Position numbers and translations under genes: made by a program. Positions 1 through 64,000 of a DNA stretch of 64,000 bases are shown here, in pieces. The notes beneath the pieces are model-generated. The model saw only the letters and a program-made list of their open reading frames with translations. It searched no databases and was not told where the DNA came from. Numbering within the stretch: the first letter of the stretch is position 1; each line of letters starts with the position of its first letter. The stretch spans positions 124,001-188,000 of the forward strand of contig NZ_FOGE01000001.1 in NCBI RefSeq assembly GCF_900111125.1, read 5' to 3'. This DNA is from Sphingobium sp. YR768. GTDB taxonomy: Bacteria; Pseudomonadota; Alphaproteobacteria; Sphingomonadales; Sphingomonadaceae.

Positions 1-670
1 TCAGGTCGGCGATGCGGCCGAGAATATCGGGATATTGGACGACGACGCAGGATGTATCCTTGTCGATCGAGGCGATCAGCGCGTCGATGTCGGTCGCAGC
101 GTCCAGCGTCGGCGCTTCATGCACCAGCGCGTCGCCGGTGAATTTCGCCATGGTGTTGGCGACCGAAACATAATGGGGATGCAGGCCGGACGAGAGCAGA
201 GCCTTGCCGCGCTTGGTGATTCGGCGGGCCATGCCGATCGCTTCCCAGCAGGCGGTCGAGCCGTCATACATGGAGGCGTTGGCGACATCGACGCCCAGCA
301 GACGGGCGACCTGCGTCTGGAATTCGAACAGCACCTGGAGCGTGCCCTGCGCGATTTCCGGCTGATAGGGCGTGTAGGCGGTCAGGAACTCGCCGCGCTG
401 GATCAGATGATCGACGCTGGCAGGGACATGATGTTTGTAGGCGCCGGCGCCCAGGAAGAAAGGTGCCTCCCCTGCCGACAGATTTTTCCGCGCGAGCGCG
501 CCCATGTGGCGCTCGACCGCCAGTTCGCTGGCATGATCGGGCAGACCGGCGATGGTGCCGGTCAGGCGGGCCTCTGCGGGCACGTCCACGAACAGGTCGT
601 CGATGGACGACGCGCCGATGACGGACAGCATGTCCTGCCGGTCGGTGTCGGTAAGGGGTAGGTAGCGCAT
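1..670 (-). CDS. gcvPA: glycine dehydrogenase (decarboxylating) subunit 1, N-terminal part
   Basis: Translating the minus strand from the ATG at 670 gives 223 codons that start [12 protein letters not shown] and run off the window edge, so the C-terminal half (the full protein is about 450 aa) is not visible. The sequence matches the N-terminal subunit of the two-part P-protein of the glycine cleavage system, with recognisable stretches such as [18 protein letters not shown] and [15 protein letters not shown]. Together with GcvPB (expected just outside the window) it decarboxylates glycine using PLP and passes the aminomethyl group to lipoyl-GcvH. It is downstream of gcvT and gcvH in the same orientation, separated from gcvH by a long palindromic repeat. 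The operon is expected to be under the glycine riboswitch upstream of gcvT. Confidence 0.93.
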
Positions 671-680
671 TTCCAAAAAC

Positions 681-811
681 TCCCCCCTCCCTTTCAAGGG
701 AGGGGCCGGGGGTGGGTCGCGAGCGGAGCGAGCGCTGCTCCGTGGCGATAGGGCGGACGCTCCCTGCGGTCGCGACCCACCCCTTCCCCCTCCCTTGAAA
801 GGGAGGGGCTT
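681..811. repeat. long palindromic intergenic element between gcvH and gcvPA
   Basis: The outer arms TCCCTTTCAAGGGAGGGG and CCCTCCCTTGAAAGGGAGGG are followed inward by GGTGGGTCGCGAGCG, pairing with CGGTCGCGACCCACC. The result is an inverted repeat of roughly 130 bp able to form a long hairpin. It fills the gcvH-gcvPA gap and may set the stability or ratio of the two cistrons. Confidence 0.75.
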
Positions 812-822
812 ATTTTTGTTGC

Positions 823-1194
823 TTAGAGGCTCGCCACGAACTTCTTGTAGGCGGCTTCGGTCATCAGGCCGTCCAGCTCGCTGGTGTCGGCGATGCGCAG
901 CTTGAAGAACCAGCCATCTTCCTCGGCATCGCTGTTGACCAGCGCGGGTTCGTCTTCCAGCGCGCCGTTGGCTTCAACGACTTCGCCGGAGATCGGCGCA
1001 TAGACGTCGGACGCGGCCTTGACCGATTCCACGACGGCGGCGTCGTCGCCCTTTTCGAAGGTCGTGCCTTCGGCAGGCAGTTCGACGAACACGATGTCGC
1101 CCAGCTGTTCCTGCGCATAATCAGTGATGCCGACGGTGGCGATTTCGCCCTCTACGTCGATCCATTCATGTTCGTCGGTGAAATAACGGCTCAT
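823..1194 (-). CDS. gcvH: glycine cleavage system H protein
   Basis: A 123-aa protein of the usual GcvH length. It carries the lipoyl-attachment motif [17 protein letters not shown], with the modified lysine at residue 59. The H protein shuttles the aminomethyl intermediate from the P protein to GcvT and is reoxidised by the L protein. N-terminal DEHEW and the acidic C-terminal helix are typical. The ATG at 1194 lies about 67 bp downstream of the gcvT stop, in the same orientation, so cotranscription is likely. Confidence 0.97.
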
Positions 1195-1261
1195 TTTCTA
1201 CTCCCCAGAAGTGATTTGCTTGAAAATCACGACCACCAAAAAGGTCAAAAAATATGCAGAC

Positions 1262-2425
1262 TCAGGCCTTGCGGCGATAACGATGCGGAACGAACGGCAT
1301 CGGCGCAACCACCGCGGCGATGCGCTTGCCACGCACTTCGATTTCCAGCGCGGTCCCTTCCGCGCTGTCGGGCAGGCTGACCCAGCCCATGGCGATCGGC
1401 GCGCCGACGCTGGGCGCGAAGCCGCCCGATGTGACTTCGCCGACCTCGATCGCGCCGGAGAAGATTTTCGCACCTTCGCGGGCGGGCAGACGGCCTTCGA
1501 TCTTGAGGCCCACGCGCTTGGCGCCGGGACCATCAGCCAGTTCCTTCATCACGCGGGCATGGCCAATGAAACCGCCCTCTTCCCGACGGCGCTTCTGGAT
1601 CGCGAAGCCCAGGTCCGCGCCGATCGTGCTGACCGCGGGCGACAGATCATGGCCATAGAGCGGCAAGCCAGCCTCCAGACGCAGCGAGTCGCGCGCGCCA
1701 AGGCCGATCGGCTTGACCTGCGGCAATTCGCACAGCGCATCGGCCAGCAGGGTCACATCCTCGGCGGGGATGCTGATTTCAAAGCCGTCCTCGCCGGTAT
1801 AGCCCGAACGGCTGATCCACAGCGGAACGCCGCGCCAGACGAACGGGCCGGACTGCATGAAGAGAAGATCGGCGGTTTGCGGGATGAGGGTCGCCAGCGC
1901 TTCGCCCGCTTCGGGCCCTTGCAGCGCCAGCAGCGCCTGATCGGCCATGTGATTCATCACGACTTCGTCGGGCAGATAGTCGATCATCCAGCCGATATCG
2001 TCATATTTGGTCGCGCCGTTGACGACCATGTAGATCGCCGCGCCGTCAAAGGCGGGTTCACCTTTTTCATTGGGGCCGAGGCGCGAGACCATCAGGTCGT
2101 CCAGGATGCCGCCTTCGTCGTTCAGCAGCATCGAATAACGCTGACGGAAAGGCTTCAGCCCCTTGATATCGCTGGGCAGGATATGTTCGAGCGCCTCATC
2201 CACGCCTTCGCCCGAAAATGTGAGCTGGCCCATATGGCTGACATCGAACAGGCCGGCATGTTCGCGGGTCCAGCTATGTTCGGCCATGATGCCTTCATAC
2301 TGGATCGGCATATGATAGCCGGCAAAGCCGACCATGCGCGCGCCCTTCGCACGATGCCAGGCGTCGAGCGGGAGCGCTTCGAGCGGCAGGTCTTCGAAAT
2401 GGGTGGCGTCTTCATTGCCGGACAT
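1262..2425 (-). CDS. gcvT: glycine cleavage system T protein (aminomethyltransferase)
   Basis: An aminomethyltransferase that moves the methylene group from aminomethyl-GcvH to tetrahydrofolate. It has the typical GCV_T motifs: GYHMPIQYEGIMAEHSWTR near the N-terminus, then FDVSHMGQ, RSGYTGEDGFEI and the C-terminal IGMGWVSLP-like region. I place the start at the ATG at 2425 (MSGNEDATHFEDLP, 387 aa), preceded by GGAAAGG. The reading frame stays open up to an ATG at 2551, but those extra codons overlap the conserved glycine riboswitch and do not look like protein. First gene of the gcv operon. Confidence 0.95.
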   Translation of the reverse strand: MSGNEDATHFEDLPLEALPLDAWHRAKGARMVGFAGYHMPIQYEGIMAEHSWTREHAGLFDVSHMGQLTFSGEGVDEALEHILPSDIKGLKPFRQRYSMLLNDEGGILDDLMVSRLGPNEKGEPAFDGAAIYMVVNGATKYDDIGWMIDYLPDEVVMNHMADQALLALQGPEAGEALATLIPQTADLLFMQSGPFVWRGVPLWISRSGYTGEDGFEISIPAEDVTLLADALCELPQVKPIGLGARDSLRLEAGLPLYGHDLSPAVSTIGADLGFAIQKRRREEGGFIGHARVMKELADGPGAKRVGLKIEGRLPAREGAKIFSGAIEVGEVTSGGFAPSVGAPIAMGWVSLPDSAEGTALEIEVRGKRIAAVVAPMPFVPHRYRRKA

Positions 2426-2496
2426 GATGCGGCCTTTCCGTGCAGGAGGTGGTAGCGACAGCATAGACAGGCCCGGAGTCGGACCTGTGACATCTG

Positions 2497-2700
2497 CCAC
2501 CCCCTCTGTCACGGAACCTGAGAGCTTTGACCAGCGGCCGTGCGGCCACATGGCTTACCCCTTCGGTGGGACGGAAATCCGTCCGCTTTCCAGAGTGCCT
2601 TGCGCGCGATGCGGTCCTTTAACCTGAGAGATTCCGGGGCGGTTGCTCCTTCGGTGACGGGGTGGCCTCAAAGGCTTCCCATGCTCTCCCGCATCGTGCC
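2497..2700 (-). promoter_or_regulatory. tandem glycine riboswitch upstream of gcvT
   Basis: On the minus strand the leader shows two glycine aptamers in a row. The first has GGGAGAGC, then CACCGAAGGAGCAACC, CCCCGGAATCTCTCAGG and CTCTGGAAAG. The second has CCCACCGAAGGGGTAAGCC and AAAGCTCTCAGGTTCC followed by GACAGAGGGGG. These are the conserved elements of the cooperative two-aptamer glycine riboswitch. It ends about 70 nt before the gcvT start, which fits induction of the glycine cleavage operon by glycine. The ends are estimated by eye. Confidence 0.92.
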
Positions 2701-2755
2701 CGACGAACGAATCCGCCGGAGACACTTTGTGCATTGCGTCAAAGGACGGGGCGCG

Positions 2756-3049
2756 TCAATCGCCTGCTTGTTCTTCTTTTGCCAGACGCCGGGCCATGGC
2801 GAGCGCCGCCGTGCGGCAGGCGGCCAGTTCGCTGTCCGCCTCTACATTGTCGAGCTGGACGGAAGCAAAGCTACCCTCCCCTTCGAACAGCGCCAGAAAG
2901 CGTTCGACGCCAGCATAGTTGGAGTCCGCGACGGTGCGATGGATAAGCACAATCCGGTCCGCCCAGAGGCGGTTGTCCTGCGCCCGGAGCAGGCGGGCAA
3001 GATCGTCAAGCTGGGCGGCGAAGGCCGCGATCTGGGGATGGAGTGTCAT
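2756..3049 (-). CDS. hypothetical protein, 97 aa
   Basis: Predicted soluble, mostly helical protein of 97 aa (starts MTLHPQIAAFAAQLDDLARLL). It has many Leu/Ala/Arg residues, no signal peptide, membrane segment or cysteine cluster, and an acidic middle part. I do not recognise the family. It lies between the gcv riboswitch and the dgt-like gene in the same orientation. The open frame, codon use like its neighbours and a plausible ATG support a real gene, but the function is unknown. Confidence 0.65.
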   Translation of the reverse strand: MTLHPQIAAFAAQLDDLARLLRAQDNRLWADRIVLIHRTVADSNYAGVERFLALFEGEGSFASVQLDNVEADSELAACRTAALAMARRLAKEEQAGD

Positions 3050-3128
3050 GCCGATGGGCTATCGCGAGGCACGAGGCGCGACAAGAAGCGGGGTGGGAAC
3101 GGATCGTTTCCGCCTGACGCCCTCCCCG

Positions 3129-3193
3129 TGTTCCTGCGAAGGCAGGAACCCAGTTCTGCCGTCTCAACTGGGCTCCTGCCTTCGCAGGAGCAC
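3129..3193. repeat. palindromic repeat, family D (GTGYTCCTGCG arms)
   Basis: Inverted repeat with arms GTGTTCCTGCGAAGGCAGGA and TCCTGCCTTCGCAGGAGCAC and an inner CCCAGTT/AACTGGG pair. A second copy with the same arms lies at 42193-42269. It abuts the stop codon of the dgt-like gene, so it may act as its transcript end. Confidence 0.8.
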
Positions 3194-3194
3194 G

Positions 3195-4352
3195 TCACAC
3201 CCCGGCCACAACCCCGCAAATTTCCGCGTGGCGCTTTTCGGCATAGCGGTCGGTCATGCCGGCGATGAAGTCGGCGATGTGGCGGCTGCGGGTCGGTTCT
3301 TCCAGCGCACAATCGTCGCGCCATTCGGGCGGCATCAGATGCGGGTCGGCCTGATAGGCGCGGAACAGATCGGTGACGATGATGCGCGCACGATCAGCCG
3401 CCGCAAGCTGTTCGGGGTGGTGATAGAGGGTCGCGTACATGAAGCGCTTGAGGTCGCGCTCCTGCTGCTCCAGTTCGGGCGAGAAGGTGACGAGAGTGCG
3501 GCCGAGCGCGCGGACATCCTCCACCGTTTCAACGCGCGATTCCGCGATATTGCGGCGGGTGGACTCGATCAGGTCATTGGCCATGACGCCAATCTGTTCC
3601 CGCACCAGTTCGCGCAGCAGCCGATCCTGCGGCACATCGGGATAGCGGGCGCGCACCCGGTCCCAGCAGGTGCGGACCAGCGGCACTTCGAGCAACTGGT
3701 CGAGCGTCAGCAATCCGGCGCGCAGCCCATCGTCAATGTCGTGATTGTCATAGGCGATATCGTCCGAAATCGCGGCCAGTTGCGCCTCCAGCGAGGCGTG
3801 GCTGGCAAGGTCCAGCGGGAACAGCGCGTCCAGTTCGCGCATCGCCCAGCCGGGATGGTCGATCGGGCCATTATGCTTGGCCAGCCCCTCCAGCATTTCC
3901 CAGCTGAGGTTGAGGCCCCGGAAACGCGGATAGGGGCTTTCCAGCAGCATCAGCGTGCGCAGCGTATGGGCGTTATGATCGAAGCCGCCATGCGCCTCCA
4001 GCGCGCTTTCCAGCGCATCCTCCCCCGCATGGCCGAAGGGCGGATGGCCGATATCATGCGCAAGGCAGAGCGCTTCGGTCAGGTCTTCGTTGAGGCTCAG
4101 CGTGCGCGCGGTGGTGCGGCCGATCTGCGCGACTTCCAGACTATGGGTCAGGCGGACGCGGAAATGATCGCCATCGGGCGAGACGAAGACCTGCGTCTTG
4201 TGGCGCAAGCGGCGGAAGGCGATCGAGTGGATGATGCGATCCCGGTCGCGCTGAAACACATCGCGCGGCCCGCGCATCTCGCCCCCCGCCTCGGCATGGA
4301 GGCGGCCACGGCTGGCGGAAGGATGGCAGGCATAGGAAGCGAGCGTCGTCAT
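3195..4352 (-). CDS. deoxyguanosinetriphosphate triphosphohydrolase-like protein
   Basis: An HD-superfamily dNTPase of 385 aa, close to the length of the bacterial dGTPase-like family. Metal-binding residues are visible: [10 protein letters not shown] (H70), [14 protein letters not shown] (H99, D100) and a later [14 protein letters not shown]. The N-terminal [17 protein letters not shown] is the family's nucleotide-contact region. The expected reaction is dNTP to deoxynucleoside plus triphosphate, helping to balance dNTP pools. The substrate range cannot be read from sequence. In many alphaproteobacteria this gene sits directly before argS; here argS is about 33 kb away. Confidence 0.92.
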
Positions 4353-4435
4353 GGGACGGCTCCTAGACCATTATCGTGCGGGTTTGAACGGATAGTGCGG
4401 CGCGATTGCATTATTTGGGTGGAGAGCAGGCTGAC

Positions 4436-4481
4436 GGCTTTTAACCCTCTCCCGTGAAGACGGGAGAGGGCAAAAAAAGCC
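4436..4481. terminator. symmetrical stem-loop downstream of the SPOR-protein gene
   Basis: Stem CCCTCTCCCG/CGGGAGAGGG with a six-base loop, extended by GGCTTTT/AAAAGCC arms, so an A/U tract flanks it on either strand. It lies between the stop of the TPR/SPOR gene (4499) and the start of the dgt-like gene (4352), both on the minus strand. A terminator or mRNA-end hairpin is the simplest reading. Confidence 0.55.
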
Positions 4482-4498
4482 GCATTCACAGGCCCGCA

Positions 4499-6415
4499 TC
4501 ACTGCCCCGCCAGTTGCTCCACGACTTCGCCGGCGTCGCTCTTCCAGGCGAAGACGTCGGCGCCTTCCTTTTTCAGGTTGGTTTCCAGTTCCTTGGCGCG
4601 GGTGAAGCTGGCAAAGGGGCCGACGAGCAGGCGGTTGGTGCGGCCCCAGCTGGCGCTCCAGCCGTCCTGACGCGACAGGATCGTGTATTTCTTGCGCAGG
4701 CCCTTCATGGTGAAGCCCAGCGCGGACTTGCTCTGGCCGACGCCGACCTGAAGCCAGTTGCGCGAGGGATTGGCGGCAAGGCGCTTCTTTTCCTCTGCTT
4801 CGGCCTTTGCCTTGGCGTCAGCCTCCGCCTTGGCCTTGGCGGCGGCGTCCTTCTTGGCCTTGTCGGCGGCGGCGCGGGCCGTTTGTTGCCGTTCGAGGCG
4901 GCGCTGCGCCTGAATCGCGGCGACCTCGTCCAGATCGACGGCGGCCACGCTTGCCTGCCGTTCGGCATCGGGCACGTCGATGGCGTGGATGATCTGCGCC
5001 AGCGTGCGGGTCGCCTCCGGATCGGGCTGGGGCGTTGCGGCGGGTGCAGGCGGCGGCGGGGGCGCCGGTTCGGAGGCTGTCGACGGCGTGGAGGGCTCGG
5101 GCTGGGCCGACGGGGTCGATGCCTGGGCCAGCGTGATCGCGTTGAGCTGGCTGCCGGTCGACGCGGCCGGGGGCGTCGGCTGGGCGGGACGATCGATCGA
5201 GTCGAAGCCGGGCGAAGGCGGCCCCTGCACGCCTGTAGCGGATGGCGTGGCCGCCTGACGGACGGGCGGCGTCTGGCTGGAGGAGGCCGCCGAAGAGGTA
5301 GAGGGCAGCGGCTGGACCTGCGGCGATTGCGGCCTGGGTTCGGGCGGCAGCGACTGGACCTGTGCAAGCTGGGTCGGCGCAGGGGGAACGGGTTGCGGCC
5401 GGGTCGGCTGCGCGGCCTGCGGTTGCGGCACGGTTGCCGTTTGCGACGCCACAGCGGTTGGCTGGCGAGCAGCGGTGCGGGCGCGCGCGGCTTCGGCGCG
5501 GGCGAGACGGGCCGCCTCGCGCTGCTGGCGGCGCTGTTCGGCGCGGCTGACGGGCTTGGGCTTGGGCGTCGGCGTTGCGGCGGCGACCGCGACCGGCGCC
5601 TTGGTGAGCGTCACGCCCGGCGCGGGGGGCGTCGGGATGATGGTGGCGATGGTCGTGCCGGTCTGCTGCGGGAAATGGCCGAAATGCACCGCTGCGGCTT
5701 TCTGCGCGGCGGTGAGATAGGGCATTTTCTGCATATAGGGGATGATGGCCGTGGCCAGTTGCGCCGGCATCGTCTGGTCGGCGACCTTCTTCGCGTCCGC
5801 CTGCCGGTTGTTCATCGCCAAAATGAACGCGCGATAGCGCCAGGCGGCCCGGTCGCTCTTGTAGAGCAGCGGGTCCAATATCTTTTCCGCCGCATCGACC
5901 TGCCCGGAAATGCCGAGCGAGGCGGCATAGCGGCGAACCAGTTCCTCATCATTGGGGGTACGCTGGAGCGCGGCATAATAATCGCGTTGCGCCCCGGCCT
6001 GATCGCCGGTCATGTCCTTCGCAAGGCCCCGGTCGGACAATATGGTCGTGTCGGGATAGCCCAGCCGCCCGGCCTGATCGAACAGGCGCACCGCCTCGGT
6101 CGGGTTCTGGGTCTTGAGCATGACGCGGGCCAGACCCGCCTTGATCCGGCCATTCCCGCTGGCGATCGCATCGGCGCGGGCGAAGAAACCGGCGGCGGCG
6201 CGGGCATCGTCCAGCGCCAGCGCGGCCTCTCCTGCCCCGATCAACGCATCCACATCGCGCGGGTTGGCCGCCAGCCGGGCGAGATGGGCGTTCAGGTCAG
6301 CCGCATCTGGCGGGCGGACCAGCGCCGCTTGATCGGATTGGGCAAGAGCATTGGGTGCCGATGCGGTTCCCGCCAGAAGCAGGCCGCCGATGATCCAGGA
6401 GGAAGCGTTTTTCAC
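4499..6415 (-). CDS. TPR and SPOR domain envelope protein
   Basis: A 638-aa exported protein. It has an N-terminal signal peptide (IIGGLLLAGTASAPNALAQ), then TPR-like helical repeats (about residues 35-230). A long Pro/Ala/Gln-rich low-complexity linker with an Ala/Lys/Glu coiled segment (DKAKKDAAAKAKAEADAKAK) follows. It ends in a SPOR domain (about residues 555-635, NWLQVGVGQSKSALG to KSDAGEV). SPOR domains bind denuded septal peptidoglycan, so a periplasmic division or cell wall role is likely. It is directly downstream of the dcw cluster but behind the ftsZ terminator. The start is GTG at 6415. Confidence 0.8.
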   Translation of the reverse strand: MKNASSWIIGGLLLAGTASAPNALAQSDQAALVRPPDAADLNAHLARLAANPRDVDALIGAGEAALALDDARAAAGFFARADAIASGNGRIKAGLARVMLKTQNPTEAVRLFDQAGRLGYPDTTILSDRGLAKDMTGDQAGAQRDYYAALQRTPNDEELVRRYAASLGISGQVDAAEKILDPLLYKSDRAAWRYRAFILAMNNRQADAKKVADQTMPAQLATAIIPYMQKMPYLTAAQKAAAVHFGHFPQQTGTTIATIIPTPPAPGVTLTKAPVAVAAATPTPKPKPVSRAEQRRQQREAARLARAEAARARTAARQPTAVASQTATVPQPQAAQPTRPQPVPPAPTQLAQVQSLPPEPRPQSPQVQPLPSTSSAASSSQTPPVRQAATPSATGVQGPPSPGFDSIDRPAQPTPPAASTGSQLNAITLAQASTPSAQPEPSTPSTASEPAPPPPPAPAATPQPDPEATRTLAQIIHAIDVPDAERQASVAAVDLDEVAAIQAQRRLERQQTARAAADKAKKDAAAKAKAEADAKAKAEAEEKKRLAANPSRNWLQVGVGQSKSALGFTMKGLRKKYTILSRQDGWSASWGRTNRLLVGPFASFTRAKELETNLKKEGADVFAWKSDAGEVVEQLAGQ

Positions 6416-6460
6416 GTCGGGGCCTTAGCCGATGACAGGGTGAATGGGAAATTAGCGCAA

Positions 6461-6506
6461 CAAAAAAGCGCGCCGGATCGCCCCAGAGGACAGACGGCGC
6501 GCTTTC
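6461..6506 (-). terminator. Rho-independent terminator after ftsZ
   Basis: On the minus strand an 11-bp perfect GC-rich stem (AAAGCGCGCCG / CGGCGCGCTTT) is followed directly by a T tract, about 35 nt after the ftsZ stop. It closes the dcw transcription unit. Confidence 0.88.
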
Positions 6507-6539
6507 ACAAAGGTCACGGCGCGACGACGCGCCGGACGA

Positions 6540-7970
6540 TCACTGGTTGTTCTGGCGGTTGAGGAAGCGGGGAACATCCACGCCCGGCGCCGCATCGTCG
6601 GCGCCCGGCGCCTTTTCGCTGCCACGTGTCAGGCCGGCCATGCGTTCGAACAGCGTGCCGCCGGTGGCGACGCGCGGTGCGGGCGCAGGCGCCGGGGCGA
6701 GCGCGGCCGGTTCGGCGCTGTCCGCACCCAGAACCAGTTCGTCCTGATCCGGCCCTTCGTCCGAGAAGACGGCGGCGGGACGGGACGGGGCAGGCGCGGC
6801 GGTCGGCTGCAACGGGGCGGGCGCTTCGGGCACGTTGAGTTCCAGCGCTTCCGGCTGAGGGGCCGGGGCGGGCTTGGGCGCGGGAGCCGGGGCGGGCTGC
6901 GGCGCTACGGCGGCGGCAGGCCTGGCGGGCGTCTGCGGCACGGCGACCGCCGGGCGGCTGGCGAAGCTGAACGGCTGGGTCAGCGGCGCGGCGTTGCCAC
7001 CGGCTTCGGCTTCGATGCCGGTAGCGACCACCGACACGCGGATCTTGCCATTGAGGCCGTCGTTGAAGGCGCTACCCCAGATGATGTTCGCGTCCGGGTC
7101 CACCAGTTCGCGGATATGGTTGGCGGCTTCGTCCACTTCCATCAGGCGCATGTCGTCGCCACCGACGATCGAGACGATAACGCCCTTCGCACCACGCATC
7201 GACACGCCGTCGAGCAGCGGGTTGGCGATCGCCTTTTCAGCGGCCTGAAGCGCGCGGCCGTCGCCTTCCGCTTCGCCGGTGCCCATCATCGCCTTGCCCA
7301 TTTCGCCCATTACCGAACGGACGTCGGCAAAGTCGAGATTGATGAGGCCCGGCATGATCATGAGGTCGGTGATCGAGCGCACGCCCTGTTGCAGAACCTC
7401 GTCCGCCATCTGGAACGCTTCCTTGAAGGTCGTGTTCGGATTGGCGATCAGGAACAGATTCTGGTTCGGGATGACGATCAGGGTGTCGACATGCTTTTGC
7501 AGCTCTTCGATACCCGTTTCGGCCGACTTCATGCGGCGATTGCCTTCGAAGGTGAAGGGCTTGGTCACGACGCCGACGGTCAGGATGCCGCGATCACGCG
7601 CGGCCTTTGCAATGACGGGGGCTGCGCCAGTGCCGGTGCCGCCGCCCATACCGGCGGTGATGAAGCACATATGCGCGCCGTTCAGCGCTTCCTCGACCGA
7701 GGCGATGGTTTCTTCCGCCGCCGCCTTGCCGATTTCGGGGCGCGAACCGGCGCCCAGACCTTCGGTGATTTGGGGCCCAAGCTGGATGCGGCGTTCGGCC
7801 GGCGAGCTGTTGAGCGCCTGCGCGTCCGTGTTCGCCACGATGAAGTCCACGCCCTCTACCGAGGCGGCGATCATGTTCGCGATGGCATTGCCGCCTGCGC
7901 CACCGACACCGATGACCGCGATACGCGGCTTCAGTTCGTCCACATGGGGCGGGCTGATTTCAATGCTCAT
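6540..7970 (-). CDS. ftsZ: cell division protein FtsZ
   Basis: Tubulin-like GTPase that forms the division ring. Counting from ATG 7970 ([15 protein letters not shown], 476 aa), the GTP-binding glycine box [12 protein letters not shown] is near residues 108-119, and the GTPase and T7-loop part runs to about residue 320. A long Pro/Ala-rich linker follows, and the C-terminus ends [12 protein letters not shown], the conserved peptide that binds FtsA and other partners. The frame is open to 8018, but the ATG at 7970 has the Shine-Dalgarno GAGGGAGC and matches the usual N-terminus. Last gene of the dcw cluster; the roughly 106-nt gap to ftsA leaves room for a promoter of its own. Confidence 0.98.
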
Positions 7971-8040
7971 ATATTCTGCTCCCTCAGCTTCCTCGTCAGG
8001 AAGCGACACCGTCATCATTCGTTAACACCAGAAAATAGGG

Positions 8041-8070
8041 GATTCACCACCTAATTTCGTCTTCGTACAA
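8041..8070 (-). promoter_or_regulatory. possible ftsZ promoter in the ftsA-ftsZ gap
   Basis: On the minus strand, TTGAAT and AAATTA are 17 nt apart just after the ftsA stop, and a GANTC (CcrM methylation) site follows at 8041-8045. This would let ftsZ be transcribed separately from the long operon, as in other alphaproteobacteria. The match is only moderate, so this is a candidate. Confidence 0.3.
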
Positions 8071-8076
8071 ATTCAT

Positions 8077-9360
8077 TCAATAGTTGGTCTTCATCGCGCG
8101 CATCATTCGCTGCCACCACATGGGCGCACCGATACGGTGCACCGTCTGCGGCGCGGGCGCCATCGTGCGGAGATCAACCGGGTTAGAAGCGCCATAAAGC
8201 GCCAATCCCGCCAAAGTTGCGAAGGCCGGTCCACTATGCGCTTCGGGCATGGCGGACAAGCCCCTTGGCCGTCCGATCCGCACGGCGCGGCCCAGCGCGC
8301 CCTGTGCATAATCGGCAATGCCCTTCATTTCCGCGCCGCCGCCGGTCAGCACGACCTGACGCCCGGTGGAGTTGAAGCCCATGCCCGACAGGGCGGCATT
8401 CACTTCGGTCATGATCTGGTTCAGCCGTTCGCAGATGACGCCGACCAGCGCAGCGCGGGTGATCTTGCCCCCTTCCGCATTGGGACCGGCGGCCTGCCCC
8501 GGCACGGCCACTTCGCCATGGGGCGGCGCAATCTCGATCATCTCGCGAAAATCGCGCGGGTTCTGCATCGCCGAGCCGTAAAAGCATTTGATCCGCTCCG
8601 CCTGACTGCGACGAATGCCGAAGGCCGAGGCGATATCGTCGGTAATGTCCGACGCGCCCAGCGGGATCGAGTGGAGCCCGACCAGCATGCCGCCGGCATA
8701 GAGCGAGACATTGGTTACGCCCGCGCCGATCTCCACCAGCGCGACGCCCAGATCGCGCTCCTCCTCCGACAGGCAGGCAAGGCCGGTCGCGATCGGCGCG
8801 GCGACGATCGAATTGACGTTCAGATAGGCGCCACGCACGCACAGGTCGAGATTGGCGAGCGGCGCGCCATCCGCCAGCACGACATGGATGTCGACGCCCA
8901 GCAGGTCGGCATGCATGCCGATCGGCTTCTTGACCGGCACCTTGCCATTGATGGTGAAGCAGGTGGGCTGCGCATGCAAAACGATGCGGCCATCCGGGTC
9001 GATCCCCTGTTGCCCGGTTGTGAGCAGATCGTCGATATCCGCCTGTTCCACGCGATAGCCGCCCATGTCGCGTTCGACCGTGACGACGTCGCTGACCAGC
9101 GATCCGCCCGAAAAGCTGACCCAGACATCCTCGATATTGGTGCCCGCGACCCGCTCGGCCTGTTCCACCGTTTCGCGCACGGCGAGTTCGGTCCGCTCCA
9201 TGTCGGCAATGAAGCCGCGGCGCACGCCCCGGCTTTCCCGCTGTCCCGTGCCCAGGATCGCAAGTTCGCCAGTGTCGGTGCGACCTGCGATCAGCGCCGA
9301 CACTTTCCAGGAGCCAATGTCGATCGCGGTAATGAGCTTTTCGACCTTGGGCTGCGCCAT
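8077..9360 (-). CDS. ftsA: cell division protein FtsA
   Basis: Actin-fold ATPase that ties FtsZ filaments to the membrane and starts divisome maturation. The 427-aa protein has AIDIGSWKVSALIAG (phosphate 1), the SHS2/1C insertion, VVLTGGGAEMKGI (phosphate 2 and adenosine loop), and a basic amphipathic C-terminus (MWWQRMMRAMKTNY) fit for membrane binding. The start ATG (MAQPKVEKLI) lies 6 nt after the ftsQ stop. Confidence 0.97.
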   Translation of the reverse strand: MAQPKVEKLITAIDIGSWKVSALIAGRTDTGELAILGTGQRESRGVRRGFIADMERTELAVRETVEQAERVAGTNIEDVWVSFSGGSLVSDVVTVERDMGGYRVEQADIDDLLTTGQQGIDPDGRIVLHAQPTCFTINGKVPVKKPIGMHADLLGVDIHVVLADGAPLANLDLCVRGAYLNVNSIVAAPIATGLACLSEEERDLGVALVEIGAGVTNVSLYAGGMLVGLHSIPLGASDITDDIASAFGIRRSQAERIKCFYGSAMQNPRDFREMIEIAPPHGEVAVPGQAAGPNAEGGKITRAALVGVICERLNQIMTEVNAALSGMGFNSTGRQVVLTGGGAEMKGIADYAQGALGRAVRIGRPRGLSAMPEAHSGPAFATLAGLALYGASNPVDLRTMAPAPQTVHRIGAPMWWQRMMRAMKTNY

Positions 9361-9366
9361 GCTGTC

Positions 9367-10335
9367 TTAGCCTTCCTCGCCCTGAGCCGGCGCCTTGGCG
9401 CTGTCCGTCGCGCCGCCCGCCGTTCCACTTGCCGTCGCGCCGGTCGGCTTTTCCTCCACCTGCCCCTGTGGCAGGCGCAGGACGAAACGATCGGGATCGC
9501 GCATGTCGAACTTGACGATGCCCCGGCCGAGCAGCCGGTTGACGCCGTCCATGCGCGCGAAATTCACCAGCGCAGAGGCTGAATCCTTGTCACCCTCCGG
9601 CAGGGAAAGCGTCTCCCCCGACTGAAAGCGCAAGTCCCAGCGACGGTTCCCGACCCAGGTCGCGCCGGCCAGCATCGGCTTCAGCGCCGGGGCATTTTCC
9701 ATCAGCTTGTTGAGGCCCGCCGTCTGGAGATTGGCGCTGGGACCAACGACCAGAGGCAGGTCCGGCATGGCGCTGGCGGAGACAGACTGCAACACCACGC
9801 CCTGCACGTCGATCAGGTGCAACTGGCCTCCATGCTGCCACACGGCGACCGGATCGCGCTCGACAATGTCGACCACCAGCGTATCGGGCAGGCGGCGGGA
9901 AATGCGCGCATCCTTGACCCAGCCGAGTTTCAGCATTTCGCGCCGCACCTTTGGCAGGTCGAGCGCAAGCATGGAGCGATCCACCTGCCCCAGCGCGATA
10001 TTATAGACGGGCAGTTCGTCCATCCGCTCGACGCCGCGCACTTCGACCTTCTCGACCTCGAAACCGGCGCGGGCGGCGAGTTCCGCCGCCTGCTGGCGCG
10101 CCATGTCGGGCAGACCCATGTAGATGCCGATGCCGATGGCGACGCCGCCGAATATGCCGACGATCGCCCAACTCGCCATGCGTTGCAGCGTGGCTTCGCT
10201 GACGGGGAGCATTTCGAATAGCTGATCGACCCAGCTACGGCGCTTGAGCGCGCGGCCGCGACCGCCTTTCGTCGCCCTGCCCTTCGCGCTGCTCAGCCGT
10301 GCGGTGCCGCCGCGTCGGATGCGTGCTTCAGCCAT
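9367..10335 (-). CDS. ftsQ: cell division protein FtsQ
   Basis: Bitopic divisome protein of 322 aa. It has a basic cytoplasmic N-terminus (MAEARIRRGGTARL), one membrane segment (about residues 52-72, MASWAIVGIFGGVAIGIGIY), a POTRA domain (VEKVEVRGVERMDELPVYN) and the beta domain (ISRRLPDTLVVDIVERDPVAVWQ). The C-terminal tail is rich in Gly/Ala/Lys. It joins the early and late divisome by binding FtsL and its partner. It overlaps the end of ddlB by 8 bp. Confidence 0.95.
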   Translation of the reverse strand: MAEARIRRGGTARLSSAKGRATKGGRGRALKRRSWVDQLFEMLPVSEATLQRMASWAIVGIFGGVAIGIGIYMGLPDMARQQAAELAARAGFEVEKVEVRGVERMDELPVYNIALGQVDRSMLALDLPKVRREMLKLGWVKDARISRRLPDTLVVDIVERDPVAVWQHGGQLHLIDVQGVVLQSVSASAMPDLPLVVGPSANLQTAGLNKLMENAPALKPMLAGATWVGNRRWDLRFQSGETLSLPEGDKDSASALVNFARMDGVNRLLGRGIVKFDMRDPDRFVLRLPQGQVEEKPTGATASGTAGGATDSAKAPAQGEEG

Positions 10336-11278
10336 CCTTCTGTCCCCCGGCGCGGTTCAGCGCCTCCTCGACAATAGTCTCTACCAGCGTGGCATAGTCA
10401 ATGCCCAGCTTCGCCGCCTGTTCGGGGACGAGGCTGAGCGGCGTCATGCCCGGCTGGGTGTTGACCTCCAGCAGGTAGAGCCCTTCGATACCCTGTTCAT
10501 CGTCCCAGCGGAAGTCGGCGCGCGACGCGCCCTTGCAACCCAGCAGCTGGTGCGCGCGCAGCGCAATCGCCTTGCAGGCTTCACTGATCTCGGCGGGGAT
10601 GTCCGCCGGGCAGATATGGTCTGTCATGCCGTCGGTATATTTGGCGTCGAAATCATAGAAGCCGCTCTTGGGCCGCAATTCGGTGACGAGCAAAGCCTCA
10701 TCGCCCAGCACGGCAGTCGTGAGTTCGCGGCCGCGAATATAGGGTTCGGCCAGCAACTGCGGGAAATCCTGCCAGGGGCCGACGCTGTCGCGGGCGATGG
10801 GATTGCCATAATTGCCCTCCGCCGTGACGATGGCGACGCCGACCGAGCTGCCTTCATTGACAGGTTTCAGCACATAGGGACGCGGCAGCGGATCGGCCGT
10901 AAAGAGGCTTTCGCACTCCACGATATGGCCGCCGGGCATGGGGATGCCGTGCGGCAGCAGCGCCTGCTTGGTCAGTTGCTTGTCGATCGCGATGACCGAC
11001 GTGGCCAGGCCGCTATGGGTGTAGGTGAGGCCCATCAGGTCCATCATGCCCTGCACCGTGCCATCCTCGCCGGGAACGCCGTGGAGCGCGTTGAAGATCA
11101 CGTCGGCCTTCGTTTCAGCAAGGCGCGCAGCGACATTGCGGTCCATGTCGATCCGCGTGACGGTGTGCCCGCGCGATTCCAGTGCCTTGGCCACGCCCTC
11201 GCCCGACGACAGCGACACCGGCCGCTCCGCCGACCAGCCGCCCATCAGGACGGCGACATGCCAGGGGCCACGGGTCAT
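10328..11278 (-). CDS. ddlB: D-alanine--D-alanine ligase
   Basis: ATP-grasp ligase making D-Ala-D-Ala for the pentapeptide stem. The 316-aa protein is of usual length and carries HGVPGEDGTVQGMMDLMGLTYT, LKPVNEGSSVGV, DFRWDDE and LLEVNTQPGMTPLSLVPEQA, covering the substrate loop and the Mg-ATP ligands. It overlaps ftsQ downstream. A palindromic repeat separates it from murB upstream, so local processing between murB and ddlB is possible. Confidence 0.97.
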   Translation of the reverse strand: MTRGPWHVAVLMGGWSAERPVSLSSGEGVAKALESRGHTVTRIDMDRNVAARLAETKADVIFNALHGVPGEDGTVQGMMDLMGLTYTHSGLATSVIAIDKQLTKQALLPHGIPMPGGHIVECESLFTADPLPRPYVLKPVNEGSSVGVAIVTAEGNYGNPIARDSVGPWQDFPQLLAEPYIRGRELTTAVLGDEALLVTELRPKSGFYDFDAKYTDGMTDHICPADIPAEISEACKAIALRAHQLLGCKGASRADFRWDDEQGIEGLYLLEVNTQPGMTPLSLVPEQAAKLGIDYATLVETIVEEALNRAGGQKDG

Positions 11279-11299
11279 GCGATTTGCTCCAGACTAAAA

Positions 11300-11412
11300 C
11301 CGTTCGGGCTGAGCTTGTCGAAGCCCTGCCCTCCTTGAAGAAAAGTGCAGCCCCCTTCGACGCCGCCTGCGGCGTCGCTCAGGACAGGCTTCGACAGGCT
11401 CAGGGCGAACGG
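11300..11412. repeat. palindromic repeat, family A (CCGTTCG...CGAACGG)
   Basis: The outer arms CCGTTCGGGCTGAGCTTGTC and GACAGGCTCAGGGCGAACGG face each other, with a smaller CGACGCCGC/GCGGCGTCG stem inside. It is one of four copies in the window (also 20393, 39353 and 57277). It fills the murB-ddlB gap. Confidence 0.85.
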
Positions 11413-11426
11413 GTTGAGAGTATCGT

Positions 11427-12320
11427 TCATTTGCGCCCCACCCGCTGGATTTCCCATTCCAGTTCGACGCCGCTCTTTTCCTTCACGCGGCGGCGGACTT
11501 CTTCGCCCAGCGATTCGATGTCGCTGCTGGTGGCGTCGCCGGTGTTGAGCAGGAAATTGGTGTGCTTATCGCTCACCTGCGCGCCACCCAGAGCCAGGCC
11601 GCGACAACCCGCTTCGTCCACCAGCGCCCAGGCCTTGTGCCCGTCCGGATTCTTGAAGGTCGATCCGCCGGTCTTGCTGCGCAGCGGCTGGCTTTCCTCA
11701 CGCGCGGTGGCGATGCGGTCCATTTCCGCCTGTATCCCGGCCGGTTCGCCCGGTTCGCCCCGGAAAGTCGCGCTGACCACGACCGCGCCGTCGGTCAGGT
11801 TCGAATGGCGGTAGCTATAGTGCAGGTCGCTGTTGAGCAATGTCACCTGCTCGCCCGAACGCAGCACCAGATCGCATTCCACGAGGATATCGGCCGTTTC
11901 CCGGCCATAGGCGCCGCCGTTCATCCGCACGAAGCCGCCGACCGTGCCGGGGATGGAGCGCAGAAATTCAAGGCCCGCTATCCCCGCGTCCCGCGCCGTC
12001 GAGGAGACGAGGATGCCCGATGCGCCGCCGCCGCAGCGCAGCGTCGTGGCGTCCAGCGCCTCCACCTTCGCGAAGGGCTTGCCAAGGCGCACGACCACGC
12101 CCGGCACGCCGCCATCGCGCACGATGAGGTTGGAGCCAAGGCCCAGCGCCATCACCGGCATCGCCGGATCGAGCATGGCCATGAAATCGGACAGATCGTC
12201 GGCATCCTTCGGCTCGAACAGCCATTGCGCCGTGCCACCCGCCTTGAACCAGACGAGCGGGGCCAGCGGCGCATCGGCCTTTAGCGTGCCGCGAACGGGC
12301 GGGAGGGTGGAAGCCGTCAA
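11427..12320 (-). CDS. murB: UDP-N-acetylenolpyruvoylglucosamine reductase
   Basis: FAD enzyme that reduces UDP-GlcNAc-enolpyruvate to UDP-MurNAc with NADPH. FAD-binding stretches are visible: WFKAGGTAQWLFEP, ALGLGSNLIVRDGG and FLRSIPGTVGGFVRMNGGAYGRE. So is the C-terminal active-site part GSTFKNPDGHKAWALVDEAGC. I choose a TTG start at 12320 (reads M-TASTLPPVRG, 297 aa) because it overlaps the stop of the preceding 65-aa gene as TTGA and fits the family N-terminus. An in-frame GTG at 12335 is the alternative. Confidence 0.95.
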   Translation of the reverse strand: MTASTLPPVRGTLKADAPLAPLVWFKAGGTAQWLFEPKDADDLSDFMAMLDPAMPVMALGLGSNLIVRDGGVPGVVVRLGKPFAKVEALDATTLRCGGGASGILVSSTARDAGIAGLEFLRSIPGTVGGFVRMNGGAYGRETADILVECDLVLRSGEQVTLLNSDLHYSYRHSNLTDGAVVVSATFRGEPGEPAGIQAEMDRIATAREESQPLRSKTGGSTFKNPDGHKAWALVDEAGCRGLALGGAQVSDKHTNFLLNTGDATSSDIESLGEEVRRRVKEKSGVELEWEIQRVGRK

Positions 12321-12514
12321 GCGCGCATGCCCCACAGGTTCATCCAGCTCTTCACCGCCTTCATCCCCGCCTGCCCGGCATCATGGGCGGCAAGGTTGGT
12401 CCGGACCTGCTTCTGCGCGGCCTCCACCATGTCGCGCGCGACCTCCACGCCCTGCATCTGGGCGTCGATCATGCGCTTCTGCATTTCCAGACCGACGCTG
12501 AACAGTTCGAACAT
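12317..12514 (-). CDS. small hypothetical protein inside the dcw cluster, 65 aa
   Basis: A small ORF coupled on both sides. Its ATG (12514) shares one base with the murC stop (TGATG), and its TGA overlaps the murB TTG start. The product starts [19 protein letters not shown] and is one predicted amphipathic helix followed by a short second helix ending MNLWGMRA. There is no signal peptide, membrane segment or cysteine. The pattern recalls phasin-like or coiled-coil helices, but I cannot assign a family. Its fixed place between murC and murB suggests a role linked to precursor synthesis or division. Confidence 0.72.
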   Translation of the reverse strand: MFELFSVGLEMQKRMIDAQMQGVEVARDMVEAAQKQVRTNLAAHDAGQAGMKAVKSWMNLWGMRA

Positions 12515-13938
12515 CAGGCGGTTTCCTTCGCCTGCGCGACGGCCGTGGCAAGGCCCGCCGCCCATTTGGTGATGTCGCCCGCGCCAAGGCAGATGACCAT
12601 GTCGTCGGGCTGGATATCGGCGGCAATCGCCTTCGCCAGATCGTCCGCATCGGTGACGGTCGAGGCATGGCGATGACCGCGCCGCTTGAGCCCGGCGACC
12701 AGCGCGGCGCTGTCCACGCCCTCTATCGGCTGTTCGCCCGCGGTGTAGACCGGGGCGGCATAGACGACATCGGCGTCGTTGAAGGCCTGCTGGAATTCAT
12801 CCATCAGGTCGCGCAGGCGAGTGAAGCGGTGCGGCTGGACCACGGCGACGACGCGGCCTTTCGCGCCTTCGCGCGCGGCGGCGAGCACGGCCTTGATCTC
12901 GACCGGGTGGTGGCCATAATCGTCGATGACGGTGGCGATGCCGCCCGCAACGTCGATCTCGCCGACCTTGGTGAAGCGGCGCTTCACGCCGCCGAACTTG
13001 GCAAAGCCGGTCTGGATGGTCGCATCGTCAATGCCCATTTGCAGCGCGACGCCGATGGCGGCCATGGCGTTCAGCACATTGTGGCGGCCGGGCATCGGCA
13101 TTTCGATCCCCTCGATGCGGCGGATCGATCCGTCGCGTTCGCGGATCTGGATGTCGAAGCGGTTGCCGCCGGGAATGGGCTGGACATTTTCGCCGCGAAT
13201 GTCGGCCTGCGCCGAGAAGCCATAGGTGACGATGCGGCGATCCTGCACGCGCGGCAGGATGGCCTGCACTTCGGGATGATCGAGGCAGAGCATCGCCGCG
13301 CCATAGAAGGGCACATTGCCGACGAATTCGACGAAGGCGTCCTTCACCCGGTCGAAGCTGCCATAATGATCCAGATGTTCCGGATCGATATTGGTGACGA
13401 CCGCGATCGTGCCGTCGAGTCGCAGGAAGCTGCCGTCGCTCTCGTCGGCCTCCACGACCATCCAGTCGCTGTTGCCCAGACGCGCGTTGGAGCCATAGCT
13501 GTTGATGATGCCGCCATTGATGACGGTCGGATCGACGCCGCCCGCATCCAGCAGCGCCGCGACCATGGAGGTCGTCGTGGTCTTGCCATGCGTGCCTGCG
13601 ACCGCGACGGTCGATTTGAGGCGCATCAGTTCGGCCAGCATTTCGGCGCGGCGGATGACGGGGACGCGGGTTTCCAGCGCCAGTTCGACTTCGGGGTTGC
13701 CGCGCTTGATCGCGGTGGAGGTGACGACCACGGCGGCATCGCCCAGATTTTCGGCCTTGTGGCCGATCATCACCTTGATCCCCTTGGCGCGCAGCCCTTC
13801 CACGACATAGCCTTCGGCCACGTCGGACCCCTGCACGCTATAGCCCAGATTATGCATCACTTCGGCGATACCGGACATGCCGATGCCGCCGATACCGATG
13901 AAATGGATCGTGCCGATGTCGGTGCCGACACCCTTCAT
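12514..13938 (-). CDS. murC: UDP-N-acetylmuramate--L-alanine ligase
   Basis: Mur ligase adding L-Ala to UDP-MurNAc. The N-terminal Rossmann part is [23 protein letters not shown], the ATP loop is [17 protein letters not shown], and [23 protein letters not shown] and [12 protein letters not shown] are all present. The ATG at 13938 ([15 protein letters not shown], 474 aa) has GGAGGAATAGC just upstream. The frame is open to 14241, but that stretch crosses the palindromic repeat at 13945-14073 and is not protein-like. Confidence 0.97.
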
Positions 13939-13944
13939 GCTATT

Positions 13945-14073
13945 CCTCCCCAATATGGGGAGGGGGACCGCCGCGAAGCGGTGGTGGAGGGGGTTGCCCC
14001 CACGCGCCGCACCGGGAGGATAGCCCCCTCCGTCTGGCCTGCGGCCAGCCACCTCCCCGTGCCGGGGAGGGTT
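13945..14073. repeat. palindromic intergenic element between murG and murC
   Basis: CTCCCC-rich outer arms (CCTCCCCAATATGGGGAGGG; CCTCCCCGTGCCGGGGAGGG) enclose CCGCCGCGAAGCGGTGG and CCGTCTGGCCTGCGGCCAG stems. It fills the gap between murG and murC. It resembles the 681-811 element in having GA/CT-rich arms but differs in the inner sequence. Confidence 0.7.
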
Positions 14074-14086
14074 TTGAACATGGACA

Positions 14087-15268
14087 TCATGCAGGGACGC
14101 CCTGCAAATTGAGGCTGGTCGGCGTCGGGCCGACCGTGACCGGATCATTGACGATGGGCGCATGGCCGATGCTTTCGAGCAGATCGGCCATGTCGCGCGC
14201 GGCGTTGGGGCGCCCGCAATTGCGGGCGCGCCTGGCGGCATTTTGCAGCGCGCCGGGTTCCAGCGCCATTTTCTGCATCTGCTTGGCCAGTTCGACCGCG
14301 GTGAAGCGGGCCTGCGGGATGGTGCGGGCGCCGCCGGCCTCGGTCATTTCCCTGGCATTGGCGGTCTGGTGATCGTCCATCGCGCTGGGCAGCGGGATGA
14401 GGATCGCCGGGCGGCCCGCGCAGGTGAGTTCGGCCAACGTGGAGGCCCCTGCCCGCGCGATCACCAGATGCGACCAGCCGAGCTTTTCGGGCACATCGTT
14501 GAAATAGGTGGCGAGGTCGGCGGGGATTTCCATCTCCGCATAGACTTTGCGGACGCGCTCAATGTCCTCGGCGCGGCATTGCTGCGTGACTTGCAGGCGG
14601 CGACGCAGTGCGATGGGCAGCATCGACAGGCCTTCGGGCACGACGCTGGACAGGATGGAGGCGCCCTGACTGCCGCCGATCACCAGCACGCGGAAGACGC
14701 TTTCGTCGGTCAGCGCGGGGAATTCCTCCTCGCGCAACTGCTTCACTTCCTCGCGCACCGGATTGCCGATCAGGTGAACCTTGCCCGCATAGCCGCTCTT
14801 GAGCCGCTGGACGTCGGGATAGGCGGTGGCGATGGCGTCGACCCGGCCGGAGAGCAGGCGGTTGACGCGCCCCAGCACGGCATTCTGCTCATGAATGGCG
14901 GTCGGGATGCCATCGGCCAGCGCGCCCAGCAAAGCGGGCATGGCGGGATAGCCGCCGAAACCGACGACAGCGGTCGGGCGGAAGGTTTCGTTGAGGCGGC
15001 GGGCCATGGCGCGACCGGCCAGGATCGCCTTCAGCGCGCCGGGCCAGCTTGCCGGATTCTTGGTCATGCGGCCGGCAGGCATGACATGGACCTGCGCCCG
15101 ATTGTCCGGTGCATGATCGAAGATGCCGGGGATCTTCGCGCCGCGCTCATCGGTGACGAGGGCGACATGATGGCCGCGCGCCATCAACTCCTCCGCCACG
15201 GCATGGGCTGGAATCATATGACCCCCCGTCCCGCCGGCGGCGAGGACGAAGTGACGGGAAATGCTCAT
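14087..15268 (-). CDS. murG: UDP-N-acetylglucosamine--N-acetylmuramyl-(pentapeptide) pyrophosphoryl-undecaprenol N-acetylglucosamine transferase
   Basis: GT28 glycosyltransferase that turns lipid I into lipid II on the inner face of the membrane. Motifs: [20 protein letters not shown] at the N-terminus, [42 protein letters not shown], and [25 protein letters not shown] for UDP-GlcNAc binding. The start chosen is the ATG at 15268 (393 aa), which overlaps the ftsW stop as ATGA; an ATG 12 nt upstream is possible. The C-terminal tail ends NLQGVPA. Confidence 0.97.
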
Positions 15269-16488
15269 CGACCACTCCATTTGACGACCGTGTGCCGACC
15301 CATGAAGGGGTTGCGCCGCGTGAATGCGAGCAGCAGGCCGACGCCGATACAAAGCGCCAGCATAGAGGAGCCACCGTAGCTGATAAAGGGCAGCGTCATG
15401 CCCTTCGACGGAAATATCTGCGCATTGACGCCCATATTGATGATCGCCTGAAGTCCAAATTGCGTGGTGAGGCCGGCGGCGGCGAGGATGGTGAAATTAT
15501 CCTCCTCGTCCAGCAGGCGCAGCAGAACGCGCACCACGATGGCAAGATAGACGCAAGCGATGGCGATGCAGGCGAGCAGGCCGAACTCCTCCCCGATCAC
15601 CGAGAAGATATAGTCGGTATGCGCTTCGGGCAGGCGGAACTTGTTCTGGCCGCCGCCCGGCCCGACGCCGGTGAAGCCGCCATGGGTGATGGTGCGGAAG
15701 GCAAGGTCCGTCTGGTCCGGGCCGGTGTCCATCTGCACGCCGATGCCGAGGAAGTCGTTGATGCGCTGACGGCCATTTTCATAGAACATGTAGACGCCGA
15801 CCAGGCCCGCAAGGCCCATGCCGCCCAGCATCGCGATCCAGCGCATTTCAAGGCCCGACAGCAGTAACAGACAACCCCAGCAGGCGAGGAAGATCACCGT
15901 CTGGCCAAAGTCCGGCTGGCGCATCAGGATCGCCGCGATCAGCAGCGTCATCGCGCCGGTCAGCGGCATGACGGGCAGATTCTGGTCCTTGGCGCGCAAC
16001 GACAGCAGCCAGGCCAGCGTCACCACATAAGCGGGCTTCAGAAATTCCGAGGGCTGGAAACGGAAGCCGGGCAGGTCGATCCAGCGCTTCGCGCCGTTCA
16101 CCGTGCTGCCCAGGATCGGCACGAACAGCAGCATCAGAAAGAAGAAGGCGCACAGGAAAATCGCCAGCCGCCGCGCCTGTGGCCGGGGCAGCATGGAGAT
16201 GACCAGCATGATCGGCAGGCCGATGAAGACCCACATCAACTGGCGGTAGAAATAGATCAGCGGGTTGACCGCAACCGAGGCCGTCGACCGGTCGATCGCG
16301 GCGACCGGCGACGCGGCGGCGACGGCCACCAGCCCGATCGCCATCAGCGCGACGATCAGCGACAGGAGGACGCGGTCGATTTCCCAGAACCAGATGGCGA
16401 GCGCCGTTCGCTCACGCGGGACGGTGCGGGCGCGGAAGCCCTTCACCAGTTCACCAGCCCTGAACATTCTCGTCCCTTCCCTGCTCAT
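15265..16488 (-). CDS. ftsW: peptidoglycan glycosyltransferase FtsW
   Basis: SEDS-family membrane glycosyltransferase of the divisome, working with FtsI. About ten hydrophobic segments are visible, with signatures AKRWIDLPGFRFQPSEFLKPAYV, GFTGVGPGGGQNKFRLPEAHTDYIFSVIGEEFG and the C-terminal GMTLPFISYGGSSMLAL. The frame opens with TTG at 16503; the ATG at 16488 (MSREGTRMFRAGEL) follows a G-rich ribosome site, and another ATG at 16467 is also possible. The stop overlaps murG. Confidence 0.95.
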   Translation of the reverse strand: MSREGTRMFRAGELVKGFRARTVPRERTALAIWFWEIDRVLLSLIVALMAIGLVAVAAASPVAAIDRSTASVAVNPLIYFYRQLMWVFIGLPIMLVISMLPRPQARRLAIFLCAFFFLMLLFVPILGSTVNGAKRWIDLPGFRFQPSEFLKPAYVVTLAWLLSLRAKDQNLPVMPLTGAMTLLIAAILMRQPDFGQTVIFLACWGCLLLLSGLEMRWIAMLGGMGLAGLVGVYMFYENGRQRINDFLGIGVQMDTGPDQTDLAFRTITHGGFTGVGPGGGQNKFRLPEAHTDYIFSVIGEEFGLLACIAIACVYLAIVVRVLLRLLDEEDNFTILAAAGLTTQFGLQAIINMGVNAQIFPSKGMTLPFISYGGSSMLALCIGVGLLLAFTRRNPFMGRHTVVKWSGR

Positions 16489-16514
16489 GCCCTGCCCCCG
16501 CAACAGCCACGACG

Positions 16515-17900
16515 TTATTCAAGTGCGTTCACGGCCGCGGCGAAGGCATCGCCGCGCGCCTCGAAATCCCGGAACTGATCGAAACTGGCGCAGGCCGGCG
16601 ACAGCAGCACGACATCGCCCGGCCGGGCGATCCGCGCGGCACGCCGGACGGCGGCGCTTAGCATTTCGCTGTCATCCACCGCCATATGGGGGCGCAGCAA
16701 GTCGGCGAACATATGCCCCGCTTCGCCGATGGTGTAGGCGTGGGCGATGTTCGCATAATGGGGGACGCATTCGTCCAGATTGTCCGACTTGGCGACGCCG
16801 CCCAGTATCCAGTGGATACGGGGCTTGCCATCCTTGGCTGGCCATGCGGCCAGCGCCGGCGCGGTCGAGGCGGCATTGGTCGCCTTGCTGTCATTGACGT
16901 AGAGGACACCGTTGAGCGTGCGGACGGCCTGCATTCGGTGGGGGAGCGAGGCGTAGGTTTTTAGCGCCTCACTTATATCCACCTCTGCGACCCCCAACGC
17001 CGAACAAGTCAAAATCGACGCTATGGCGTTCTCAGCGTTATGCGGCCCTTGCAGTGCTGGCCAATCCTTCTGAGTGCTCAGATGGTCGCGAGCAGCCGTC
17101 TGCCCGCTCTCGTCAAAAGCACCCCAAAGTTCATAGGGATCGCTGACGTCATCATTATAATTGGTCCAGATTTGATACTGATGCTGCTCTGCAAGCTGAT
17201 GATATAATTTCTGCCCAAATTCCGTATGCCAATTCAGGACACCGACATGAGGCGGCTTCATCATGTCAAACAGCCGAAGCTTCGACGCGACATAACCTTC
17301 GAACCCATCATAGCGATCCAGATGATCGGGCGTGATGTTGAGCAGCACCGCGACATCGCAGTCGAGGCTGTGGGTCAGGTCGATCTGATAGCTGGACAGT
17401 TCCAGCACATAGACGCCCACGCCGTGGAGGTTCGGCTCCAGCGGCGGCTGGCTGAGGATCGGCAGGCCGATATTGCCGCCCATCACCGTGGGATAGCCCG
17501 CCTGCTGAATGATATGGTGGATCAGCGCCGTGGTGGTCGACTTGCCATTGGTGCCGGTGATGCCGACGACCTTGTGCGGCGGCAGCGTCGGGCGGGCGAG
17601 CGCGAACAGTTCGATATCGCCGATGATCGGCACCCCGGCCAGCTTCGCGCGCATGGCGATGGGGTGGCGATTGAGCGGCACGCCCGGCGACACGACGATG
17701 CCGTCGAAACCGGCCAGATCGATCTCCATCGGATCGCCCAGCTCCGCCTTGTCCGCGACGAGGGCGCGCGCTTCTTCCCGGCTGTCCCACGCCACGACGC
17801 GCGCGCCGCTGGCCACCAGCGTGTCGACGGTGGCGAGACCGGAACGCGCCAGCCCCAGCACGGCATAGGTCTTGCCCTTGAACGCTTCCGAAACGATCAT
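16515..17900 (-). CDS. murD: UDP-N-acetylmuramoylalanine--D-glutamate ligase
   Basis: Mur ligase adding D-Glu. It has VLGLARSGLATVDTLVASGARVVAWD, GIVVSPGVPLNRHP, the ATP loop GITGTNGKSTTTALI, NITPDHLDRYDG and VNDSKATNAASTAPAL, with usual length (461 aa). Oddity: the stretch encoded at about 16960-17290 (from LFDMMKPPHVGVLNW to VAEVDISEALKTYASL) is clearly poorer in G+C (about 52% by hand count for 16981-17280) than the rest of the gene. It also uses different codons, as if a middle segment had been replaced by recombination. All catalytic motifs remain. Confidence 0.96.
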   Translation of the reverse strand: MIVSEAFKGKTYAVLGLARSGLATVDTLVASGARVVAWDSREEARALVADKAELGDPMEIDLAGFDGIVVSPGVPLNRHPIAMRAKLAGVPIIGDIELFALARPTLPPHKVVGITGTNGKSTTTALIHHIIQQAGYPTVMGGNIGLPILSQPPLEPNLHGVGVYVLELSSYQIDLTHSLDCDVAVLLNITPDHLDRYDGFEGYVASKLRLFDMMKPPHVGVLNWHTEFGQKLYHQLAEQHQYQIWTNYNDDVSDPYELWGAFDESGQTAARDHLSTQKDWPALQGPHNAENAIASILTCSALGVAEVDISEALKTYASLPHRMQAVRTLNGVLYVNDSKATNAASTAPALAAWPAKDGKPRIHWILGGVAKSDNLDECVPHYANIAHAYTIGEAGHMFADLLRPHMAVDDSEMLSAAVRRAARIARPGDVVLLSPACASFDQFRDFEARGDAFAAAVNALE

Positions 17901-17904
17901 GCGC

Positions 17905-18978
17905 TTACCTCAGCTTCAGCGTAGCAAGGCCGGCGAGCGCCAGCACGAAGGCGATGATCCAGAAACGGATCACCACGGTCGGCTCGGCCCAGCCAAGCTG
18001 TTCGAAATGATGGTGGATCGGCGCCATCTTGAACACGCGCTTGCCGGTCCGCTTGTAGAAGAAGACCTGGATGATGACGCTCATCGCTTCGACCACGAAC
18101 AGGCCGCCGATAATGCCCAGCACGATTTCATGATGGGCGGTGACGGCGATCACGCCGATCGTGCCGCCCAGCGCGAGGCTGCCGGTGTCGCCCATAAAGA
18201 CGGCGGCGGGCGGCGCGTTGAACCAGAGGAAAGCAAGGCCCGACCCGATGATCGCGCCGCACAGGATCGTGAGGTTGCCCGCGCCCGGCACATGGGGGAT
18301 GCCCAGATATTGGGCGAAGTCGGCGCGACCCACCAGATAGACGATCGCCATGAAGGCCATGCAGGCGATGATGACCGGCATGGTGGCCAGACCGTCGAGC
18401 CCGTCGGTCAGGTTCACCGCATTGCCGAACGCCACGATGACGAAGGCGGCGAAGCAGAAATAGAAGGGCCCAAGCTCGATCGCGGGACCGTTATAGAAAG
18501 GCACATAGAGCGCGGTATTGCCATGCTGGTGCACGATCATCCACGCCGCGACGCCCGCGATCAGAAATTCGAACAGCAGCCGCATCTTGCCCGACAGGCC
18601 CTTATGACTGGCCTTCGTCACCTTGTCATAATCGTCCAGGAAGCCGATCGCGCCGAAGCCCAAGGTCACGAACAGACAGGCCCAGACATAGGTGGAACTA
18701 AGGTCCATCCACAGCAGCACCGACACGACCATGGAGGTCAGGATCATCAACCCGCCCATGGTCGGCGTGCCACGCTTGGCAAGGTGGCTTTGCGGGCCAT
18801 CGTCGCGGATCGGTTGCCCCTTGCCCTGACGCACGCGCAGCCAGCCGATGAATTTGGGACCGATGACGAGACCGATGATCAGCGCGGTGAAGATCGCCGC
18901 GCCGGCACGGAAGGACAGATAGCGGATGAGATTGAAAATCCCCGCAAAATCCAGAGTCTGGGCCAGCCAGTATAGCAT
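17905..18978 (-). CDS. mraY: phospho-N-acetylmuramoyl-pentapeptide-transferase
   Basis: Integral membrane enzyme (357 aa, about ten membrane segments) that moves phospho-MurNAc-pentapeptide to undecaprenyl phosphate, giving lipid I. Family motifs seen: [58 protein letters not shown] and [10 protein letters not shown]. The start shares one base with the murF stop (TAATG), indicating coupling. Confidence 0.98.
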
Positions 18979-20369
18979 TAGGTCTTGTCTCCGTCGCGGG
19001 CGGCTTCGCCAAGGGCGGCGACCAGGCGGGACAGGCCCACGCCATTGGAGCCCTTGACCAGGATCGCGTCACCCGCGCGCATTTCGGTTTGGATGAGGGG
19101 GATGGCACTCGCCGTATCGGGCACATGGGCATAGGGGATGAGGCCATCCAGCGCATCGGCCAGCGGCGCCATTTCCTGTCCCACCAATATGGCGAAATCG
19201 ACCTGCCCCGCGCGCAGCGGTTCGGCAAGGCCGGCATGCAGTTCGGCGCTGCGGTCGCCCAGTTCGCGCATCCCGCCCAAGATGGCAAGGCGGCGATCGG
19301 CATTTTCGCGACCCAGTTGCGTGAGCGTCGCCTTCATCGACAGCGGATTGGCGTTGTAGCTTTCGTCGATCAGCAGCGCTTCGCCACCGGCGACGGGCAG
19401 GATGCGCCGTTCGCCCCGGCCAGGCAGGCCCGGCATTTCCGCGAGCGCAAGGCCCGCCGCCGCCAGATCGCCACCGACCGATTCCACCGCCGCCAGCACG
19501 GCCAGCGCATTGGACACCCAATGATCGCCGGGCGCCGCCACGGTGAAGCAGAGTTCGGCTTCGGGCAGCTTTGCCGTCACCAGACTGCCGCCGGTCGGCG
19601 CGGGTACGACCTCCAGCGCATGGACATCCGCCTGCGAATTCATGCCGAAGGTCAGGATGCGGCCGGCATGGCGCTCCGCCTTGTTGTAGAGGGTCGCGAC
19701 ATGCGGGCTGTCATAAGGGATGATCGCGGTGCCGCCCGGCTCCAGCCCTTCGAAAATCTCGGCCTTGGCCTCGGCGATCTTCGCTTCGGTGCCGAAAAAC
19801 TCGATGTGGGCGGGCGCGATGGCGGTGACGATCGCAACATGGGGACGGACCTGCCGTGTCAGGGCAGACAGTTCGCCGGCATGGTTCATACCCATTTCGA
19901 AAACGCCAAACGCGCTGTCCCGCGGCATGCGGGACAGGCTGAGCGGCACGCCGACATGGTTATTGTAGCTTTTGACGGAGCGGTGCGCACGCCCCTGCAT
20001 GGCGCGGTCCAGCGCCTGATGCAGGGCCTCCTTCGTGCCGGTCTTGCCGACCGATCCGGTGACGCCGATCACCTTGCCCGCCATGCGCTTGCGCGACGCT
20101 CTTCCCAGCGCTTCGAGCGCGGCGGCGCTGTCGGGGACGAGGATATGGGGGTGGGCGACGGGTGCGCTGACGATCGCGCCGGCTGCGCCCTGCCCGAAAG
20201 CCTTGTCGACGAATTTATGGCCGTCGGTCGCTTCGCCCTTCATCGCGACGAACAGGTCGCCCTGCCCCACTTCGCGGCTGTCGAAGGCGACGCCCGAAAC
20301 GGCGAACGGCGCCGACGCGGCGCCGCCTGTTGCCTGGGCGATTTCAGCGGAGGTCCAGAGGTCGGTCAT
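18978..20369 (-). CDS. murF: UDP-N-acetylmuramoyl-tripeptide--D-alanyl-D-alanine ligase
   Basis: Mur ligase that adds D-Ala-D-Ala to the tripeptide precursor. Motifs: [28 protein letters not shown] loop [37 protein letters not shown] and [12 protein letters not shown]. Length 463 aa is normal. The start is the ATG at 20369 ([16 protein letters not shown]). A family A repeat separates it from murE upstream. Confidence 0.97.
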
Positions 20370-20392
20370 TTACCGTTCCCCTGCATAAACAT

Positions 20393-20452
20393 CCGTTCGT
20401 GCTGAGCTTGTCGAAGCACGCGCGCGCCCTTCGACAGGCTCAGGGCGAACGG
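20393..20452. repeat. palindromic repeat, family A, in the murE-murF gap
   Basis: The arms CCGTTCGTGCTGAGCTTGTC and GACAGGCTCAGGGCGAACGG face each other around a short CGCGCG-containing loop. It is the shortest of the four family A copies. Confidence 0.85.
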
Positions 20453-20475
20453 AGGTTGGTGGAAGATTCCCTTAT

Positions 20476-21921
20476 TCAACCCGCGCACTCCCGCGCGACG
20501 GTGACGTCGTCGAAGGGGAGGACGCGGTCGCCGATGATCTGGCCCTGTTCATGGCCCTTGCCCGCGAGCAGGACGATATCGTCCGCGCCCGCCTGACCGA
20601 TGGCGGCGGCGATGGCGGCGCGGCGGCCGCCAATCTCCTGCGCCTCCGGCGCGCCTGCCAGCACGGCGGCGCGAATGGCGGAGGGTTCTTCGGAACGCGG
20701 ATTATCGTCCGTGACGATGACATGGTCGGACAGGTCGGCCGCGACCTTCCCCATCAACGGACGCTTGCCCGCATCGCGATCTCCGCCGGCGCCGAACAGG
20801 GTGATCAGCTTGCCGCGCGTATGCGGACGCAGCGCCTCGATCGCGGCTTTCAGGCCATCGGGCGTATGGGCATAATCGACATAGACCGGCGCGCCGGCCC
20901 GGCTGATGACGGCGCGTTCCAGACGGCCGCGCACCGGCTGCACCCGGCCGAGCAGTTCCAGCACCTTGGCCGTATCCGCGCCGGTCGCGATCACCAGCGC
21001 CGCGGCGGTCAGCGCATTGGCAGCCTGATAGGCGCCGATCAGCGGCAGGTTGACCTTGCAGGACTTGCCATCGGCCTCGACCTCCAGCGTCTGGCCCAAC
21101 TGGGTCGGGGTGCGGTTGGCGAGCCGAAGGGCCTGCCCCTGCACCCCGACGCTCAGCACACGAAGCCCCCGCTTCGTAGCCCGCTGGATAACCTTGTCCG
21201 ACCAGGCGTCATCCGCCCAGACGATTGCCGCGCCGCCCGGCGCGACCACTTCGTCGAACAGCCGCATCTTGGCGTCGAAATAGCTGTCCATGTCGCCATG
21301 ATAATCGAGATGATCGCGCGACAGGTTGGTGAAGGCGCCAGCCACGACCGGCAAGCCTTCGGTGCGATATTGGTCCAGGCCATGGCTGGAGGCTTCGAAC
21401 GCGGCATGGGTGATGCCCTCGCGCTTGAGGCCCGACATGTTGGCGAGGAAGGTGACAATGTCCGGCGTGGTGAGGCCGGTCGACACCTGATCGACGGCCG
21501 TCGTGACGCCCAGCGTGCCGATGGACGCGGACTTGTGGCCCAGCATCCGCCATAGCTGGCGGGCGAGTTCGACCGTGCTGGTCTTGCCATTGGTGCCGGT
21601 GACGGCGACGGTAACGTCCGGGAAAGGCGCAAAATAACGCGCGGCCATCTGCGCGAAGAGGCGGCGGGGATTGGCATGGGCGATATGGATCGCGCCTTCC
21701 ACCTTCGCTTCGGGACGAGCGACCACGGCGACCGCGCCGGCCTTCACCGCTTCGGGAATATAATCCTCGCCATTGACGCGCAGCCCCTGAAAGGCGCCGA
21801 ACACGGTGCCGGGCGCGACTTTGCGATTGTCGATGGCGAAACCGGTCACGGACGAGTCGAGGCCGGCGCCTGCACCGACCTCAACGTCCAGCTCCTCGAT
21901 AAGCGACCCGAGGCGCATCAT
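20476..21921 (-). CDS. murE: UDP-N-acetylmuramoyl-L-alanyl-D-glutamate--2,6-diaminopimelate ligase
   Basis: Mur ligase adding meso-diaminopimelate. It has FAIDNRKVAPGTVFGAFQG, ATP loop AVTGTNGKTSTVELA, FTNLSRDHLDYHGDMDSYFDAK, YVDYAHTPDGL and the DAP-binding DDNPRSE motif, which marks the DAP (not Lys) specificity. 481 aa. Two ATG codons in a row at 21921 and 21918 overlap the ftsI stop, so the exact start is uncertain by one codon. Confidence 0.97.
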   Translation of the reverse strand: MMRLGSLIEELDVEVGAGAGLDSSVTGFAIDNRKVAPGTVFGAFQGLRVNGEDYIPEAVKAGAVAVVARPEAKVEGAIHIAHANPRRLFAQMAARYFAPFPDVTVAVTGTNGKTSTVELARQLWRMLGHKSASIGTLGVTTAVDQVSTGLTTPDIVTFLANMSGLKREGITHAAFEASSHGLDQYRTEGLPVVAGAFTNLSRDHLDYHGDMDSYFDAKMRLFDEVVAPGGAAIVWADDAWSDKVIQRATKRGLRVLSVGVQGQALRLANRTPTQLGQTLEVEADGKSCKVNLPLIGAYQAANALTAAALVIATGADTAKVLELLGRVQPVRGRLERAVISRAGAPVYVDYAHTPDGLKAAIEALRPHTRGKLITLFGAGGDRDAGKRPLMGKVAADLSDHVIVTDDNPRSEEPSAIRAAVLAGAPEAQEIGGRRAAIAAAIGQAGADDIVLLAGKGHEQGQIIGDRVLPFDDVTVARECAG

Positions 21922-23621
21922 TCTTTCTCCTTGTCGCCGTGCAGCAGCGGCATCAAATCCGAAATATCCACGTCACGGCGTTCGTCCGGCATCACGCCCA
22001 GCATCGGCCCGGTGCGTTCGATCACCCGCTTCACCACCGGCGCGGCGGTCCATGCAGCGGTGCGCAGGCCATATTGGCCCGTCGCCTCATCCATCGTGAC
22101 GAGGACCACATAGCGGGGGCTATCCATGGGGAAGGCAGAAGCGAAAGTCGTCACCAGCGAAGTCTTGTTATAGCGCCCTTCCTGGGGCTTTTCGGCCGAA
22201 CCCGTCTTGCCGCCCACCCGGAATCCCTTGGCGTCGGCGCTACGCCCTGTACCCGCCGACACGATCATCCGCAACAGTTGCCGCATCCGCGCGCTGGTGG
22301 CGGCGGAAAAGACCCGGCGCCCCTCCGGCACCTGATTGGCATCCAGCTTGCGGATCGTCGCCGGGCGCCAGATGCCGCCATTGACGAGCGCGGCATAGGC
22401 CGCCGCCAGATGCAGCGGCGTGACCGCGATGCCATGACCATAAGCCGTGGTCATGCTGGTGATCCGGCCCCAGCTGGACGGCCAGATGCCCTTGGCCCGT
22501 TCATTGAACTCGATCGGCGCGCGCTGGTCGAAATCCAGGCTGCGGAACATCTTCTGGAGCGGCGCCGCCCCCATTTCGTCGGCAATGCGCGCGGTGCCGA
22601 TATTGGAGCTGTGGACCAGGATTTCGGGTACATTGATCCAGCGGCCGAGCGAGTGATCGTCGCGGATGCGGAAGCCCGCGACGGCCAGCGGCGCGGTCGC
22701 ATCATAGCGCTTGCTCATGGACGTCACGACGCCCGCATCCATGGCCGCCGCGATCGACAGCGGCTTGAAGGCCGAGCCAAGTTCGTAGCGAGCCTGCACC
22801 ATATGGTTGCAGAGCGGCGATTCAGAGCAGCGCTTGCCGGCGTAATTTTGCAGCTTGTTGGGATCGAAGACGGGGATGGAGGCCATGGCGATGATCTCGC
22901 CGGTATTGGCGTCCATGATGATGCCGCCCGCGCCCTTCGCCTTGGTCTGCACCAACTGCGCATAAAGTTCGCTTTCCAGCGCGCCCTGCACCCGGCTGTC
23001 GATCGACATGGCGAAGGGCTTGCTGCGGTCAGCCTGCTTGGTCAGCCGGTCGTTGAAGGCCGCCTCCACGCCCATGCCGCCCACGCCTTCGCTATTGGGC
23101 GCGAAGCCCAATATATGCGCCGCCAGCGTGCGCTGGGGATAAAGGCGTTCCTTTTCGCGGGGAAATTCGATGCCGATTTCGCCCAGCGCGTTCACCGCCG
23201 CCACTTCCTCCGGCAGCGCGCGACGACGCAGATAGGCCCAGCCCCGGCCGGTCAGCTTCTTGTAGAAGGCGGCTTCGGGTTCTTCGGGGAAAATCTGGTG
23301 CAGCTTGCGCGCCAGTTCGGCTGGGTCGCCGATCAGCTTGGACGGGCGGACGGCGACCGAATAGGCGTCCATGGTGCGGGCCAGCGGTACGCCGTTGCGA
23401 TCCACGATGTCGGCGCGCGCTGGGACGAAGGCGGCCAGCGCATCGTCGCCCGAGGCCCCATGGGCAAAAATGCCGACCCAAATGAGCCGGCAGATCACAA
23501 TCGCAGTAATGCCCATGAACAGGATGAGCAGCAGCATCAGCCTGTTATGGGCAATGGCAGTCAGGTTGACCCGCTGCCGCCCGGCGCGGGGTCCGCCGGG
23601 CTGGACGATGATTGTCGCCAT
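21918..23621 (-). CDS. ftsI: penicillin-binding protein 3 (septal transpeptidase FtsI)
   Basis: Class B PBP of 567 aa that crosslinks septal peptidoglycan. It has one N-terminal membrane segment (about residues 27-52), a pedestal domain, and the transpeptidase domain with ARYELGSAFKPLSIAAAMDAG (SxxK), VHSSNIGT (SxN) and VGGKTGSAEKP (KTG). ATGA overlaps tie it to ftsL upstream and murE downstream. Confidence 0.97.
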   Translation of the reverse strand: MATIIVQPGGPRAGRQRVNLTAIAHNRLMLLLILFMGITAIVICRLIWVGIFAHGASGDDALAAFVPARADIVDRNGVPLARTMDAYSVAVRPSKLIGDPAELARKLHQIFPEEPEAAFYKKLTGRGWAYLRRRALPEEVAAVNALGEIGIEFPREKERLYPQRTLAAHILGFAPNSEGVGGMGVEAAFNDRLTKQADRSKPFAMSIDSRVQGALESELYAQLVQTKAKGAGGIIMDANTGEIIAMASIPVFDPNKLQNYAGKRCSESPLCNHMVQARYELGSAFKPLSIAAAMDAGVVTSMSKRYDATAPLAVAGFRIRDDHSLGRWINVPEILVHSSNIGTARIADEMGAAPLQKMFRSLDFDQRAPIEFNERAKGIWPSSWGRITSMTTAYGHGIAVTPLHLAAAYAALVNGGIWRPATIRKLDANQVPEGRRVFSAATSARMRQLLRMIVSAGTGRSADAKGFRVGGKTGSAEKPQEGRYNKTSLVTTFASAFPMDSPRYVVLVTMDEATGQYGLRTAAWTAAPVVKRVIERTGPMLGVMPDERRDVDISDLMPLLHGDKEKE

Positions 23622-24271
23622 CAGCGTGCCTCCTTGCGCTTCTCGCGCGCCGCCTTGGCTGTCAGGTCGCCCAGCGTGCTGTCATCCAGCAGCTTGGCGT
23701 CCAGCATGGCCATCCGCTCCGCCTTGCGCGCGATCGGATTGGGGCGCGACACGTCGGCATCGGCCTTCGCCTGCTGCACCGGGGTTCGGGGCGCGGGCTT
23801 GGGCAGCTTCTCGATATTGTCGGCGGCATGCGCCTCCCGGATCACGGCGATATCGCTGCGAATCTGGGTCGCGGCCGGGCTTTCGGGAGCCTTTTGCGGG
23901 GCGGAGGGCAGGTCGGCCGGGGTTTCGACCATCGCCACCATCACCGGCGGCGCGACATAGTCCGGGCCATTGGGCTGCACGCCGTCCAGATGCGCCAGCG
24001 CCTGTTCCCCGCCCAGATATTGCTGGGCGGTGGGCGTCGCATACATGAAGTCATGCTGGTTCCAGTTTTCCAGCTGCCGCATCGAGGCGCGCGCGCTGAA
24101 TTCCGTTTCCAGATAGCGGATATCGGCCTTGGCCCGCGCGATCTGGGCGCGCACCTTCATCAGGTCATTGCGCTCGGTCGCGACCTTGAGCGACACCATA
24201 TAGGCCCCCAACGCCCCCAGCGCGACGAGGATGACCCAGATCAGGCTCTGCAACCTCTTGACGGCGATCAT
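23621..24271 (-). CDS. ftsL: cell division protein FtsL-like
   Basis: Bitopic protein of 216 aa between rsmH and ftsI, the standard ftsL position. A short basic N-terminus (MIAVKRLQ) leads into one membrane segment (about residues 9-29) and then a coiled-coil stretch (about residues 30-60, [21 protein letters not shown]). The C-terminal half, rich in Pro/Ala/Lys, is long for FtsL and probably unstructured. Assigned by position and topology rather than strong sequence identity, as is usual for FtsL. ATGA overlap with rsmH. Confidence 0.82.
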
Positions 24272-25221
24272 GCGCGGGCACTCCGAGGGGACTTTTGGGC
24301 GGGGGCAGATGTACGAATGGCGGACCGCAGCGTGGCGGATCGGGCGCGGGGGTTACGCGCCAGTTCCGCTTCACCGGGCTTCACCGCCTTGGCGGGCTTG
24401 GCGAAGGTCGGCTGCGGACCGGCGGCGCGTTCGGGCATATGCCGGGAGCCGCCACTGTCGCCGCCGCTGCGGTTGCGCAGAAACTGCTTCACGATACGGT
24501 CTTCCAGACTGTGGAAAGTGACGATCGCGAGGCGACCGCCCTCCTCCAGCAGCGTTTCCGCCGCTTCCAGCGCCAGCTCCAGCTCCTCCAGCTCGCGATT
24601 CACATGAATGCGGATCGCCTGGAAGGTGCGGGTCGCCGGGTCTTTCTTGTCATGCGGCTTATGGCCCAGCGCTTTGCGGACCACGGCGGCAAGCTGGCCG
24701 GTGCGCTCCAACGGGCGCGCCTCCACGATCGCGCGGGCGACGCGGCGCGATTTGGGTTCATCGCCATAGCGATAGATGACGTTGGCGATCTCTTCCTCAG
24801 GGGCATTGTTGAGGAAATCGGCGGCGCTCATGCCGTCCTGGCTCATCGTCATGGTGAGCGGACCGTCCGACTGGAAGGAAAAGCCGCGCTCTGCCCGATC
24901 AAGCTGCATCGAGGAGACGCCGATATCCAGCGTGATGCCCGACAGCTTGTCGATCCCGCGTTCCGCCAGATATTCCGCCATGCGCGAAAATTCGCCGGGG
25001 ATGAGCGTGATCTGATGCGCGTCGGCCACCGCCTGCCCTTCGCGGATCGCATCCGGGTCGCGATCGAAGGCGAAGACGCGCGCACCGGCACGGGCCATGG
25101 CGCTGCTATAGCCGCCCGCACCGAACGTGCCGTCGACATGGATCTCGCCGGGGGCAATGGCGAGGGCGTCGAGCACTTCTTCGATCAGGACGGGGATGTG
25201 CGGGGCAGCGGAGTCGCTCAC
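24268..25221 (-). CDS. rsmH: 16S rRNA (cytosine(1402)-N(4))-methyltransferase
   Basis: SAM-dependent methyltransferase (old name MraW) acting on 16S rRNA C1402. It has [25 protein letters not shown] (SAM site), [35 protein letters not shown] and [13 protein letters not shown]. 317 aa, usual length. The start is GTG at 25221, overlapping the mraZ stop as GTGA. Confidence 0.97.
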
Positions 25222-25715
25222 TTGGCAGCCCCTTCCGCACGCGCATCGATCCAGCGGCGGACCTTGTTGCGGATCAGCGCCGGGCGATCGGGGCTTTCGA
25301 CCAGCGCTTCAGGCTTCCAGATCTGGAAGTAGCGGCCCACGCCATAGAAGAAGATCGCGTCCGTAATGCCTGCTTCTTCCTTGATATCGGGGTGGAGGAA
25401 GAAGCGGCCGGCATCATCGAAATTCACGTCCTCGATCGTGCCGAGTCGGTTTTCGCGCTCAAGGTCGGCATTGAAGTCGCGCCCGGCCTCATAGGCCTGA
25501 CGCTCCAGCTTCTCGACCTCTTCGAACAGATATTGCTTGTGGGACAGGCCAAAGCCGGTGGCGCAACCATTGTCGAAATGGACCGACAGGCACAGGCGAT
25601 TGTCGCCGCCGCTGGCCTGCTTGACCAGCTTGCGCATCTCCAGGGGCAGCACGAAACGGCCTTTGCCGTCCGCGACGCTGAATGCGTTGCCCGAATAGAG
25701 AATAACGTCCGACAC
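25218..25715 (-). CDS. mraZ: transcriptional regulator MraZ
   Basis: Double SpoVT/AbrB-fold DNA-binding protein, first gene of the dcw cluster, which represses its own promoter in Escherichia coli. The two repeats are visible as [22 protein letters not shown] and [22 protein letters not shown]. 165 aa is within the family range. The start is GTG at 25715. Matching TGGG-type boxes lie upstream at 25850-25884. Confidence 0.95.
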
Positions 25716-25830
25716 GTTGGCGACCTGACCCCTTGTTTTCGGGACGCAGGCCGTCCGTCGCCGGAATCATGAGAAACACCATCCAGCGCACAGGACAACG
25801 CAAAGCCTGACGAACCCCAATGCTGGTTTT

Positions 25831-25859
25831 CCTACCAAGCATGGGGGTGGACTGCAATG
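25831..25859 (-). promoter_or_regulatory. predicted mraZ promoter
   Basis: On the minus strand TTGCAG (25859-25854) and TAGGAA (25836-25831) are 17 nt apart, about 115 nt before the mraZ GTG. The -35 hexamer is interleaved with the MraZ boxes, which fits repression by MraZ. Confidence 0.5.
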
Positions 25860-25884
25860 GGAAAGCATGGGTGAAGTTGGGAAA
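25850..25884 (+). promoter_or_regulatory. MraZ operator: four TGGRN boxes at exact 10-bp spacing
   Basis: Reading the plus strand: TGGAC at 25850, TGGGA at 25860, TGGGT at 25870 and TGGGA at 25880, each separated by five bases. MraZ is known to bind direct TGGG-type repeats with 5-bp spacers. Three boxes are good matches and the first is degenerate. Their overlap with the -35 region supports autoregulation of the dcw operon. Confidence 0.75.
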
Positions 25885-25922
25885 AGACGGTGAAATGCGG
25901 GACTAACCGGATTTGTTATCTT

Positions 25923-27176
25923 TCACATCTCCATATTCTCTTTTTGTTCCGGGACCACCCCCGGCCTTTCCCGGCGAAACAGCGCTGCACCCACTATCGC
26001 CCATATCATCCCAGCCAAAAGCGCCCGGCCGACAGCCTGCGCGACTCCCTGCGCCTCCTGCATCCAGCGCCGCTCGCCGGGGATCGGCGCGCCGCCCAGC
26101 CAGTGGACGACACGGGCGGGCGTATCGGCCACCCAGTAGCGGGGATCGAGCGGATGGGCGGGATCGGCGAGCCAGAGCCGGTCGTCGATCGGATCGGCGT
26201 CGCCCAACAGCAGCACCTCCCCCCGCCCCATCTTCTTGCGATGCACGATCGAGTCACTTGGCCAATCGCCCGGCCCGACGATGCGATCGTCCGGCCCGGC
26301 CCGGAAAAGCTGAACGCCGGACAAGGTGACGACATAGCCATCGGGCGTCCGGTCGCGGATTTCCGCGGTTTTGATGTCGATCGGCCGGAAGCCCCAATGG
26401 GTCAGCAGCGGCTGCAACAGGCTAGTGGACGGGGCACGGCGGCGGTCGCCCAGCGGCAGGTCCGACGGCCAGCGCAGCAGCGGATCGGCCAGCACCAGCA
26501 CCGTGCCGCCATCGCGCACCCATTGGTCGATCGCGACCAGTTGCGCCGGTGCCAGCGCGCGCGGCTGGGCCAGCAGCAGGCGGCGGGCGGGCGAGGTCTT
26601 CAACTGAAGCGGATCATCCAGCGGGATGACGGTGAAGCGGGCGCGCAGGATCGAGATGATCGGCGCATCGCGCAGCCCACCCTTTCCCATTTCATCCCAA
26701 AAGAGCGGCAGGCCGGTGATGACGGCAAGGTCGGGACGATCCGGGACAGGATGGACCGGCTGGGCCGGACCGCGCCAGAGGAGCAGAGCCGCGAACAGCA
26801 GAAGCATGATGCTCGTTCCGGCACGCTTCGAGAGAAATCGGGAGGACGAGGAGCGCGGACGGAGCAACGCCCCGGCAGCAACGGCGAGCATCGCCAGCGT
26901 AGCAAGCCCCAACGCCGCGCCGGGATCAGGTGCACGCCCTGCGGCCAGCGCGCAGAAGATCAGCTCCGCCCCGACGCTGCCCAGCGCCACCCAGCACAAC
27001 ATCGCCCAGCCCCGCCGCGCCAGCAGGAATCCCGCCCCGGCCAGCAGCACAGCGGCGGGAACGCCCCAATCCCACGGATCGGCCTGCCCGGTCAGCAAGG
27101 CGCGCCACAGCCCGGCGATAAAAATCGCCAGCGGCGCAAGCCAGAGCCAGAGGAATCGCTTCAGGCCCGCCTTCAT
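25923..27176 (-). CDS. DUF4350-like membrane protein
   Basis: A 417-aa membrane protein. Several N-terminal hydrophobic segments (about residues 9-25, 35-55, 58-80, 88-110 and 120-138) are followed by a soluble domain resembling DUF4350 / GldG-like segments (DLAVITGLPLFWDEMGKGGL, IDQWVRDGGTVLVLADPLLRW, GEVLLLGDADPIDDRLW), and a last hydrophobic segment lies near residues 380-400. In other bacteria such proteins sit next to MoxR ATPases and gliding or ABC-type genes; here none is adjacent. It lies directly upstream of mraZ, same strand. Function unknown. Confidence 0.75.
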   Translation of the reverse strand: MKAGLKRFLWLWLAPLAIFIAGLWRALLTGQADPWDWGVPAAVLLAGAGFLLARRGWAMLCWVALGSVGAELIFCALAAGRAPDPGAALGLATLAMLAVAAGALLRPRSSSSRFLSKRAGTSIMLLLFAALLLWRGPAQPVHPVPDRPDLAVITGLPLFWDEMGKGGLRDAPIISILRARFTVIPLDDPLQLKTSPARRLLLAQPRALAPAQLVAIDQWVRDGGTVLVLADPLLRWPSDLPLGDRRRAPSTSLLQPLLTHWGFRPIDIKTAEIRDRTPDGYVVTLSGVQLFRAGPDDRIVGPGDWPSDSIVHRKKMGRGEVLLLGDADPIDDRLWLADPAHPLDPRYWVADTPARVVHWLGGAPIPGERRWMQEAQGVAQAVGRALLAGMIWAIVGAALFRRERPGVVPEQKENMEM

Positions 27177-27205
27177 CGGCGGCGGTCCTGCCCGCGCTTC
27201 ATCGA

Positions 27206-27547
27206 TCAGCGCTGCTGCTGGGCGGGGTCACGATTGCGGATATTGGGATCGGGCTGAAGGTCGGGCACGATCGGCGCCTGTTCCGCCGCGGGCTGCACGC
27301 CCAGTTCGGCCAGCGGCTCCTTGGGCGAGACGGCATTTTGCGTCAGGGTCGGCACCACTGGCGGCGGTAGCGCGGCATCATCGATCCGCGCCTTTTCAAT
27401 GACGATATTGGCCAGACCCACGAGCAGCACCACACCCGCCAGTCCGGTCAGGCCGATCTGGACGCGCTGTAACCCTTCCTGTCGGCGGGGTGTTTCAGCC
27501 ATGGTCTTGCTCATATCATCATCGCCGCGACCCGTGTCGGCGGTCAT
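27206..27547 (-). CDS. hypothetical single-pass membrane protein
   Basis: 113 aa with one hydrophobic segment (about residues 31-50, IGLTGLAGVVLLVGLANIVI) and a Pro/Gln-rich C-terminal tail (PDLQPDPNIRNRDPAQQQR) probably outside the cytoplasm. The ATG overlaps the stop of the cysteine synthase gene (ATGA); a second ATG twelve codons in is also possible. It ends 29 nt before the DUF4350-like gene, so the two may work together at the membrane. No family recognised. Confidence 0.65.
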   Translation of the reverse strand: MTADTGRGDDDMSKTMAETPRRQEGLQRVQIGLTGLAGVVLLVGLANIVIEKARIDDAALPPPVVPTLTQNAVSPKEPLAELGVQPAAEQAPIVPDLQPDPNIRNRDPAQQQR

Positions 27548-28539
27548 ACAGTCTGCGCGAGCCAGGGGAAGACCGTCAAGCCCTTAGATTCCAGCCATTG
27601 CCGGTTGTAGAGGGTCGACAGATAGCGGAAGCCGGTGTCGCACAATATGGTCGCCACCCGCTTGCCCGGCCCCAATTGCTTCGCCAGCGCCACCGCGCCC
27701 GCGACATTGATGCCCGACGACAGGCCCATACACAGACCTTCCTCGGCGAGCAGGCGGCGGACCCAGTAGAGCCCCTCCTCGTCCGAGATACGGAATTGCG
27801 TATCGATCGGCGCACCTTCCAGATTGGCGGTGATGCGGCCCTGACCAATGCCTTCGGCGACCGACGATCCTTCGGCCTTCAGTTCGCCATGGGCATAATA
27901 GTTGAACAGCGCCGCGCCATAGGGATCGCTAAGCGCGATGGTGATGGCTTCATCCTTCGCCTTGAGGCCAAGGCCTACGCCCGCGATCGTGCCGCCGGTG
28001 CCAGCCGCGCAGGTGAAGCCGTCGATCCGGCCTTCCATCTGGGTCCAGATTTCCTCGGCCGTGCCGACGATATGCGCCTTGCGATTGGCGATATTGTCGA
28101 ACTGGTTGGCCCAGACCGCATTTTCCGTCTCTTCCGCGATGCGGCGCGACGTGTGGACGAAATGGCCGGGGTTGGAATAGGGCGCTGCGGGCACCGTCAC
28201 CAGCTCCGCGCCGAGCGCGCGCAGCGTGTCCATCTTTTCCCGGCTCTGCGTCTCGGGCATGACGATGATCGACTTATAGCCCTTGGCATTGGCGACCAGC
28301 GCCAGACCGATGCCGGTATTGCCAGCCGTCCCCTCGACAATGGTGCCGCCGGGCTTGAGCAGCCCCTTTTCCTCGGCATCATTGACGATGAACAGGGCGG
28401 CGCGATCCTTCACGGAGGCGCCGGGATTGGCGAATTCGCATTTGGCGAAAATGTCGCAGCCCGTTTCCTGGGAAGGGCCGGTGAGGCGCATGAGCGGGGT
28501 GTTGCCGATGAGCGCGAGACTATCTGTTTGAAGCAGCAT
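27544..28539 (-). CDS. cysK: cysteine synthase A
   Basis: PLP enzyme (O-acetylserine sulfhydrylase family) making cysteine from O-acetylserine and sulfide. Start ATG 28539 (MLLQTDSLALIGNTPLMRL, 331 aa). The PLP lysine is in FANPGASVKDRAAL (K44), the phosphate loop is VEGTAGNTGIGLALV, and CAAGTGGTIAGVGLGLK follows. The frame extends upstream to 28653, but that part does not fit the family. A cystathionine beta-synthase-like or CysM activity cannot be excluded by sequence alone. Confidence 0.93.
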   Translation of the reverse strand: MLLQTDSLALIGNTPLMRLTGPSQETGCDIFAKCEFANPGASVKDRAALFIVNDAEEKGLLKPGGTIVEGTAGNTGIGLALVANAKGYKSIIVMPETQSREKMDTLRALGAELVTVPAAPYSNPGHFVHTSRRIAEETENAVWANQFDNIANRKAHIVGTAEEIWTQMEGRIDGFTCAAGTGGTIAGVGLGLKAKDEAITIALSDPYGAALFNYYAHGELKAEGSSVAEGIGQGRITANLEGAPIDTQFRISDEEGLYWVRRLLAEEGLCMGLSSGINVAGAVALAKQLGPGKRVATILCDTGFRYLSTLYNRQWLESKGLTVFPWLAQTV

Positions 28540-28733
28540 GGCACCCGCATAGCGGAGGCGGCGCGGCTTTGCCAAGCAAGGGAATGCTGCACGGGCAAAA
28601 GGGGGGATTTTAACCTTTGCGCCATAGGCCGTCCCATGGCGGCACAGGCGCATCGACGGGGCAGATTTTGCCGCCGAAATAGGCTAAGGGGACCGCCGAC
28701 GCTATCGGGCGGCACGGATTTTCAGGGCAGGAC

Positions 28734-29714
28734 ATGCCGGCATTTGCTTGGTTTCAGGGATGGAAGGGCCATGTCGCGATCGCGCTGATCGCGCTGTTGC
28801 TGCTTGTCGCCCCGCGCCTGATCACCGCCGCGCCGCTGGATATGCTGGATAGCGAACAGGCGAATGGCCGCTTCGTCGATCCGGCCGAGGAGTCTGCTCA
28901 GAATTTCCCCGGATCGGCCTTCTTCTACGCCGAGGGCGCGTTCGACCCGGTGCCGGGCGTCGATACGGTGAAGAGCGAGCATGTGCTGGGGCTGGAAGCG
29001 GTGAAGGCCGCGCCGGCCGCGATCTTCCGCGGGATGAGCGCGCTGGACAGCTATCGCGCGCTCAACTGCCTGACCTCCGCCATCTATTATGAAGCCGCCA
29101 ACGAACCGGACGAAGGCCAGCGCGCGGTGGCGCAGGTGGTGCTGAACCGGGTGCGCAGCCCGCTATGGCCCAACAGCGTGTGCGGCGTCGTCTATCAGGG
29201 ATCGGAACGGACCGATTTCCATTGCCAGTTCACCTTCAGTTGCGACGGATCGATGGCGCGCATGCCGGTGGCGGCGGCCTGGGCAAGGGCGCGGCGGGTG
29301 GCACAGGATGCGCTCAATGGGCAGGTCTATGCGCCGGTCGGGCTGGCCACCCATTATCATACGCTGGCGGTGCGGCCCGTCTGGTCCTCCAGCCTTCAGG
29401 CGGTGGCGGTGATCGGCGCGCATATCTTCTATCGCAATCCCGGCTTCAACGGCACGGCGGCGGCGTTCAGCGACGTGTATCTGGGGCGGGAGACGATTTC
29501 CGGCCCGGCGCGGACGTCCTGGCCAGCCAAGCCCGTGCAGCCGGTCGAGATGCTGGGCGCGCCCTATATGCCGCCCGCCACGGCCTTGCCCGCGCCATCT
29601 GCTGCGCCTGTGACCGGATGGAGCGCACCGGCTGCCCCCGCCGCACCGCAGGACAGCTTGCCGGAATCGACCATACGCCCGGAATATCGCAACAGCGGGC
29701 GACCGCTGATCTGA
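28734..29714 (+). CDS. SleB-type cell wall hydrolase
   Basis: 326 aa. It has an N-terminal membrane or signal segment (about residues 13-32), then a Hydrolase_2/SleB domain (about residues 104-215) with LNCLTSAIYYEAANEPDEGQRAVAQVVLNRV, the probable catalytic glutamate in YYEA, and CQFTFSCDG. A Pro/Ala-rich tail follows. SleB-family proteins cleave peptidoglycan glycan strands; non-spore-formers use them in wall remodelling. Divergent from the cysteine synthase gene. Confidence 0.88.
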   Translation: MPAFAWFQGWKGHVAIALIALLLLVAPRLITAAPLDMLDSEQANGRFVDPAEESAQNFPGSAFFYAEGAFDPVPGVDTVKSEHVLGLEAVKAAPAAIFRGMSALDSYRALNCLTSAIYYEAANEPDEGQRAVAQVVLNRVRSPLWPNSVCGVVYQGSERTDFHCQFTFSCDGSMARMPVAAAWARARRVAQDALNGQVYAPVGLATHYHTLAVRPVWSSSLQAVAVIGAHIFYRNPGFNGTAAAFSDVYLGRETISGPARTSWPAKPVQPVEMLGAPYMPPATALPAPSAAPVTGWSAPAAPAAPQDSLPESTIRPEYRNSGRPLI

Positions 29715-29869
29715 CTTTTCAATCCCGGAAACGGCGATTTTCTTCGGGTTAATCGCCGATAACCATCGAAGTGCTTGTTATACCGACCGAATAAAAAAGC
29801 GATTTTTTCTGTCGATTGCGGGAACCTTCCAGGGCCATGAAGGGTTCTACATTCCGGATAGCAAATCTT

Positions 29870-29898
29870 TTGCCCCCCGCTCTTGCTATCCACATAAT
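29870..29898 (+). promoter_or_regulatory. candidate sigma70-like promoter before the hairpin
   Basis: TTGCCC (29870-29875) and CATAAT (29893-29898) are exactly 17 nt apart. The predicted start would fall at or just inside the hairpin at 29901, giving an RNA of only about 45-50 nt. Confidence 0.35.
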
Positions 29899-29900
29899 AT

Positions 29901-29950
29901 GAGCCCGGAACGTATCTCCCCCCGACGCGTTCCGGGCTCAGACTTTTTTG
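29901..29950 (+). terminator. 12-bp perfect hairpin with T tract; terminator or tiny RNA
   Basis: Stem GAGCCCGGAACG/CGTTCCGGGCTC, a loop containing CTCCCCCC, then a run of six T. It would end transcripts from the sleB-like gene after a roughly 190-nt 3' region. With its own promoter just upstream it could also be a short RNA whose C-rich loop can pair with Shine-Dalgarno sequences. Confidence 0.75.
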
Positions 29951-30009
29951 GGCAGCTTTCACCCTGAAATCCTTATTCTTTTTGGGAAATCATTATTCTT
30001 TCCGGCTGC

Positions 30010-30034
30010 GGAACGGATGTTTGCGACGCGGGTT
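30010..30034 (+). promoter_or_regulatory. candidate EcfG general-stress promoter of the entericidin gene
   Basis: GGAAC (30010-30014), 16 nt, then GGTT (30031-30034), about 60 nt before the entericidin ATG. The alphaproteobacterial EcfG consensus is GGAAC-N16/17-CGTT, so there is one mismatch. Confidence 0.4.
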
Positions 30035-30096
30035 TTCCTCCTGTCGCCGCCATCGCCCCGGCAAGGGCGGCTGCAAGGTTTTGAAGGAGACTTTAG

Positions 30097-30225
30097 ATGA
30101 CCAAGAAAATTCTGGCCGCTGTCCTGCTGACCGGTTCGCTGATGGTCGCTGCTTGCAACACCGTCGAAGGCGCTGGCCGCGACGTGCAGAGCGCCGGCAA
30201 GGCCGTGGAAAAGTCAGCCAACTAA
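30097..30225 (+). CDS. entericidin A/B family lipoprotein, 42 aa
   Basis: A tiny ORF read directly from the DNA: MTKKILAAVLLTGSLMVAAC, with the lipobox VAAC at residues 17-20, followed by NTVEGAGRDVQSAGKAVEKS. The mature part after the lipidated cysteine is about 23 aa and helical. This matches entericidin (EcnA/EcnB) lipoproteins of the cell envelope, often controlled by general stress sigma factors. A good Shine-Dalgarno site (GAAGGAG) precedes the ATG, and a terminator follows at 30262. Confidence 0.9.
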   Translation: MTKKILAAVLLTGSLMVAACNTVEGAGRDVQSAGKAVEKSAN

Positions 30226-30261
30226 GCGCGACCTACCCGGTTCCCAAACACTCCCTAGCAT

Positions 30262-30295
30262 GGCCCGTCTCTCATAAGGAGGCGGGTCTTTTTTT
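30262..30295 (+). terminator. terminator after the entericidin gene
   Basis: Stem CCCGTCTC/GAGGCGGG (one G-T pair) with a seven-base loop, followed by TCTTTTTTT. About 38 nt after the entericidin stop. Confidence 0.85.
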
Positions 30296-30370
30296 GTCTG
30301 AAGGAGGCCACCCGACAAGGACGGGCTTCCCTGCAACTGATCCTTTACCCGATTGGGCGATATTGATCCA

Positions 30371-30763
30371 ATGGTGACAAAGGATTTTGCAGTGAAAGCC
30401 GCCCTGTGCGCTGTCGTCATGGGCCTGGCAGGCGGCACCGCTAGCCGTTTCTTCGAAGCACCAACGACACCCCCGGTGTCCACGTACACCGATATGCCAT
30501 GGACGCCGACCCGCAACAGCATCGGCAAGGAACGGCCAATGTCGGCCGACGATCTTGACCGGCAACAACCCGGTCCGGACAGGAAAGCGCAACCTGCCCC
30601 TCGCCCCCGCCCGACCGGGACGCAGTCTGGCTGGTCCTATCGCAATTGTGCCGAAGCAAGGGCAGCGGGCGCCGCACCCATATTGCGCGGGCAGCCCGGC
30701 TATGGCCCGCATATGGATGGTGATGGCGATGGCATTGCCTGCGAACCCTATCGCAGGCGATAG
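30371..30763 (+). CDS. excalibur calcium-binding domain protein
   Basis: 130-aa exported protein starting MVTKDFAVKAALCAVVMGLAGG (signal or anchor segment). A Pro/Arg-rich linker follows, and then a C-terminal excalibur domain, YRNCAEARAAGAAPILRGQPGY, ending in the calcium loop DGDGDGIACEP. The frame can be extended to a TTG at 30353, but the ATG at 30371 gives a better signal peptide. Excalibur domains are found in extracellular and envelope proteins, often with nucleases; none is fused here. Converges on tatC. Confidence 0.87.
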   Translation: MVTKDFAVKAALCAVVMGLAGGTASRFFEAPTTPPVSTYTDMPWTPTRNSIGKERPMSADDLDRQQPGPDRKAQPAPRPRPTGTQSGWSYRNCAEARAAGAAPILRGQPGYGPHMDGDGDGIACEPYRRR

Positions 30764-30778
30764 GTGCAGGCCGCAGCG

Positions 30779-31558
30779 TCAGGCCGCGGCTTCCTCCGCC
30801 GCTTCTTCCTTCGCCTGCCGACGGTCGGTGAACCAGATCGCGATGATCGTGATTTCGTAGAGCAGCAGCAGCGGGATGGCGAGCATCAGTTGCGACACGA
30901 CATCCGGCGGGGTCAGCACGGCTGCCAGAATGAAAGCCCCGACCACCATATAGCGACGCATGCCGATCAGTTGCGCCCGGGTGACGAAACCGGCGCGGTT
31001 CAGCAGCATCAGCAGCACCGGCATCAGGAAGCTGATGCCGAAGGCGAGGATGAACTGCATCACAAGGCCAAGATAGCTGTCCGCGCTGGGCAGAGCCTCG
31101 ACCGAGAGGCCGCTGCTATTCCCCTGAAACTCCAGGAAGAAATGGAACGCCGTGGGCATCACCACGAAATAGGCCAGGCTGGCCCCCATCGCGAACAGGA
31201 AGGGCGTCGCCAGGATGAAGGGCAGCAGCGCCTTCTTTTCCTTGGCATAAAGGCCCGGCGCGACGAATGCCCAGAGCTGGTTGGCAATGATCGGGAAGGA
31301 CAGGCAGAAAGCGCCGAACACCGCGATCTTCACCTGCACGAAAAAGGCTTCATACAGCTTGGTATAGACCAGCCGACCGCCGCCGTCACCGAACGCTTCC
31401 TTGAGCGGGTGCACCAGGATCGCGAACAGCTGCTCCGAAAAATAGAAGCAGATCGCGCCGGTGATGAACAGCGCGTAGACGCATTTGAGCAGGCGGCTCC
31501 GCAGCTCGATCAGATGATCGAGCAAGGGCGCCTTGCTGTCGTCAATATCTCCGATCAT
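30779..31558 (-). CDS. tatC: Sec-independent protein translocase subunit TatC
   Basis: 259 aa, six membrane segments, with the N-terminal [18 protein letters not shown] (substrate-recognition region) and the conserved [17 protein letters not shown]. With TatB it binds twin-arginine signal peptides. It ends in an Ala/Glu tail (EEAAEEAAA). ATGA overlap with tatB. At least one likely substrate in this window is the amidohydrolase at 46605. Confidence 0.97.
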
Positions 31559-32013
31559 GCCGCCGCATCACCCTTGTTGGAAACGCTGGCAGGGGCCTCC
31601 GCCACATAAGGCGGCTTATCCAGCGAAGGGGCCGGCGGCGCGACGGGTGCCGGTGCAGCCTCCGCGACATAAGGTGGCTTGTCGGCGACGGGCGCGGATT
31701 CGGCCACGAAAGGCGGCTTTTCCTCGACCGATTCCGGCGCAGGCGCGGGCAGCGCTTCGGCGGCAGGCACCACTTCGGGTGGATGCTCATCCATGATCCG
31801 CTTGTTCTGCGCGGCCCATTTCTTTTCCAGCTCTTCCAGTTCCACTTCGCGCACCATGGCGTCGATGCCGGTGCGGAAATGGCGGGCCATGCCCTGCGCC
31901 TTGCCCACGATCTGCCCCACCTTGTAGAGCGCGCGCGGCAAATCCTTCGGCCCGATCACGATCACCGCAATGATCACGATCACCAGAAGTTCGGACGAAT
32001 CGATGCCAAACAT
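31555..32013 (-). CDS. tatB: Sec-independent protein translocase subunit TatB
   Basis: 152 aa: a short N-terminal segment [29 protein letters not shown] with the Glu and Gly-Pro typical of TatB, an amphipathic helix, and a Pro/Ala/Glu-rich tail with imperfect repeats of KPPYVAEA. Overlaps tatC. Confidence 0.95.
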
Positions 32014-32063
32014 GCGGGACTATCGGCCTGTGCTGGAATTGGATGACATCATTCTACCCAGTG

Positions 32064-32132
32064 CGTCATTGCGAGCGTAGCGAAGCAATCCAATGTCACG
32101 CCATGGATTGCTTCGCTACGCTCGCAATGACG
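32064..32132. repeat. palindromic repeat, family B (CGTCATTGCGAGCG), in the tatA-tatB gap
   Basis: The arms CGTCATTGCGAGCGTAGCGA and TCGCTACGCTCGCAATGACG flank an AGCAATCCA/TGGATTGCT inner stem and a short loop; nearly the whole 69 bp is self-complementary. A second copy lies at 36713-36782. Confidence 0.92.
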
Positions 32133-32161
32133 ATTCATTATCTCATTCCGCCAAAAACGGA

Positions 32162-32407
32162 TCAGGCCTTGGTCTTTTCTTCGGTCGCGCTGGGCGTCGG
32201 CGCGTCCTGTTCGGGCACGCGATGACCTTCGATGCGCGTCGCCGGCTTGGCGGGCGCCCCATCGTCCTCATCGTCGGCCATGCCCTTCTTGAAGCTCTTG
32301 ATACCCTTGGCCACGTCACCCATCAGACCGGAAATCCGGCCGCCACCGAACAGCAGCATGACGACCAGGAGCACGATCACCCAGTGCATCAGCGAGAAGG
32401 AACCCAT
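32162..32407 (-). CDS. tatA: Sec-independent protein translocase subunit TatA
   Basis: 81 aa: N-terminal membrane helix [20 protein letters not shown], then [22 protein letters not shown] (hinge and amphipathic helix) and a charged tail. TatA forms the pore for folded proteins. It is separated from tatB by 148 bp that contain a family B palindrome, which could lower tatBC relative to tatA. Confidence 0.95.
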
Positions 32408-32435
32408 TTTTCAATACTCCTAGTAGAGCGCCTAT

Positions 32436-33029
32436 CTAGGCGTCTTCCGCATCATTTTCCACAACGGATTGGTCGGCCATACCCTCCAGCGCCAAATCCA
32501 CCGGGTCGAGCAGGCCAGCCGCCCGCAAATCCTCGATTCCGGGCAGGTCCCGGCGGCTGCTAAGCCCGAAATGCGTCAAAAATTCTACGGTGGTCGCATA
32601 AATTAGCGGGCGTCCGGGCACTTCGCGACGGCCGGCGGGGCGGACCCAGCCCGCCTCCATCAGCACGTCCAGCGTCCCCTTGGCCACCTGAACGCCGCGA
32701 ATCGCTTCGATTTCCGCGCGGCTCACCGGCTCATGATAGGCGATGATCGCCAGCGTCTCCATCGCGGCGCGGGACAGTTTGCGCTGCTCGTCCTTCTCGC
32801 GCCGCAATATATGCGCCAGATCCGGCGCGGTCTGGAAATGCCAGCGCCCTGCCCGCTCGACCAGATTGACGCCGCGCCCGGCATAATGATCGGACAGTGC
32901 CTGCAAGGTGGCGCTCAGGTCGCCGGCCTCCCCCACATGCAGGCGGATTTCCGCCGGGGTCAGCGGCGTTTCCGCCACGAACAGGGTCGCCTCCACGGCA
33001 CGCAGATAATCGTCGGGTTCAGACATCAT
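32436..33029 (-). CDS. scpB: segregation and condensation protein B
   Basis: 197 aa winged-helix kleisin partner of SMC-ScpA, needed for chromosome condensation. It has VEATLFVAETPLTPAEI, RAAMETLAIIAYHEPVSRAEIEAIRGVQ and VPGRPLIYATTVEFLTHFGL. The start overlaps the scpA stop. Confidence 0.95.
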   Translation of the reverse strand: MMSEPDDYLRAVEATLFVAETPLTPAEIRLHVGEAGDLSATLQALSDHYAGRGVNLVERAGRWHFQTAPDLAHILRREKDEQRKLSRAAMETLAIIAYHEPVSRAEIEAIRGVQVAKGTLDVLMEAGWVRPAGRREVPGRPLIYATTVEFLTHFGLSSRRDLPGIEDLRAAGLLDPVDLALEGMADQSVVENDAEDA

Positions 33030-33811
33030 AGCAGCGGTCCGTTGGCAGCGTCGGGCATATGAACCCGCAGATAGATGGGTTCGAAAATGCCGTCCTGCTG
33101 AATTTCCAGCCGCCCCTGCTTGGCCAGTTCCAGCGCCGCGACGAAGCTGCTGGCCAGCGCCGACTTCGCCTTTGGCGGATCGATATCGGGCGGCAGGAAG
33201 GATTCGAGCCGGGTCCAGTCGATCGCGGCGCCGACCAGCGATCCGACCCGGCGGATCGCCTCGTCCAGCGTCATCACCGGGCGCACGGCGATGGTGTGGA
33301 CGACCGGCTGGGTCCGGGCGCGAATCTGGCCATAGGTGGCGATCAGATCATAGAGGCTGGCCCGCCACTGCGCCTTCTTGACCAGCCGCAGCCCTTCGGG
33401 CGCGCGGCGCGGGAAGACGTCGCGGCCGATCCGGTCGCGCGCCATCAGCCGCGCGGCGGCGTCGCGCATCGCGTTCAGCCGCTGGAGCCGCAATTGCAGG
33501 CGCAGCGCCAGTTCTTCCGGACTGGGATCGGGCTGTTCCTGCCTGGGCAGCAGCAGCGCGGATTTGAGATAGGCGAGCCAGGCCGCCATCACCAGATAAT
33601 CGGCCGCCAGTTCCAGCTTCAGCTGGCGCGCGCTGTCGATGAAGGCCAGATATTGCTGCGTCAGCGCCAGGATGGAGATTTCGCGCAGATCGACCTTCTG
33701 CGTCCGCGCGAGGCTGAGCAACAGGTCCAGCGGCCCTTCCCAATGGTCGAAACTGACGGTCAGCTGGTGCGGCGCGGGAATGGCCGGGGCGCTGAACAGC
33801 TCGTCGGTCAA
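33026..33811 (-). CDS. scpA: segregation and condensation protein A
   Basis: Kleisin subunit that links the two SMC heads. The sequence includes LTVSFDHWEGPLDLLLSLARTQKVDLREI, ALTQQYLAFIDSARQLKLELAADYLVMAAWLAYLKS and a C-terminal winged-helix part. The frame opens far upstream inside nagZ, but the family N-terminus and the TTGA overlap with the nagZ stop point to a TTG start at 33811 (261 aa). Confidence 0.94.
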   Translation of the reverse strand: MTDELFSAPAIPAPHQLTVSFDHWEGPLDLLLSLARTQKVDLREISILALTQQYLAFIDSARQLKLELAADYLVMAAWLAYLKSALLLPRQEQPDPSPEELALRLQLRLQRLNAMRDAAARLMARDRIGRDVFPRRAPEGLRLVKKAQWRASLYDLIATYGQIRARTQPVVHTIAVRPVMTLDEAIRRVGSLVGAAIDWTRLESFLPPDIDPPKAKSALASSFVAALELAKQGRLEIQQDGIFEPIYLRVHMPDAANGPLL

Positions 33812-34821
33812 GCAGGCACCAGTCCGAGCAGGCTGTCGCGGGTGGCGAGCAACTCCTCCAGCGGCGGCTGATCCCCGCCCCGCACGACAGAGGCCATGGC
33901 GCGGTCCAGCCGGGCGCGGGACAGGTCGCTGATGTCGGGCAGGCGTTCGGCAATGCCGACCATATCGTCCATCTTGCCGAAACAGTTGAGCGCAATGTCG
34001 CATCCCGCCGCGATCACGCCAGCGGCCAGATCGGGGACGCTGCCCTTCAGCGCCTTCATGTCCAGATCGTCGGACATCAGCAGGCCGTGAAAGCCGATCC
34101 GGTCGCGGATGATGCCGCCGATCACCGTCGGTGAAAGGGTGGCCGGGCGCTCCGCATCCCATTCGGTATAGACGACATGGGCGGTCATTCCCATCGGCGC
34201 GTGGCGCAGCGTATGGAAGGGCGCGATGTCGGTGTCCAGCGCATTCAGGTTCGCGTCGACCACCGGCAGTTCCAGATGGCTGTCGACCAGCGCGCGGCCA
34301 TGGCCGGGGATATGCTTGACGATGCCGACCACGCCGCCTTCGGCCAGTCCTTCCAGCGTGGCGCGGCCCAGCGCCGCGACGCGCATCGGTTCGGCGCCCA
34401 GCGTGCGATCGCCCATGATGTTGCTCGCCCCCTCCTGCCGCACGTCCAGCAGCGGGAGCGCATCGACGGTGATGCCGACTTCCGCCAGCGTCAGCGCGAT
34501 CGCGCGTGCATTGGCGCGCGCCGCCGCGATCGCGCTGGAGGGCGCTAGGTCATAGAGGCGATCGAACACGGCGCCCGGCGGGAAGGATGGCCAGACCGGC
34601 GGCTGCATCCGCGTGACGCGCCCCCCTTCCTGATCGATCATGATCAACAGGTCGTCGCGACCATGAAGGCTGCGCAGATCGTCGGTCAGCGCGCGCAATT
34701 GCGTGCGGTCGACGATGTTGCGCTTGAACAGGATATAACCGGCGGGCTGCGCTTCGACGAAGAAAGCGCGCTCGTCGGGAGTGAGGATCGTACCGGCAAG
34801 ACCGAAAATGACAGGCTTCAT
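33808..34821 (-). CDS. nagZ: beta-N-acetylhexosaminidase
   Basis: GH3 cytosolic enzyme of muropeptide recycling (337 aa) removing GlcNAc from GlcNAc-anhydroMurNAc peptides. It has LLIMIDQEGGRVTRM, KHIPGHGRALVDSHLELPVVD (the catalytic His/Asp loop of NagZ) and LLMSDDLDMKAL (nucleophile Asp). First gene of the nagZ-scpA-scpB-tatABC run. Confidence 0.96.
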   Translation of the reverse strand: MKPVIFGLAGTILTPDERAFFVEAQPAGYILFKRNIVDRTQLRALTDDLRSLHGRDDLLIMIDQEGGRVTRMQPPVWPSFPPGAVFDRLYDLAPSSAIAAARANARAIALTLAEVGITVDALPLLDVRQEGASNIMGDRTLGAEPMRVAALGRATLEGLAEGGVVGIVKHIPGHGRALVDSHLELPVVDANLNALDTDIAPFHTLRHAPMGMTAHVVYTEWDAERPATLSPTVIGGIIRDRIGFHGLLMSDDLDMKALKGSVPDLAAGVIAAGCDIALNCFGKMDDMVGIAERLPDISDLSRARLDRAMASVVRGGDQPPLEELLATRDSLLGLVPA

Positions 34822-34895
34822 GCCACCGATGGTAGCGCCAGCCGCGCGCCCTGTCGAAGCGCAAATGGCAACGCGGCTATAACTATCGGTCGCCG

Positions 34896-35963
34896 TCAGG
34901 CTGGCACGGACGCCGGTTCCGCCGTCGCCGCCTGTTCGGCATCCATCATCGCCTGCAACATGCGGCGCCCCTCCACCGCGTTGCGATCGGTCTTGATCAG
35001 CAGTTCGTCGGGATTTTCCCCGATCACCGCCAGCATCTTCTCAATCTCCTCGGTGGCGAACTTGTCCTCCTCCAGCACCGGCCGGAGATAGTCGAACATG
35101 AAGTCCATGCCCTCCACATCTTCGGACGCCATGGCGAAGAAATAGATGCAACTGCCATAGGTCGAGGGCGTCACCGCATGATAGACCCGGCTGGTGACGA
35201 TGGTTTCACCCGGCTTTTCGGGATGATCCTGCGGATAGGCCATGTCGCCGATGCCCGCATGGAAACCGGGCAGATAGAAGTCCATGCCCGTCACCCGGTC
35301 GATCTTCCCGGCATAGCGCCCCGCCGCCGCCATCACGGCCGGCGCATCGGCATTGCGGATGTACCGGCGGCAACTCAGGAAGCCTGGCCGTTTGGTCAGT
35401 TCTTCGGGCGCGGAGGCATTTTCGACCGTGCCGATGCTGCTGCTGTGCAGATAGGCCAGATGCGACAGGTCCAGCAGATTGTCGTTGAGCAACTGATAAC
35501 GGCCCTGCACATCCTGCACATAGAAGGGCCGCGCCACCATACCCGGCCCGTTCAGGCCGATCTCGTCCAGATCGGGGAGCAGCGCCACGTCCGCCTTGTC
35601 CGCGTCGCCCATCCATATCCACGCCCACAGCCCATGTTCGACCAGCGGATAGCTGGGGATGCGATAGCTGCGGGGGACGAAGCTCTGGCTGGGAATATCG
35701 ACGCACTGGCCGTCCGCGCTAAAGGCAATGCCATGATATCCGCAGACGATCGCGTCGCCCTTCAGACAGCTTTTGCCGAGCGGGAAATGGCGATGGGGGC
35801 AGCGCCCGCCGACCGCGACCGCTTCGCCATCTTCCTTGCGATAGAGGACGACCAGCTGGTTCAGGATGGTTCGCGCGATCAGATCGCGCCCCAGTTCATT
35901 GCGGAAGGCCGCGACATACCAGCCGTTGCGAACCGCGAAACTTCCCTCCCGAAATGGGTACAT
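34896..35963 (-). CDS. Rieske non-heme iron oxygenase, large subunit (vanillate demethylase-like)
   Basis: 355-aa oxygenase component. The Rieske [2Fe-2S] centre is CPHRHFPLGKSCLKGDAIVCGYHG (C-x-H ... C-x2-H), and the catalytic domain has the mononuclear iron ligands expected around NDNLLDLSHLAYLH. The C-terminal part matches the VanA/PobA-type group acting on aromatic ethers or carboxylates. No reductase gene is adjacent, so it must use a partner encoded elsewhere. It lies just downstream of a TetR gene, with two matching palindromes between them. The substrate cannot be told. Confidence 0.85.
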   Translation of the reverse strand: MYPFREGSFAVRNGWYVAAFRNELGRDLIARTILNQLVVLYRKEDGEAVAVGGRCPHRHFPLGKSCLKGDAIVCGYHGIAFSADGQCVDIPSQSFVPRSYRIPSYPLVEHGLWAWIWMGDADKADVALLPDLDEIGLNGPGMVARPFYVQDVQGRYQLLNDNLLDLSHLAYLHSSSIGTVENASAPEELTKRPGFLSCRRYIRNADAPAVMAAAGRYAGKIDRVTGMDFYLPGFHAGIGDMAYPQDHPEKPGETIVTSRVYHAVTPSTYGSCIYFFAMASEDVEGMDFMFDYLRPVLEEDKFATEEIEKMLAVIGENPDELLIKTDRNAVEGRRMLQAMMDAEQAATAEPASVPA

Positions 35964-36027
35964 GATGCCTCTCCCTACCCTGCGGGCCGGGCCTGTCGCT
36001 TTTTCGCGATCATGCCCCGCCCTTCAC

Positions 36028-36054
36028 CTAACAATGTTAAACTAACACTGTTAG
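36028..36054. promoter_or_regulatory. tandem TetR operator: CTAACAATGTTAA and CTAACACTGTTAG
   Basis: Two 13-bp palindromes of the form CTAACA-N-TGTTAR, their centres 14 bp apart, lie between the tetR-type gene (stop 36064) and the oxygenase start (35963). The spacing and symmetry are typical for TetR-family dimers. They point to the oxygenase as the regulated gene. Confidence 0.8.
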
Positions 36055-36063
36055 ATTGCGGCG

Positions 36064-36612
36064 TCAACGGGCGGCGGCATAGCCCGCCAGTAGCGCGTCG
36101 AGCGCCCGCAAAAAGGCGGCCTCATTCACCATATGCCCTTGAAGATAGGCCGCATTCGGCCCCCGTGCGAAGCAGGTCCAGCCCGTCACCAGCGCCTGTA
36201 TCGCAGCCTGCATCGCCACGGCATCCTCCGCCGGCAGCCCCAGCGCGACCAGCGGCGCAACGATATCCTGCTCCATCCGGACCAGTACGGATTCGGGCTG
36301 CGCCGTCAGCAGGATCAGGCGCCCCGCATCGCGCATGGCATTCTGCGCGCGCCACAGCGCCAGACCAAAGGCGCGCAGCCAGGCGCGCCAATCCGGGCTG
36401 GGCGGGATCTGAGAGAGGCAGGCGGCAAATACGCTTTCCGCCAGCAGCGCCAGCAGCGCATTCTTGTCCGCGACATGCCAGTAGAGGGACGGCGCCTTCA
36501 CCTCCAGCCGTGCCGCCAACCGGCGCAGGCTGAGCTGATCCAGTCCCTGCTCGTTCAAAAGGTCCAGCGCCGCAGCGGCGATGCTGTCACGGGTCAGTTT
36601 CTTGTCGGCCAT
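36064..36612 (-). CDS. TetR family transcriptional regulator
   Basis: 182 aa. The N-terminal HTH (about residues 8-55) reads TRDSIAAAALDLLNEQGLDQLSLRRLAARLEVKAPSLYWHVADKNALL, close to the classic TetR (TetR_C_1) group. The C-terminal ligand domain is Ala/Leu-rich with GPNAAYLQGHMVNE. Probably represses the Rieske oxygenase downstream through the double palindrome at 36028; the ligand is probably the oxygenase substrate. No similar palindrome is seen before its own start. Confidence 0.88.
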   Translation of the reverse strand: MADKKLTRDSIAAAALDLLNEQGLDQLSLRRLAARLEVKAPSLYWHVADKNALLALLAESVFAACLSQIPPSPDWRAWLRAFGLALWRAQNAMRDAGRLILLTAQPESVLVRMEQDIVAPLVALGLPAEDAVAMQAAIQALVTGWTCFARGPNAAYLQGHMVNEAAFLRALDALLAGYAAAR

Positions 36613-36712
36613 GCGGCCTTGTCGATCAGGCCGACGCTATTGTCCATCATAGCGGAAAATCAAAACCACTCGGTCGTCTTTAGAATGAGATGGGGATTGG
36701 TCTAACTAGCGC

Positions 36713-36782
36713 CGTCATTGCGAGCGCAGCGAAGCAATCCAATGGAGCACCCATGGATTGCTTCGCTGCGCTCGCAATGACG
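36713..36782. repeat. palindromic repeat, family B, upstream of the TetR gene
   Basis: The arms CGTCATTGCGAGCGCAGCGA and TCGCTGCGCTCGCAATGACG, with AGCAATCCA/TGGATTGCT inside, are nearly identical to the copy at 32064. It marks the boundary between the inserted oxygenase/TetR pair and the conserved SPOR-argS block. Confidence 0.92.
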
Positions 36783-36872
36783 ATTCAATATGAAGTCATC
36801 TCGCTCTGTTAGCCCCCATTCGGCGCGACCGGTTCTGAATTTCCGGCCGACACTTCAGGTTAGTAGGATCGA

Positions 36873-37595
36873 TCAGTTGACGACCATGCAGCTTTCGCCC
36901 GCGACCTTCAGCTTGCCGCAGATCATGCTCGCCTGCCCACCGGCGCCCGCACGCAGGCGGTAGACGGTGCCGCCGCCGACTTCGGCCGGTTCCACCGACA
37001 TGGCGAGCGGCGCGAGATAAGCGAAACGCTTGGATAGCTTGGTCCAGGCATCCTTAGCGCCCGACGCGCTGCCATAGGCGCCAAGCTGGATCATCCCGCC
37101 GCCTGCCGCCTTGGGCGCGGCGGCTTTAGGCGCGACGCTGGTTTCGTCGGTCACGCGCGCGCTGACGCTGGCCGCCGGCTTGGCCGGCGCGGCGGGCTTG
37201 GCGCTGGCCGGGGCGGGCGCGGTTTTGGCGATCGGCGCTTCGGGCACGCGGCTGGGATCGATCCGGCCGTCGCGGGCCACACCCTCGCTCGCGGCGAAGC
37301 TGGCGTCACCTTCACCGTCGAACTTCTTGGCGTCCGCCTCATTGGCGGCGATCTTGTAATTTTCCGTGGGTGCGGCGATCAACTGCCCCTCGCCCGCGCT
37401 GCCGCCGCCATTGCGATTCTGCATCCACCAGACGCCGGCGACCACCGCGCCGATCAGCGCGAGGCCCAGGATGATGAGGCCGAGCAGACGAAGCGGGGAA
37501 ATACCCTCCTCATCGCCATCGTCCATCGCGGGTTCGAGCCAGGGCAGACGATCCTCATCGTCCAGATCCAGTCGTCCGCGCGCATAATCGCTCAT
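36873..37595 (-). CDS. SPOR domain-containing protein
   Basis: 240 aa: acidic cytoplasmic N-terminus, one membrane segment (about residues 34-54, LLGLIILGLALIGAVVAGVWW), a Pro/Ala/Lys-rich periplasmic linker, and a C-terminal SPOR domain (about residues 166-240, GGMIQLGAYGSASGAKDAW to AGESCMVVN). Expected to bind denuded glycan strands at the septum. Located just after argS, as in related genomes. Confidence 0.9.
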   Translation of the reverse strand: MSDYARGRLDLDDEDRLPWLEPAMDDGDEEGISPLRLLGLIILGLALIGAVVAGVWWMQNRNGGGSAGEGQLIAAPTENYKIAANEADAKKFDGEGDASFAASEGVARDGRIDPSRVPEAPIAKTAPAPASAKPAAPAKPAASVSARVTDETSVAPKAAAPKAAGGGMIQLGAYGSASGAKDAWTKLSKRFAYLAPLAMSVEPAEVGGGTVYRLRAGAGGQASMICGKLKVAGESCMVVN

Positions 37596-37607
37596 AGTTT
37601 CAGCGCC

Positions 37608-39335
37608 TCACTGCATTTCCGTCAGGGCCGCAACGCCCATCAGCGCCAGACCGTTGCGGATAATCTGCCCTATTCCCTGCGCGAGGAAAAGCCGGGTGGC
37701 GGTGATCGCCGGATCATCGGCCAAAATCACGCGCGCGCGCGGATCATCATTGCCCATATTCCACCAGCCATGGAAGGCGGAGGCCAAGTCATTGAGATAG
37801 AAAGCGATCCGGTGCGGTTCGCGCGCCTGCGCCGATCCTTCCACCACGCGCGGGAATTGCGCGGCCAGCTTGACCATGGCCAGTTCCGCCGTCCCAAGAA
37901 GGGACAGGTCGGGCGCGGGCAGATCGATCCCCGCTTCCTGCGCGCGGCGGCCAAGCGAACTGATGCGCGCATGGGCATATTGCACGTAAAAGACGGGATT
38001 ATCCTTCGAGGCTTCCACCACCTTGGCGAAGTCGAAGTCCATCTGCGCGTCGGCCTTGCGCGTCAGCATGGTGAAGCGGACGACATCCTTGCCTACTTCC
38101 TTGACGACATCGGCCAGCGTCACGAAATTGCCAGCGCGCTTGGACATCTTCACCGGCTCGCCATCGCGCAGCAGGCGGACCATCTGGATGAGCTTGACGT
38201 CGAACCGCGCCTTGCCCTCGGTCAGGGCAGCGACGGCGGCCTGAATGCGCTTGACCGTACCGGCATGGTCCGCGCCCCAGATGTCGATCAGCTGATCGGC
38301 CGACTGGGCCTTCTGGAAATGATAGGCCATGTCGGCGCCGAAATAGGTCCAGCTACCATTAGACTTCTTGATCGGCCGATCCTGATCGTCGCCATATTTG
38401 GTTGAACGGAACAGCGGCAGTTCCACCGGCTCCCAATCGTCGGGCAGTTCGCCCTTGGGCGCTTCCAGCGTGCCATCATAGACCAGATCATGCGCACGCA
38501 GCCAGGCTTCGGCCTCGGCCGGCTTGCCCGCCGCCTGCAATTCCGCTTCCGACGAGAAGATGTCGTGATGGATCCCCAGCAGTGCGAGGTCGCTGCGGAT
38601 CATGTCCATCATCTTCGCGACCGCAAAGGTGCGGAACAGCACCAACCAGTCGCCTTCCGGCGCACCGACATATTTGTCGCCATAATCGGCGGCCAGCGCC
38701 TGCCCCACCGGCACCAGATAATCGCCCGGATAGAGGCCTTCGGGGATCGCGCCGACATCCTCGCCCAGCGCCTCGCGATAGCGCAGATGCGCGGAGCGGG
38801 CGAGCACGTCCACCTGACCGCCCGCGTCATTGATATAATATTCGCGGATCACCTTGTGCCCGGCATATTCCAGCAGCGTGGCGAGCGCGTCGCCCACCAC
38901 CGCGCCGCGGCAATGGCCCATATGCATGGGGCCGGTCGGGTTGGCCGAAACATATTCGACGTTGACCGTCACGCCCTGCCCGAAATCGGACCGGCCATAG
39001 TCATCAGCGTCCGCATGGATCGCGGCCAGTTCCGCGCGCCAGGTCGGATCGGTCAGGGTCAGGTTGATGAAGCCGGGACCGGCGATGGTCGCGCTTTCCA
39101 CCTCGTCCAGCGCCTGCAACTTGGTCACGATCGCGTCGGCCAGCGCGCGCGGATTGGTGCCGGCGGGCTTGGCCAGCACCATCGCGGCGTTGGTCGCCAG
39201 ATCGCCATGCGACGGATCGCGCGGCGGTTCGACCGTCACCGGCTTGCGGTTGAGGCCGGCGGGCAGGACACCCTCGGCCTCCAGCGCGTCAAGCACGGCA
39301 TCAAGATGGGCGGTGAAACGGGTGTAAAGGGACAC
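37608..39335 (-). CDS. argS: arginyl-tRNA synthetase
   Basis: Class I aminoacyl-tRNA synthetase. It has VEYVSANPTGPMHMGHCRGAVVGDAL (HIGH-type motif), IWGADHAGTVKRIQAA, LLRDGEPVKMSKRAGNFVTL (KMSKS-type motif) and the C-terminal anticodon domain. I choose GTG at 39335 (reads SLYTRFTAHLDAVL after the start, 575 aa) because AAGGA sits just upstream. The open frame begins at a TTG five codons earlier. A family A repeat begins 18 bp upstream of this start. Confidence 0.96.
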   Translation of the reverse strand: MSLYTRFTAHLDAVLDALEAEGVLPAGLNRKPVTVEPPRDPSHGDLATNAAMVLAKPAGTNPRALADAIVTKLQALDEVESATIAGPGFINLTLTDPTWRAELAAIHADADDYGRSDFGQGVTVNVEYVSANPTGPMHMGHCRGAVVGDALATLLEYAGHKVIREYYINDAGGQVDVLARSAHLRYREALGEDVGAIPEGLYPGDYLVPVGQALAADYGDKYVGAPEGDWLVLFRTFAVAKMMDMIRSDLALLGIHHDIFSSEAELQAAGKPAEAEAWLRAHDLVYDGTLEAPKGELPDDWEPVELPLFRSTKYGDDQDRPIKKSNGSWTYFGADMAYHFQKAQSADQLIDIWGADHAGTVKRIQAAVAALTEGKARFDVKLIQMVRLLRDGEPVKMSKRAGNFVTLADVVKEVGKDVVRFTMLTRKADAQMDFDFAKVVEASKDNPVFYVQYAHARISSLGRRAQEAGIDLPAPDLSLLGTAELAMVKLAAQFPRVVEGSAQAREPHRIAFYLNDLASAFHGWWNMGNDDPRARVILADDPAITATRLFLAQGIGQIIRNGLALMGVAALTEMQ

Positions 39336-39352
39336 GGGCTTTTCCTTCAACT

Positions 39353-39449
39353 CCGTTCGCCCTGAGCGAAGTCGAAGGGCCTTTGCTGAGCATGGCGAAG
39401 CACTTCGCTTCGCTCAGTGGCGGGCTTCGACTTCGCTCAGCCCGAACGG
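39353..39449. repeat. palindromic repeat, family A, upstream of argS
   Basis: The outer arms CCGTTCGCCCTGAGCGAAGT and CTTCGCTCAGCCCGAACGG enclose an inner GAAGCACTTCGCTTC-type stem. It nearly touches the argS ribosome binding site. Confidence 0.85.
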
Positions 39450-39466
39450 AAACAGTTCAATGGGCT

Positions 39467-40105
39467 TTAACGGGTCGCGTTATATTTGAGCTGTTCCTGG
39501 GTCAGGTTGAAACCCACGAGCAGCTCGAAGCTGGTTCGCTGCAACGCCGCCTTGACGTCCGGCTGGGCGAAGGGATCGATCGCGGCATCGGCATCGCCGG
39601 CCTTGCGCTTCTGCGTGATCTTGGTCTGGATATCAGCGGGCAGCGTGGCCGCGGCCTTGTCGACATAGGCGCCGGCCTTCGCCTGCGCGCTGGCGCGATA
39701 CTCGCCCGCGGCAAAGTTCAGCGTCACCTGACCCAGCCGCTTGGCGACCACGGCATTGCCGCCGCGCACCACGACCGAGAAATAGGGCAGGATCACCTGT
39801 CGCGCGGCGCTGGCGTCGCTGCGGCGCGCATTCACGGTGAAGGTCGCTTCGGTATAGAATTGATCGCTTTCCGCGCAGGTGGAGCGCAGATCGGTGATGT
39901 TGGCCACCACGTCGATCGCCGAAGCGTCGGTGCTGCCGGCCGGGCTGAACAGGGTGATGTCGCCGGTCTGGGCCGGAATCGCCGCCGTCGGGCAGGCCGA
40001 TCGGACCGAGACGATACCGCCGGTCGGGTCGATCTCACCCCGGCGCGAGCAACCCGCCAGAGCCAGTGCCAGCATAGCAGTCAGGGCGATATTAGACAGT
40101 TTCAC
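39467..40105 (-). CDS. putative lipoprotein of unknown function
   Basis: From GTG 40105 the product is 212 aa, with a lipoprotein signal (KLSNIALTAMLALALAGC, lipobox LAGC). A soluble domain follows, with TGDITLFSPAGSTDASAIDVVANITDLRSTC and VILPYFSVVVRGG. I do not know the family; similar proteins of sphingomonads are annotated only as hypothetical lipoproteins. The open frame extends to 40228 but lacks a signal there. Divergent from ispH. Confidence 0.7.
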   Translation of the reverse strand: MKLSNIALTAMLALALAGCSRRGEIDPTGGIVSVRSACPTAAIPAQTGDITLFSPAGSTDASAIDVVANITDLRSTCAESDQFYTEATFTVNARRSDASAARQVILPYFSVVVRGGNAVVAKRLGQVTLNFAAGEYRASAQAKAGAYVDKAAATLPADIQTKITQKRKAGDADAAIDPFAQPDVKAALQRTSFELLVGFNLTQEQLKYNATR

Positions 40106-40245
40106 CAGCAGATAATCCTTCGCAAAGCCCACATGACCAGACGCTCTGCGCTTCCTTATCCATCCCCCACGTCCGAAGCAACCGGAAGGAGGCGGCTTTC
40201 CTCTTGGCCCTTTCATCCGGGGCGACATTGGCCTAAGCGGCAGGC

Positions 40246-41205
40246 ATGACCGACGCGCCCGCCACCCTGCCGCCGATGACCCTGTTGATCGCCGCCCCGC
40301 GCGGCTTCTGCGCCGGGGTCGACCGCGCCATCATCATCGTGGAGCGGGCGATCGAGAAATATGGCGCGCCCGTCTATGTGCGCCACGAAATCGTCCATAA
40401 CAAATATGTGGTCGACGGGCTGAAGGCCAAGGGCGCGATCTTTGTGGAAAGCCTGGATCAGGTGCCCGATGGCGTCCCCGTCGTCTTTTCCGCCCATGGC
40501 GTGCCCAAGGCGGTGCCAGCCAAGGCGGAACAGCGCGGACTTGACTATCTGGACGCCACCTGCCCGCTGGTGAGCAAGGTCCATCGCCAGGCCGAACGAC
40601 AGGTCGATGCCGGACGACACATCTTGTTCATCGGGCATAAGGGCCATCCCGAAGTGATCGGCACTTTCGGGCAGGTGCCCGAAGGCACGATGAGCCTGAT
40701 CGAGACGGTCGAGGATGCCGAGGCCTTCACCCCTGCCAATCCCGACAATCTGGCCTTCCTGACGCAGACGACGCTGTCGGTGGACGATACCGCCGCGATC
40801 GTCGCCACGCTGGAACGTCGCTTCCCGACCATATCCGCACCCAAAGGCGAGGATATCTGCTACGCCACCTCCAACCGCCAGACCGCCGTCAAGGCGATCG
40901 CCGCCAAATGCGACGCGGTCTATGTGATCGGCGCGCCCAATAGCAGCAATTCGCTGCGACTGGTCGAGGTCGCCGAGCGGGAGGGCACCCCTGCCCGCCT
41001 GATCCAGCGCGCCGCCGACATCGATTTCGACTGGCTGGCCAATGTAAGGACGCTGGGCCTGACTGCGGGCGCGTCCGCCCCGGAAATACTGGTGCGAGAA
41101 GTGGTGGAGCGGATCGGCATGCGCTTTGCCGTGGTCGAACAGCAGGTGGAAACGGCTAAGGAGACGATCGCCTTCAAGCTGCCTCGCGGACTGGAGACCG
41201 CTTGA
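40246..41205 (+). CDS. ispH: 4-hydroxy-3-methylbut-2-enyl diphosphate reductase
   Basis: Last enzyme of the MEP isoprenoid pathway, a [4Fe-4S] protein of 319 aa. The three cluster cysteines are in [25 protein letters not shown] and [27 protein letters not shown] and [12 protein letters not shown] are also family signatures. It makes IPP and DMAPP. Followed after 3 nt by thrB. Confidence 0.97.
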
Positions 41206-41208
41206 ACC

Positions 41209-42186
41209 ATGGCCGTCTATACCCACGTCCCCGCTGAAGAGATTGACGCATTCCTCCTGCGCTATGATGCCGGTCGGCTGGTATCGGCCAAGGGCATTGC
41301 CGAAGGCGTGGAGAACAGCAATTATCTGCTGGAAACCACGGGCCCCGACGGCAAGGGTCATCGCTATATCCTGACCCTCTATGAAAAGCGGGTGGATGAA
41401 GCGGACCTGCCCTTCTTCATGGACCTGCTCGACCATCTGGCTGCGCGCGGTTGCCTCGTCCCGCGCTTCATCGCCGATCGGGAGGGCAAGCGACTCCAGC
41501 AGCTTTCGGGCCGCCCCGCCTGCCTGATCGAATTTCTGACCGGCATTAGCGTGACCGAACCGACGCCGGGACAGGCGCGCGCGGCCGGTGTGGCGCTGGG
41601 CGAATTGCACAAGGCAGCGCAAGGCTTTGCCGGGGAGCGGCGCAATACGCTCGACATTGCCGGCTGGCATGCACTGGCCGCCAAATGCGGCGAGGATTTC
41701 GACCAGATCGAACCGGGCCTTGGCGCGCGGGTGGCGGAGGAACTGGCGTTTCTGGACGCCCATTGGCCCGCCGATCTGCCTCGCAGCGTCATCCATGCCG
41801 ATCTCTTCCCCGACAATGTGCTGATGCTGGGCGAGGAAGTGACGGGCCTCATCGACTTTTATTTCAGCTGCACCGATATCCGCGCCTATGATCTGGCCGT
41901 CACCCACAGCGCCTGGTGCTTCAGCAATGATGGCGCGATCTGGCATGGCGATCGCGCCATGGCGATCGGCGCAGGCTACGCACAGGCGCATGGGCTGAGC
42001 GAGGCGGAACGCGCCGCCTTCCCGATTCTCTGTCGGGGCGCGGCGCTGCGCTTCCTGCTGACACGCGCCTATGACTGGATCAACACGCCCGCCGACGCGC
42101 TGGTGACGCGAAAGGACCCGCTCGCCTATCTGCGCCGGCTGGATTTCTACGCCAAGGCAGACCCGGCAGCCTTGCTGGGCGCCTGA
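41209..42186 (+). CDS. thrB: homoserine kinase (ThrB, APH fold)
   Basis: 325 aa, the aminoglycoside phosphotransferase-like type of homoserine kinase used by alphaproteobacteria. It has MAVYTHVPAEEIDAFLLRYDAG, VENSNYLLET, VIHADLFPDNVLML (catalytic loop) and GLIDFYFSC (Mg site). It phosphorylates homoserine in threonine synthesis. It starts 3 nt after ispH, so the two are cotranscribed. Confidence 0.95.
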   Translation: MAVYTHVPAEEIDAFLLRYDAGRLVSAKGIAEGVENSNYLLETTGPDGKGHRYILTLYEKRVDEADLPFFMDLLDHLAARGCLVPRFIADREGKRLQQLSGRPACLIEFLTGISVTEPTPGQARAAGVALGELHKAAQGFAGERRNTLDIAGWHALAAKCGEDFDQIEPGLGARVAEELAFLDAHWPADLPRSVIHADLFPDNVLMLGEEVTGLIDFYFSCTDIRAYDLAVTHSAWCFSNDGAIWHGDRAMAIGAGYAQAHGLSEAERAAFPILCRGAALRFLLTRAYDWINTPADALVTRKDPLAYLRRLDFYAKADPAALLGA

Positions 42187-42192
42187 CATAAA

Positions 42193-42269
42193 GTGCTCCT
42201 GCGCAGGCAGGAGCCCAGGGTTCCGGACGCGGCGCCTGCCGCCCTAGGCTCCTGCGTGCGCAGGAGCAC
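42193..42269. repeat. palindromic repeat, family D, between thrB and rnhA
   Basis: The arms GTGCTCCTGCGCAGGCAGGA and TCCTGCGTGCGCAGGAGCAC pair with each other; the inner part is GCCCAGGG/CCCTAGGC. Same arms as 3129-3193. Confidence 0.8.
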
Positions 42270-42285
42270 AAGCTATGGACATATT

Positions 42286-42732
42286 ATGACCGACCTCCCC
42301 ACCGTAGACATCTTCACCGACGGCGCGTGCAAGGGCAATCCCGGCCCCGGCGGCTGGGGCGCCGTGCTGCGCTTTGGCGACACGGAAAAGGAAATTTCCG
42401 GCGGCGAAGCGCAGACCACCAACAACCGCATGGAAATGATGGCGGCGGTCGAGGCGCTGAATCTGCTCAAAAAGCCCTGTCAGGTAACGCTCTATACCGA
42501 CAGCAAATATGTGATGGACGGCATCACCAAATGGATTTTCGGCTGGCAGAAGCGCGGCTGGAAGACCGCCGACAACAAGCCGGTCAAGAATGTCGAAATC
42601 TGGCAGGCGCTGGTGAAGGCCGCCGCGCGCCACAAGGTGACCTGGCAATGGGTGAAGGGCCATGCCGGCCACCCGGAAAATGAACGCGCCGACAAGCTCG
42701 CCTGCGCCGCGGCGGAGAGTTTTCGCCGATAG
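42286..42732 (+). CDS. rnhA: ribonuclease HI
   Basis: 148-aa RNase H1 that removes RNA from RNA-DNA hybrids. Active-site residues appear in [19 protein letters not shown] (D12), [13 protein letters not shown] (Glu), YTDSKYV (Asp) and [11 protein letters not shown] (Asp). The frame runs back through the family D repeat, so I use the ATG at 42286 ([10 protein letters not shown]). Confidence 0.97.
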
Positions 42733-42738
42733 TGATTG

Positions 42739-42905
42739 CCATTTCGTAAGTTGAGCGAAGGCGAACTAGCTGGCCCGGTCGATCGCCACTGGAGACGGAG
42801 CGGCCCTTTGGCCGTCCGCATTTCGGCGATATCAATGTGGAAACAACCGATCGGGCAGATCTTGAACTTGCGTTCCGGCCCCTTGTCGCCTGTCACGTCA
42901 GGCAA
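42739..42905 (-). pseudogene. decayed IS481-type transposase fragment
   Basis: Minus-strand translation gives LPDVTGDKGPERKFKICPIG followed by CFHIDIAEMRTAKG, a close match to the DDE domain of IS481 integrase-like transposases (usual form PIGFFHIDIAEVRTAEGKLYLF). After a frameshift the next frame continues AIDRAS-stop-FAFAQLTKW, which matches the usual AIDRTSKFAFVQL. The piece thus has at least one frameshift and one nonsense mutation and keeps only about 55 codons. It directly follows the rnhA stop. Confidence 0.7.
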
Positions 42906-43128
42906 GCGGGGACAAGGATCACGCCCTGCTCACGCTAAAGCAGCGTCGAATGCGCGCCTTTCCGGGTCGATGGTCCGATCTTTGGTTTTCGTGCGAGCGC
43001 TCCCGTGTAAAACGCACCGCATAGCGCATCCCTTCCTTCCTGACCGAATAGGTCAATAATCTACAAATCGCGTTCGGCCTGACCGCGACGGAGGCCTGCA
43101 CCTCCCATATCCCGGCAGAGGGGCCGTC
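42906..43128. other. rest of the rnhA to M17-like gap; no gene seen
   Basis: Only stop-rich, short frames in all six readings. Together with the transposase fragment this makes a roughly 400-bp intact-gene-free border between core genes and the accessory region. The minus-strand reading just before the transposase match gives no clear continuation. Confidence 0.5.
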
Positions 43129-43755
43129 ATGCAGCATGGTTCCCGATGGAAGGATGGAGCATCTTTGACTGGCATCGCAACGCAGCATGTGGGCAGTTTT
43201 CGCGCCATGCACTTCCACACGGGCAGCGTCGATCCGGTTGCTGATCGCGTTGATCTTCTGATCGTGGGCATGCCCGAGATATCCTGCGCATCACAGATCG
43301 GAGGCATCACCTGCGCGCTTGATGCGGCACTTTCCGGCACCTTGTCGCATTTGCGGGCTGGCGGCGTGTTCGAGGGCAGATTTGGTGAGACATTGATTTT
43401 ATCCAGTCCACCTTCGCCCGTGAGATCGAATTCCCTGCTGGTTGTCGGGATGGGAGATGCCGACCAACTCGATGCAGCGAGACTGGGTCGCCTGGCCGCC
43501 GTAGCAATGCGCGCAGCAGTGCAACTCGACGTTCGATCCATGGCATGTCTTTTGGGGCCAATCTCGATCGATGCATCGGCAAATGATGTCGCGCAAGCGG
43601 CGCGCGAAATGATGATCGGCGTTCTGGGAGCGCTCGACAAACATCAGGATCGCCGAAAGGTCGACGACACTATCTGCATCTTCGATCTTCGGACCCTCCA
43701 TGCCGACATCGCAACCGACCGATTCAAGGCTGTGCTCAATCAATGGGACTTTTAG
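43129..43755 (+). CDS. stand-alone M17 aminopeptidase N-terminal-like domain protein
   Basis: Up to 208 aa. The core (VDLLIVGMPE, ALDAALSGTLSHLRAGGVFEG, GETLILSSPP, NSLLVVGMGDADQLDAARLG) resembles the N-terminal macro-like domain of M17 leucyl aminopeptidases. The metallopeptidase C-terminal domain is absent: after REMMIGVLGALDKHQDRR the protein ends within about 40 residues. Probably a regulatory or ligand-binding protein. The start is uncertain: ATG 43129, or TTG 43165, which has a strong GGAAGGATGGAG site. Lies 60 nt before the response regulator. Confidence 0.72.
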   Translation: MQHGSRWKDGASLTGIATQHVGSFRAMHFHTGSVDPVADRVDLLIVGMPEISCASQIGGITCALDAALSGTLSHLRAGGVFEGRFGETLILSSPPSPVRSNSLLVVGMGDADQLDAARLGRLAAVAMRAAVQLDVRSMACLLGPISIDASANDVAQAAREMMIGVLGALDKHQDRRKVDDTICIFDLRTLHADIATDRFKAVLNQWDF

Positions 43756-43815
43756 CCCGCCCTGGCGTCACACAGATGCATGGACAGTTCCGGCGCAGCG
43801 GGCTTAGTTAGAGCC

Positions 43816-44478
43816 ATGCATCCGCGTCCGAATCCTAGTCCGGATATGCCGCATCCAGTATCACCCATCTCGATCCTGGTTGTGGACGACCACGCCCTGC
43901 TGAGGGAGGGCGTTCGCGCCATGCTGTCCACGCAGGCCGACATGCACATCGTCGGGGAGGCGGACAACGGCGTGAGCGCGGTTGAGGCCTACGATAAGCT
44001 GCTGCCCGATATCGTCCTCATGGACTTGCAGATGGCCGACGGCTCGGGACTTGATGCGATCAAGGCGATCCGGGCCAATCATGCCGATGCCCGTATCATC
44101 GTACTGACGACCTATTCGGGCGACGGTCGCGCGCTGAGGGCGCTGCGGTCCGGCGCGATGGGCTACCTGCTCAAGGCCAGCCTCAGGAAGCAGCTTCTCG
44201 ATGCCATTCGATCGGTCCATGTAGGCGGCAAGCATCTGGATGCCACTGTCGCGACCGCGATCGCCCTGCACGTTCTGGAAGATCCGCTGACCGACAGAGA
44301 GATTGCGATTCTGTCGCTGGCCGCATCTGGAAATTCCAACAAGCTGGCCGGCTCGATGCTCGATATCACCGAAGAGACGGTGAAGGGGCATATGAAGTCG
44401 ATCTTCTCCAAACTGGGCGCCCGGGACCGCACGCACGCCGTCACGATCGCGATCCAGCGGGGCCTCATCGAGGTCTGA
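43816..44478 (+). CDS. NarL/FixJ family response regulator
   Basis: Receiver domain with ILVVDDHALLREGVRAML, phospho-acceptor Asp in DIVLMDLQMADGSGLDAI (D70 from this start), TTYSGDG and YLLKASLRK. A LuxR-type HTH follows (PLTDREIAILSLAASGNSNK, ETVKGHMKSIFSKLGARDRT). About 220 aa; ATG 43846 is an alternative start. A HisKA_3 kinase of the matching class is encoded at 53481, on the other side of the hydrolase operons. No other kinase is in the window, so the two are a likely pair. Confidence 0.9.
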   Translation: MHPRPNPSPDMPHPVSPISILVVDDHALLREGVRAMLSTQADMHIVGEADNGVSAVEAYDKLLPDIVLMDLQMADGSGLDAIKAIRANHADARIIVLTTYSGDGRALRALRSGAMGYLLKASLRKQLLDAIRSVHVGGKHLDATVATAIALHVLEDPLTDREIAILSLAASGNSNKLAGSMLDITEETVKGHMKSIFSKLGARDRTHAVTIAIQRGLIEV

Positions 44479-44645
44479 TCCAGCATGCACAGCGGCAACG
44501 CTTTTGTCGTTATGCTCTCTATCACCGCAGCTTGATCCAATACCCCGAACGTCGCGGGAGGCATCATCTTGCGCGTTGGACATCGGGGGCCGGACAGCAA
44601 CGAATCACCCGTTGCTGAACTGTCACTCCATCTGACATTTCGAAA

Positions 44646-44677
44646 AATTCGAACATATCGGATAATTTTATCCGAGT
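44646..44677 (+). promoter_or_regulatory. regulatory element, copy 1 (AATTCGAACAT plus palindrome)
   Basis: AATTCGAACAT (44646-44656) is followed by an 18-bp palindrome, TCGGATAATTTTATCCGA (44658-44675). The copy at 48586-48617 has the identical first 11 bases and an ungapped similar second part. It lies about 75 nt before the isochorismatase-like gene, in an AT-rich 270-bp gap. Likely a binding site for the response regulator. Confidence 0.6.
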
Positions 44678-44750
44678 ATTTCAAATCAAACCTGCGAGCT
44701 ATCCAATGCTTGCCGCAGCGAGATGCTGCCCGAACGCAAGGAGCCGACTT

Positions 44751-45410
44751 ATGACGATCACCGCCACGCCGACCCCCGGAAAATCCCTCCTCTCGCCCAG
44801 CGACCACACCCTCATTCTGATCGATTTCCAGTCGCAAATGTCTTTCGCGACCAAGTCGATCGCACCTGAACTGCTGCGCAACAATGCTGCCCTGATCAGC
44901 CGCGCCGCCAAGTCCTTCAACGTGTCGACCATTCTGACGACCGTTGCGGAGAAGAGCTTCTCCGGCCCGATGTTCGATGAGATCACCGATGCCTTCCCCG
45001 GTCAGCCCCTGCTCGATCGCACCAGCATGAATACCTGGGAAGATGCCGGCGTGATCGAGGAAGTGAACCGCATCGGCAAGGAACGCATCGTGTTCGCCGG
45101 TCTTTGGACCAGCGTCTGCATAGTCGGCCCGGTCGCCTCCGCGATCGATCAGGGCTTCGACGCCTATTTCATCGCCGACGCCTGCGGCGATATCAGCGAA
45201 GAAGCCCATGAACGCGCCGTGCAGCGCATGATCCAGCTGGGCGCCAAGCCGATGACCTCGCTCCAGTACATGCTGGAACTGCAACGCGACTGGGCCCGCA
45301 CCGAAACCTATGACTCCACCACCGGCATCGCCAAGCAATGGGGCGGCGCCTATGGCCTGGGCATCAAATACGCCAAGACCATGTTCGGCGCCTCCGAAGG
45401 CAGCCACTAA
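44751..45410 (+). CDS. isochorismatase-family hydrolase (YcaC-like)
   Basis: 219 aa from ATG 44751, preceded by AAGGAG. Cysteine hydrolase fold: LILIDFQSQM (Asp25), RTSMNTWED and VFAGLWTSVCIVGPVASAI (nucleophile Cys123). It is the YcaC-type subgroup with the long C-terminal arm ending YGLGIKYAKTMFGASEGSH. The substrate is unknown; relatives cleave small amides or carbamoyl compounds. First gene of the first operon, under the copy 1 element. Confidence 0.88.
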   Translation: MTITATPTPGKSLLSPSDHTLILIDFQSQMSFATKSIAPELLRNNAALISRAAKSFNVSTILTTVAEKSFSGPMFDEITDAFPGQPLLDRTSMNTWEDAGVIEEVNRIGKERIVFAGLWTSVCIVGPVASAIDQGFDAYFIADACGDISEEAHERAVQRMIQLGAKPMTSLQYMLELQRDWARTETYDSTTGIAKQWGGAYGLGIKYAKTMFGASEGSH

Positions 45411-45419
45411 GTCTGGCGC

Positions 45420-45461
45420 GGACCGGCGGCTTCTCTCCCTCTCCCCCGGGGCCGCCGGTCC
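45420..45461 (+). other. intercistronic stem-loop
   Basis: Perfect 11-bp stem GGACCGGCGGC/GCCGCCGGTCC with a pyrimidine-rich 20-nt loop, starting 10 nt after the isochorismatase-like stop. There is no T tract after it, so mRNA processing or partial attenuation is more likely than full termination. The next gene follows at 45500. Confidence 0.75.
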
Positions 45462-45499
45462 CCCTCCTTCTTCCCCCGACTTTGACAAAGGATCATCCC

Positions 45500-46336
45500 A
45501 TGAGCTTCGTGACCACCGACGATGGCGTCGACATCTTCTTCAAGGACTGGGGCAGCAAGGACGCCCAGCCCATCATGTTCCACCATGGCTGGCCGCTCTC
45601 GTCCGACGACTGGGACGCGCAGATGCTGTTCTTCCTGTCGAAGGGCTATCGCGTCATCGCCCATGATCGCCGCGGCCATGGCCGTTCGGCACAGGTGAGC
45701 GAAGGCCATGACATGGCCCATTATGCCGCCGACGCCGCCGCCGTCGCCCGTCACCTCGACCTGAAAAACGCCATCCATATCGGCCATTCGACCGGTGGCG
45801 GCGAAGTCGCCGCCTATGTCGCCCGCTATGGCTTGCCCGAAGGCCGCGTGGCCAAGGCCGTGCTGGTCAGCGCCGTGCCGCCGATCATGCTGGCGACCGA
45901 TCGTTATCCCGATGGCCTGCCGATGGCTGTGTTCGACGGCCTGCGCGCTGGCCTTGCCGCCAATCGCGCGCAATTTTTCCGCGATGTCGCCGCTGGTCCC
46001 TTCTACGGCTTCAACCGGGAAGGCGCGGACGTGAAGCCCGCCGTCATCGACAATTGGTGGCGTCAGGGCATGATGGGTAGCGCCAAGGCCCATTATGACG
46101 GCATCAAGGCTTTTTCCGAAACCGACCAGACCGATGATCTGGCCGCCATCACCGTGCCGACGCTGGTGCTGCATGGCGACGATGACCAGGTCGTGCCGTA
46201 CAAGAATGCTGGCGTGTTGCAGGCGCAGATCCTGCCCAATGCGACCCTCAAAATCTATGAGGACTACTCGCATGGCATGCTGACGGTGAATGCCGACGTG
46301 CTGAACGCCGACATCCTCGCCTTCATCCAGGCCTGA
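45500..46336 (+). CDS. alpha/beta hydrolase (non-heme chloroperoxidase/esterase type)
   Basis: 278 aa. Oxyanion region HHGWPLSSDDWD, DRRGHGRS, nucleophile elbow HIGHSTGGGE (Ser97), Asp in LHGDDDQVVPY and His in DYSHGM. The match is to the cofactor-free chloroperoxidase/arylesterase group. Cytoplasmic, with no signal peptide. Start ATG 45500 (MSFVTTDDGVDIFFKDWG). The second product of the operon; may hydrolyse an ester or lactone linked to the other hydrolases here. Confidence 0.9.
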   Translation: MSFVTTDDGVDIFFKDWGSKDAQPIMFHHGWPLSSDDWDAQMLFFLSKGYRVIAHDRRGHGRSAQVSEGHDMAHYAADAAAVARHLDLKNAIHIGHSTGGGEVAAYVARYGLPEGRVAKAVLVSAVPPIMLATDRYPDGLPMAVFDGLRAGLAANRAQFFRDVAAGPFYGFNREGADVKPAVIDNWWRQGMMGSAKAHYDGIKAFSETDQTDDLAAITVPTLVLHGDDDQVVPYKNAGVLQAQILPNATLKIYEDYSHGMLTVNADVLNADILAFIQA

Positions 46337-46359
46337 TAGAACCGAAAAGGAGACCGGCG

Positions 46360-46608
46360 ATGAAAGTCTATCTTCTCTCTCTGGGCGCCGGTCTGCTGGT
46401 CGGCATCGTCTATTCGCTGCTGGGGGTGCGCTCGCCCGCGCCCCCGGTGGTGGCCCTGATCGGCCTGCTCGGCATATTGATCGGCGAACAGGTCATCCCG
46501 CTCGCAAAGCGCTGGGCCGACAGCCATGAACTGGCCCGCTTCGCCCGCAACGAATGCCGCGACCATGTGCTGGGGCGCCTGCCCGATAATCAAAAGGGCG
46601 ACGCATGA
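46360..46608 (+). CDS. XapX domain protein (DUF1427)
   Basis: 82 aa with two hydrophobic stretches (VYLLSLGAGLLVGIVYSLLGV and PPVVALIGLLGILIGEQVIP), typical for the XapX/DUF1427 family of small membrane proteins. It ends with a charged tail. XapX proteins are often found next to hydrolase genes and may help small-molecule transport, but no function is proven. Overlaps the amidohydrolase start (ATGA). Confidence 0.88.
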   Translation: MKVYLLSLGAGLLVGIVYSLLGVRSPAPPVVALIGLLGILIGEQVIPLAKRWADSHELARFARNECRDHVLGRLPDNQKGDA

Positions 46609-48533
46609 TTACGCGCCGCGACGCCATGGCCGGGGTGGCCGCCTCCGCCCTCCTCTCCCCCTTCTCTGCCAACGCCAAGGAACGCCCCATGACCGACACG
46701 ATCATCGTCAATGCCAAGGTGACGACGCTGGACCGGAGCAATCCGGTGGCGGAAGCGGTCGCCATCCGCGACGGCAAGTTCCTGGCGGTGGGCAGCGAAG
46801 CCGAAGTCCGCGCCGCCGCCCCCGGCGCGACCGTGATCGACGCCAAGGGCCATCGCCTGATCCCCGGCCTGATCGACAGTCACATGCACATCATCCGTGG
46901 CGGCCTGAATTTCAACATGGAACTGCGCTGGGATGGCGTGCCGACGCTGGCCGAAGCGATGGATATGCTGAAAGCCCAGGTCGATCGCACCCCGGCCCCG
47001 CAATGGGTGCGCGTGGTGGGCGGCTTTACCGAGCATCAGTTTGCTGAAAAGCGCCTGCCGACGATCGCCGAACTGAACGCCGTCGCGCCCGACACCCCGG
47101 TCTTCATCCTGCACCTCTATGACCGCGCGCTGCTCAACGCCGCCGCGCTGCGCGTCGTGGGCTATACAAAGGACACGCCCAACCCGCCGGGCGGCGAGAT
47201 CGTGCGCGACTCCGCGGGCAACCCGACCGGCCTGCTGCTGGCGCAGCCCAATGCGACGATCCTTTATTCGACGCTGGCCAAGGGGCCGAAGCTGCCGCAG
47301 GACTATCAGCTCAATTCCACTCGCCATTTCATGCGCGATGTCAATGCGCTGGGCGTGACCGGCGTGATCGACGCCGGCGGCGGCTTCCAAAATTATCCCG
47401 ACGATTATGAGATTATCGAGAAACTGCATCAGGACGATCAGCTGACCGTCCGCATCAGCTATAATCTCTTCACGCAGAAGCCCAAGGAAGAGCTGGCCGA
47501 TTTCTCCGGCTGGGTGAAACAGGTCACGCCGGGGCAGGGCGACGATACCTATCGCCACAATGGCGCAGGCGAAATGCTGGTCTATTCGGCCGCCGACTTC
47601 GAGGATTTTCGTCAGCCCCGGCCGGACATGGCGCCCAGCATGGAGGGCGACCTCGAACCCGTCATCCGCCTGCTCGCCGAACATAAATGGCCCTGGCGCC
47701 TGCACGCCACCTATGACGAAACGATCGGCCGGGCGCTCGACGTCTATGAGAAGGTGAACCGGGACATCCCCTTGCAGGGCATCAACTGGTTCTTCGACCA
47801 TGCCGAAACCATCAGCGACCGCAATATCGACCGCATCGCCGCGCTGGGCGGCGGCATCGCCGTGCAGCATCGCATGGCCTATCAGGGCGAATATTTCGTC
47901 GAACGCTATGGCGCGAAGGCGGCCGAGCGCACCCCGCCGATTTCCCGCATGATCGCCGCGGGCATTCCTGTGGGCGCCGGCACCGACGCCACCCGCGTCG
48001 CCAGCTACAATCCGTGGGTGTCGCTGAGCTGGCTCGTCACCGGCCGCACCGTGGGCGGCTTCGCCCTCTATCGTGGCGACAATCGCGTCAGCCGGGAAAA
48101 GGCGCTGGCCATGTGGACCCATGAAAACACCTGGTTCTCCAACGAAATCGGCAAGAAGGGTCAGATCAAGGCCGGGCAACTGGCCGACCTCGCGCTGCTG
48201 TCCGCCGACTATTTCTCCGTGCCGGAGGATCAGATCGTCCATATCCGATCGGTCCTGACCCTGCTGGGCGGCAAGGTGGTCTTTGGCGAGGGCGACTATG
48301 CCCCGCTCGCACCCGACCTGCCCAAGCCCATGCCCGACTGGTCGCCGGTCGCGACCTTCGGCGGCTATCACAAGACCCGTGAAGCCCGCGCGCAACTGGC
48401 GTCGGCCTGTGGATGTGCCAGTGCTTGCGGCGTCCATGGCCACGACCATGCCGCCGCCCTTGGCGCCGATGTTCCGGCCGCCGATGTGCAGACCTTCTGG
48501 GGATCACTCGGCTGCGGCTGCTGGGCCGTCTGA
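46605..48533 (+). CDS. Tat-exported amidohydrolase (YtcJ-like) with Cys/His-rich C-terminus
   Basis: 642 aa. N-terminal twin-arginine signal MITRRDAMAGVAASALLSPF SANA, then an amidohydrolase_3 domain: DTIIVNAKVTTLD, metal ligands DSHMHI (H93, H95), WRLHATYDE, WFFDHAETISDRNI, GIPVGAGTDATR and KGQIKAGQLADLALLS. The last ~44 residues are unusual: C602, C604, C608, H611, H613, H615, C637 and C639 form a possible metal-binding tail not needed for the TIM-barrel. It acts in the periplasm on an unknown amide or cyclic substrate. Last gene of the first operon. Confidence 0.88.
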   Translation: MITRRDAMAGVAASALLSPFSANAKERPMTDTIIVNAKVTTLDRSNPVAEAVAIRDGKFLAVGSEAEVRAAAPGATVIDAKGHRLIPGLIDSHMHIIRGGLNFNMELRWDGVPTLAEAMDMLKAQVDRTPAPQWVRVVGGFTEHQFAEKRLPTIAELNAVAPDTPVFILHLYDRALLNAAALRVVGYTKDTPNPPGGEIVRDSAGNPTGLLLAQPNATILYSTLAKGPKLPQDYQLNSTRHFMRDVNALGVTGVIDAGGGFQNYPDDYEIIEKLHQDDQLTVRISYNLFTQKPKEELADFSGWVKQVTPGQGDDTYRHNGAGEMLVYSAADFEDFRQPRPDMAPSMEGDLEPVIRLLAEHKWPWRLHATYDETIGRALDVYEKVNRDIPLQGINWFFDHAETISDRNIDRIAALGGGIAVQHRMAYQGEYFVERYGAKAAERTPPISRMIAAGIPVGAGTDATRVASYNPWVSLSWLVTGRTVGGFALYRGDNRVSREKALAMWTHENTWFSNEIGKKGQIKAGQLADLALLSADYFSVPEDQIVHIRSVLTLLGGKVVFGEGDYAPLAPDLPKPMPDWSPVATFGGYHKTREARAQLASACGCASACGVHGHDHAAALGADVPAADVQTFWGSLGCGCWAV

Positions 48534-48585
48534 TCGGGTTCCGGCCCCTCCCACAGCGGAAAGGCCGGCTACCAATCATTCCATT

Positions 48586-48617
48586 AATTCGAACATGATG
48601 GTCGATTTTATTCGGAT
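48586..48617 (+). promoter_or_regulatory. regulatory element, copy 2 (AATTCGAACAT)
   Basis: AATTCGAACAT is identical to copy 1. The rest aligns without gaps as nnnGGnnnATTTTATYCG. It lies about 63 nt before the VOC-protein gene and 53 nt after the amidohydrolase stop, so it probably starts the second operon. Confidence 0.6.
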
Positions 48618-48679
48618 CGATCGAGCGATGCTTGCTGCCTAGAACCCGTCTTGCCCCCTGACTAACCGGAGCCACAGAC

Positions 48680-49585
48680 ATGACCCGCGTCACCATGATC
48701 CTCGCGACCCTGATGGTCGCCGCCACCCCGATCGCTGCTGTACCGGCAACAGCCAAAACTGCCGCCACCACTGCCGATTATTCGGTCGGCCCGCAATATG
48801 ACACCACCCATGTCTATGTGCCCGAAGGCCAGTTCGACGCCTTCGTCGCCAGCTTCGTCGCGACCTTTGGCGGCAAGACGTCGAAGCAGGGCGAATTTCA
48901 GGTGACGCCCACCCCCAGCCTCACCAAGTCGCAACTGGCGCTGACCCCGGCCGGCACCGTCTCGGTCTTCGGCTTCAAGACGCCGATCCCCTATCCCTTC
49001 GGCGATGAACGTACCGGCTATCTGGTCAGCGACATGGACGCAGCCGTCGCTTCCGCCATGAAGCATGGTGCCGTGCGCCGCATCGCCACCTTCCCCGATC
49101 CCATCGGCCGCGACGTGGTGGTGCAATGGGCCGGCGGCGTGAACATGCAGCTTTACTGGCACACCGCCAAGCCCAACTATCCCGCGCTCACCACCGTTCC
49201 GGAAAACCGCATCTACCTGACCGCCGACGTCGCCGACACATTCATCAAGGACTGGACCGGCTTTGCCCATGGCAAGATCGTCTCCGAAGACCGCGCCGCA
49301 AAAGGTGAGGAAATCGGCCAGCCCGGCAAGAGCATCCGCCGCGTCGCCATCGACAGCGGCTATGGCAAGATGACCGTCTTCGTCTCCGACGGCCAACTGC
49401 CCTGGCCCTATGGCCGCGACATGACCGGCTATGAAGTCGCCGACCTTGACGCCACCTTGGCCAAGGCGTCGGCGGCTGGCGTAGAAACACTGGTCGCGCC
49501 ACAGACCGTCGCTGGCCGCCAGAGCGCCATCCTGCGCTTCCCCGGCGGCTATATCGCCGAAGTCCACGCCCCGGAGGCGAAGTAA
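48680..49585 (+). CDS. exported glyoxalase/bleomycin-resistance (VOC) fold protein
   Basis: 301 aa with a Sec signal (VTMILATLMVAATPIAAVPATA), then two VOC-like halves: YDTTHVYVPEGQFDAFVASFVATFGG and ENRIYLTADVADTFIKDWTGF, the latter continuing to MTGYEVADLDATLAKASAAGVETLV. VOC proteins bind metals and small molecules; secreted ones are rare, and the substrate is unknown. First gene of the second operon. Confidence 0.78.
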   Translation: MTRVTMILATLMVAATPIAAVPATAKTAATTADYSVGPQYDTTHVYVPEGQFDAFVASFVATFGGKTSKQGEFQVTPTPSLTKSQLALTPAGTVSVFGFKTPIPYPFGDERTGYLVSDMDAAVASAMKHGAVRRIATFPDPIGRDVVVQWAGGVNMQLYWHTAKPNYPALTTVPENRIYLTADVADTFIKDWTGFAHGKIVSEDRAAKGEEIGQPGKSIRRVAIDSGYGKMTVFVSDGQLPWPYGRDMTGYEVADLDATLAKASAAGVETLVAPQTVAGRQSAILRFPGGYIAEVHAPEAK

Positions 49586-49586
49586 G

Positions 49587-50015
49587 ATGCGGCCCGACCG
49601 CGACCCGCGCTTCGTCGACGCTATCCTCGACTGGAAGCCAACCTGGTTCATCGCCCGGCTGTTGCTGGTCGGCGCCTATCTGCTGGGCGGCATCGTCAAA
49701 CTGACTGACTGGTCGGCGGCGGTCGCGGAACAGGCGCATTTCGGCATGAGCCCGCCAGCGCTCTGGGCGGCGCTCACCATCGCGCTCGAACTGGTCGGCC
49801 CGCTGCTGATCCTGACTGGCCGGCTGGTCTGGCTGGGCGCGGGCATGCTGGGAGTCTTCACCCTGCTCGCCGCCTTCACCGCCAACGCCTTCTGGACGAT
49901 GCCGATGGGGCAAGATCGCTTCATGGCGACAAATGCCTTTTTCGAGCATCTCGGCCTGATCGGTGGCTTCATCCTCGCGGCGCTCGTCGCCGAACAGGCG
50001 CAGCGCCGTGCTTAA
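49587..50015 (+). CDS. DoxX family membrane protein
   Basis: 142 aa with four hydrophobic segments (FIARLLLVGAYLLGGIVKL and later ones), the DoxX fold. It starts 1 nt after the VOC gene stop and overlaps the porin gene start. DoxX proteins are tied to redox or thiol processes in other bacteria; the role here is unknown. Confidence 0.87.
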   Translation: MRPDRDPRFVDAILDWKPTWFIARLLLVGAYLLGGIVKLTDWSAAVAEQAHFGMSPPALWAALTIALELVGPLLILTGRLVWLGAGMLGVFTLLAAFTANAFWTMPMGQDRFMATNAFFEHLGLIGGFILAALVAEQAQRRA

Positions 50016-51384
50016 GAAAACTGCCTGCCTAGCCCTTTCGCTCTGCGCGTCCGGCCCGCTGGCCGCGCAGACGACCGAGGCCTGGCAGGCGCCGACCCTG
50101 TCGATCACCCGCTATGATGAGGACTGGTCCGATCTGGCCGACGCGGAAAAGCGCGGCCACCACTGGACCGGCCCGTTCAAATATATCCCGCTTGGTGATG
50201 ACAATTGGCTCTCGACCGGCGTGGAAGTCCGGTTACGCAATGAGAATTACCGCAACAACCTGTGGGGCGGAGCCGACGCCCCCGACGACTCCTATCTCTG
50301 GGCGCGGGCCATGCCCTATGCAGACCTGCATGTCGGCGCGCCCGACGCGCTCCATGCCCGCGCCTTCGTTCAGCCGATCATCAGCTATGCGGTCGGGGTC
50401 GCCCCCGCAGCCGGCCCGATCGACCAGAGCCGCGTCGACATGCTCCAGAGCTTCGCCGAAGTGGGCGTCGGCCCCGTCACCCTGCGCGGCGGGCGGCAGA
50501 TGCTTTCGCTCGGCACCGAAAGGCTGGTCGGCACCCGCTATGGCCCCAATACGCCGCTGGCCTTCGATGGCGTGCGCGGCAGCCTATTGCTGGGCAAAGG
50601 ACGCAAACTCGACCTGTTCCTGCTGAACCCGGTGCAACCCGGTCCCGCCAGCTTCGACGATCGCACCTCCGACACCCGCAAATTGTGGGGCGCCTATGCG
50701 ACGCTGCCAGAACTGGACCTCTATTATCTGCGCTATCGCAACCGCGCCGCGCGCTTCGGCGGGCTGACCGGGCGGGAGGAACGTCACAGCATCGGCGCCC
50801 GATCGCATGGCGTGCGCGGCGACTGGCACTGGAATGTCGAGGGCGTCTACCAGTTTGGCCATTATGAAGGGCAGCGCATTGCCGCCTGGACGATCGGCAC
50901 CGAAGTCGGCCGCACCCTGCGCCGCCTGCCGTTATCCCCCGACGCGACGCTGCGCTTCAACATCGTCAGCGGCGATCGTAACAGCGAAGATGACAGGTTG
51001 GGCACGTTCAACGCGCTGTTCCCCAAAGGCAAATATTTCGGCGAACTCTCACCCGTCGGCCCGACCAATATCGTCAGCCTCAATCCCCGCCTCAGCGCGC
51101 CGCTGGGCAACGGCTTTTCCGCCAGTCTCGCCGCGATGGCCTATTGGCGCTACGCCCGCAATGACGGCGTCTACGACATTCCCGGCAATCTGATCCGCGC
51201 CGCTGGCGACAGCCGCTCCCGCTTCATCGGCAAGGAAGCCGAAGCGACGCTTGCCTGGCAGGCGACGCCGGAGCTGGAACTGTCCACTTCCCTGTCTCTC
51301 TTCGCGCCGGGCGCCTTCATCCGCGACACCGGCCCGGCCAGGACCATCGCCATGACCGGCTTCGAAGCCAATTTTCGTTTCTAA
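50008..51384 (+). CDS. alginate-export-family outer-membrane porin
   Basis: 458 aa from GTG 50008: signal peptide LKKTACLALSLCASGPLAAQ, then repeated amphipathic strands (NWLSTGVEVRLRNENYRNN, GPVTLRGGRQMLSLGTERL) and a C-terminal Phe (ANFRF) typical of outer-membrane barrels. It matches the AlgE-type alginate_exp group, which also contains uptake porins for aromatic and other small acids. Likely brings the module's substrate across the outer membrane. Overlaps the DoxX gene by 8 bp. Confidence 0.85.
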   Translation: MLKKTACLALSLCASGPLAAQTTEAWQAPTLSITRYDEDWSDLADAEKRGHHWTGPFKYIPLGDDNWLSTGVEVRLRNENYRNNLWGGADAPDDSYLWARAMPYADLHVGAPDALHARAFVQPIISYAVGVAPAAGPIDQSRVDMLQSFAEVGVGPVTLRGGRQMLSLGTERLVGTRYGPNTPLAFDGVRGSLLLGKGRKLDLFLLNPVQPGPASFDDRTSDTRKLWGAYATLPELDLYYLRYRNRAARFGGLTGREERHSIGARSHGVRGDWHWNVEGVYQFGHYEGQRIAAWTIGTEVGRTLRRLPLSPDATLRFNIVSGDRNSEDDRLGTFNALFPKGKYFGELSPVGPTNIVSLNPRLSAPLGNGFSASLAAMAYWRYARNDGVYDIPGNLIRAAGDSRSRFIGKEAEATLAWQATPELELSTSLSLFAPGAFIRDTGPARTIAMTGFEANFRF

Positions 51385-51404
51385 CCCTTCAAAGGATTTT
51401 CCCC

Positions 51405-52106
51405 ATGCCGCCAGCCCCGCAAAATTCCTCCCCGCTTCCCGGCCTGCTCCTGCTGCTGTCGACCACGACCGGCCTGGTCGATGCCGTCAGCGTGCTGGGC
51501 CTGGGCAAGGTGTTCACCGCCAATATGACCGGAAACGTCGTGTTCCTTGGCTTCGCCGCCGCCGGGACGCCCGGCTTCAAGGTCGCACCCTATCTGGTCG
51601 CGCTGCTGACCTTCTTCATCGGCGCCCTCATCGCCGGCCGCGTCGGGCAGGGTTTCGGCAAGCGACCGTTGCGGCACTGGCTGACCGTTGCCGCCCTGAT
51701 CGAAGCGGCCTTGCTGTGGATCGCCGCCATCGTCGCGCTCGGCTTCGACATTCCCTCGCTCAAGCCGACCGTCGCGCTGTTCGCGATCATCGCGCTGACC
51801 GCCATCGCCATGGGTTTCCGCAATGCCACCATCCGTCAGTTGAAGGTGCCCGACCTCACGACCACGGTGCTCACCCTGACGGTCACGGGCATTGCAGCGG
51901 ACTCCAGTCTGGCCGGGGGCAATAATCCCAATCTCGGCCGTCGCATCGGCGCCATCGTTGCGATCTTCGCGGGCGCGGCAGCCGGTGCACTGATGGTCAC
52001 GCATATGGGCCTTGCCCTGCCTCTGCTGGTCGCTGGCGGCGTCGTGCTGCTGGGCACCCTGCTGTGCGTGCGTCATCCTGCGGCCGCCCTGCCGCACGGC
52101 GCATGA
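51405..52106 (+). CDS. YoaK family (DUF1275) membrane protein
   Basis: 233 aa, about six membrane segments. DUF1275 signatures: STTTGLVDAVSVLGLGKVFTANMTGNVVFLGFA, GFRNATIRQL and DLTTTVLTLTVTGIAADSSL. The function of the family is not known; transport is likely. Last gene of the second operon; it converges on the TMEM175 gene. Confidence 0.9.
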   Translation: MPPAPQNSSPLPGLLLLLSTTTGLVDAVSVLGLGKVFTANMTGNVVFLGFAAAGTPGFKVAPYLVALLTFFIGALIAGRVGQGFGKRPLRHWLTVAALIEAALLWIAAIVALGFDIPSLKPTVALFAIIALTAIAMGFRNATIRQLKVPDLTTTVLTLTVTGIAADSSLAGGNNPNLGRRIGAIVAIFAGAAAGALMVTHMGLALPLLVAGGVVLLGTLLCVRHPAAALPHGA

Positions 52107-52107
52107 A

Positions 52108-52683
52108 TCAGCGCGCGGCAACCCGCGCAAAGCGCCGATCCGGGACGAACCAAAGAGCGATGACAAGGATATAGAGGCCCACCGCGACCCAGCGGCTCAC
52201 GAAACTCAGGGGAATAGCTGCGCCATAGATGGCCAGCGTTCCCCAGCCTTTCCAGTCCATCCCCAGCGCCCGTGCCAGCTTGGATTCGGTCCCGTTGCAG
52301 GCCACGATCGCCCGCTCGGTGAGGAAATAGCCGATGGCGGCCCCGCCCAGCACGATGCCATAGGTCGCCGTCGCGCCTGTCGAATAGGCGCTGTCATCCA
52401 GCCAGCGGATGACGAAGGGCACAAGGCTAAGCCAGAAGAGCAAGAACAGGTTCGCCCACAACACCCGCCCGTCGATACGCGGGTTGAGCTGGAACAGATG
52501 ATGGTGATTATTCCAATAGAGGCCGACATTCACGAAGCTCAATATATAGGCGATCAGCAACGGCAGACGTTGCGCCAGATCGGCCAGAGAGCCGCCGCTC
52601 GGCACCTTGAGTTCCAGCACCATGATGGTGATGATGATGGCGATCACACCGTCCGTGAAAGCCTCAAGACGTTTGCTGTTCAT
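52108..52683 (-). CDS. TMEM175 family potassium channel-like protein (DUF1211)
   Basis: 191 aa, several membrane segments, with the family's RLEAFTDGVIAIIITIMVLEL (the FSD motif appears as FTD) and YWNNHHHLFQ. Bacterial TMEM175 proteins form K+ channels. The ATG at 52683 overlaps the end of the AraC-type gene (ATGA), so the two are cotranscribed. Confidence 0.9.
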   Translation of the reverse strand: MNSKRLEAFTDGVIAIIITIMVLELKVPSGGSLADLAQRLPLLIAYILSFVNVGLYWNNHHHLFQLNPRIDGRVLWANLFLLFWLSLVPFVIRWLDDSAYSTGATATYGIVLGGAAIGYFLTERAIVACNGTESKLARALGMDWKGWGTLAIYGAAIPLSFVSRWVAVGLYILVIALWFVPDRRFARVAAR

Positions 52684-53291
52684 GCGACCGCTCTTTGCCA
52701 GGTTCGTCGCCATAGCAAGGGCGTCGTGCCAACCAGCCGCTTGAACAGGCGCGTCAGATGCGCCTGATCGGCAAGGCCACAGGCACTGGCGATGTCCGAC
52801 AGGCTGTTTCCGGTTTCCAGCATCAGCCGTTGCGCGCGCCGGATGCGCTGGCGGATCACATAGGCATGCGGCGTTTCGCCCACGCTGACCTTGAAGGCGC
52901 GACAGAAATGTCCGGGGCTCAGGCTCGCGACCAGCGCCAGCTCCTCGACAATGAGGGGCCGACCCAGCCGATTTTGAACATAAGCCGTGACTTCTCTCAA
53001 CTGCCATCCGGCAAGGCCTCCGGCCTGCGGCGCCTGATGGGTGTCCGGTTGCGATGGAATGAGCGGCAGCGAAGAATCTTGCGGACGACTTGCCTGCCGT
53101 AACAAGCGGCAGACCCGATCCAGATAATGTCGTGCATCCTGCGGGTCGTTTTGCAACGCATTCTGCGCCTTGTTCAACAGGCCCAGAAGATAGTCGGGAT
53201 CGATTGCCTCTGCCGACCTGTTCTCGCCTGATGCGGAGGCCCCTCCTCGATAGGCTGGCGTCAAAATATGGGCATTTGAACGATCCAGCAT
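52680..53291 (-). CDS. AraC family transcriptional regulator
   Basis: 203 aa. C-terminal double HTH (about residues 98-195): VTAYVQNRLGRPLIVEELAL VASLSPGHFCRAFKVSVGETPHAY and ASACGLADQAHLTRLFKRLVGTTP. The N-terminal part is short and lacks the usual cupin domain. Divergent from the large histidine kinase gene. May control TMEM175 and perhaps the kinase. Confidence 0.88.
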   Translation of the reverse strand: MLDRSNAHILTPAYRGGASASGENRSAEAIDPDYLLGLLNKAQNALQNDPQDARHYLDRVCRLLRQASRPQDSSLPLIPSQPDTHQAPQAGGLAGWQLREVTAYVQNRLGRPLIVEELALVASLSPGHFCRAFKVSVGETPHAYVIRQRIRRAQRLMLETGNSLSDIASACGLADQAHLTRLFKRLVGTTPLLWRRTWQRAVA

Positions 53292-53339
53292 ATCCGGAAT
53301 GATGCGGCAGCGTTATGATTCGGCAAAGCCCCGAAGGAG

Positions 53340-53363
53340 GGGGCGATCGCCCCACTATAGGGG
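53340..53363. promoter_or_regulatory. palindromes in the araC/kinase divergent gap
   Basis: GGGGCGATCGCCCC (53340-53353) is a perfect 14-bp palindrome, partly overlapped by CCCC-ACTATA-GGGG (53350-53363). Lying between two divergent genes, one of them a regulator, they are possible operators. Confidence 0.4.
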
Positions 53364-53480
53364 GACTTGTGCGCCGGACGCATGGCGCTAGGTCTGTTCG
53401 CTTGCCGCTTGCCGCTTGGCGGTGTCGGCATCCGCCCTCGACCCGAGAAGCCCCGTTAGCATGATGCAATCGACAGTAGG

Positions 53481-56411
53481 ATGGTAAGATATTGGGCGCT
53501 GATCGCCTCCCTGTTGCTTGCCCCTCTTACCGGGGAGGGGCGGGCGCAAGGCCCGGCTCAATCCCTGTCCCAGATGCGCCATACCGGTTGGAGCCTGAAG
53601 GACGGCGCACCCGGCAATATCAGGGCGCTGGCGCAGGGAAAGGACGGTTTTCTCTGGCTGGGATCATCCACTGGTCTTTATCGCTTCGATGGCATTCGGT
53701 TTGACCGGATTCTGCCTGACCGTGACGATCCCCGCAGATCGCTTCAGGTCACCGCACTTCTTGCGGCGCGCAATGGCGATATCTGGGTCGGTTATGATTT
53801 CGGCGGCATCGCCGTCTATCGCGACGGCAGGTTGCATGACGCCAATCCCTGGCCACCACAAGGCGGCGTCAGTGCGATCGTACAGGCGCGGGACGGATCG
53901 GTCTGGGTCGCGGCGGATGCGCGCGGCAAGATACTCCTCTCCAGATACGCCCATGGCCGCTGGAGCCGCTATGGCGCGCAGCAGGGTCTGATCGACGGGA
54001 TGATGGGGCCGCTGCTGGCCACGTCGGACGGCAGCCTGTATGTGGCGCTGCCTCCGCATCTGCTGCGCCTCGCGCCAAACGCGTCGCGCTTTGTCAAATT
54101 GAACGAGCAGGTCGCATCCTACGCCGCCTTGGCGGAAGACGATGCCCATCGGCTGTGGCTGGCAGATGACAAGGGCTTGAGGGCGCTCGTGCCAAACAGC
54201 CCGCGCATCCGTTTGCCCGCGGTCAGCACCCCTTACATCACGCGCCATGTCACCATCGATCGCTATGGCCATATCTGGATCACCGGGCAGAATGAAGGCC
54301 TGGGCTACCTTCCAAAGGCACTGCCCAGGCTCGAAATCGCGGGAAAAGCGGCCGGACTTATCGACGGGTTGAGCCTGTCGGCGCTTGAAGATCGGGAAGG
54401 CAATATCTGGGTCGGGACCGAGGCAGGCCTCGACCGCTTTGCCAAAGCCAATCTCATCCAGGCTGGCGATGATACGGTCGTGACCGGCTTCGTGAAGCCA
54501 CCGCGTTCTGCGCGTTTCTTTTATGCCGGCACTGCGGGCGTCTATCGCGTTGCGGCGGATGCCAGGCCGAAGCTGATCTTTCGCAAATCCGATGTCGGGG
54601 TCCTGTGCGGCAACGAACGCAGGCTGTTGGCGATCAGCCTGTCGGGCGCCTTTCTGCTGGATCTGACCGAAAAGGGTGAGGTCGGACGCCAGACGGCGGT
54701 CGAAGGGCCGTTGTCGGTCAGTTGCGCAGTGGATGCCAAGGGGCAATTCTGGGCAGGCATGGATCGCCTCTATCGCCTGGAGGGCAATCACCTTCTGCCG
54801 ACGGCAGGCCCGGCAGGTCAGCCCGGCGGAACGATTACGTTGCTGCGAGCAGCGGGCGATGGAGGGCTGATCGCTGCACGCAGCCGCCAAGGGCTTTTCC
54901 GTATCGATGGCGCCACCGAAACGCTTTTGCTCCCGCGTGCAACCAGCCTTATCGGTTCGGTCAACACCCTGTTGCAGGATGGCGGCCACCTGCTCGTGGG
55001 CGGGCAAAAGGGCCTGACCTATCTGGGCGGTGGCAAGACCCAGACGCTGACGGAGCGTATCTATCCTTTTCTCGCCGGCATAACCGGCATTCACCGCACG
55101 CGCGATGGATGGACCTGGCTGAATGGCGCGACCGGGATCGTGCGGATCAGAAACGCTGCGCTTGAGGCTGGCTTCGCCCATCCCGGCCGGCCCATTCCCT
55201 ATGAACGCATCGGCCATGAAGGCAATTATCGCGCGCGATCCAATCTGTTCGATGCCAATGACATGGTGGAGGATGATAAGGGCCGGCTCTGGTTCGCGAC
55301 CAACCAGGGTCTTGCCTGGACGGCAGCCTACCGCCTGACGCAAAATTCCATGGCACCGCCGGTCGTGATCAAAGCCGTGCACGTCGATGCTGTGCGTTAC
55401 GCGATCGGGAATGGGCAAATCATGCTGCCCGCTCATAGCCAGAGGGTCCAGATCGACTATAGTGCGCTCAGCCTGACGGACGCGGAGGAAAACCGCTTCC
55501 GCTACCATCTGTCCGGCGCGGGCGCAGGCTGGTTTGACGCAGGCACGGAAAGGCAGGCCCTCTTCACCAACCTTGCACCGGGCCGCTATGCGTTTCGCGT
55601 CATCGCTGCAAATAATGATGGCATATGGAACAAGGAGGGCCAGCTCCTGTCCTTTGAGATCGCTCCCGCCTTCTACCAGACAAGGTGGTTCCTCGCCTTT
55701 TGCCTCGCCATTTTGCTTGGCGCATCATGGCTGCTGTATCGATGGCGATTGCAGGTGGTCGCGGAACGGGCGCGCGGCCGGGTCGAAGCGCAACTGCTCG
55801 AACGCGAACGCATCGCACGCGAACTGCACGATACGCTCCTCCAAGGATTTCAGGGCCTGATGCTGCGCTTTCAGGCCGTGGTCGAACTGCTTCCCCGCGG
55901 CCAAAGAGCCAGAGCCGAACTCGAAACGACCCTCGACCGCGCAGAGGAGGTGCTGATCGAGAGCCGGGAGCGCGTCCACACTCTGCGTCAGGATCTCGAA
56001 CCAGTCGTGCTTGCCGAGCGGCTCGATGCCTTGCTCCGCGATCTTATCGGCGAACGACTCCATTGGACGATCGAAGAACTGGGCGTCGTCCGTCTGGTTT
56101 GCGGTCCGGTGGCTGATGAAGCTGCCTGGATCGTGCGGGAAGCGGTCAGCAACAGCCTTCGCCATGCGTCCGCGTCGACCATCCTCCTGCGCATCTCTCA
56201 CGGAACGGAACGGCTGTCCGTTGCAGTCGTCGATGATGGCAGCGGACTGCCATCGCCTGTCATCGAAACAGGCATGCGCGAAGGCCATTATGGCATGGTT
56301 GGCATGCGTGAACGCGCGTGTCGGCTGACCGGGACATTGGAAATCAGCTCTGTAGCCCGGCAAGGCACAGAGATCCGGCTCATCATACCCGCGCGGGTCG
56401 CTTACCAATAG
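53481..56411 (+). CDS. histidine kinase with periplasmic beta-propeller sensor
   Basis: 976 aa. Signal peptide MVRYWALIASLLLAPLTGEG, then many Reg_prop blades (e.g. FLWLGSSTGLYRFDG, DIWVGYDFGGIAVYRDG, NIWVGTEAGLDRF, RLWFATNQGLAWT) over about residues 30-640. A Y_Y_Y domain (about 650-730), one membrane segment (about 735-755), a HisKA_3 domain with ERERIARELHDTLLQGFQGL (H783) and a HATPase with EAVSNSLRHAS, DDGSGLP and GMVGMRERA follow. HisKA_3 kinases pair with NarL/FixJ regulators, so the regulator at 43816 is the likely partner. The ligand is probably periplasmic. Confidence 0.94.
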   Translation: MVRYWALIASLLLAPLTGEGRAQGPAQSLSQMRHTGWSLKDGAPGNIRALAQGKDGFLWLGSSTGLYRFDGIRFDRILPDRDDPRRSLQVTALLAARNGDIWVGYDFGGIAVYRDGRLHDANPWPPQGGVSAIVQARDGSVWVAADARGKILLSRYAHGRWSRYGAQQGLIDGMMGPLLATSDGSLYVALPPHLLRLAPNASRFVKLNEQVASYAALAEDDAHRLWLADDKGLRALVPNSPRIRLPAVSTPYITRHVTIDRYGHIWITGQNEGLGYLPKALPRLEIAGKAAGLIDGLSLSALEDREGNIWVGTEAGLDRFAKANLIQAGDDTVVTGFVKPPRSARFFYAGTAGVYRVAADARPKLIFRKSDVGVLCGNERRLLAISLSGAFLLDLTEKGEVGRQTAVEGPLSVSCAVDAKGQFWAGMDRLYRLEGNHLLPTAGPAGQPGGTITLLRAAGDGGLIAARSRQGLFRIDGATETLLLPRATSLIGSVNTLLQDGGHLLVGGQKGLTYLGGGKTQTLTERIYPFLAGITGIHRTRDGWTWLNGATGIVRIRNAALEAGFAHPGRPIPYERIGHEGNYRARSNLFDANDMVEDDKGRLWFATNQGLAWTAAYRLTQNSMAPPVVIKAVHVDAVRYAIGNGQIMLPAHSQRVQIDYSALSLTDAEENRFRYHLSGAGAGWFDAGTERQALFTNLAPGRYAFRVIAANNDGIWNKEGQLLSFEIAPAFYQTRWFLAFCLAILLGASWLLYRWRLQVVAERARGRVEAQLLERERIARELHDTLLQGFQGLMLRFQAVVELLPRGQRARAELETTLDRAEEVLIESRERVHTLRQDLEPVVLAERLDALLRDLIGERLHWTIEELGVVRLVCGPVADEAAWIVREAVSNSLRHASASTILLRISHGTERLSVAVVDDGSGLPSPVIETGMREGHYGMVGMRERACRLTGTLEISSVARQGTEIRLIIPARVAYQ

Positions 56412-56444
56412 TTTTCCGGTGCTGACGGGGACGTGCCGGAAGGC

Positions 56445-57227
56445 CTATCGCCGCGCCAAAATCGACTCGATCAGCGTGACGTCATCCGGCTTGTCCGCGT
56501 CGATGCAGGCTTCCGGGCTCTCCATCGCCACCAGCCGCGCGGTCAGGCCGAATTTGCGACCGATCCGCGCGATGCCGCCGCGCAGCGTCAGGATGCGCAG
56601 TAATGCGCCCAGCAGCGCGAACGGCCCGAAGGCGGCCAGGATCTTCCAGCCCTTCTTGCGGTCCTGCTCTACCTCCTGCCACAGGGCGATGACCGGGCGG
56701 GCCTTGTCGCTGCCGAACCAGAAGATGTTCGCGCCCGACCACCAGCCATCGCGGAATTTGAGCCATGTGCGGCGCGATCCCGGATAGCGCGCCAGCAGCG
56801 TGTCCCGCTCCACCATGGCCACGGCGATATCTGCCCCGGTCGCTTCGGCGACGAACTGGTCCAGCATTGCGGCGTCCAGCAGCACATGATCGGCCGTGGT
56901 CAGCAGGATCGGGAAAGGCAGGTCGCCCTTTTCCAGCAGCGCCAGCAGCGACGAGGCGATCCCCTGCCCGCCCGTTTCGAACCGCACGCGCGGATCGGTC
57001 GCCAGCCAGCCGGTGGCGGGATCATCCGCGAACAGGTCGGGCCGCTGCGTCAATATGATCACCCGGTCGATCGCCGGATGCGCAAGCAGCGCGCGCGCCG
57101 GCCGGTTGATCATCGGCTCCCCGCCGACCGGCACCAGCGGCTTGACCGCAACGCCAGCGGCCTGCGCCAGCGGATCGGGAATCGGGCGGGCGCCAGCAAG
57201 CAGGATGGCGGTAAAGGAACCAGTCAT
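56445..57227 (-). CDS. MobA-like NTP transferase protein
   Basis: 260 aa with the N-terminal nucleotide-binding region TAILLAGARPIPDPLAQAAGVAVKPLVPVGGEPMI and LLTTADHVLLDAAMLDQFV, which fits the MobA-like/GT-A nucleotidyltransferase fold (CTP/GTP to sugar or molybdopterin-type acceptors). The C-terminal part WKILAAFGPFALLGALLRIL is hydrophobic and may touch the membrane. The exact substrate is not clear. Confidence 0.8.
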   Translation of the reverse strand: MTGSFTAILLAGARPIPDPLAQAAGVAVKPLVPVGGEPMINRPARALLAHPAIDRVIILTQRPDLFADDPATGWLATDPRVRFETGGQGIASSLLALLEKGDLPFPILLTTADHVLLDAAMLDQFVAEATGADIAVAMVERDTLLARYPGSRRTWLKFRDGWWSGANIFWFGSDKARPVIALWQEVEQDRKKGWKILAAFGPFALLGALLRILTLRGGIARIGRKFGLTARLVAMESPEACIDADKPDDVTLIESILARR

Positions 57228-57276
57228 GGCAGCGCCCTAGCCCAGTAGACGATAAGCGGAAAGAGCCTCTCCATTT

Positions 57277-57364
57277 CCGTTCGCCCTGAGCCTGTCGGGC
57301 CGGCAGGCGACCGCAGGTCAACGGCGCGCGCAACGCCCTTCGACGACAGGCTCAGGGCGAACGG
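57277..57364. repeat. palindromic repeat, family A, between the NTP transferase and M23 genes
   Basis: The arms CCGTTCGCCCTGAGCCTGTC and GACAGGCTCAGGGCGAACGG pair with each other; the inner part is less regular than in the other copies. Confidence 0.85.
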
Positions 57365-57385
57365 GATTTGTTACTATTCTGCGCC

Positions 57386-58912
57386 TTATTTGCCCTGTGC
57401 CACCGGGGCGGCCGGGGCCTTTTGCGCGAAACTGTCGTGCAGCCCCACGCGCAGCCCCTGATATTGCGCCAGTTTCGCGCGGAAGGCGGCGAGTTCGCTG
57501 CCCGCCAGCTGGGCGGTGGTGGTGAACTTCACCGACAGCGGATTGACCACCTGCCCGTTGCGATACAGCTCATAATGGAGATGCGGGCCGGTCGACAGGC
57601 CGGTCGACCCGACATAGCCGATCACCTGACCCCGGCGCACCCGCTGGCCCGGCGCTGCCGCGATCCGGCTCATATGGGCATAGCCGGTGGCAAGGCCGCT
57701 GCCATGTTCGATGCGGACATAATTGCCATGGCCGCCATGGCGCCCGGCATAGGAAATGACGCCGTCGGTCACGGCATAGATGGGCGATCCATAGCGAGCG
57801 GCGAAATCGACGCCGGCATGCAGTCGCCTATAGCGCAGTATCGGGTGGCTCCGCATACCGAAACCGGATGATATGCGCCCGGCCACCGGCGAGGTCAGCA
57901 CGCCGCGCCGCTCGCCCACGCCCGACGCCTCGAACCATTCGGTGCGGCCGTCCTTCGTCCATTTGAGCATGTCGACCGACTTGCCGCGCGCGCGCTTCAG
58001 GCCCGCATAGAGCAGTTCGCCCACTTCCACATCGCCGGTTTCGGCGCGATGATAGTCGGTGACGATGTCATAGCGGTCGCCCGCCGCGATGCTGCCCAGA
58101 TCGACCTGCTGCGCGATCACGCGCAGGAATGCCTGCACCGCGCTGGGCGGCGCGCCCGCCGCACGGGCCGAGCGATAGATGCTTTCGCCGACCACGCCCT
58201 GAATGCGCAGCGGCGTATTGTCGACCCGGATCGGGATGCGCTTGACCGACAGCACGCCACCGGCCCGCGTCAGTTCCACGCTGAGGTCCAGCCGCGCGCG
58301 GAAGGCCAGCCTGTCGAGCGGACGCGGCCGATCCCGGCTGGCGCGGCGACCCAATAGGATGTCGAGCCGGGTGCCGGGCTTCACTCCGCCGTCAATGTCG
58401 CCGCTGACCATCGCCATCACGGTGGAGACGTCACCGCTGCTGACCCCGGCGCGGGACAAAGCGCGGGGCAGACTGTCGCTGCTGCCCACCTGTGCATTGA
58501 GTTCGATCTGCGGCCGCTCGGGCGTTTCGCGCAGCGGCTGGACCGCGTCGGTCGGCCCCATGCGATGGCCGCTGTCCGCGCCCAGCGCCAGCGGCGTGAT
58601 CATCTGGCTGCGCACTTCGTCATAGTGCGCGTCGCTCAGTTGCGGTCCGGGCGCGCCGGGCACCGGCTGGAAACCGGGGGAAAGATAGAGGGCGGTGGCG
58701 CACAGGCCGAAACAGGTTGCGAGGCCACGGAACCAGGTGAGGCTGCCGATGCGCTGGCCCAGATCAGGGGCCAGCTCCACCTCATCCGCCCAGTCGCGCA
58801 GGCGGCTGCGCCAGTCCTGCGGCGTTACCGGCGTGCGGGCGAGCGAATCGGCCAGCCACAGGGATACGGGTGCGCCGCCCTGCTGCGATCCGAACTGACT
58901 ATCCTGAAACAA
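57386..58912 (-). CDS. M23 family metallopeptidase (peptidoglycan endopeptidase)
   Basis: About 508 aa from TTG 58912 (FQDSQFGSQQGG). One membrane segment near residues 60-80 (LATCFGLCATALYLSPG), then a LysM-like/OapA-like part and a C-terminal M23 domain (about residues 375-475). The M23 Zn ligands are in HAGVDFAARYGSP and GPHLHYELYRNGQ. Expected to cut cross-bridges in the periplasm. The frame is open further upstream without family likeness; TTG is the best start I see, with AAGGG nine bases before it. Confidence 0.88.
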   Translation of the reverse strand: MFQDSQFGSQQGGAPVSLWLADSLARTPVTPQDWRSRLRDWADEVELAPDLGQRIGSLTWFRGLATCFGLCATALYLSPGFQPVPGAPGPQLSDAHYDEVRSQMITPLALGADSGHRMGPTDAVQPLRETPERPQIELNAQVGSSDSLPRALSRAGVSSGDVSTVMAMVSGDIDGGVKPGTRLDILLGRRASRDRPRPLDRLAFRARLDLSVELTRAGGVLSVKRIPIRVDNTPLRIQGVVGESIYRSARAAGAPPSAVQAFLRVIAQQVDLGSIAAGDRYDIVTDYHRAETGDVEVGELLYAGLKRARGKSVDMLKWTKDGRTEWFEASGVGERRGVLTSPVAGRISSGFGMRSHPILRYRRLHAGVDFAARYGSPIYAVTDGVISYAGRHGGHGNYVRIEHGSGLATGYAHMSRIAAAPGQRVRRGQVIGYVGSTGLSTGPHLHYELYRNGQVVNPLSVKFTTTAQLAGSELAAFRAKLAQYQGLRVGLHDSFAQKAPAAPVAQGK

Positions 58913-59135
58913 ACCCGCGACCCTTAAGGCTTTTTCATTGCCGCATCGGCAACGTCCCCCGCGCCATGCGTGGTGGGACTGTTGTGAACGTACAGGGTTA
59001 AAGTCAAATAAAGACGATGCGATGACGGCGATTGGTGCGACGAACCGTGCCGGCGGCCCGACGGGCACGGCTTGTCGGGCGGAACATGGAAATCTCCTTG
59101 CTCCCCGGCGCATCCTGCCCGACATAGGCGGCACA

Positions 59136-61955
59136 ATGGTCCAGTTCGCCCGTTCTTCCATCACCGCCGTCCTGGGACCGACCAATACCGGCAAGACGCA
59201 CCTCGCCGTCGAGCGGATGTGCGGCCATAGCAGCGGCATGATGGGCTTCCCGCTGCGCCTGCTGGCGCGCGAAGTCTATGACCGGGTGGTCGCGATCAAG
59301 GGCGCTAACCAAGTCGCCCTCATCACCGGCGAGGAAAAGATCGTGCCGCCGGGCGCCCGCTATTTCCTGTGCACGGCCGAATCCATGCCGATCGGCGGCG
59401 GGCGCGAATCCGGCGTGAAGGAGGATTTCGCCTTCGTCGCGCTGGACGAGGCACAACTGGGATCGGACCCGGAACGCGGCCATATCTTCACCGATCGCTT
59501 GCTGCGCGCACGCGGCCGCGAGGAAACGATGATCCTCGGCTCCGCCAGCATCGCCAAGCTGGTGAAGGCGCTGGTGCCCGACGTGGACATCATCGGCCGC
59601 CCGCGCTTTTCTACCCTCTCCTATGCGGGTGCGAAAAAGCTGTCCCGCTTGCCCAAGCGATCCGCCATCGTCGCCTTCTCCGCCGAGGAGGTCTATGCCG
59701 TGGCCGAAATGCTGCGCCGCTTCCGGGGCGGCGCGGCGGTGGTGATGGGCGCGCTCAGCCCCCGCACCCGCAATTCCCAGGTGCAGATGTTCCTGAATGG
59801 CGAGGTCGATTATCTGGTCGCGACCGACGCGATCGGCATGGGCCTGAACCTGGACGTCGCCCATGTCGCCTTCGCCTCGCTGCGCAAATTCGACGGCCGC
59901 CGCAGCCGTCGCCTGACCGTCAGTGAAATGGCGCAGATCGCCGGGCGCGCGGGGCGACATCATAAGGACGGCACCTTCGGCAGCCTCGGCCATGAAGATG
60001 GCGACGCCGCCTTCACGCCCGAAGAGATTGAAGCGATCGAGGCGCATCGCTTCCCGCCGGTGGAGCAGCTTTTCTGGCGCAACGGCACGCCGCGCACCGA
60101 CCGGCTCGACCATCTGCTGTTCGATCTGGAGCAGAAGCCGGAACGGCCGCAACTGCGCGCCGCACCCGAGGCGGTCGACCATGCGGTGCTGCGCCGCATG
60201 GCCGACGATCCGCTGGTGATCGAGCGGGTGAAGGGCAAGCGGCAGGTCGAGCGGCTCTGGGGCGCCTGCGGCCTGCCCGATTTCCAGAAGCTGGGCGCGG
60301 ACCATCATGCCCGCATGGTCAGCCGAATCTGGCGCTTCCTGTCCGAAGGCACCGGTCACATCCCGCGCGACTGGTTCGCGCAGCAGGTGGCCCGGCTCGA
60401 TTCGGTGCAGGGCGATATCGACACATTGTCCGGCCGGATCGCCGCCGCGCGCACATGGTCCTATATCGCCCATCGCCCCGACTGGCTGGCGCATCCGGTC
60501 GAAATGGCCGAGCGCACCCGCGCGCTGGAGGAGAAGTTGTCCGATGCCCTGCACGCCGCGCTGACCCAGCGTTTCGTGGACCGTCGCACCTCCGTTTTGT
60601 TGCGCGATATCGGCCAGAATGCCAGCAGCCTGCCGGTCACGGTGGAGCAGGACGGGACGGTTTGCGTCGATGGCGAGACGATCGGACGACTTGACGGATT
60701 TCGATTCTCGGTTGATCCCGCTACGCGGCATCAGGACCGAAAGATGTTGCTGGCGGCCGCGGAACGGCGCCTTGGAAAGGTATTACGAGTGAAGGCTGAA
60801 GAACTGATTGCAGCGGCGGATACGGATTTCGCCCTGCTGGACGAGGCGGGACAGGCGCCGGGGATCGCCTGGGGAGAGACGGTCGTGGCCGCTCTGCTGG
60901 CGGGGCCAAGCCTGCTGGCGCCCGAAATTCGGCTGGATCGTGCGTTACTTAGCCTGGGTCAGGACGTGCAGAAGCAGGTTGTCGCCCGCCTCGCCACCTG
61001 GTTCGACGCGCAGAAGCAGAAGCATTTGTTGCCGCTGGTGAAGATGGCGGAAAGCGCCGCCGATCCGGCCGTGCCCGCCGTCGTCCGCGCCGTATTCGCC
61101 CAGTTGGGCGACGCCGCCGGCGTGATCGCGCGCACCGATCTCGATTCGGCGCTGGGCCATCTGGACAAGGAACAACGCCATCTGCTGCGCAAGGCGGGCA
61201 TCGATATCGGCGTGCTCGACATTTATCATCATGGCCTGCTGAAGCCCGGCGCGGCGCGCTGGCGCTCCGCCTTGCTGGCCGCGCGCATCGCCAAGCCCTG
61301 CCTGCCGCTGCCCGGCCCCGGCCTGACGCTGATCCCGGCGGGCGAAAAGACTGCCCAGATGGGCGCACGGATCGCGGGCTTCCGGGGCTTTGGCGATCAG
61401 ATGCTGCGCATCGACATGGCCGAACGCATGGCACGCGCCGCGCATGAGGCGATCGCGAAGAATGAAGCCTTCACCCATGCCAGCCCACAGATCGTGTCGC
61501 TGGGCCTGTCGGAAGCCTCCTTCCTGACGCTGATGCGCCTCGCCGGTTTCCGCCCGATCACGCCCCAGCCGATCGCGCCCGAACCGATCGCGCCAGTCGC
61601 CACGCCGGAAAGTCCGGCCGAAGAGACAGAAGCGGAGGCCGCACCGGCCATCGCAGCGGAAGGCGAAGAGGTCGCGGCAGCAGCCGAAGCGCCCGTCGAA
61701 GCCGCCCCGGTCGCAACCGGCACCAACTGGGCTTTCAAGGGCCGACAGAAGCCCCGCAATGATCGTCCGCAGCATGGCCGTCCGCAGGGGCAGCAGCCGC
61801 GTGGCCCGCAGTCGCGCGACGGGAAGCCCAATGGCGGCAATCGTCGCCCCGGCAAGGATGGCGGCTCGCCCCGTCCGGCGTCGGCGGGCAGCAGCCCCGC
61901 CCCGGTCAACAACGCCTTTGCCGGCCTTGCCGACCTGCTCGGCCGCAATGGCTGA
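59136..61955 (+). CDS. Suv3-like ATP-dependent helicase
   Basis: Superfamily 2 helicase of the alphaproteobacterial/mitochondrial Suv3 type, about 939 aa from ATG 59136. Walker A GPTNTGKTHLAVERM (residues 14-28), FPLRLLAREVYDRV, ITGEEK, Walker B ALDEAQLG, LGSASI, VDYLVATDAIGMGLNLDV and QIAGRAGRHHKDG. The C-terminal ~170 residues are Pro/Ala/Glu-rich and then basic Gly/Arg/Gln-rich (KPRNDRPQHGRPQGQQP), probably RNA-binding. May unwind RNA for turnover. An ATG at 59022 is an alternative start. The last 8 bp overlap the S4 gene. Confidence 0.92.
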   Translation: MVQFARSSITAVLGPTNTGKTHLAVERMCGHSSGMMGFPLRLLAREVYDRVVAIKGANQVALITGEEKIVPPGARYFLCTAESMPIGGGRESGVKEDFAFVALDEAQLGSDPERGHIFTDRLLRARGREETMILGSASIAKLVKALVPDVDIIGRPRFSTLSYAGAKKLSRLPKRSAIVAFSAEEVYAVAEMLRRFRGGAAVVMGALSPRTRNSQVQMFLNGEVDYLVATDAIGMGLNLDVAHVAFASLRKFDGRRSRRLTVSEMAQIAGRAGRHHKDGTFGSLGHEDGDAAFTPEEIEAIEAHRFPPVEQLFWRNGTPRTDRLDHLLFDLEQKPERPQLRAAPEAVDHAVLRRMADDPLVIERVKGKRQVERLWGACGLPDFQKLGADHHARMVSRIWRFLSEGTGHIPRDWFAQQVARLDSVQGDIDTLSGRIAAARTWSYIAHRPDWLAHPVEMAERTRALEEKLSDALHAALTQRFVDRRTSVLLRDIGQNASSLPVTVEQDGTVCVDGETIGRLDGFRFSVDPATRHQDRKMLLAAAERRLGKVLRVKAEELIAAADTDFALLDEAGQAPGIAWGETVVAALLAGPSLLAPEIRLDRALLSLGQDVQKQVVARLATWFDAQKQKHLLPLVKMAESAADPAVPAVVRAVFAQLGDAAGVIARTDLDSALGHLDKEQRHLLRKAGIDIGVLDIYHHGLLKPGAARWRSALLAARIAKPCLPLPGPGLTLIPAGEKTAQMGARIAGFRGFGDQMLRIDMAERMARAAHEAIAKNEAFTHASPQIVSLGLSEASFLTLMRLAGFRPITPQPIAPEPIAPVATPESPAEETEAEAAPAIAAEGEEVAAAAEAPVEAAPVATGTNWAFKGRQKPRNDRPQHGRPQGQQPRGPQSRDGKPNGGNRRPGKDGGSPRPASAGSSPAPVNNAFAGLADLLGRNG

Positions 61956-62244
61956 TCCGATCGCGGGCGCCGGCCACGGCCCTAGCCTGCGCATCGACAA
62001 ATTTCTGTGGTTCGTGCGGCTCTGCAAGAGTCGCTCGACCGCACAGAAGTTGGCCGAGGACGGGCATGTCCGCCTCAACGGCCGCCGCATCGACCGCGCC
62101 CACGCCCCGGTGCGCGCGGGCGATCTGATCACCTTCCCCCATGGCGACACCGTCCGCGTGGTCCGCGTGACGGCATTGCCCTTGCGACGTGGCCCGGCAC
62201 CGGAAGCGGAAGGCTGCTATGAGGAACTGACGGTCGGGGAGTAG
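61948..62244 (+). CDS. S4 domain RNA-binding protein (Hsp15-like)
   Basis: 98 aa. S4 domain LRIDKFLWFVRLCKSRSTAQKLAEDGHVRLNGRRIDRAHAPVRAGD, then a short basic end. Hsp15-type proteins bind RNA or stalled 50S subunits. The start is ATG 61948, overlapping the helicase stop. The gene order helicase-S4 is common in this group. Confidence 0.93.
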   Translation: MADPIAGAGHGPSLRIDKFLWFVRLCKSRSTAQKLAEDGHVRLNGRRIDRAHAPVRAGDLITFPHGDTVRVVRVTALPLRRGPAPEAEGCYEELTVGE

Positions 62245-62315
62245 AGACGCTGCCCATCATTTGGCGCGCTCCCCACATTTGTGATAATGTTCGCACCAAC
62301 GCCATAGAGGTGCCT

Positions 62316-62573
62316 ATGAGCCGCCTGACCATCGATATGACCGACCAGCAGCATCAGAGCCTGAAGGCAATGGCCGCTCTGCAAGGCAAGACCATTAAGC
62401 AATATGCGCTGGAACGCCTCTTCCCCCAGCAGAAGTCGGACGCCGATGACGCATGGCAGGAATTGCGGCAGTTGCTCGATGCGCGCGTTGAAGAAGGACT
62501 GGCAGGAAAAGTTTCGCCACTTTCCCCCTTACAAATCATTGAACAGGAACTCGGGCCGGACTGGCGAGATTGA
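62316..62573 (+). CDS. ParD-type antitoxin
   Basis: 85 aa: MSRLTIDMTDQQHQSLKAMA ALQGKTIKQYALERL is a ribbon-helix-helix DNA-binding part, and the C-terminal half (VEEGLAGKVSPLSPLQIIEQE) would wrap the toxin. It overlaps the toxin start. Lies between the S4 and ferredoxin genes. Confidence 0.88.
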   Translation: MSRLTIDMTDQQHQSLKAMAALQGKTIKQYALERLFPQQKSDADDAWQELRQLLDARVEEGLAGKVSPLSPLQIIEQELGPDWRD

Positions 62574-62893
62574 GCCCCGCTTATGTCCTGACGTCAACAG
62601 CGGCGGCGGAACTCAGGGCGATCGTCAGTCATACCCGCCGTCATTGGGGCCAAAGGCAGGCGGGCGTTTATGCCGACCAACTGCTGACCGCGATGGACGG
62701 ACTGACCGCTGGTCTGGGCGCCTACAAAGATTTGCATGAATTGCGCACCGGCCTTCGGGCAATTCGCTGCGGCCATCATTATATTTATGTCGTCATCAGG
62801 CCAGAAGTCCCTGCTCTTATCATTGTCATCCTGCATGAACGCATGGACCTGATGACCCGACTGTCCGGGCGGATCGACACGCCGAAGAAGTAG
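62570..62893 (+). CDS. RelE/ParE family toxin
   Basis: 107 aa with the ParE-like fold: [40 protein letters not shown] and [13 protein letters not shown]. It starts at TTG 62570, overlapping the antitoxin stop as TTGA. ParE toxins act on gyrase, RelE on ribosome-bound mRNA; this one looks closer to ParE. Confidence 0.88.
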
Positions 62894-63027
62894 CCAATAG
62901 CCGCCCCGAAATTGCGAGTCGCTCGCACCAAACAAGCCCTAAACCCCTGGCAACAATATCCTCATTGACCTTCGCGCGCGGCGGGCATAGCAGGGCCGCG
63001 TTTTTCCAAGTCAAGAGTGCCCAGACA

Positions 63028-63366
63028 ATGACCTATGTCGTGACCGACAACTGCATCCGCTGCAAATATATGGATTGCGTCGAGGTCTGCCCCGTGGATT
63101 GTTTCTACGAGGGCGAGAATATGCTGGTCATCAATCCCAACGAGTGCATCGACTGCGGCGTGTGCGAACCCGAATGCCCGGCCGAGGCGATTCTGCCGGA
63201 TACCGAAAACGGCCTTGAAAAATGGCTGGAGCTGAACACCAAATATTCGGCGGAATGGCCCAACATCACGGTCAAGGGCGAGGCCCCGGCCGATGCCGAC
63301 GCGATGAGCGGCGTCGAGAACAAGCTGGAGCAATTCTTCTCCCCCGAACCGGGTGAAGGCAGCTAA
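63028..63366 (+). CDS. fdxA: 7Fe ferredoxin FdxA
   Basis: 112 aa: [25 protein letters not shown] and [15 protein letters not shown] hold the cysteines for one [3Fe-4S] and one [4Fe-4S] cluster (C9, C17, C21, C40, C43, C46, C50), with the long C-terminal extension of the Azotobacter FdI/FdxA type. The frame is open upstream, but ATG 63028 (MTYVVTDNC) is the family start. Confidence 0.97.
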
Positions 63367-63410
63367 GCCAAGGGCGGCCCTTCGTCCCAAATTGCGCCAT
63401 ATTTACCGGC

Positions 63411-63447
63411 CCACCCCCAGACATTGTGTCCGGGGGTGGTAATTTTG
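63411..63447 (+). terminator. hairpin after fdxA
   Basis: CCACCCCC/GGGGGTGG stem with a loop of about 13 nt followed by TAATTTTGTT. Likely ends fdxA transcription before carD. Confidence 0.6.
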
Positions 63448-63620
63448 TTACGAATCTGCTAAATAGGGCCGCAACGGTCGGATATATCCCCCTTATATCC
63501 CGCCCTGGAGAATAAGCTTCATGTCTTGACGGTGGCGCCGTGGACTTCCCGGCATTTGCTTTTCTCGCGCATCTGCCTCCGCGTTCGTCCCGTTCCCCGG
63601 TTGAATTGGAAAGGTATCAA

Positions 63621-64000
63621 ATGGCTGCCAAGGCGCTGTCCTTTGACGTTGGTGATTATGTCGTTTATCCCAAGCATGGCGTAGGCCGTGTGATCGAACT
63701 CCAGAAGGAGCAGATTGCGGGCATGGAACTGGAGTTGTACGTGCTCCGTTTCGAAAAGGAGCGGATGACGCTCCGCGTGCCGACCAACAAGGCCGAAGGC
63801 GTGGGGATGCGCAAGCTGTCCTCCAACAAGACCCTCGAAGAATCGATGGAAACCTTGAAGGGCAAGCCCAAGGTCAAGCGCACCATGTGGTCGCGCCGCG
63901 CCCAGGAATATGAAGCGAAGATCAATTCGGGCGACCTGGTGTCGATCGCCGAAGTGACCCGCGATCTGTTCCGCGCCGACGATCAGCCGGAACAGAGCTA
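63621..64000 (+). CDS. carD: CarD family transcriptional regulator (cut by the window end)
   Basis: The ATG at 63621 opens a frame to the window edge (126 codons): MAAKALSFDVGDYVVYPKHG, the RNA polymerase-interacting domain, then the helical DNA-binding domain (KGKPKVKRTMWSRRAQEYEAK, SGDLVSIAEVTRDL). CarD proteins stabilise open complexes at rRNA and other promoters. Only the last part is missing. Confidence 0.95.
   Translation, partial: MAAKALSFDVGDYVVYPKHGVGRVIELQKEQIAGMELELYVLRFEKERMTLRVPTNKAEGVGMRKLSSNKTLEESMETLKGKPKVKRTMWSRRAQEYEAKINSGDLVSIAEVTRDLFRADDQPEQS

Follow-up and report, generated by a model that had tools for sequence, protein, structure and literature searches.

Among described systems, the MhqR/CatR quinone-catechol resistance genes of Bacillus encode a VOC dioxygenase, a DoxX-type protein and the MhqD esterase. 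In the available portion of a report on Pseudomonas fluorescens In5 facing Rhizoctonia solani, an alpha/beta hydrolase was up 239-fold, and a hydrolase, pirin-type quercetinases, an azoreductase, a glutathionyl-hydroquinone reductase and DoxX rose with it (PMC5557065). A locus with partly similar content was analysed here in a 64,000-nucleotide stretch of DNA from Sphingobium sp. YR768 (the window), where 13 genes lie together between rnhA and an NTP transferase gene. This gene set was described in no paper found by literature searches, and the papers found gave no function for one of its members, XapX. With modest confidence, we regard the block as a mobile, LysR-regulated accessory cassette, probably for an aromatic electrophile, with an optional two-component input.

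Gene content and substrate class

Gene identities were established by Pfam and NCBIfam profile scans with curated cut-offs. At the left, a lone peptidase M17 N-terminal domain protein, without the catalytic domain (43129–43755, + strand; PF02789, 50.7 bits against a cut-off of 23.4, E=2.2e-13), was encoded directly upstream of a NarL/FixJ response regulator (43780–44478, +; PF00072 and PF00196). Operon 1 consisted of genes for a YcaC-like isochorismatase-fold cysteine hydrolase (44751–45410, +; PF00857 and alignment to YcaC of E. coli and P. aeruginosa), an alpha/beta hydrolase of the esterase/non-heme chloroperoxidase family (45500–46336, +; phmmer E=3.5e-129 to esterase chain 1zoi), the small XapX/DUF1427 protein (46360–46608, +; TIGR03510, 66.3 bits against 27.8; PF07235, 123 bits against 27.1) and an Amidohydro_3 metallo-amidohydrolase with a Tat-like twin-arginine N-terminus and a Cys/His-rich C-terminal tail (46605–48533, +; PF07969, 440 bits, E=1.9e-131). 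Operon 2 consisted of genes for an exported VOC-like protein (48680–49585, +), a DoxX family membrane protein (49587–50015, +; PF07681, 57.4 bits), an alginate-export-type outer-membrane porin of uncertain start codon (about 50005–51384, +; PF13372, E=6.3e-68) and a YoaK/DUF1275 membrane protein (51405–52106, +; PF06912, E=3.7e-38). To the right were a bacterial TMEM175-type channel protein (52108–52683, − strand; PF06736, 108.7 bits), an AraC-type HTH regulator (52680–53291, −; PF12833, 72 bits) and a 976-aa sensor histidine kinase (53481–56411, +; Reg_prop propeller, Y_Y_Y, HisKA_3 and HATPase_c). Thus, every gene named in a preliminary description of this DNA was present, with the qualification that its exported VOC protein, the signal peptide of which was recognised by eye, scored 18.3 bits with PF13669, below the cut-off of 27, and so is VOC-like at most, its membership of the superfamily being weak. 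Sequence searches found no significant PDB relative of this protein and none of the porin.

In the amidohydrolase, HxH and further His/Asp residues were invariant among 16 orthologs. The Cys/His-rich tail was kept by 104 of the 111 relatives examined, with variants of it in 4 more, and was missing from three distant paralogues examined (26–40% identical), while a loose twin-arginine motif (RR) was noted in 84 of the 111 relatives and not found in 27, many of them outside sphingomonads.

Neighbouring genes at 79 loci elsewhere included a VOC plus MhqD-like esterase cluster (17 loci), pirin (12), Dps (3) and an OsmC-type protein (3), as well as an exporter-type MFS_3 gene (41). The representative of the 17-locus cluster, from L079, was a fused VOC plus MhqD-like esterase that fell below the MhqD cut-off (NF047577, E=1.3e-30; 106.6 against 325 bits) and is a neighbour in relatives, not a gene of the block. 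The cassette probably handles an aromatic electrophile (quinone/phenolic), an idea that draws on neighbours in other taxa and one transcriptome, matched at the level of gene family. Possible, though doubtful, is a catabolic uptake-and-hydrolysis pathway for a nutrient (e.g., an acylated or N-containing plant compound) in place of a stress cassette. The porin and amidohydrolase would be as much in place in catabolism as in detoxification, and the porin is accompanied by three hydrolases, counting the amidohydrolase, but no ring-cleavage, CoA or nitrogen-assimilation genes were recognised in the block by profile scans. Relatives of the amidohydrolase, present in 377 of 72,556 plasmid records, were on many rhizobial plasmids (Rhizobium 102, Sinorhizobium 83), and DUF1427 was noted in 2005 as restricted to plant-associated Proteobacteria, including P. 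aeruginosa (PMC554113); both points would suit a catabolic pathway, whereas the exporter-type MFS_3 genes argue against it and the presence nearby of pirin, Dps, OsmC and katG suggests a role in stress. Of the sensing, uptake and hydrolysis originally proposed, the hydrolase genes were confirmed while uptake, in view of the MFS_3 neighbours, became uncertain.

Control of the two operons

A 33-bp element, TTC-N9-GAAC-N12-TTTAT, was matched exactly at 44639–44671 (+), 112 bp before the isochorismatase ATG, and again at 48579–48611 (+), 101 bp before the ATG of the VOC-like gene. These two copies compare with 0.01 expected in the window, and only four exact copies were present in the 5.73-Mb genome, the other two being at the divergent LysR/pirin promoter beside katG and at a small-gene/pirin operon (i.e., a second pirin operon). 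A T-N11-A dyad (TTC-N9-GAA) was common to both block copies and the two pirin promoters, among them the divergent promoter of the LysR gene itself (L189:3930). The element was matched as a regular expression in 25 of 93 regions upstream of isochorismatase genes, the window and some near-duplicate genomes included, as opposed to an average of 0.0 across 100 shuffled sets; at the other 68 genes, which mostly belong to taxa other than sphingomonads and caulobacters, it was absent or too divergent. Of 34 loci tested, only 6 had a half-element ahead of the VOC-like gene, one of them (L121) perhaps by chance, and in many of the 34 this gene directly follows the amidohydrolase gene. A relaxed element was noted in the LysR-pirin intergenic regions of 18 of 22 loci, two of which (L028 and L056) seem to be duplicates of a single genome. 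Most likely, the two operons form one mini-regulon via the shared element.

The candidate regulator is a LysR protein whose gene (G000:C83) lies outside the block, divergent from the pirin gene and next to katG. At 80% identity or more, this LysR was present in 24 of the 25 genomes of the genus that carried the cassette (the exception being G272) compared with 6 of the 37 other genus genomes (p=1.3e-10, shared ancestry ignored). A match at E≤1e-80 was found in 13 of these 37 cassette-free genomes; LysR thus has other work, probably the pirin gene. Position and co-occurrence suggest that it most likely binds the element and activates the operons.

The preliminary description had instead placed the operons under two-component control by the matching kinase and regulator. 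The part that stood was the match itself: the kinase with HisKA_3 and HATPase_c and the regulator with a receiver and LuxR-type HTH have the domains of a cognate pair, which they look like, and their genes were adjacent in many relatives (L027, L029, L031, L038, L042, L048, L053, L054, L057, L072 and L101), the kinase occurring without the regulator in L028 and L056. It is unlikely that both operons are switched chiefly by this pair, with LysR acting on pirin alone. In the block the regulator gene, with that of the lone M17 N-terminal protein, immediately precedes operon 1, and among 13 other genomes with a kinase match the best match in 7 was no more than 5 kb from the module amidohydrolase, but the element precedes operon 1 with neither gene in the stretch examined at L157–L159, L161–L163, L065 and L059, and both operons' element is found at the LysR-pirin promoter as well as in many cassettes without the pair in the stretch examined, so control by it was not upheld. 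Of 62 genus genomes, 5 encoded the lone M17 N-terminal protein; each of these carried the cassette (i.e., 5 of 25 cassette genomes) and had the protein beside the regulator. The regulator was near the cassette in 4 of the 18 other places examined in the same genus. Compared with the G263 copy, dS was 0.88–1.18 for regulator, kinase, AraC and M17 N-terminal genes as opposed to 0.30–0.42 for the core from isochorismatase to porin, which argues for different histories of the two parts. Linkage between the pair and the cassette is confined to some lineages.

Still less probable than control by the pair is that the 33-bp element serves an alternative (ECF-type) sigma factor as promoter and is not a LysR operator. 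ECF sigma factors prefer GAAC at −35, and GAAC, 16 bases and TC fit many copies by eye, no sigma-70-like promoter being found at the element, but the upstream TTC that completes the T-N11-A dyad is kept. Against a sigma factor also stand the recurring location of the element where the divergent LysR gene begins, a dyad so placed being the classic LysR layout, and the profile scans, which found no sigma factor gene in the block.

Insertion, recurrence and proposed mechanism

In comparisons with 11 uninterrupted loci (from 10 genomes of the genus), homology ended at about 42725–42732 and restarted at about 56440–56461, so that the rnhA–NTP transferase gap (42733–56443) holds an inserted block of about 13.7 kb and 13 genes. 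At 11 places, in 10 of the 60 other genomes of the genus that were searched, thrB, rnhA and the NTP transferase gene were contiguous. Six further genomes of the genus had 3.1–18.7 kb of different DNA in the gap, which included none of the 13 genes; the empty gaps and this different DNA together mark the gap as an integration hot spot. The IS481 remnant placed at the left edge by the preliminary description was supported by a degraded transposase fragment (42749–42909) that matched, at 73.8% on the nucleotide level, a plasmid record carrying the annotation IS481 family transposase; other records, with no feature annotated there, matched 42756–43050 in two pieces at 79.8%, and no second copy was found in the same genome.

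The 13 genes were present in the same order and on the same strands at other sites in three genomes (L150–L152) and mostly so in a fourth (L155). Among 80 genome loci examined, 75 had the isochorismatase, 70 XapX, 69 DoxX, 44 the alpha/beta hydrolase and 36 the porin, whereas the four core-genome neighbours of the block in the window were at none. The cassette core (i.e., YcaC-like isochorismatase, XapX and Tat-type amidohydrolase, usually with DoxX) recurred in alpha-, beta- and gammaproteobacteria with its order kept across classes, and at least 587 stretches with amidohydrolase relatives were confirmed by genome scan. Most of the 80 loci thus have the same core partners, yet no function for the set is given in the papers found. 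The recurrent core and the repeated 13-gene order show that the earlier view of the genes as one module, for which a search for the same families in one neighbourhood had been suggested, was right. That unrelated genes accumulated at a hot spot is highly improbable, since this reading, which the other DNA in six genomes, the IS481 fragment and the unequal dS values would favour, is contradicted for the set as a whole by the one order of 13 genes at other sites and the core order kept across classes. On the strength of its unity, the empty gap in relatives and its recurrence, all read from sequence, we take the block to be an accessory cassette that moves horizontally.

In the mechanism proposed for this cassette, LysR would bind the TTC-N9-GAA dyad in the presence of an aromatic electrophile (quinone, hydroquinone or other phenolic) and switch on both cassette operons together with the two pirin genes. 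Their products would work one after another, with the porin and exported VOC-like protein at the envelope, the metallo-amidohydrolase, putatively exported by Tat, in the periplasm, DoxX, XapX and YoaK as the membrane proteins, and the esterase and YcaC-like cysteine hydrolase in the cytoplasm. The propeller kinase, NarL-type regulator and lone M17 N-terminal protein may provide an optional extra input. The shared element and the co-occurrence of LysR are likewise seen in sequence; LysR binding, activation, the compartments and the substrate class are the parts that we infer. More tentatively, the cassette might represent a so far undescribed, widespread proteobacterial aromatic-electrophile system built around the putatively Tat-exported amidohydrolase, the Cys/His tail of which would bind metal or trap the electrophile, with XapX, DoxX and the YcaC-like hydrolase as partners, a LysR element that plugs the cassette into the resident stress regulon wherever it has landed and, in some sphingomonads, an added sensor made up of the orphan M17 N-terminal domain, propeller kinase and NarL-type regulator. 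A defined element common to two operons and an unlinked regulator make the system directly testable, and the arrangement suggests a way for a mobile cassette to retain an operator whose regulator remains encoded at another genomic position.

Comparison with known systems

The isochorismatase-fold hydrolase shares with YcaC of E. coli (1yac) and P. aeruginosa (4wgf) the fold family and active-site Asp, Arg, Asn and Cys, those named for the P. aeruginosa enzyme being kept in the alignment, but scored 117.5 bits against the cut-off of 310 for the NCBIfam YcaC equivalog (NF041461) and is therefore YcaC-like only. The alpha/beta hydrolase matched the Pseudomonas-type esterase/non-heme chloroperoxidase family (1zoi, 1a88 and 4dgq) over its full length, with 433 bits to 1zoi, and differs in that its gene shares an operon with XapX and the amidohydrolase. 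The amidohydrolase has the catalytic domain and invariant metal-ligand-type His/Asp residues of YtcJ-type Amidohydro_3 enzymes but, unlike them, a conserved Cys/His-rich tail ending in GC-x-C-[W/F]-x-[V/F]. HvfX/bufferin-type maturation loci for copper-binding RiPPs also combine a DoxX-type protein with a Cys-rich stretch; this identity was rejected, the DoxX protein scoring 19 bits against a cut-off of 80 and the Cys-rich stretch being the tail of an enzyme.

In the In5 response to R. solani, an alpha/beta hydrolase, pirins and DoxX rise with quinone-reducing enzymes, but their locus tags are scattered, and XapX and the amidohydrolase are not among the genes reported in the available portion of that source (PMC5557065). 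The Bacillus MhqR/CatR genes resemble the cassette in their VOC-DoxX neighbourhood and, at loci of relatives, in the MhqD-like esterase fused to VOC, whereas the block is without a MarR-type repressor, exports its VOC-like protein and adds an amidohydrolase, XapX, a YcaC-like hydrolase and a porin.

Recurrence of the cassette and its insertion site

The gene content of the preliminary description was confirmed for the 13 genes at 42733-56443, which comprise operon 1 (YcaC-like isochorismatase, alpha/beta hydrolase, XapX and amidohydrolase), operon 2 (VOC-like protein, DoxX, porin and YoaK) and genes for M17N, a NarL/FixJ regulator, TMEM175, AraC and a propeller kinase. Two labels were revised, as the exported "VOC" protein fell below the Pfam cut-off and the M17 label held for the N-terminal domain only. 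An amidohydrolase ortholog with 78-85% identity to that of the window was found in 19 of 249 genomes of a family sample, counting the source genome and G061, whose match is partial and contains an internal stop, while a twentieth genome contained a relative at 41% only. The amidohydrolase was also present in 25 of 62 genomes of a genus sample, from which 18 of 25 other amidohydrolase places were compared gene by gene.

All 13 genes, with order and strands kept, were present at three loci from relatives (L150-L152) in different genomic settings, one flank being visible for L150 (genome G275). Another locus (L155) contained the cassette minus the alpha/beta hydrolase and TMEM175, with AraC moved, and genome G293 carried a 94% copy on a different contig, its own rnhA site being uninterrupted. 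Two cassettes approximately 96 kb apart were noted on one contig (G304:C5; L155 and L156), with amidohydrolases 88% and 81% identical to that of the window and differing accessory genes. Among the best 80 of at least 587 confirmed amidohydrolase loci, drawn from alpha-, beta- and gammaproteobacteria, tblastn located isochorismatase at 75, XapX at 70, DoxX at 69, alpha/beta hydrolase at 44, porin at 36, AraC at 27, YoaK at 22, the regulator at 21, VOC-like protein at 20, the kinase at 12, M17N at 7 and TMEM175 at 5, whereas the four core genes that flank the block in the window, included as a negative control, were found at none of these 80. In these counts and those of the 18 genus places, matches with less than 40% coverage were left out for every gene but the kinase, and some loci were not independent (L051 and L153 came from one genome, as did L028 and L056). 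These findings indicate that the module proposed earlier is real and recurrent; no description of it was found in the literature searches made. Amidohydrolase relatives were also noted on plasmids, at 377 of 72,556 records, with identity below 60% in 29 cases. Escherichia albertii plasmids CP045688.1 and CP043257.1 matched amidohydrolase residues 153-479 only, at approximately 74%.

An IS481-type fragment is present at the left edge of the block, and the gap that the block fills is empty in other genomes. The thrB homologue, rnhA and NTP transferase gene were contiguous at 11 places in 10 of the 60 further genomes of the genus that were searched, where homology to the window stopped at about 42725-42732 (rnhA stop) and restarted at about 56440-56461 (NTP transferase stop). 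The flanking genes were also kept in six further genomes (G283, G303, G291, G255, G295 and G304; L191-L196), where 3.1-18.7 kb separates rnhA from the NTP transferase gene; a search of these inserts for the 13 cassette genes gave no match. In the other genomes of the 60, the two genes were further apart, on separate contigs or not both found. Since the gap was empty in 10 genomes and filled with different DNA in six, the sequence comparisons identify it as an integration hot spot with variable insertion, at which the cassette is one cargo among others. No second copy of the left-edge DNA was found in the 5.73-Mb source genome, and a scan of the main ORFs of the block gave neither a transposase nor an integrase domain. 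A stretch of approximately 100 bp that separates the thrB homologue from rnhA (42188-42286), and which has a 26-bp match at 3168-3193, was absent from 7 of the 11 relatives' loci; it lengthens the rnhA open frame, the true start of which is probably at 42286.

A shared element and its putative regulator

The 33-bp element TTC-N9-GAAC-N12-TTTAT matched the window exactly twice, as opposed to 0.01 matches expected, at 44639, 112 bp upstream of the isochorismatase start, and at 48579, 101 bp upstream of the VOC-like gene start. In relatives, a regular expression for the element matched 25 of 93 regions upstream of isochorismatase (window counted), whereas 100 shuffled sets gave 0.0 matches on average. 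Copies upstream of the VOC-like gene were also noted in L150, L160, L162, L164 and L167 and, in L163, where the VOC-like gene was not found, upstream of the DoxX start. A half-element preceded the VOC-like gene in 6 of 34 loci, this gene was closely downstream of the amidohydrolase in many others, and near-miss forms of the element were visible in L051, L065, L154, L157 and L158.

Four exact sites were present in the whole genome, the third between a LysR gene (G000:C83:167000-167929) and a divergent pirin gene beside katG, and the fourth upstream of a gene for 106 amino acids and a second pirin gene (G000:C73, L188:5336-6823). Only these exact sites were used because, with up to one mismatch allowed, the 14 sites found compared with 6 for a reversed-pattern control. 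The pair formed by the 106-amino-acid gene and pirin adjoined the cassette in L157 and L158, as did the small gene alone in L166.

The LysR-pirin pair was often beside the cassette in relatives, with a relaxed form of the element in 18 of 22 such intergenic regions. In the genus sample, LysR was detected at E<=1e-80 in 24 of 25 cassette genomes versus 13 of 37 others (p=6e-7, ignoring shared ancestry) and at 80% identity or more in 24 of 25 versus 6 of 37 (p=1.3e-10, again ignoring shared ancestry), counting as positive G256, in which two contig ends each contain part of the gene. The element common to both operons suggests control by a LysR regulator in trans, the simplest reading being that the cassette carries putative LysR operators and would use a LysR whose gene is linked to it in some genomes but is a resident of another place in the rest. 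Alternatively, the element may be an ECF-type promoter; of sigma-70 promoters sought at the operon starts, none was found at the elements. No copy of the element was found between the divergent AraC and kinase genes (53291-53481), which are therefore probably controlled differently from the operons.

The two-component pair and separate gene histories

The kinase and regulator, earlier seen as cognate signalling genes, were indeed adjacent in many relatives, including annotated loci L136 and L137, and of 13 other genomes with a kinase match, 7 had the best one no more than 5 kb from the amidohydrolase. In some lineages, therefore, the two genes go with the cassette. Arguing against the pair as a general switch of the operons are the presence of M17N, the gene searched genus-wide, in 5 of 25 cassette genomes, that of the regulator near the cassette in 4 of 18 other genus places compared (regulator and kinase were scored at compared loci) and the occurrence of the element without these genes. 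The control model of the preliminary description is probably incomplete.

Each of the five genus genomes with M17N had it directly upstream of the regulator, as did L046, L047, L049, L055, L058 and L074. The genes from isochorismatase to porin differed from those of G263 at a dS of 0.30-0.42, YoaK and TMEM175 at 0.64-0.69, and the M17N, regulator, AraC and kinase genes at 0.88-1.18; the same ranking of groups was seen with G275 (0.31-0.67, 0.75-0.81 and 1.18-2.17, respectively). These differences in sequence divergence indicate partly separate histories of the enzymes and regulators. With dN/dS below 0.36 everywhere in the G263 comparison, all of these genes look to be under purifying selection. 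GC content fell to 0.58-0.59 over M17N and the regulator (43000-44999) from 0.61-0.66 elsewhere in the block, which agrees with these two genes having a history of their own.

The amidohydrolase tail and possible function of the cassette

A Cys/His-rich C-terminal stretch closing in GC-x-C-W-x-V or a near variant was noted in amidohydrolase relatives, 104 of 111 matching the strict pattern and 4 more the variant, while the remaining 3, distant paralogues (26-40% identical) included as outgroups, were without the tail; loci cut by a contig end were excluded from this count. A tail-only search, which covered proteins of similar length, identified 596 proteins, and the best 120 of these all contained an amidohydrolase domain. 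HxH and further His/Asp residues of metal-ligand type were invariant among 16 orthologs. The structure model from an alignment of these close orthologs (A1), with a mean pLDDT of 55.1 and values below 50 over the tail (572-642), is too poor for placing the tail or for use as a search query. A copper-RiPP reading of DoxX with the Cys-rich tail was rejected, DoxX scoring 19 bits against the HvfX profile (cut-off 80).

In the literature searched, mainly openly accessible, nothing was found on XapX together with amidohydrolase and isochorismatase, on YcaC with YtcJ or on MhqR with DoxX, dioxygenase and quinone. XapX alone gave only a gene list (PMC13268207) besides works unrelated by title; DUF1427 is treated in PMC554113. 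An anti-phage role was not indicated by PADLOC, which gave no match for the 5 of 13 cassette proteins scanned.

The YcaC-like protein keeps the active-site residues named for Pseudomonas aeruginosa YcaC (PMC4519933). The closely related esterase 1zoi was found for the alpha/beta hydrolase. Neighbours at 79 loci in other taxa included an MFS_3 exporter-type gene (41), LysR genes of several kinds (29), pirin (12), Dps (3), an OsmC-type protein (3) and, near the amidohydrolase at 17 loci, members of a cluster represented by a fused VOC and MhqD-like esterase (L079:14176-15738). Annotated plasmid regions also contained katG, antibiotic biosynthesis monooxygenase and NAD(P)H oxidoreductase. Together with the response described next, these residues, esterase kinship and neighbours favour a putative role related to aromatic electrophiles; only slightly less probable would be the catabolism of a compound from plants or soil. 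According to PMC5557065, a similar set of families, with azoreductase and glutathionyl-hydroquinone reductase, was induced in P. fluorescens facing Rhizoctonia, and the top induced gene is stated there to have 83% identity to a P. putida esterase.
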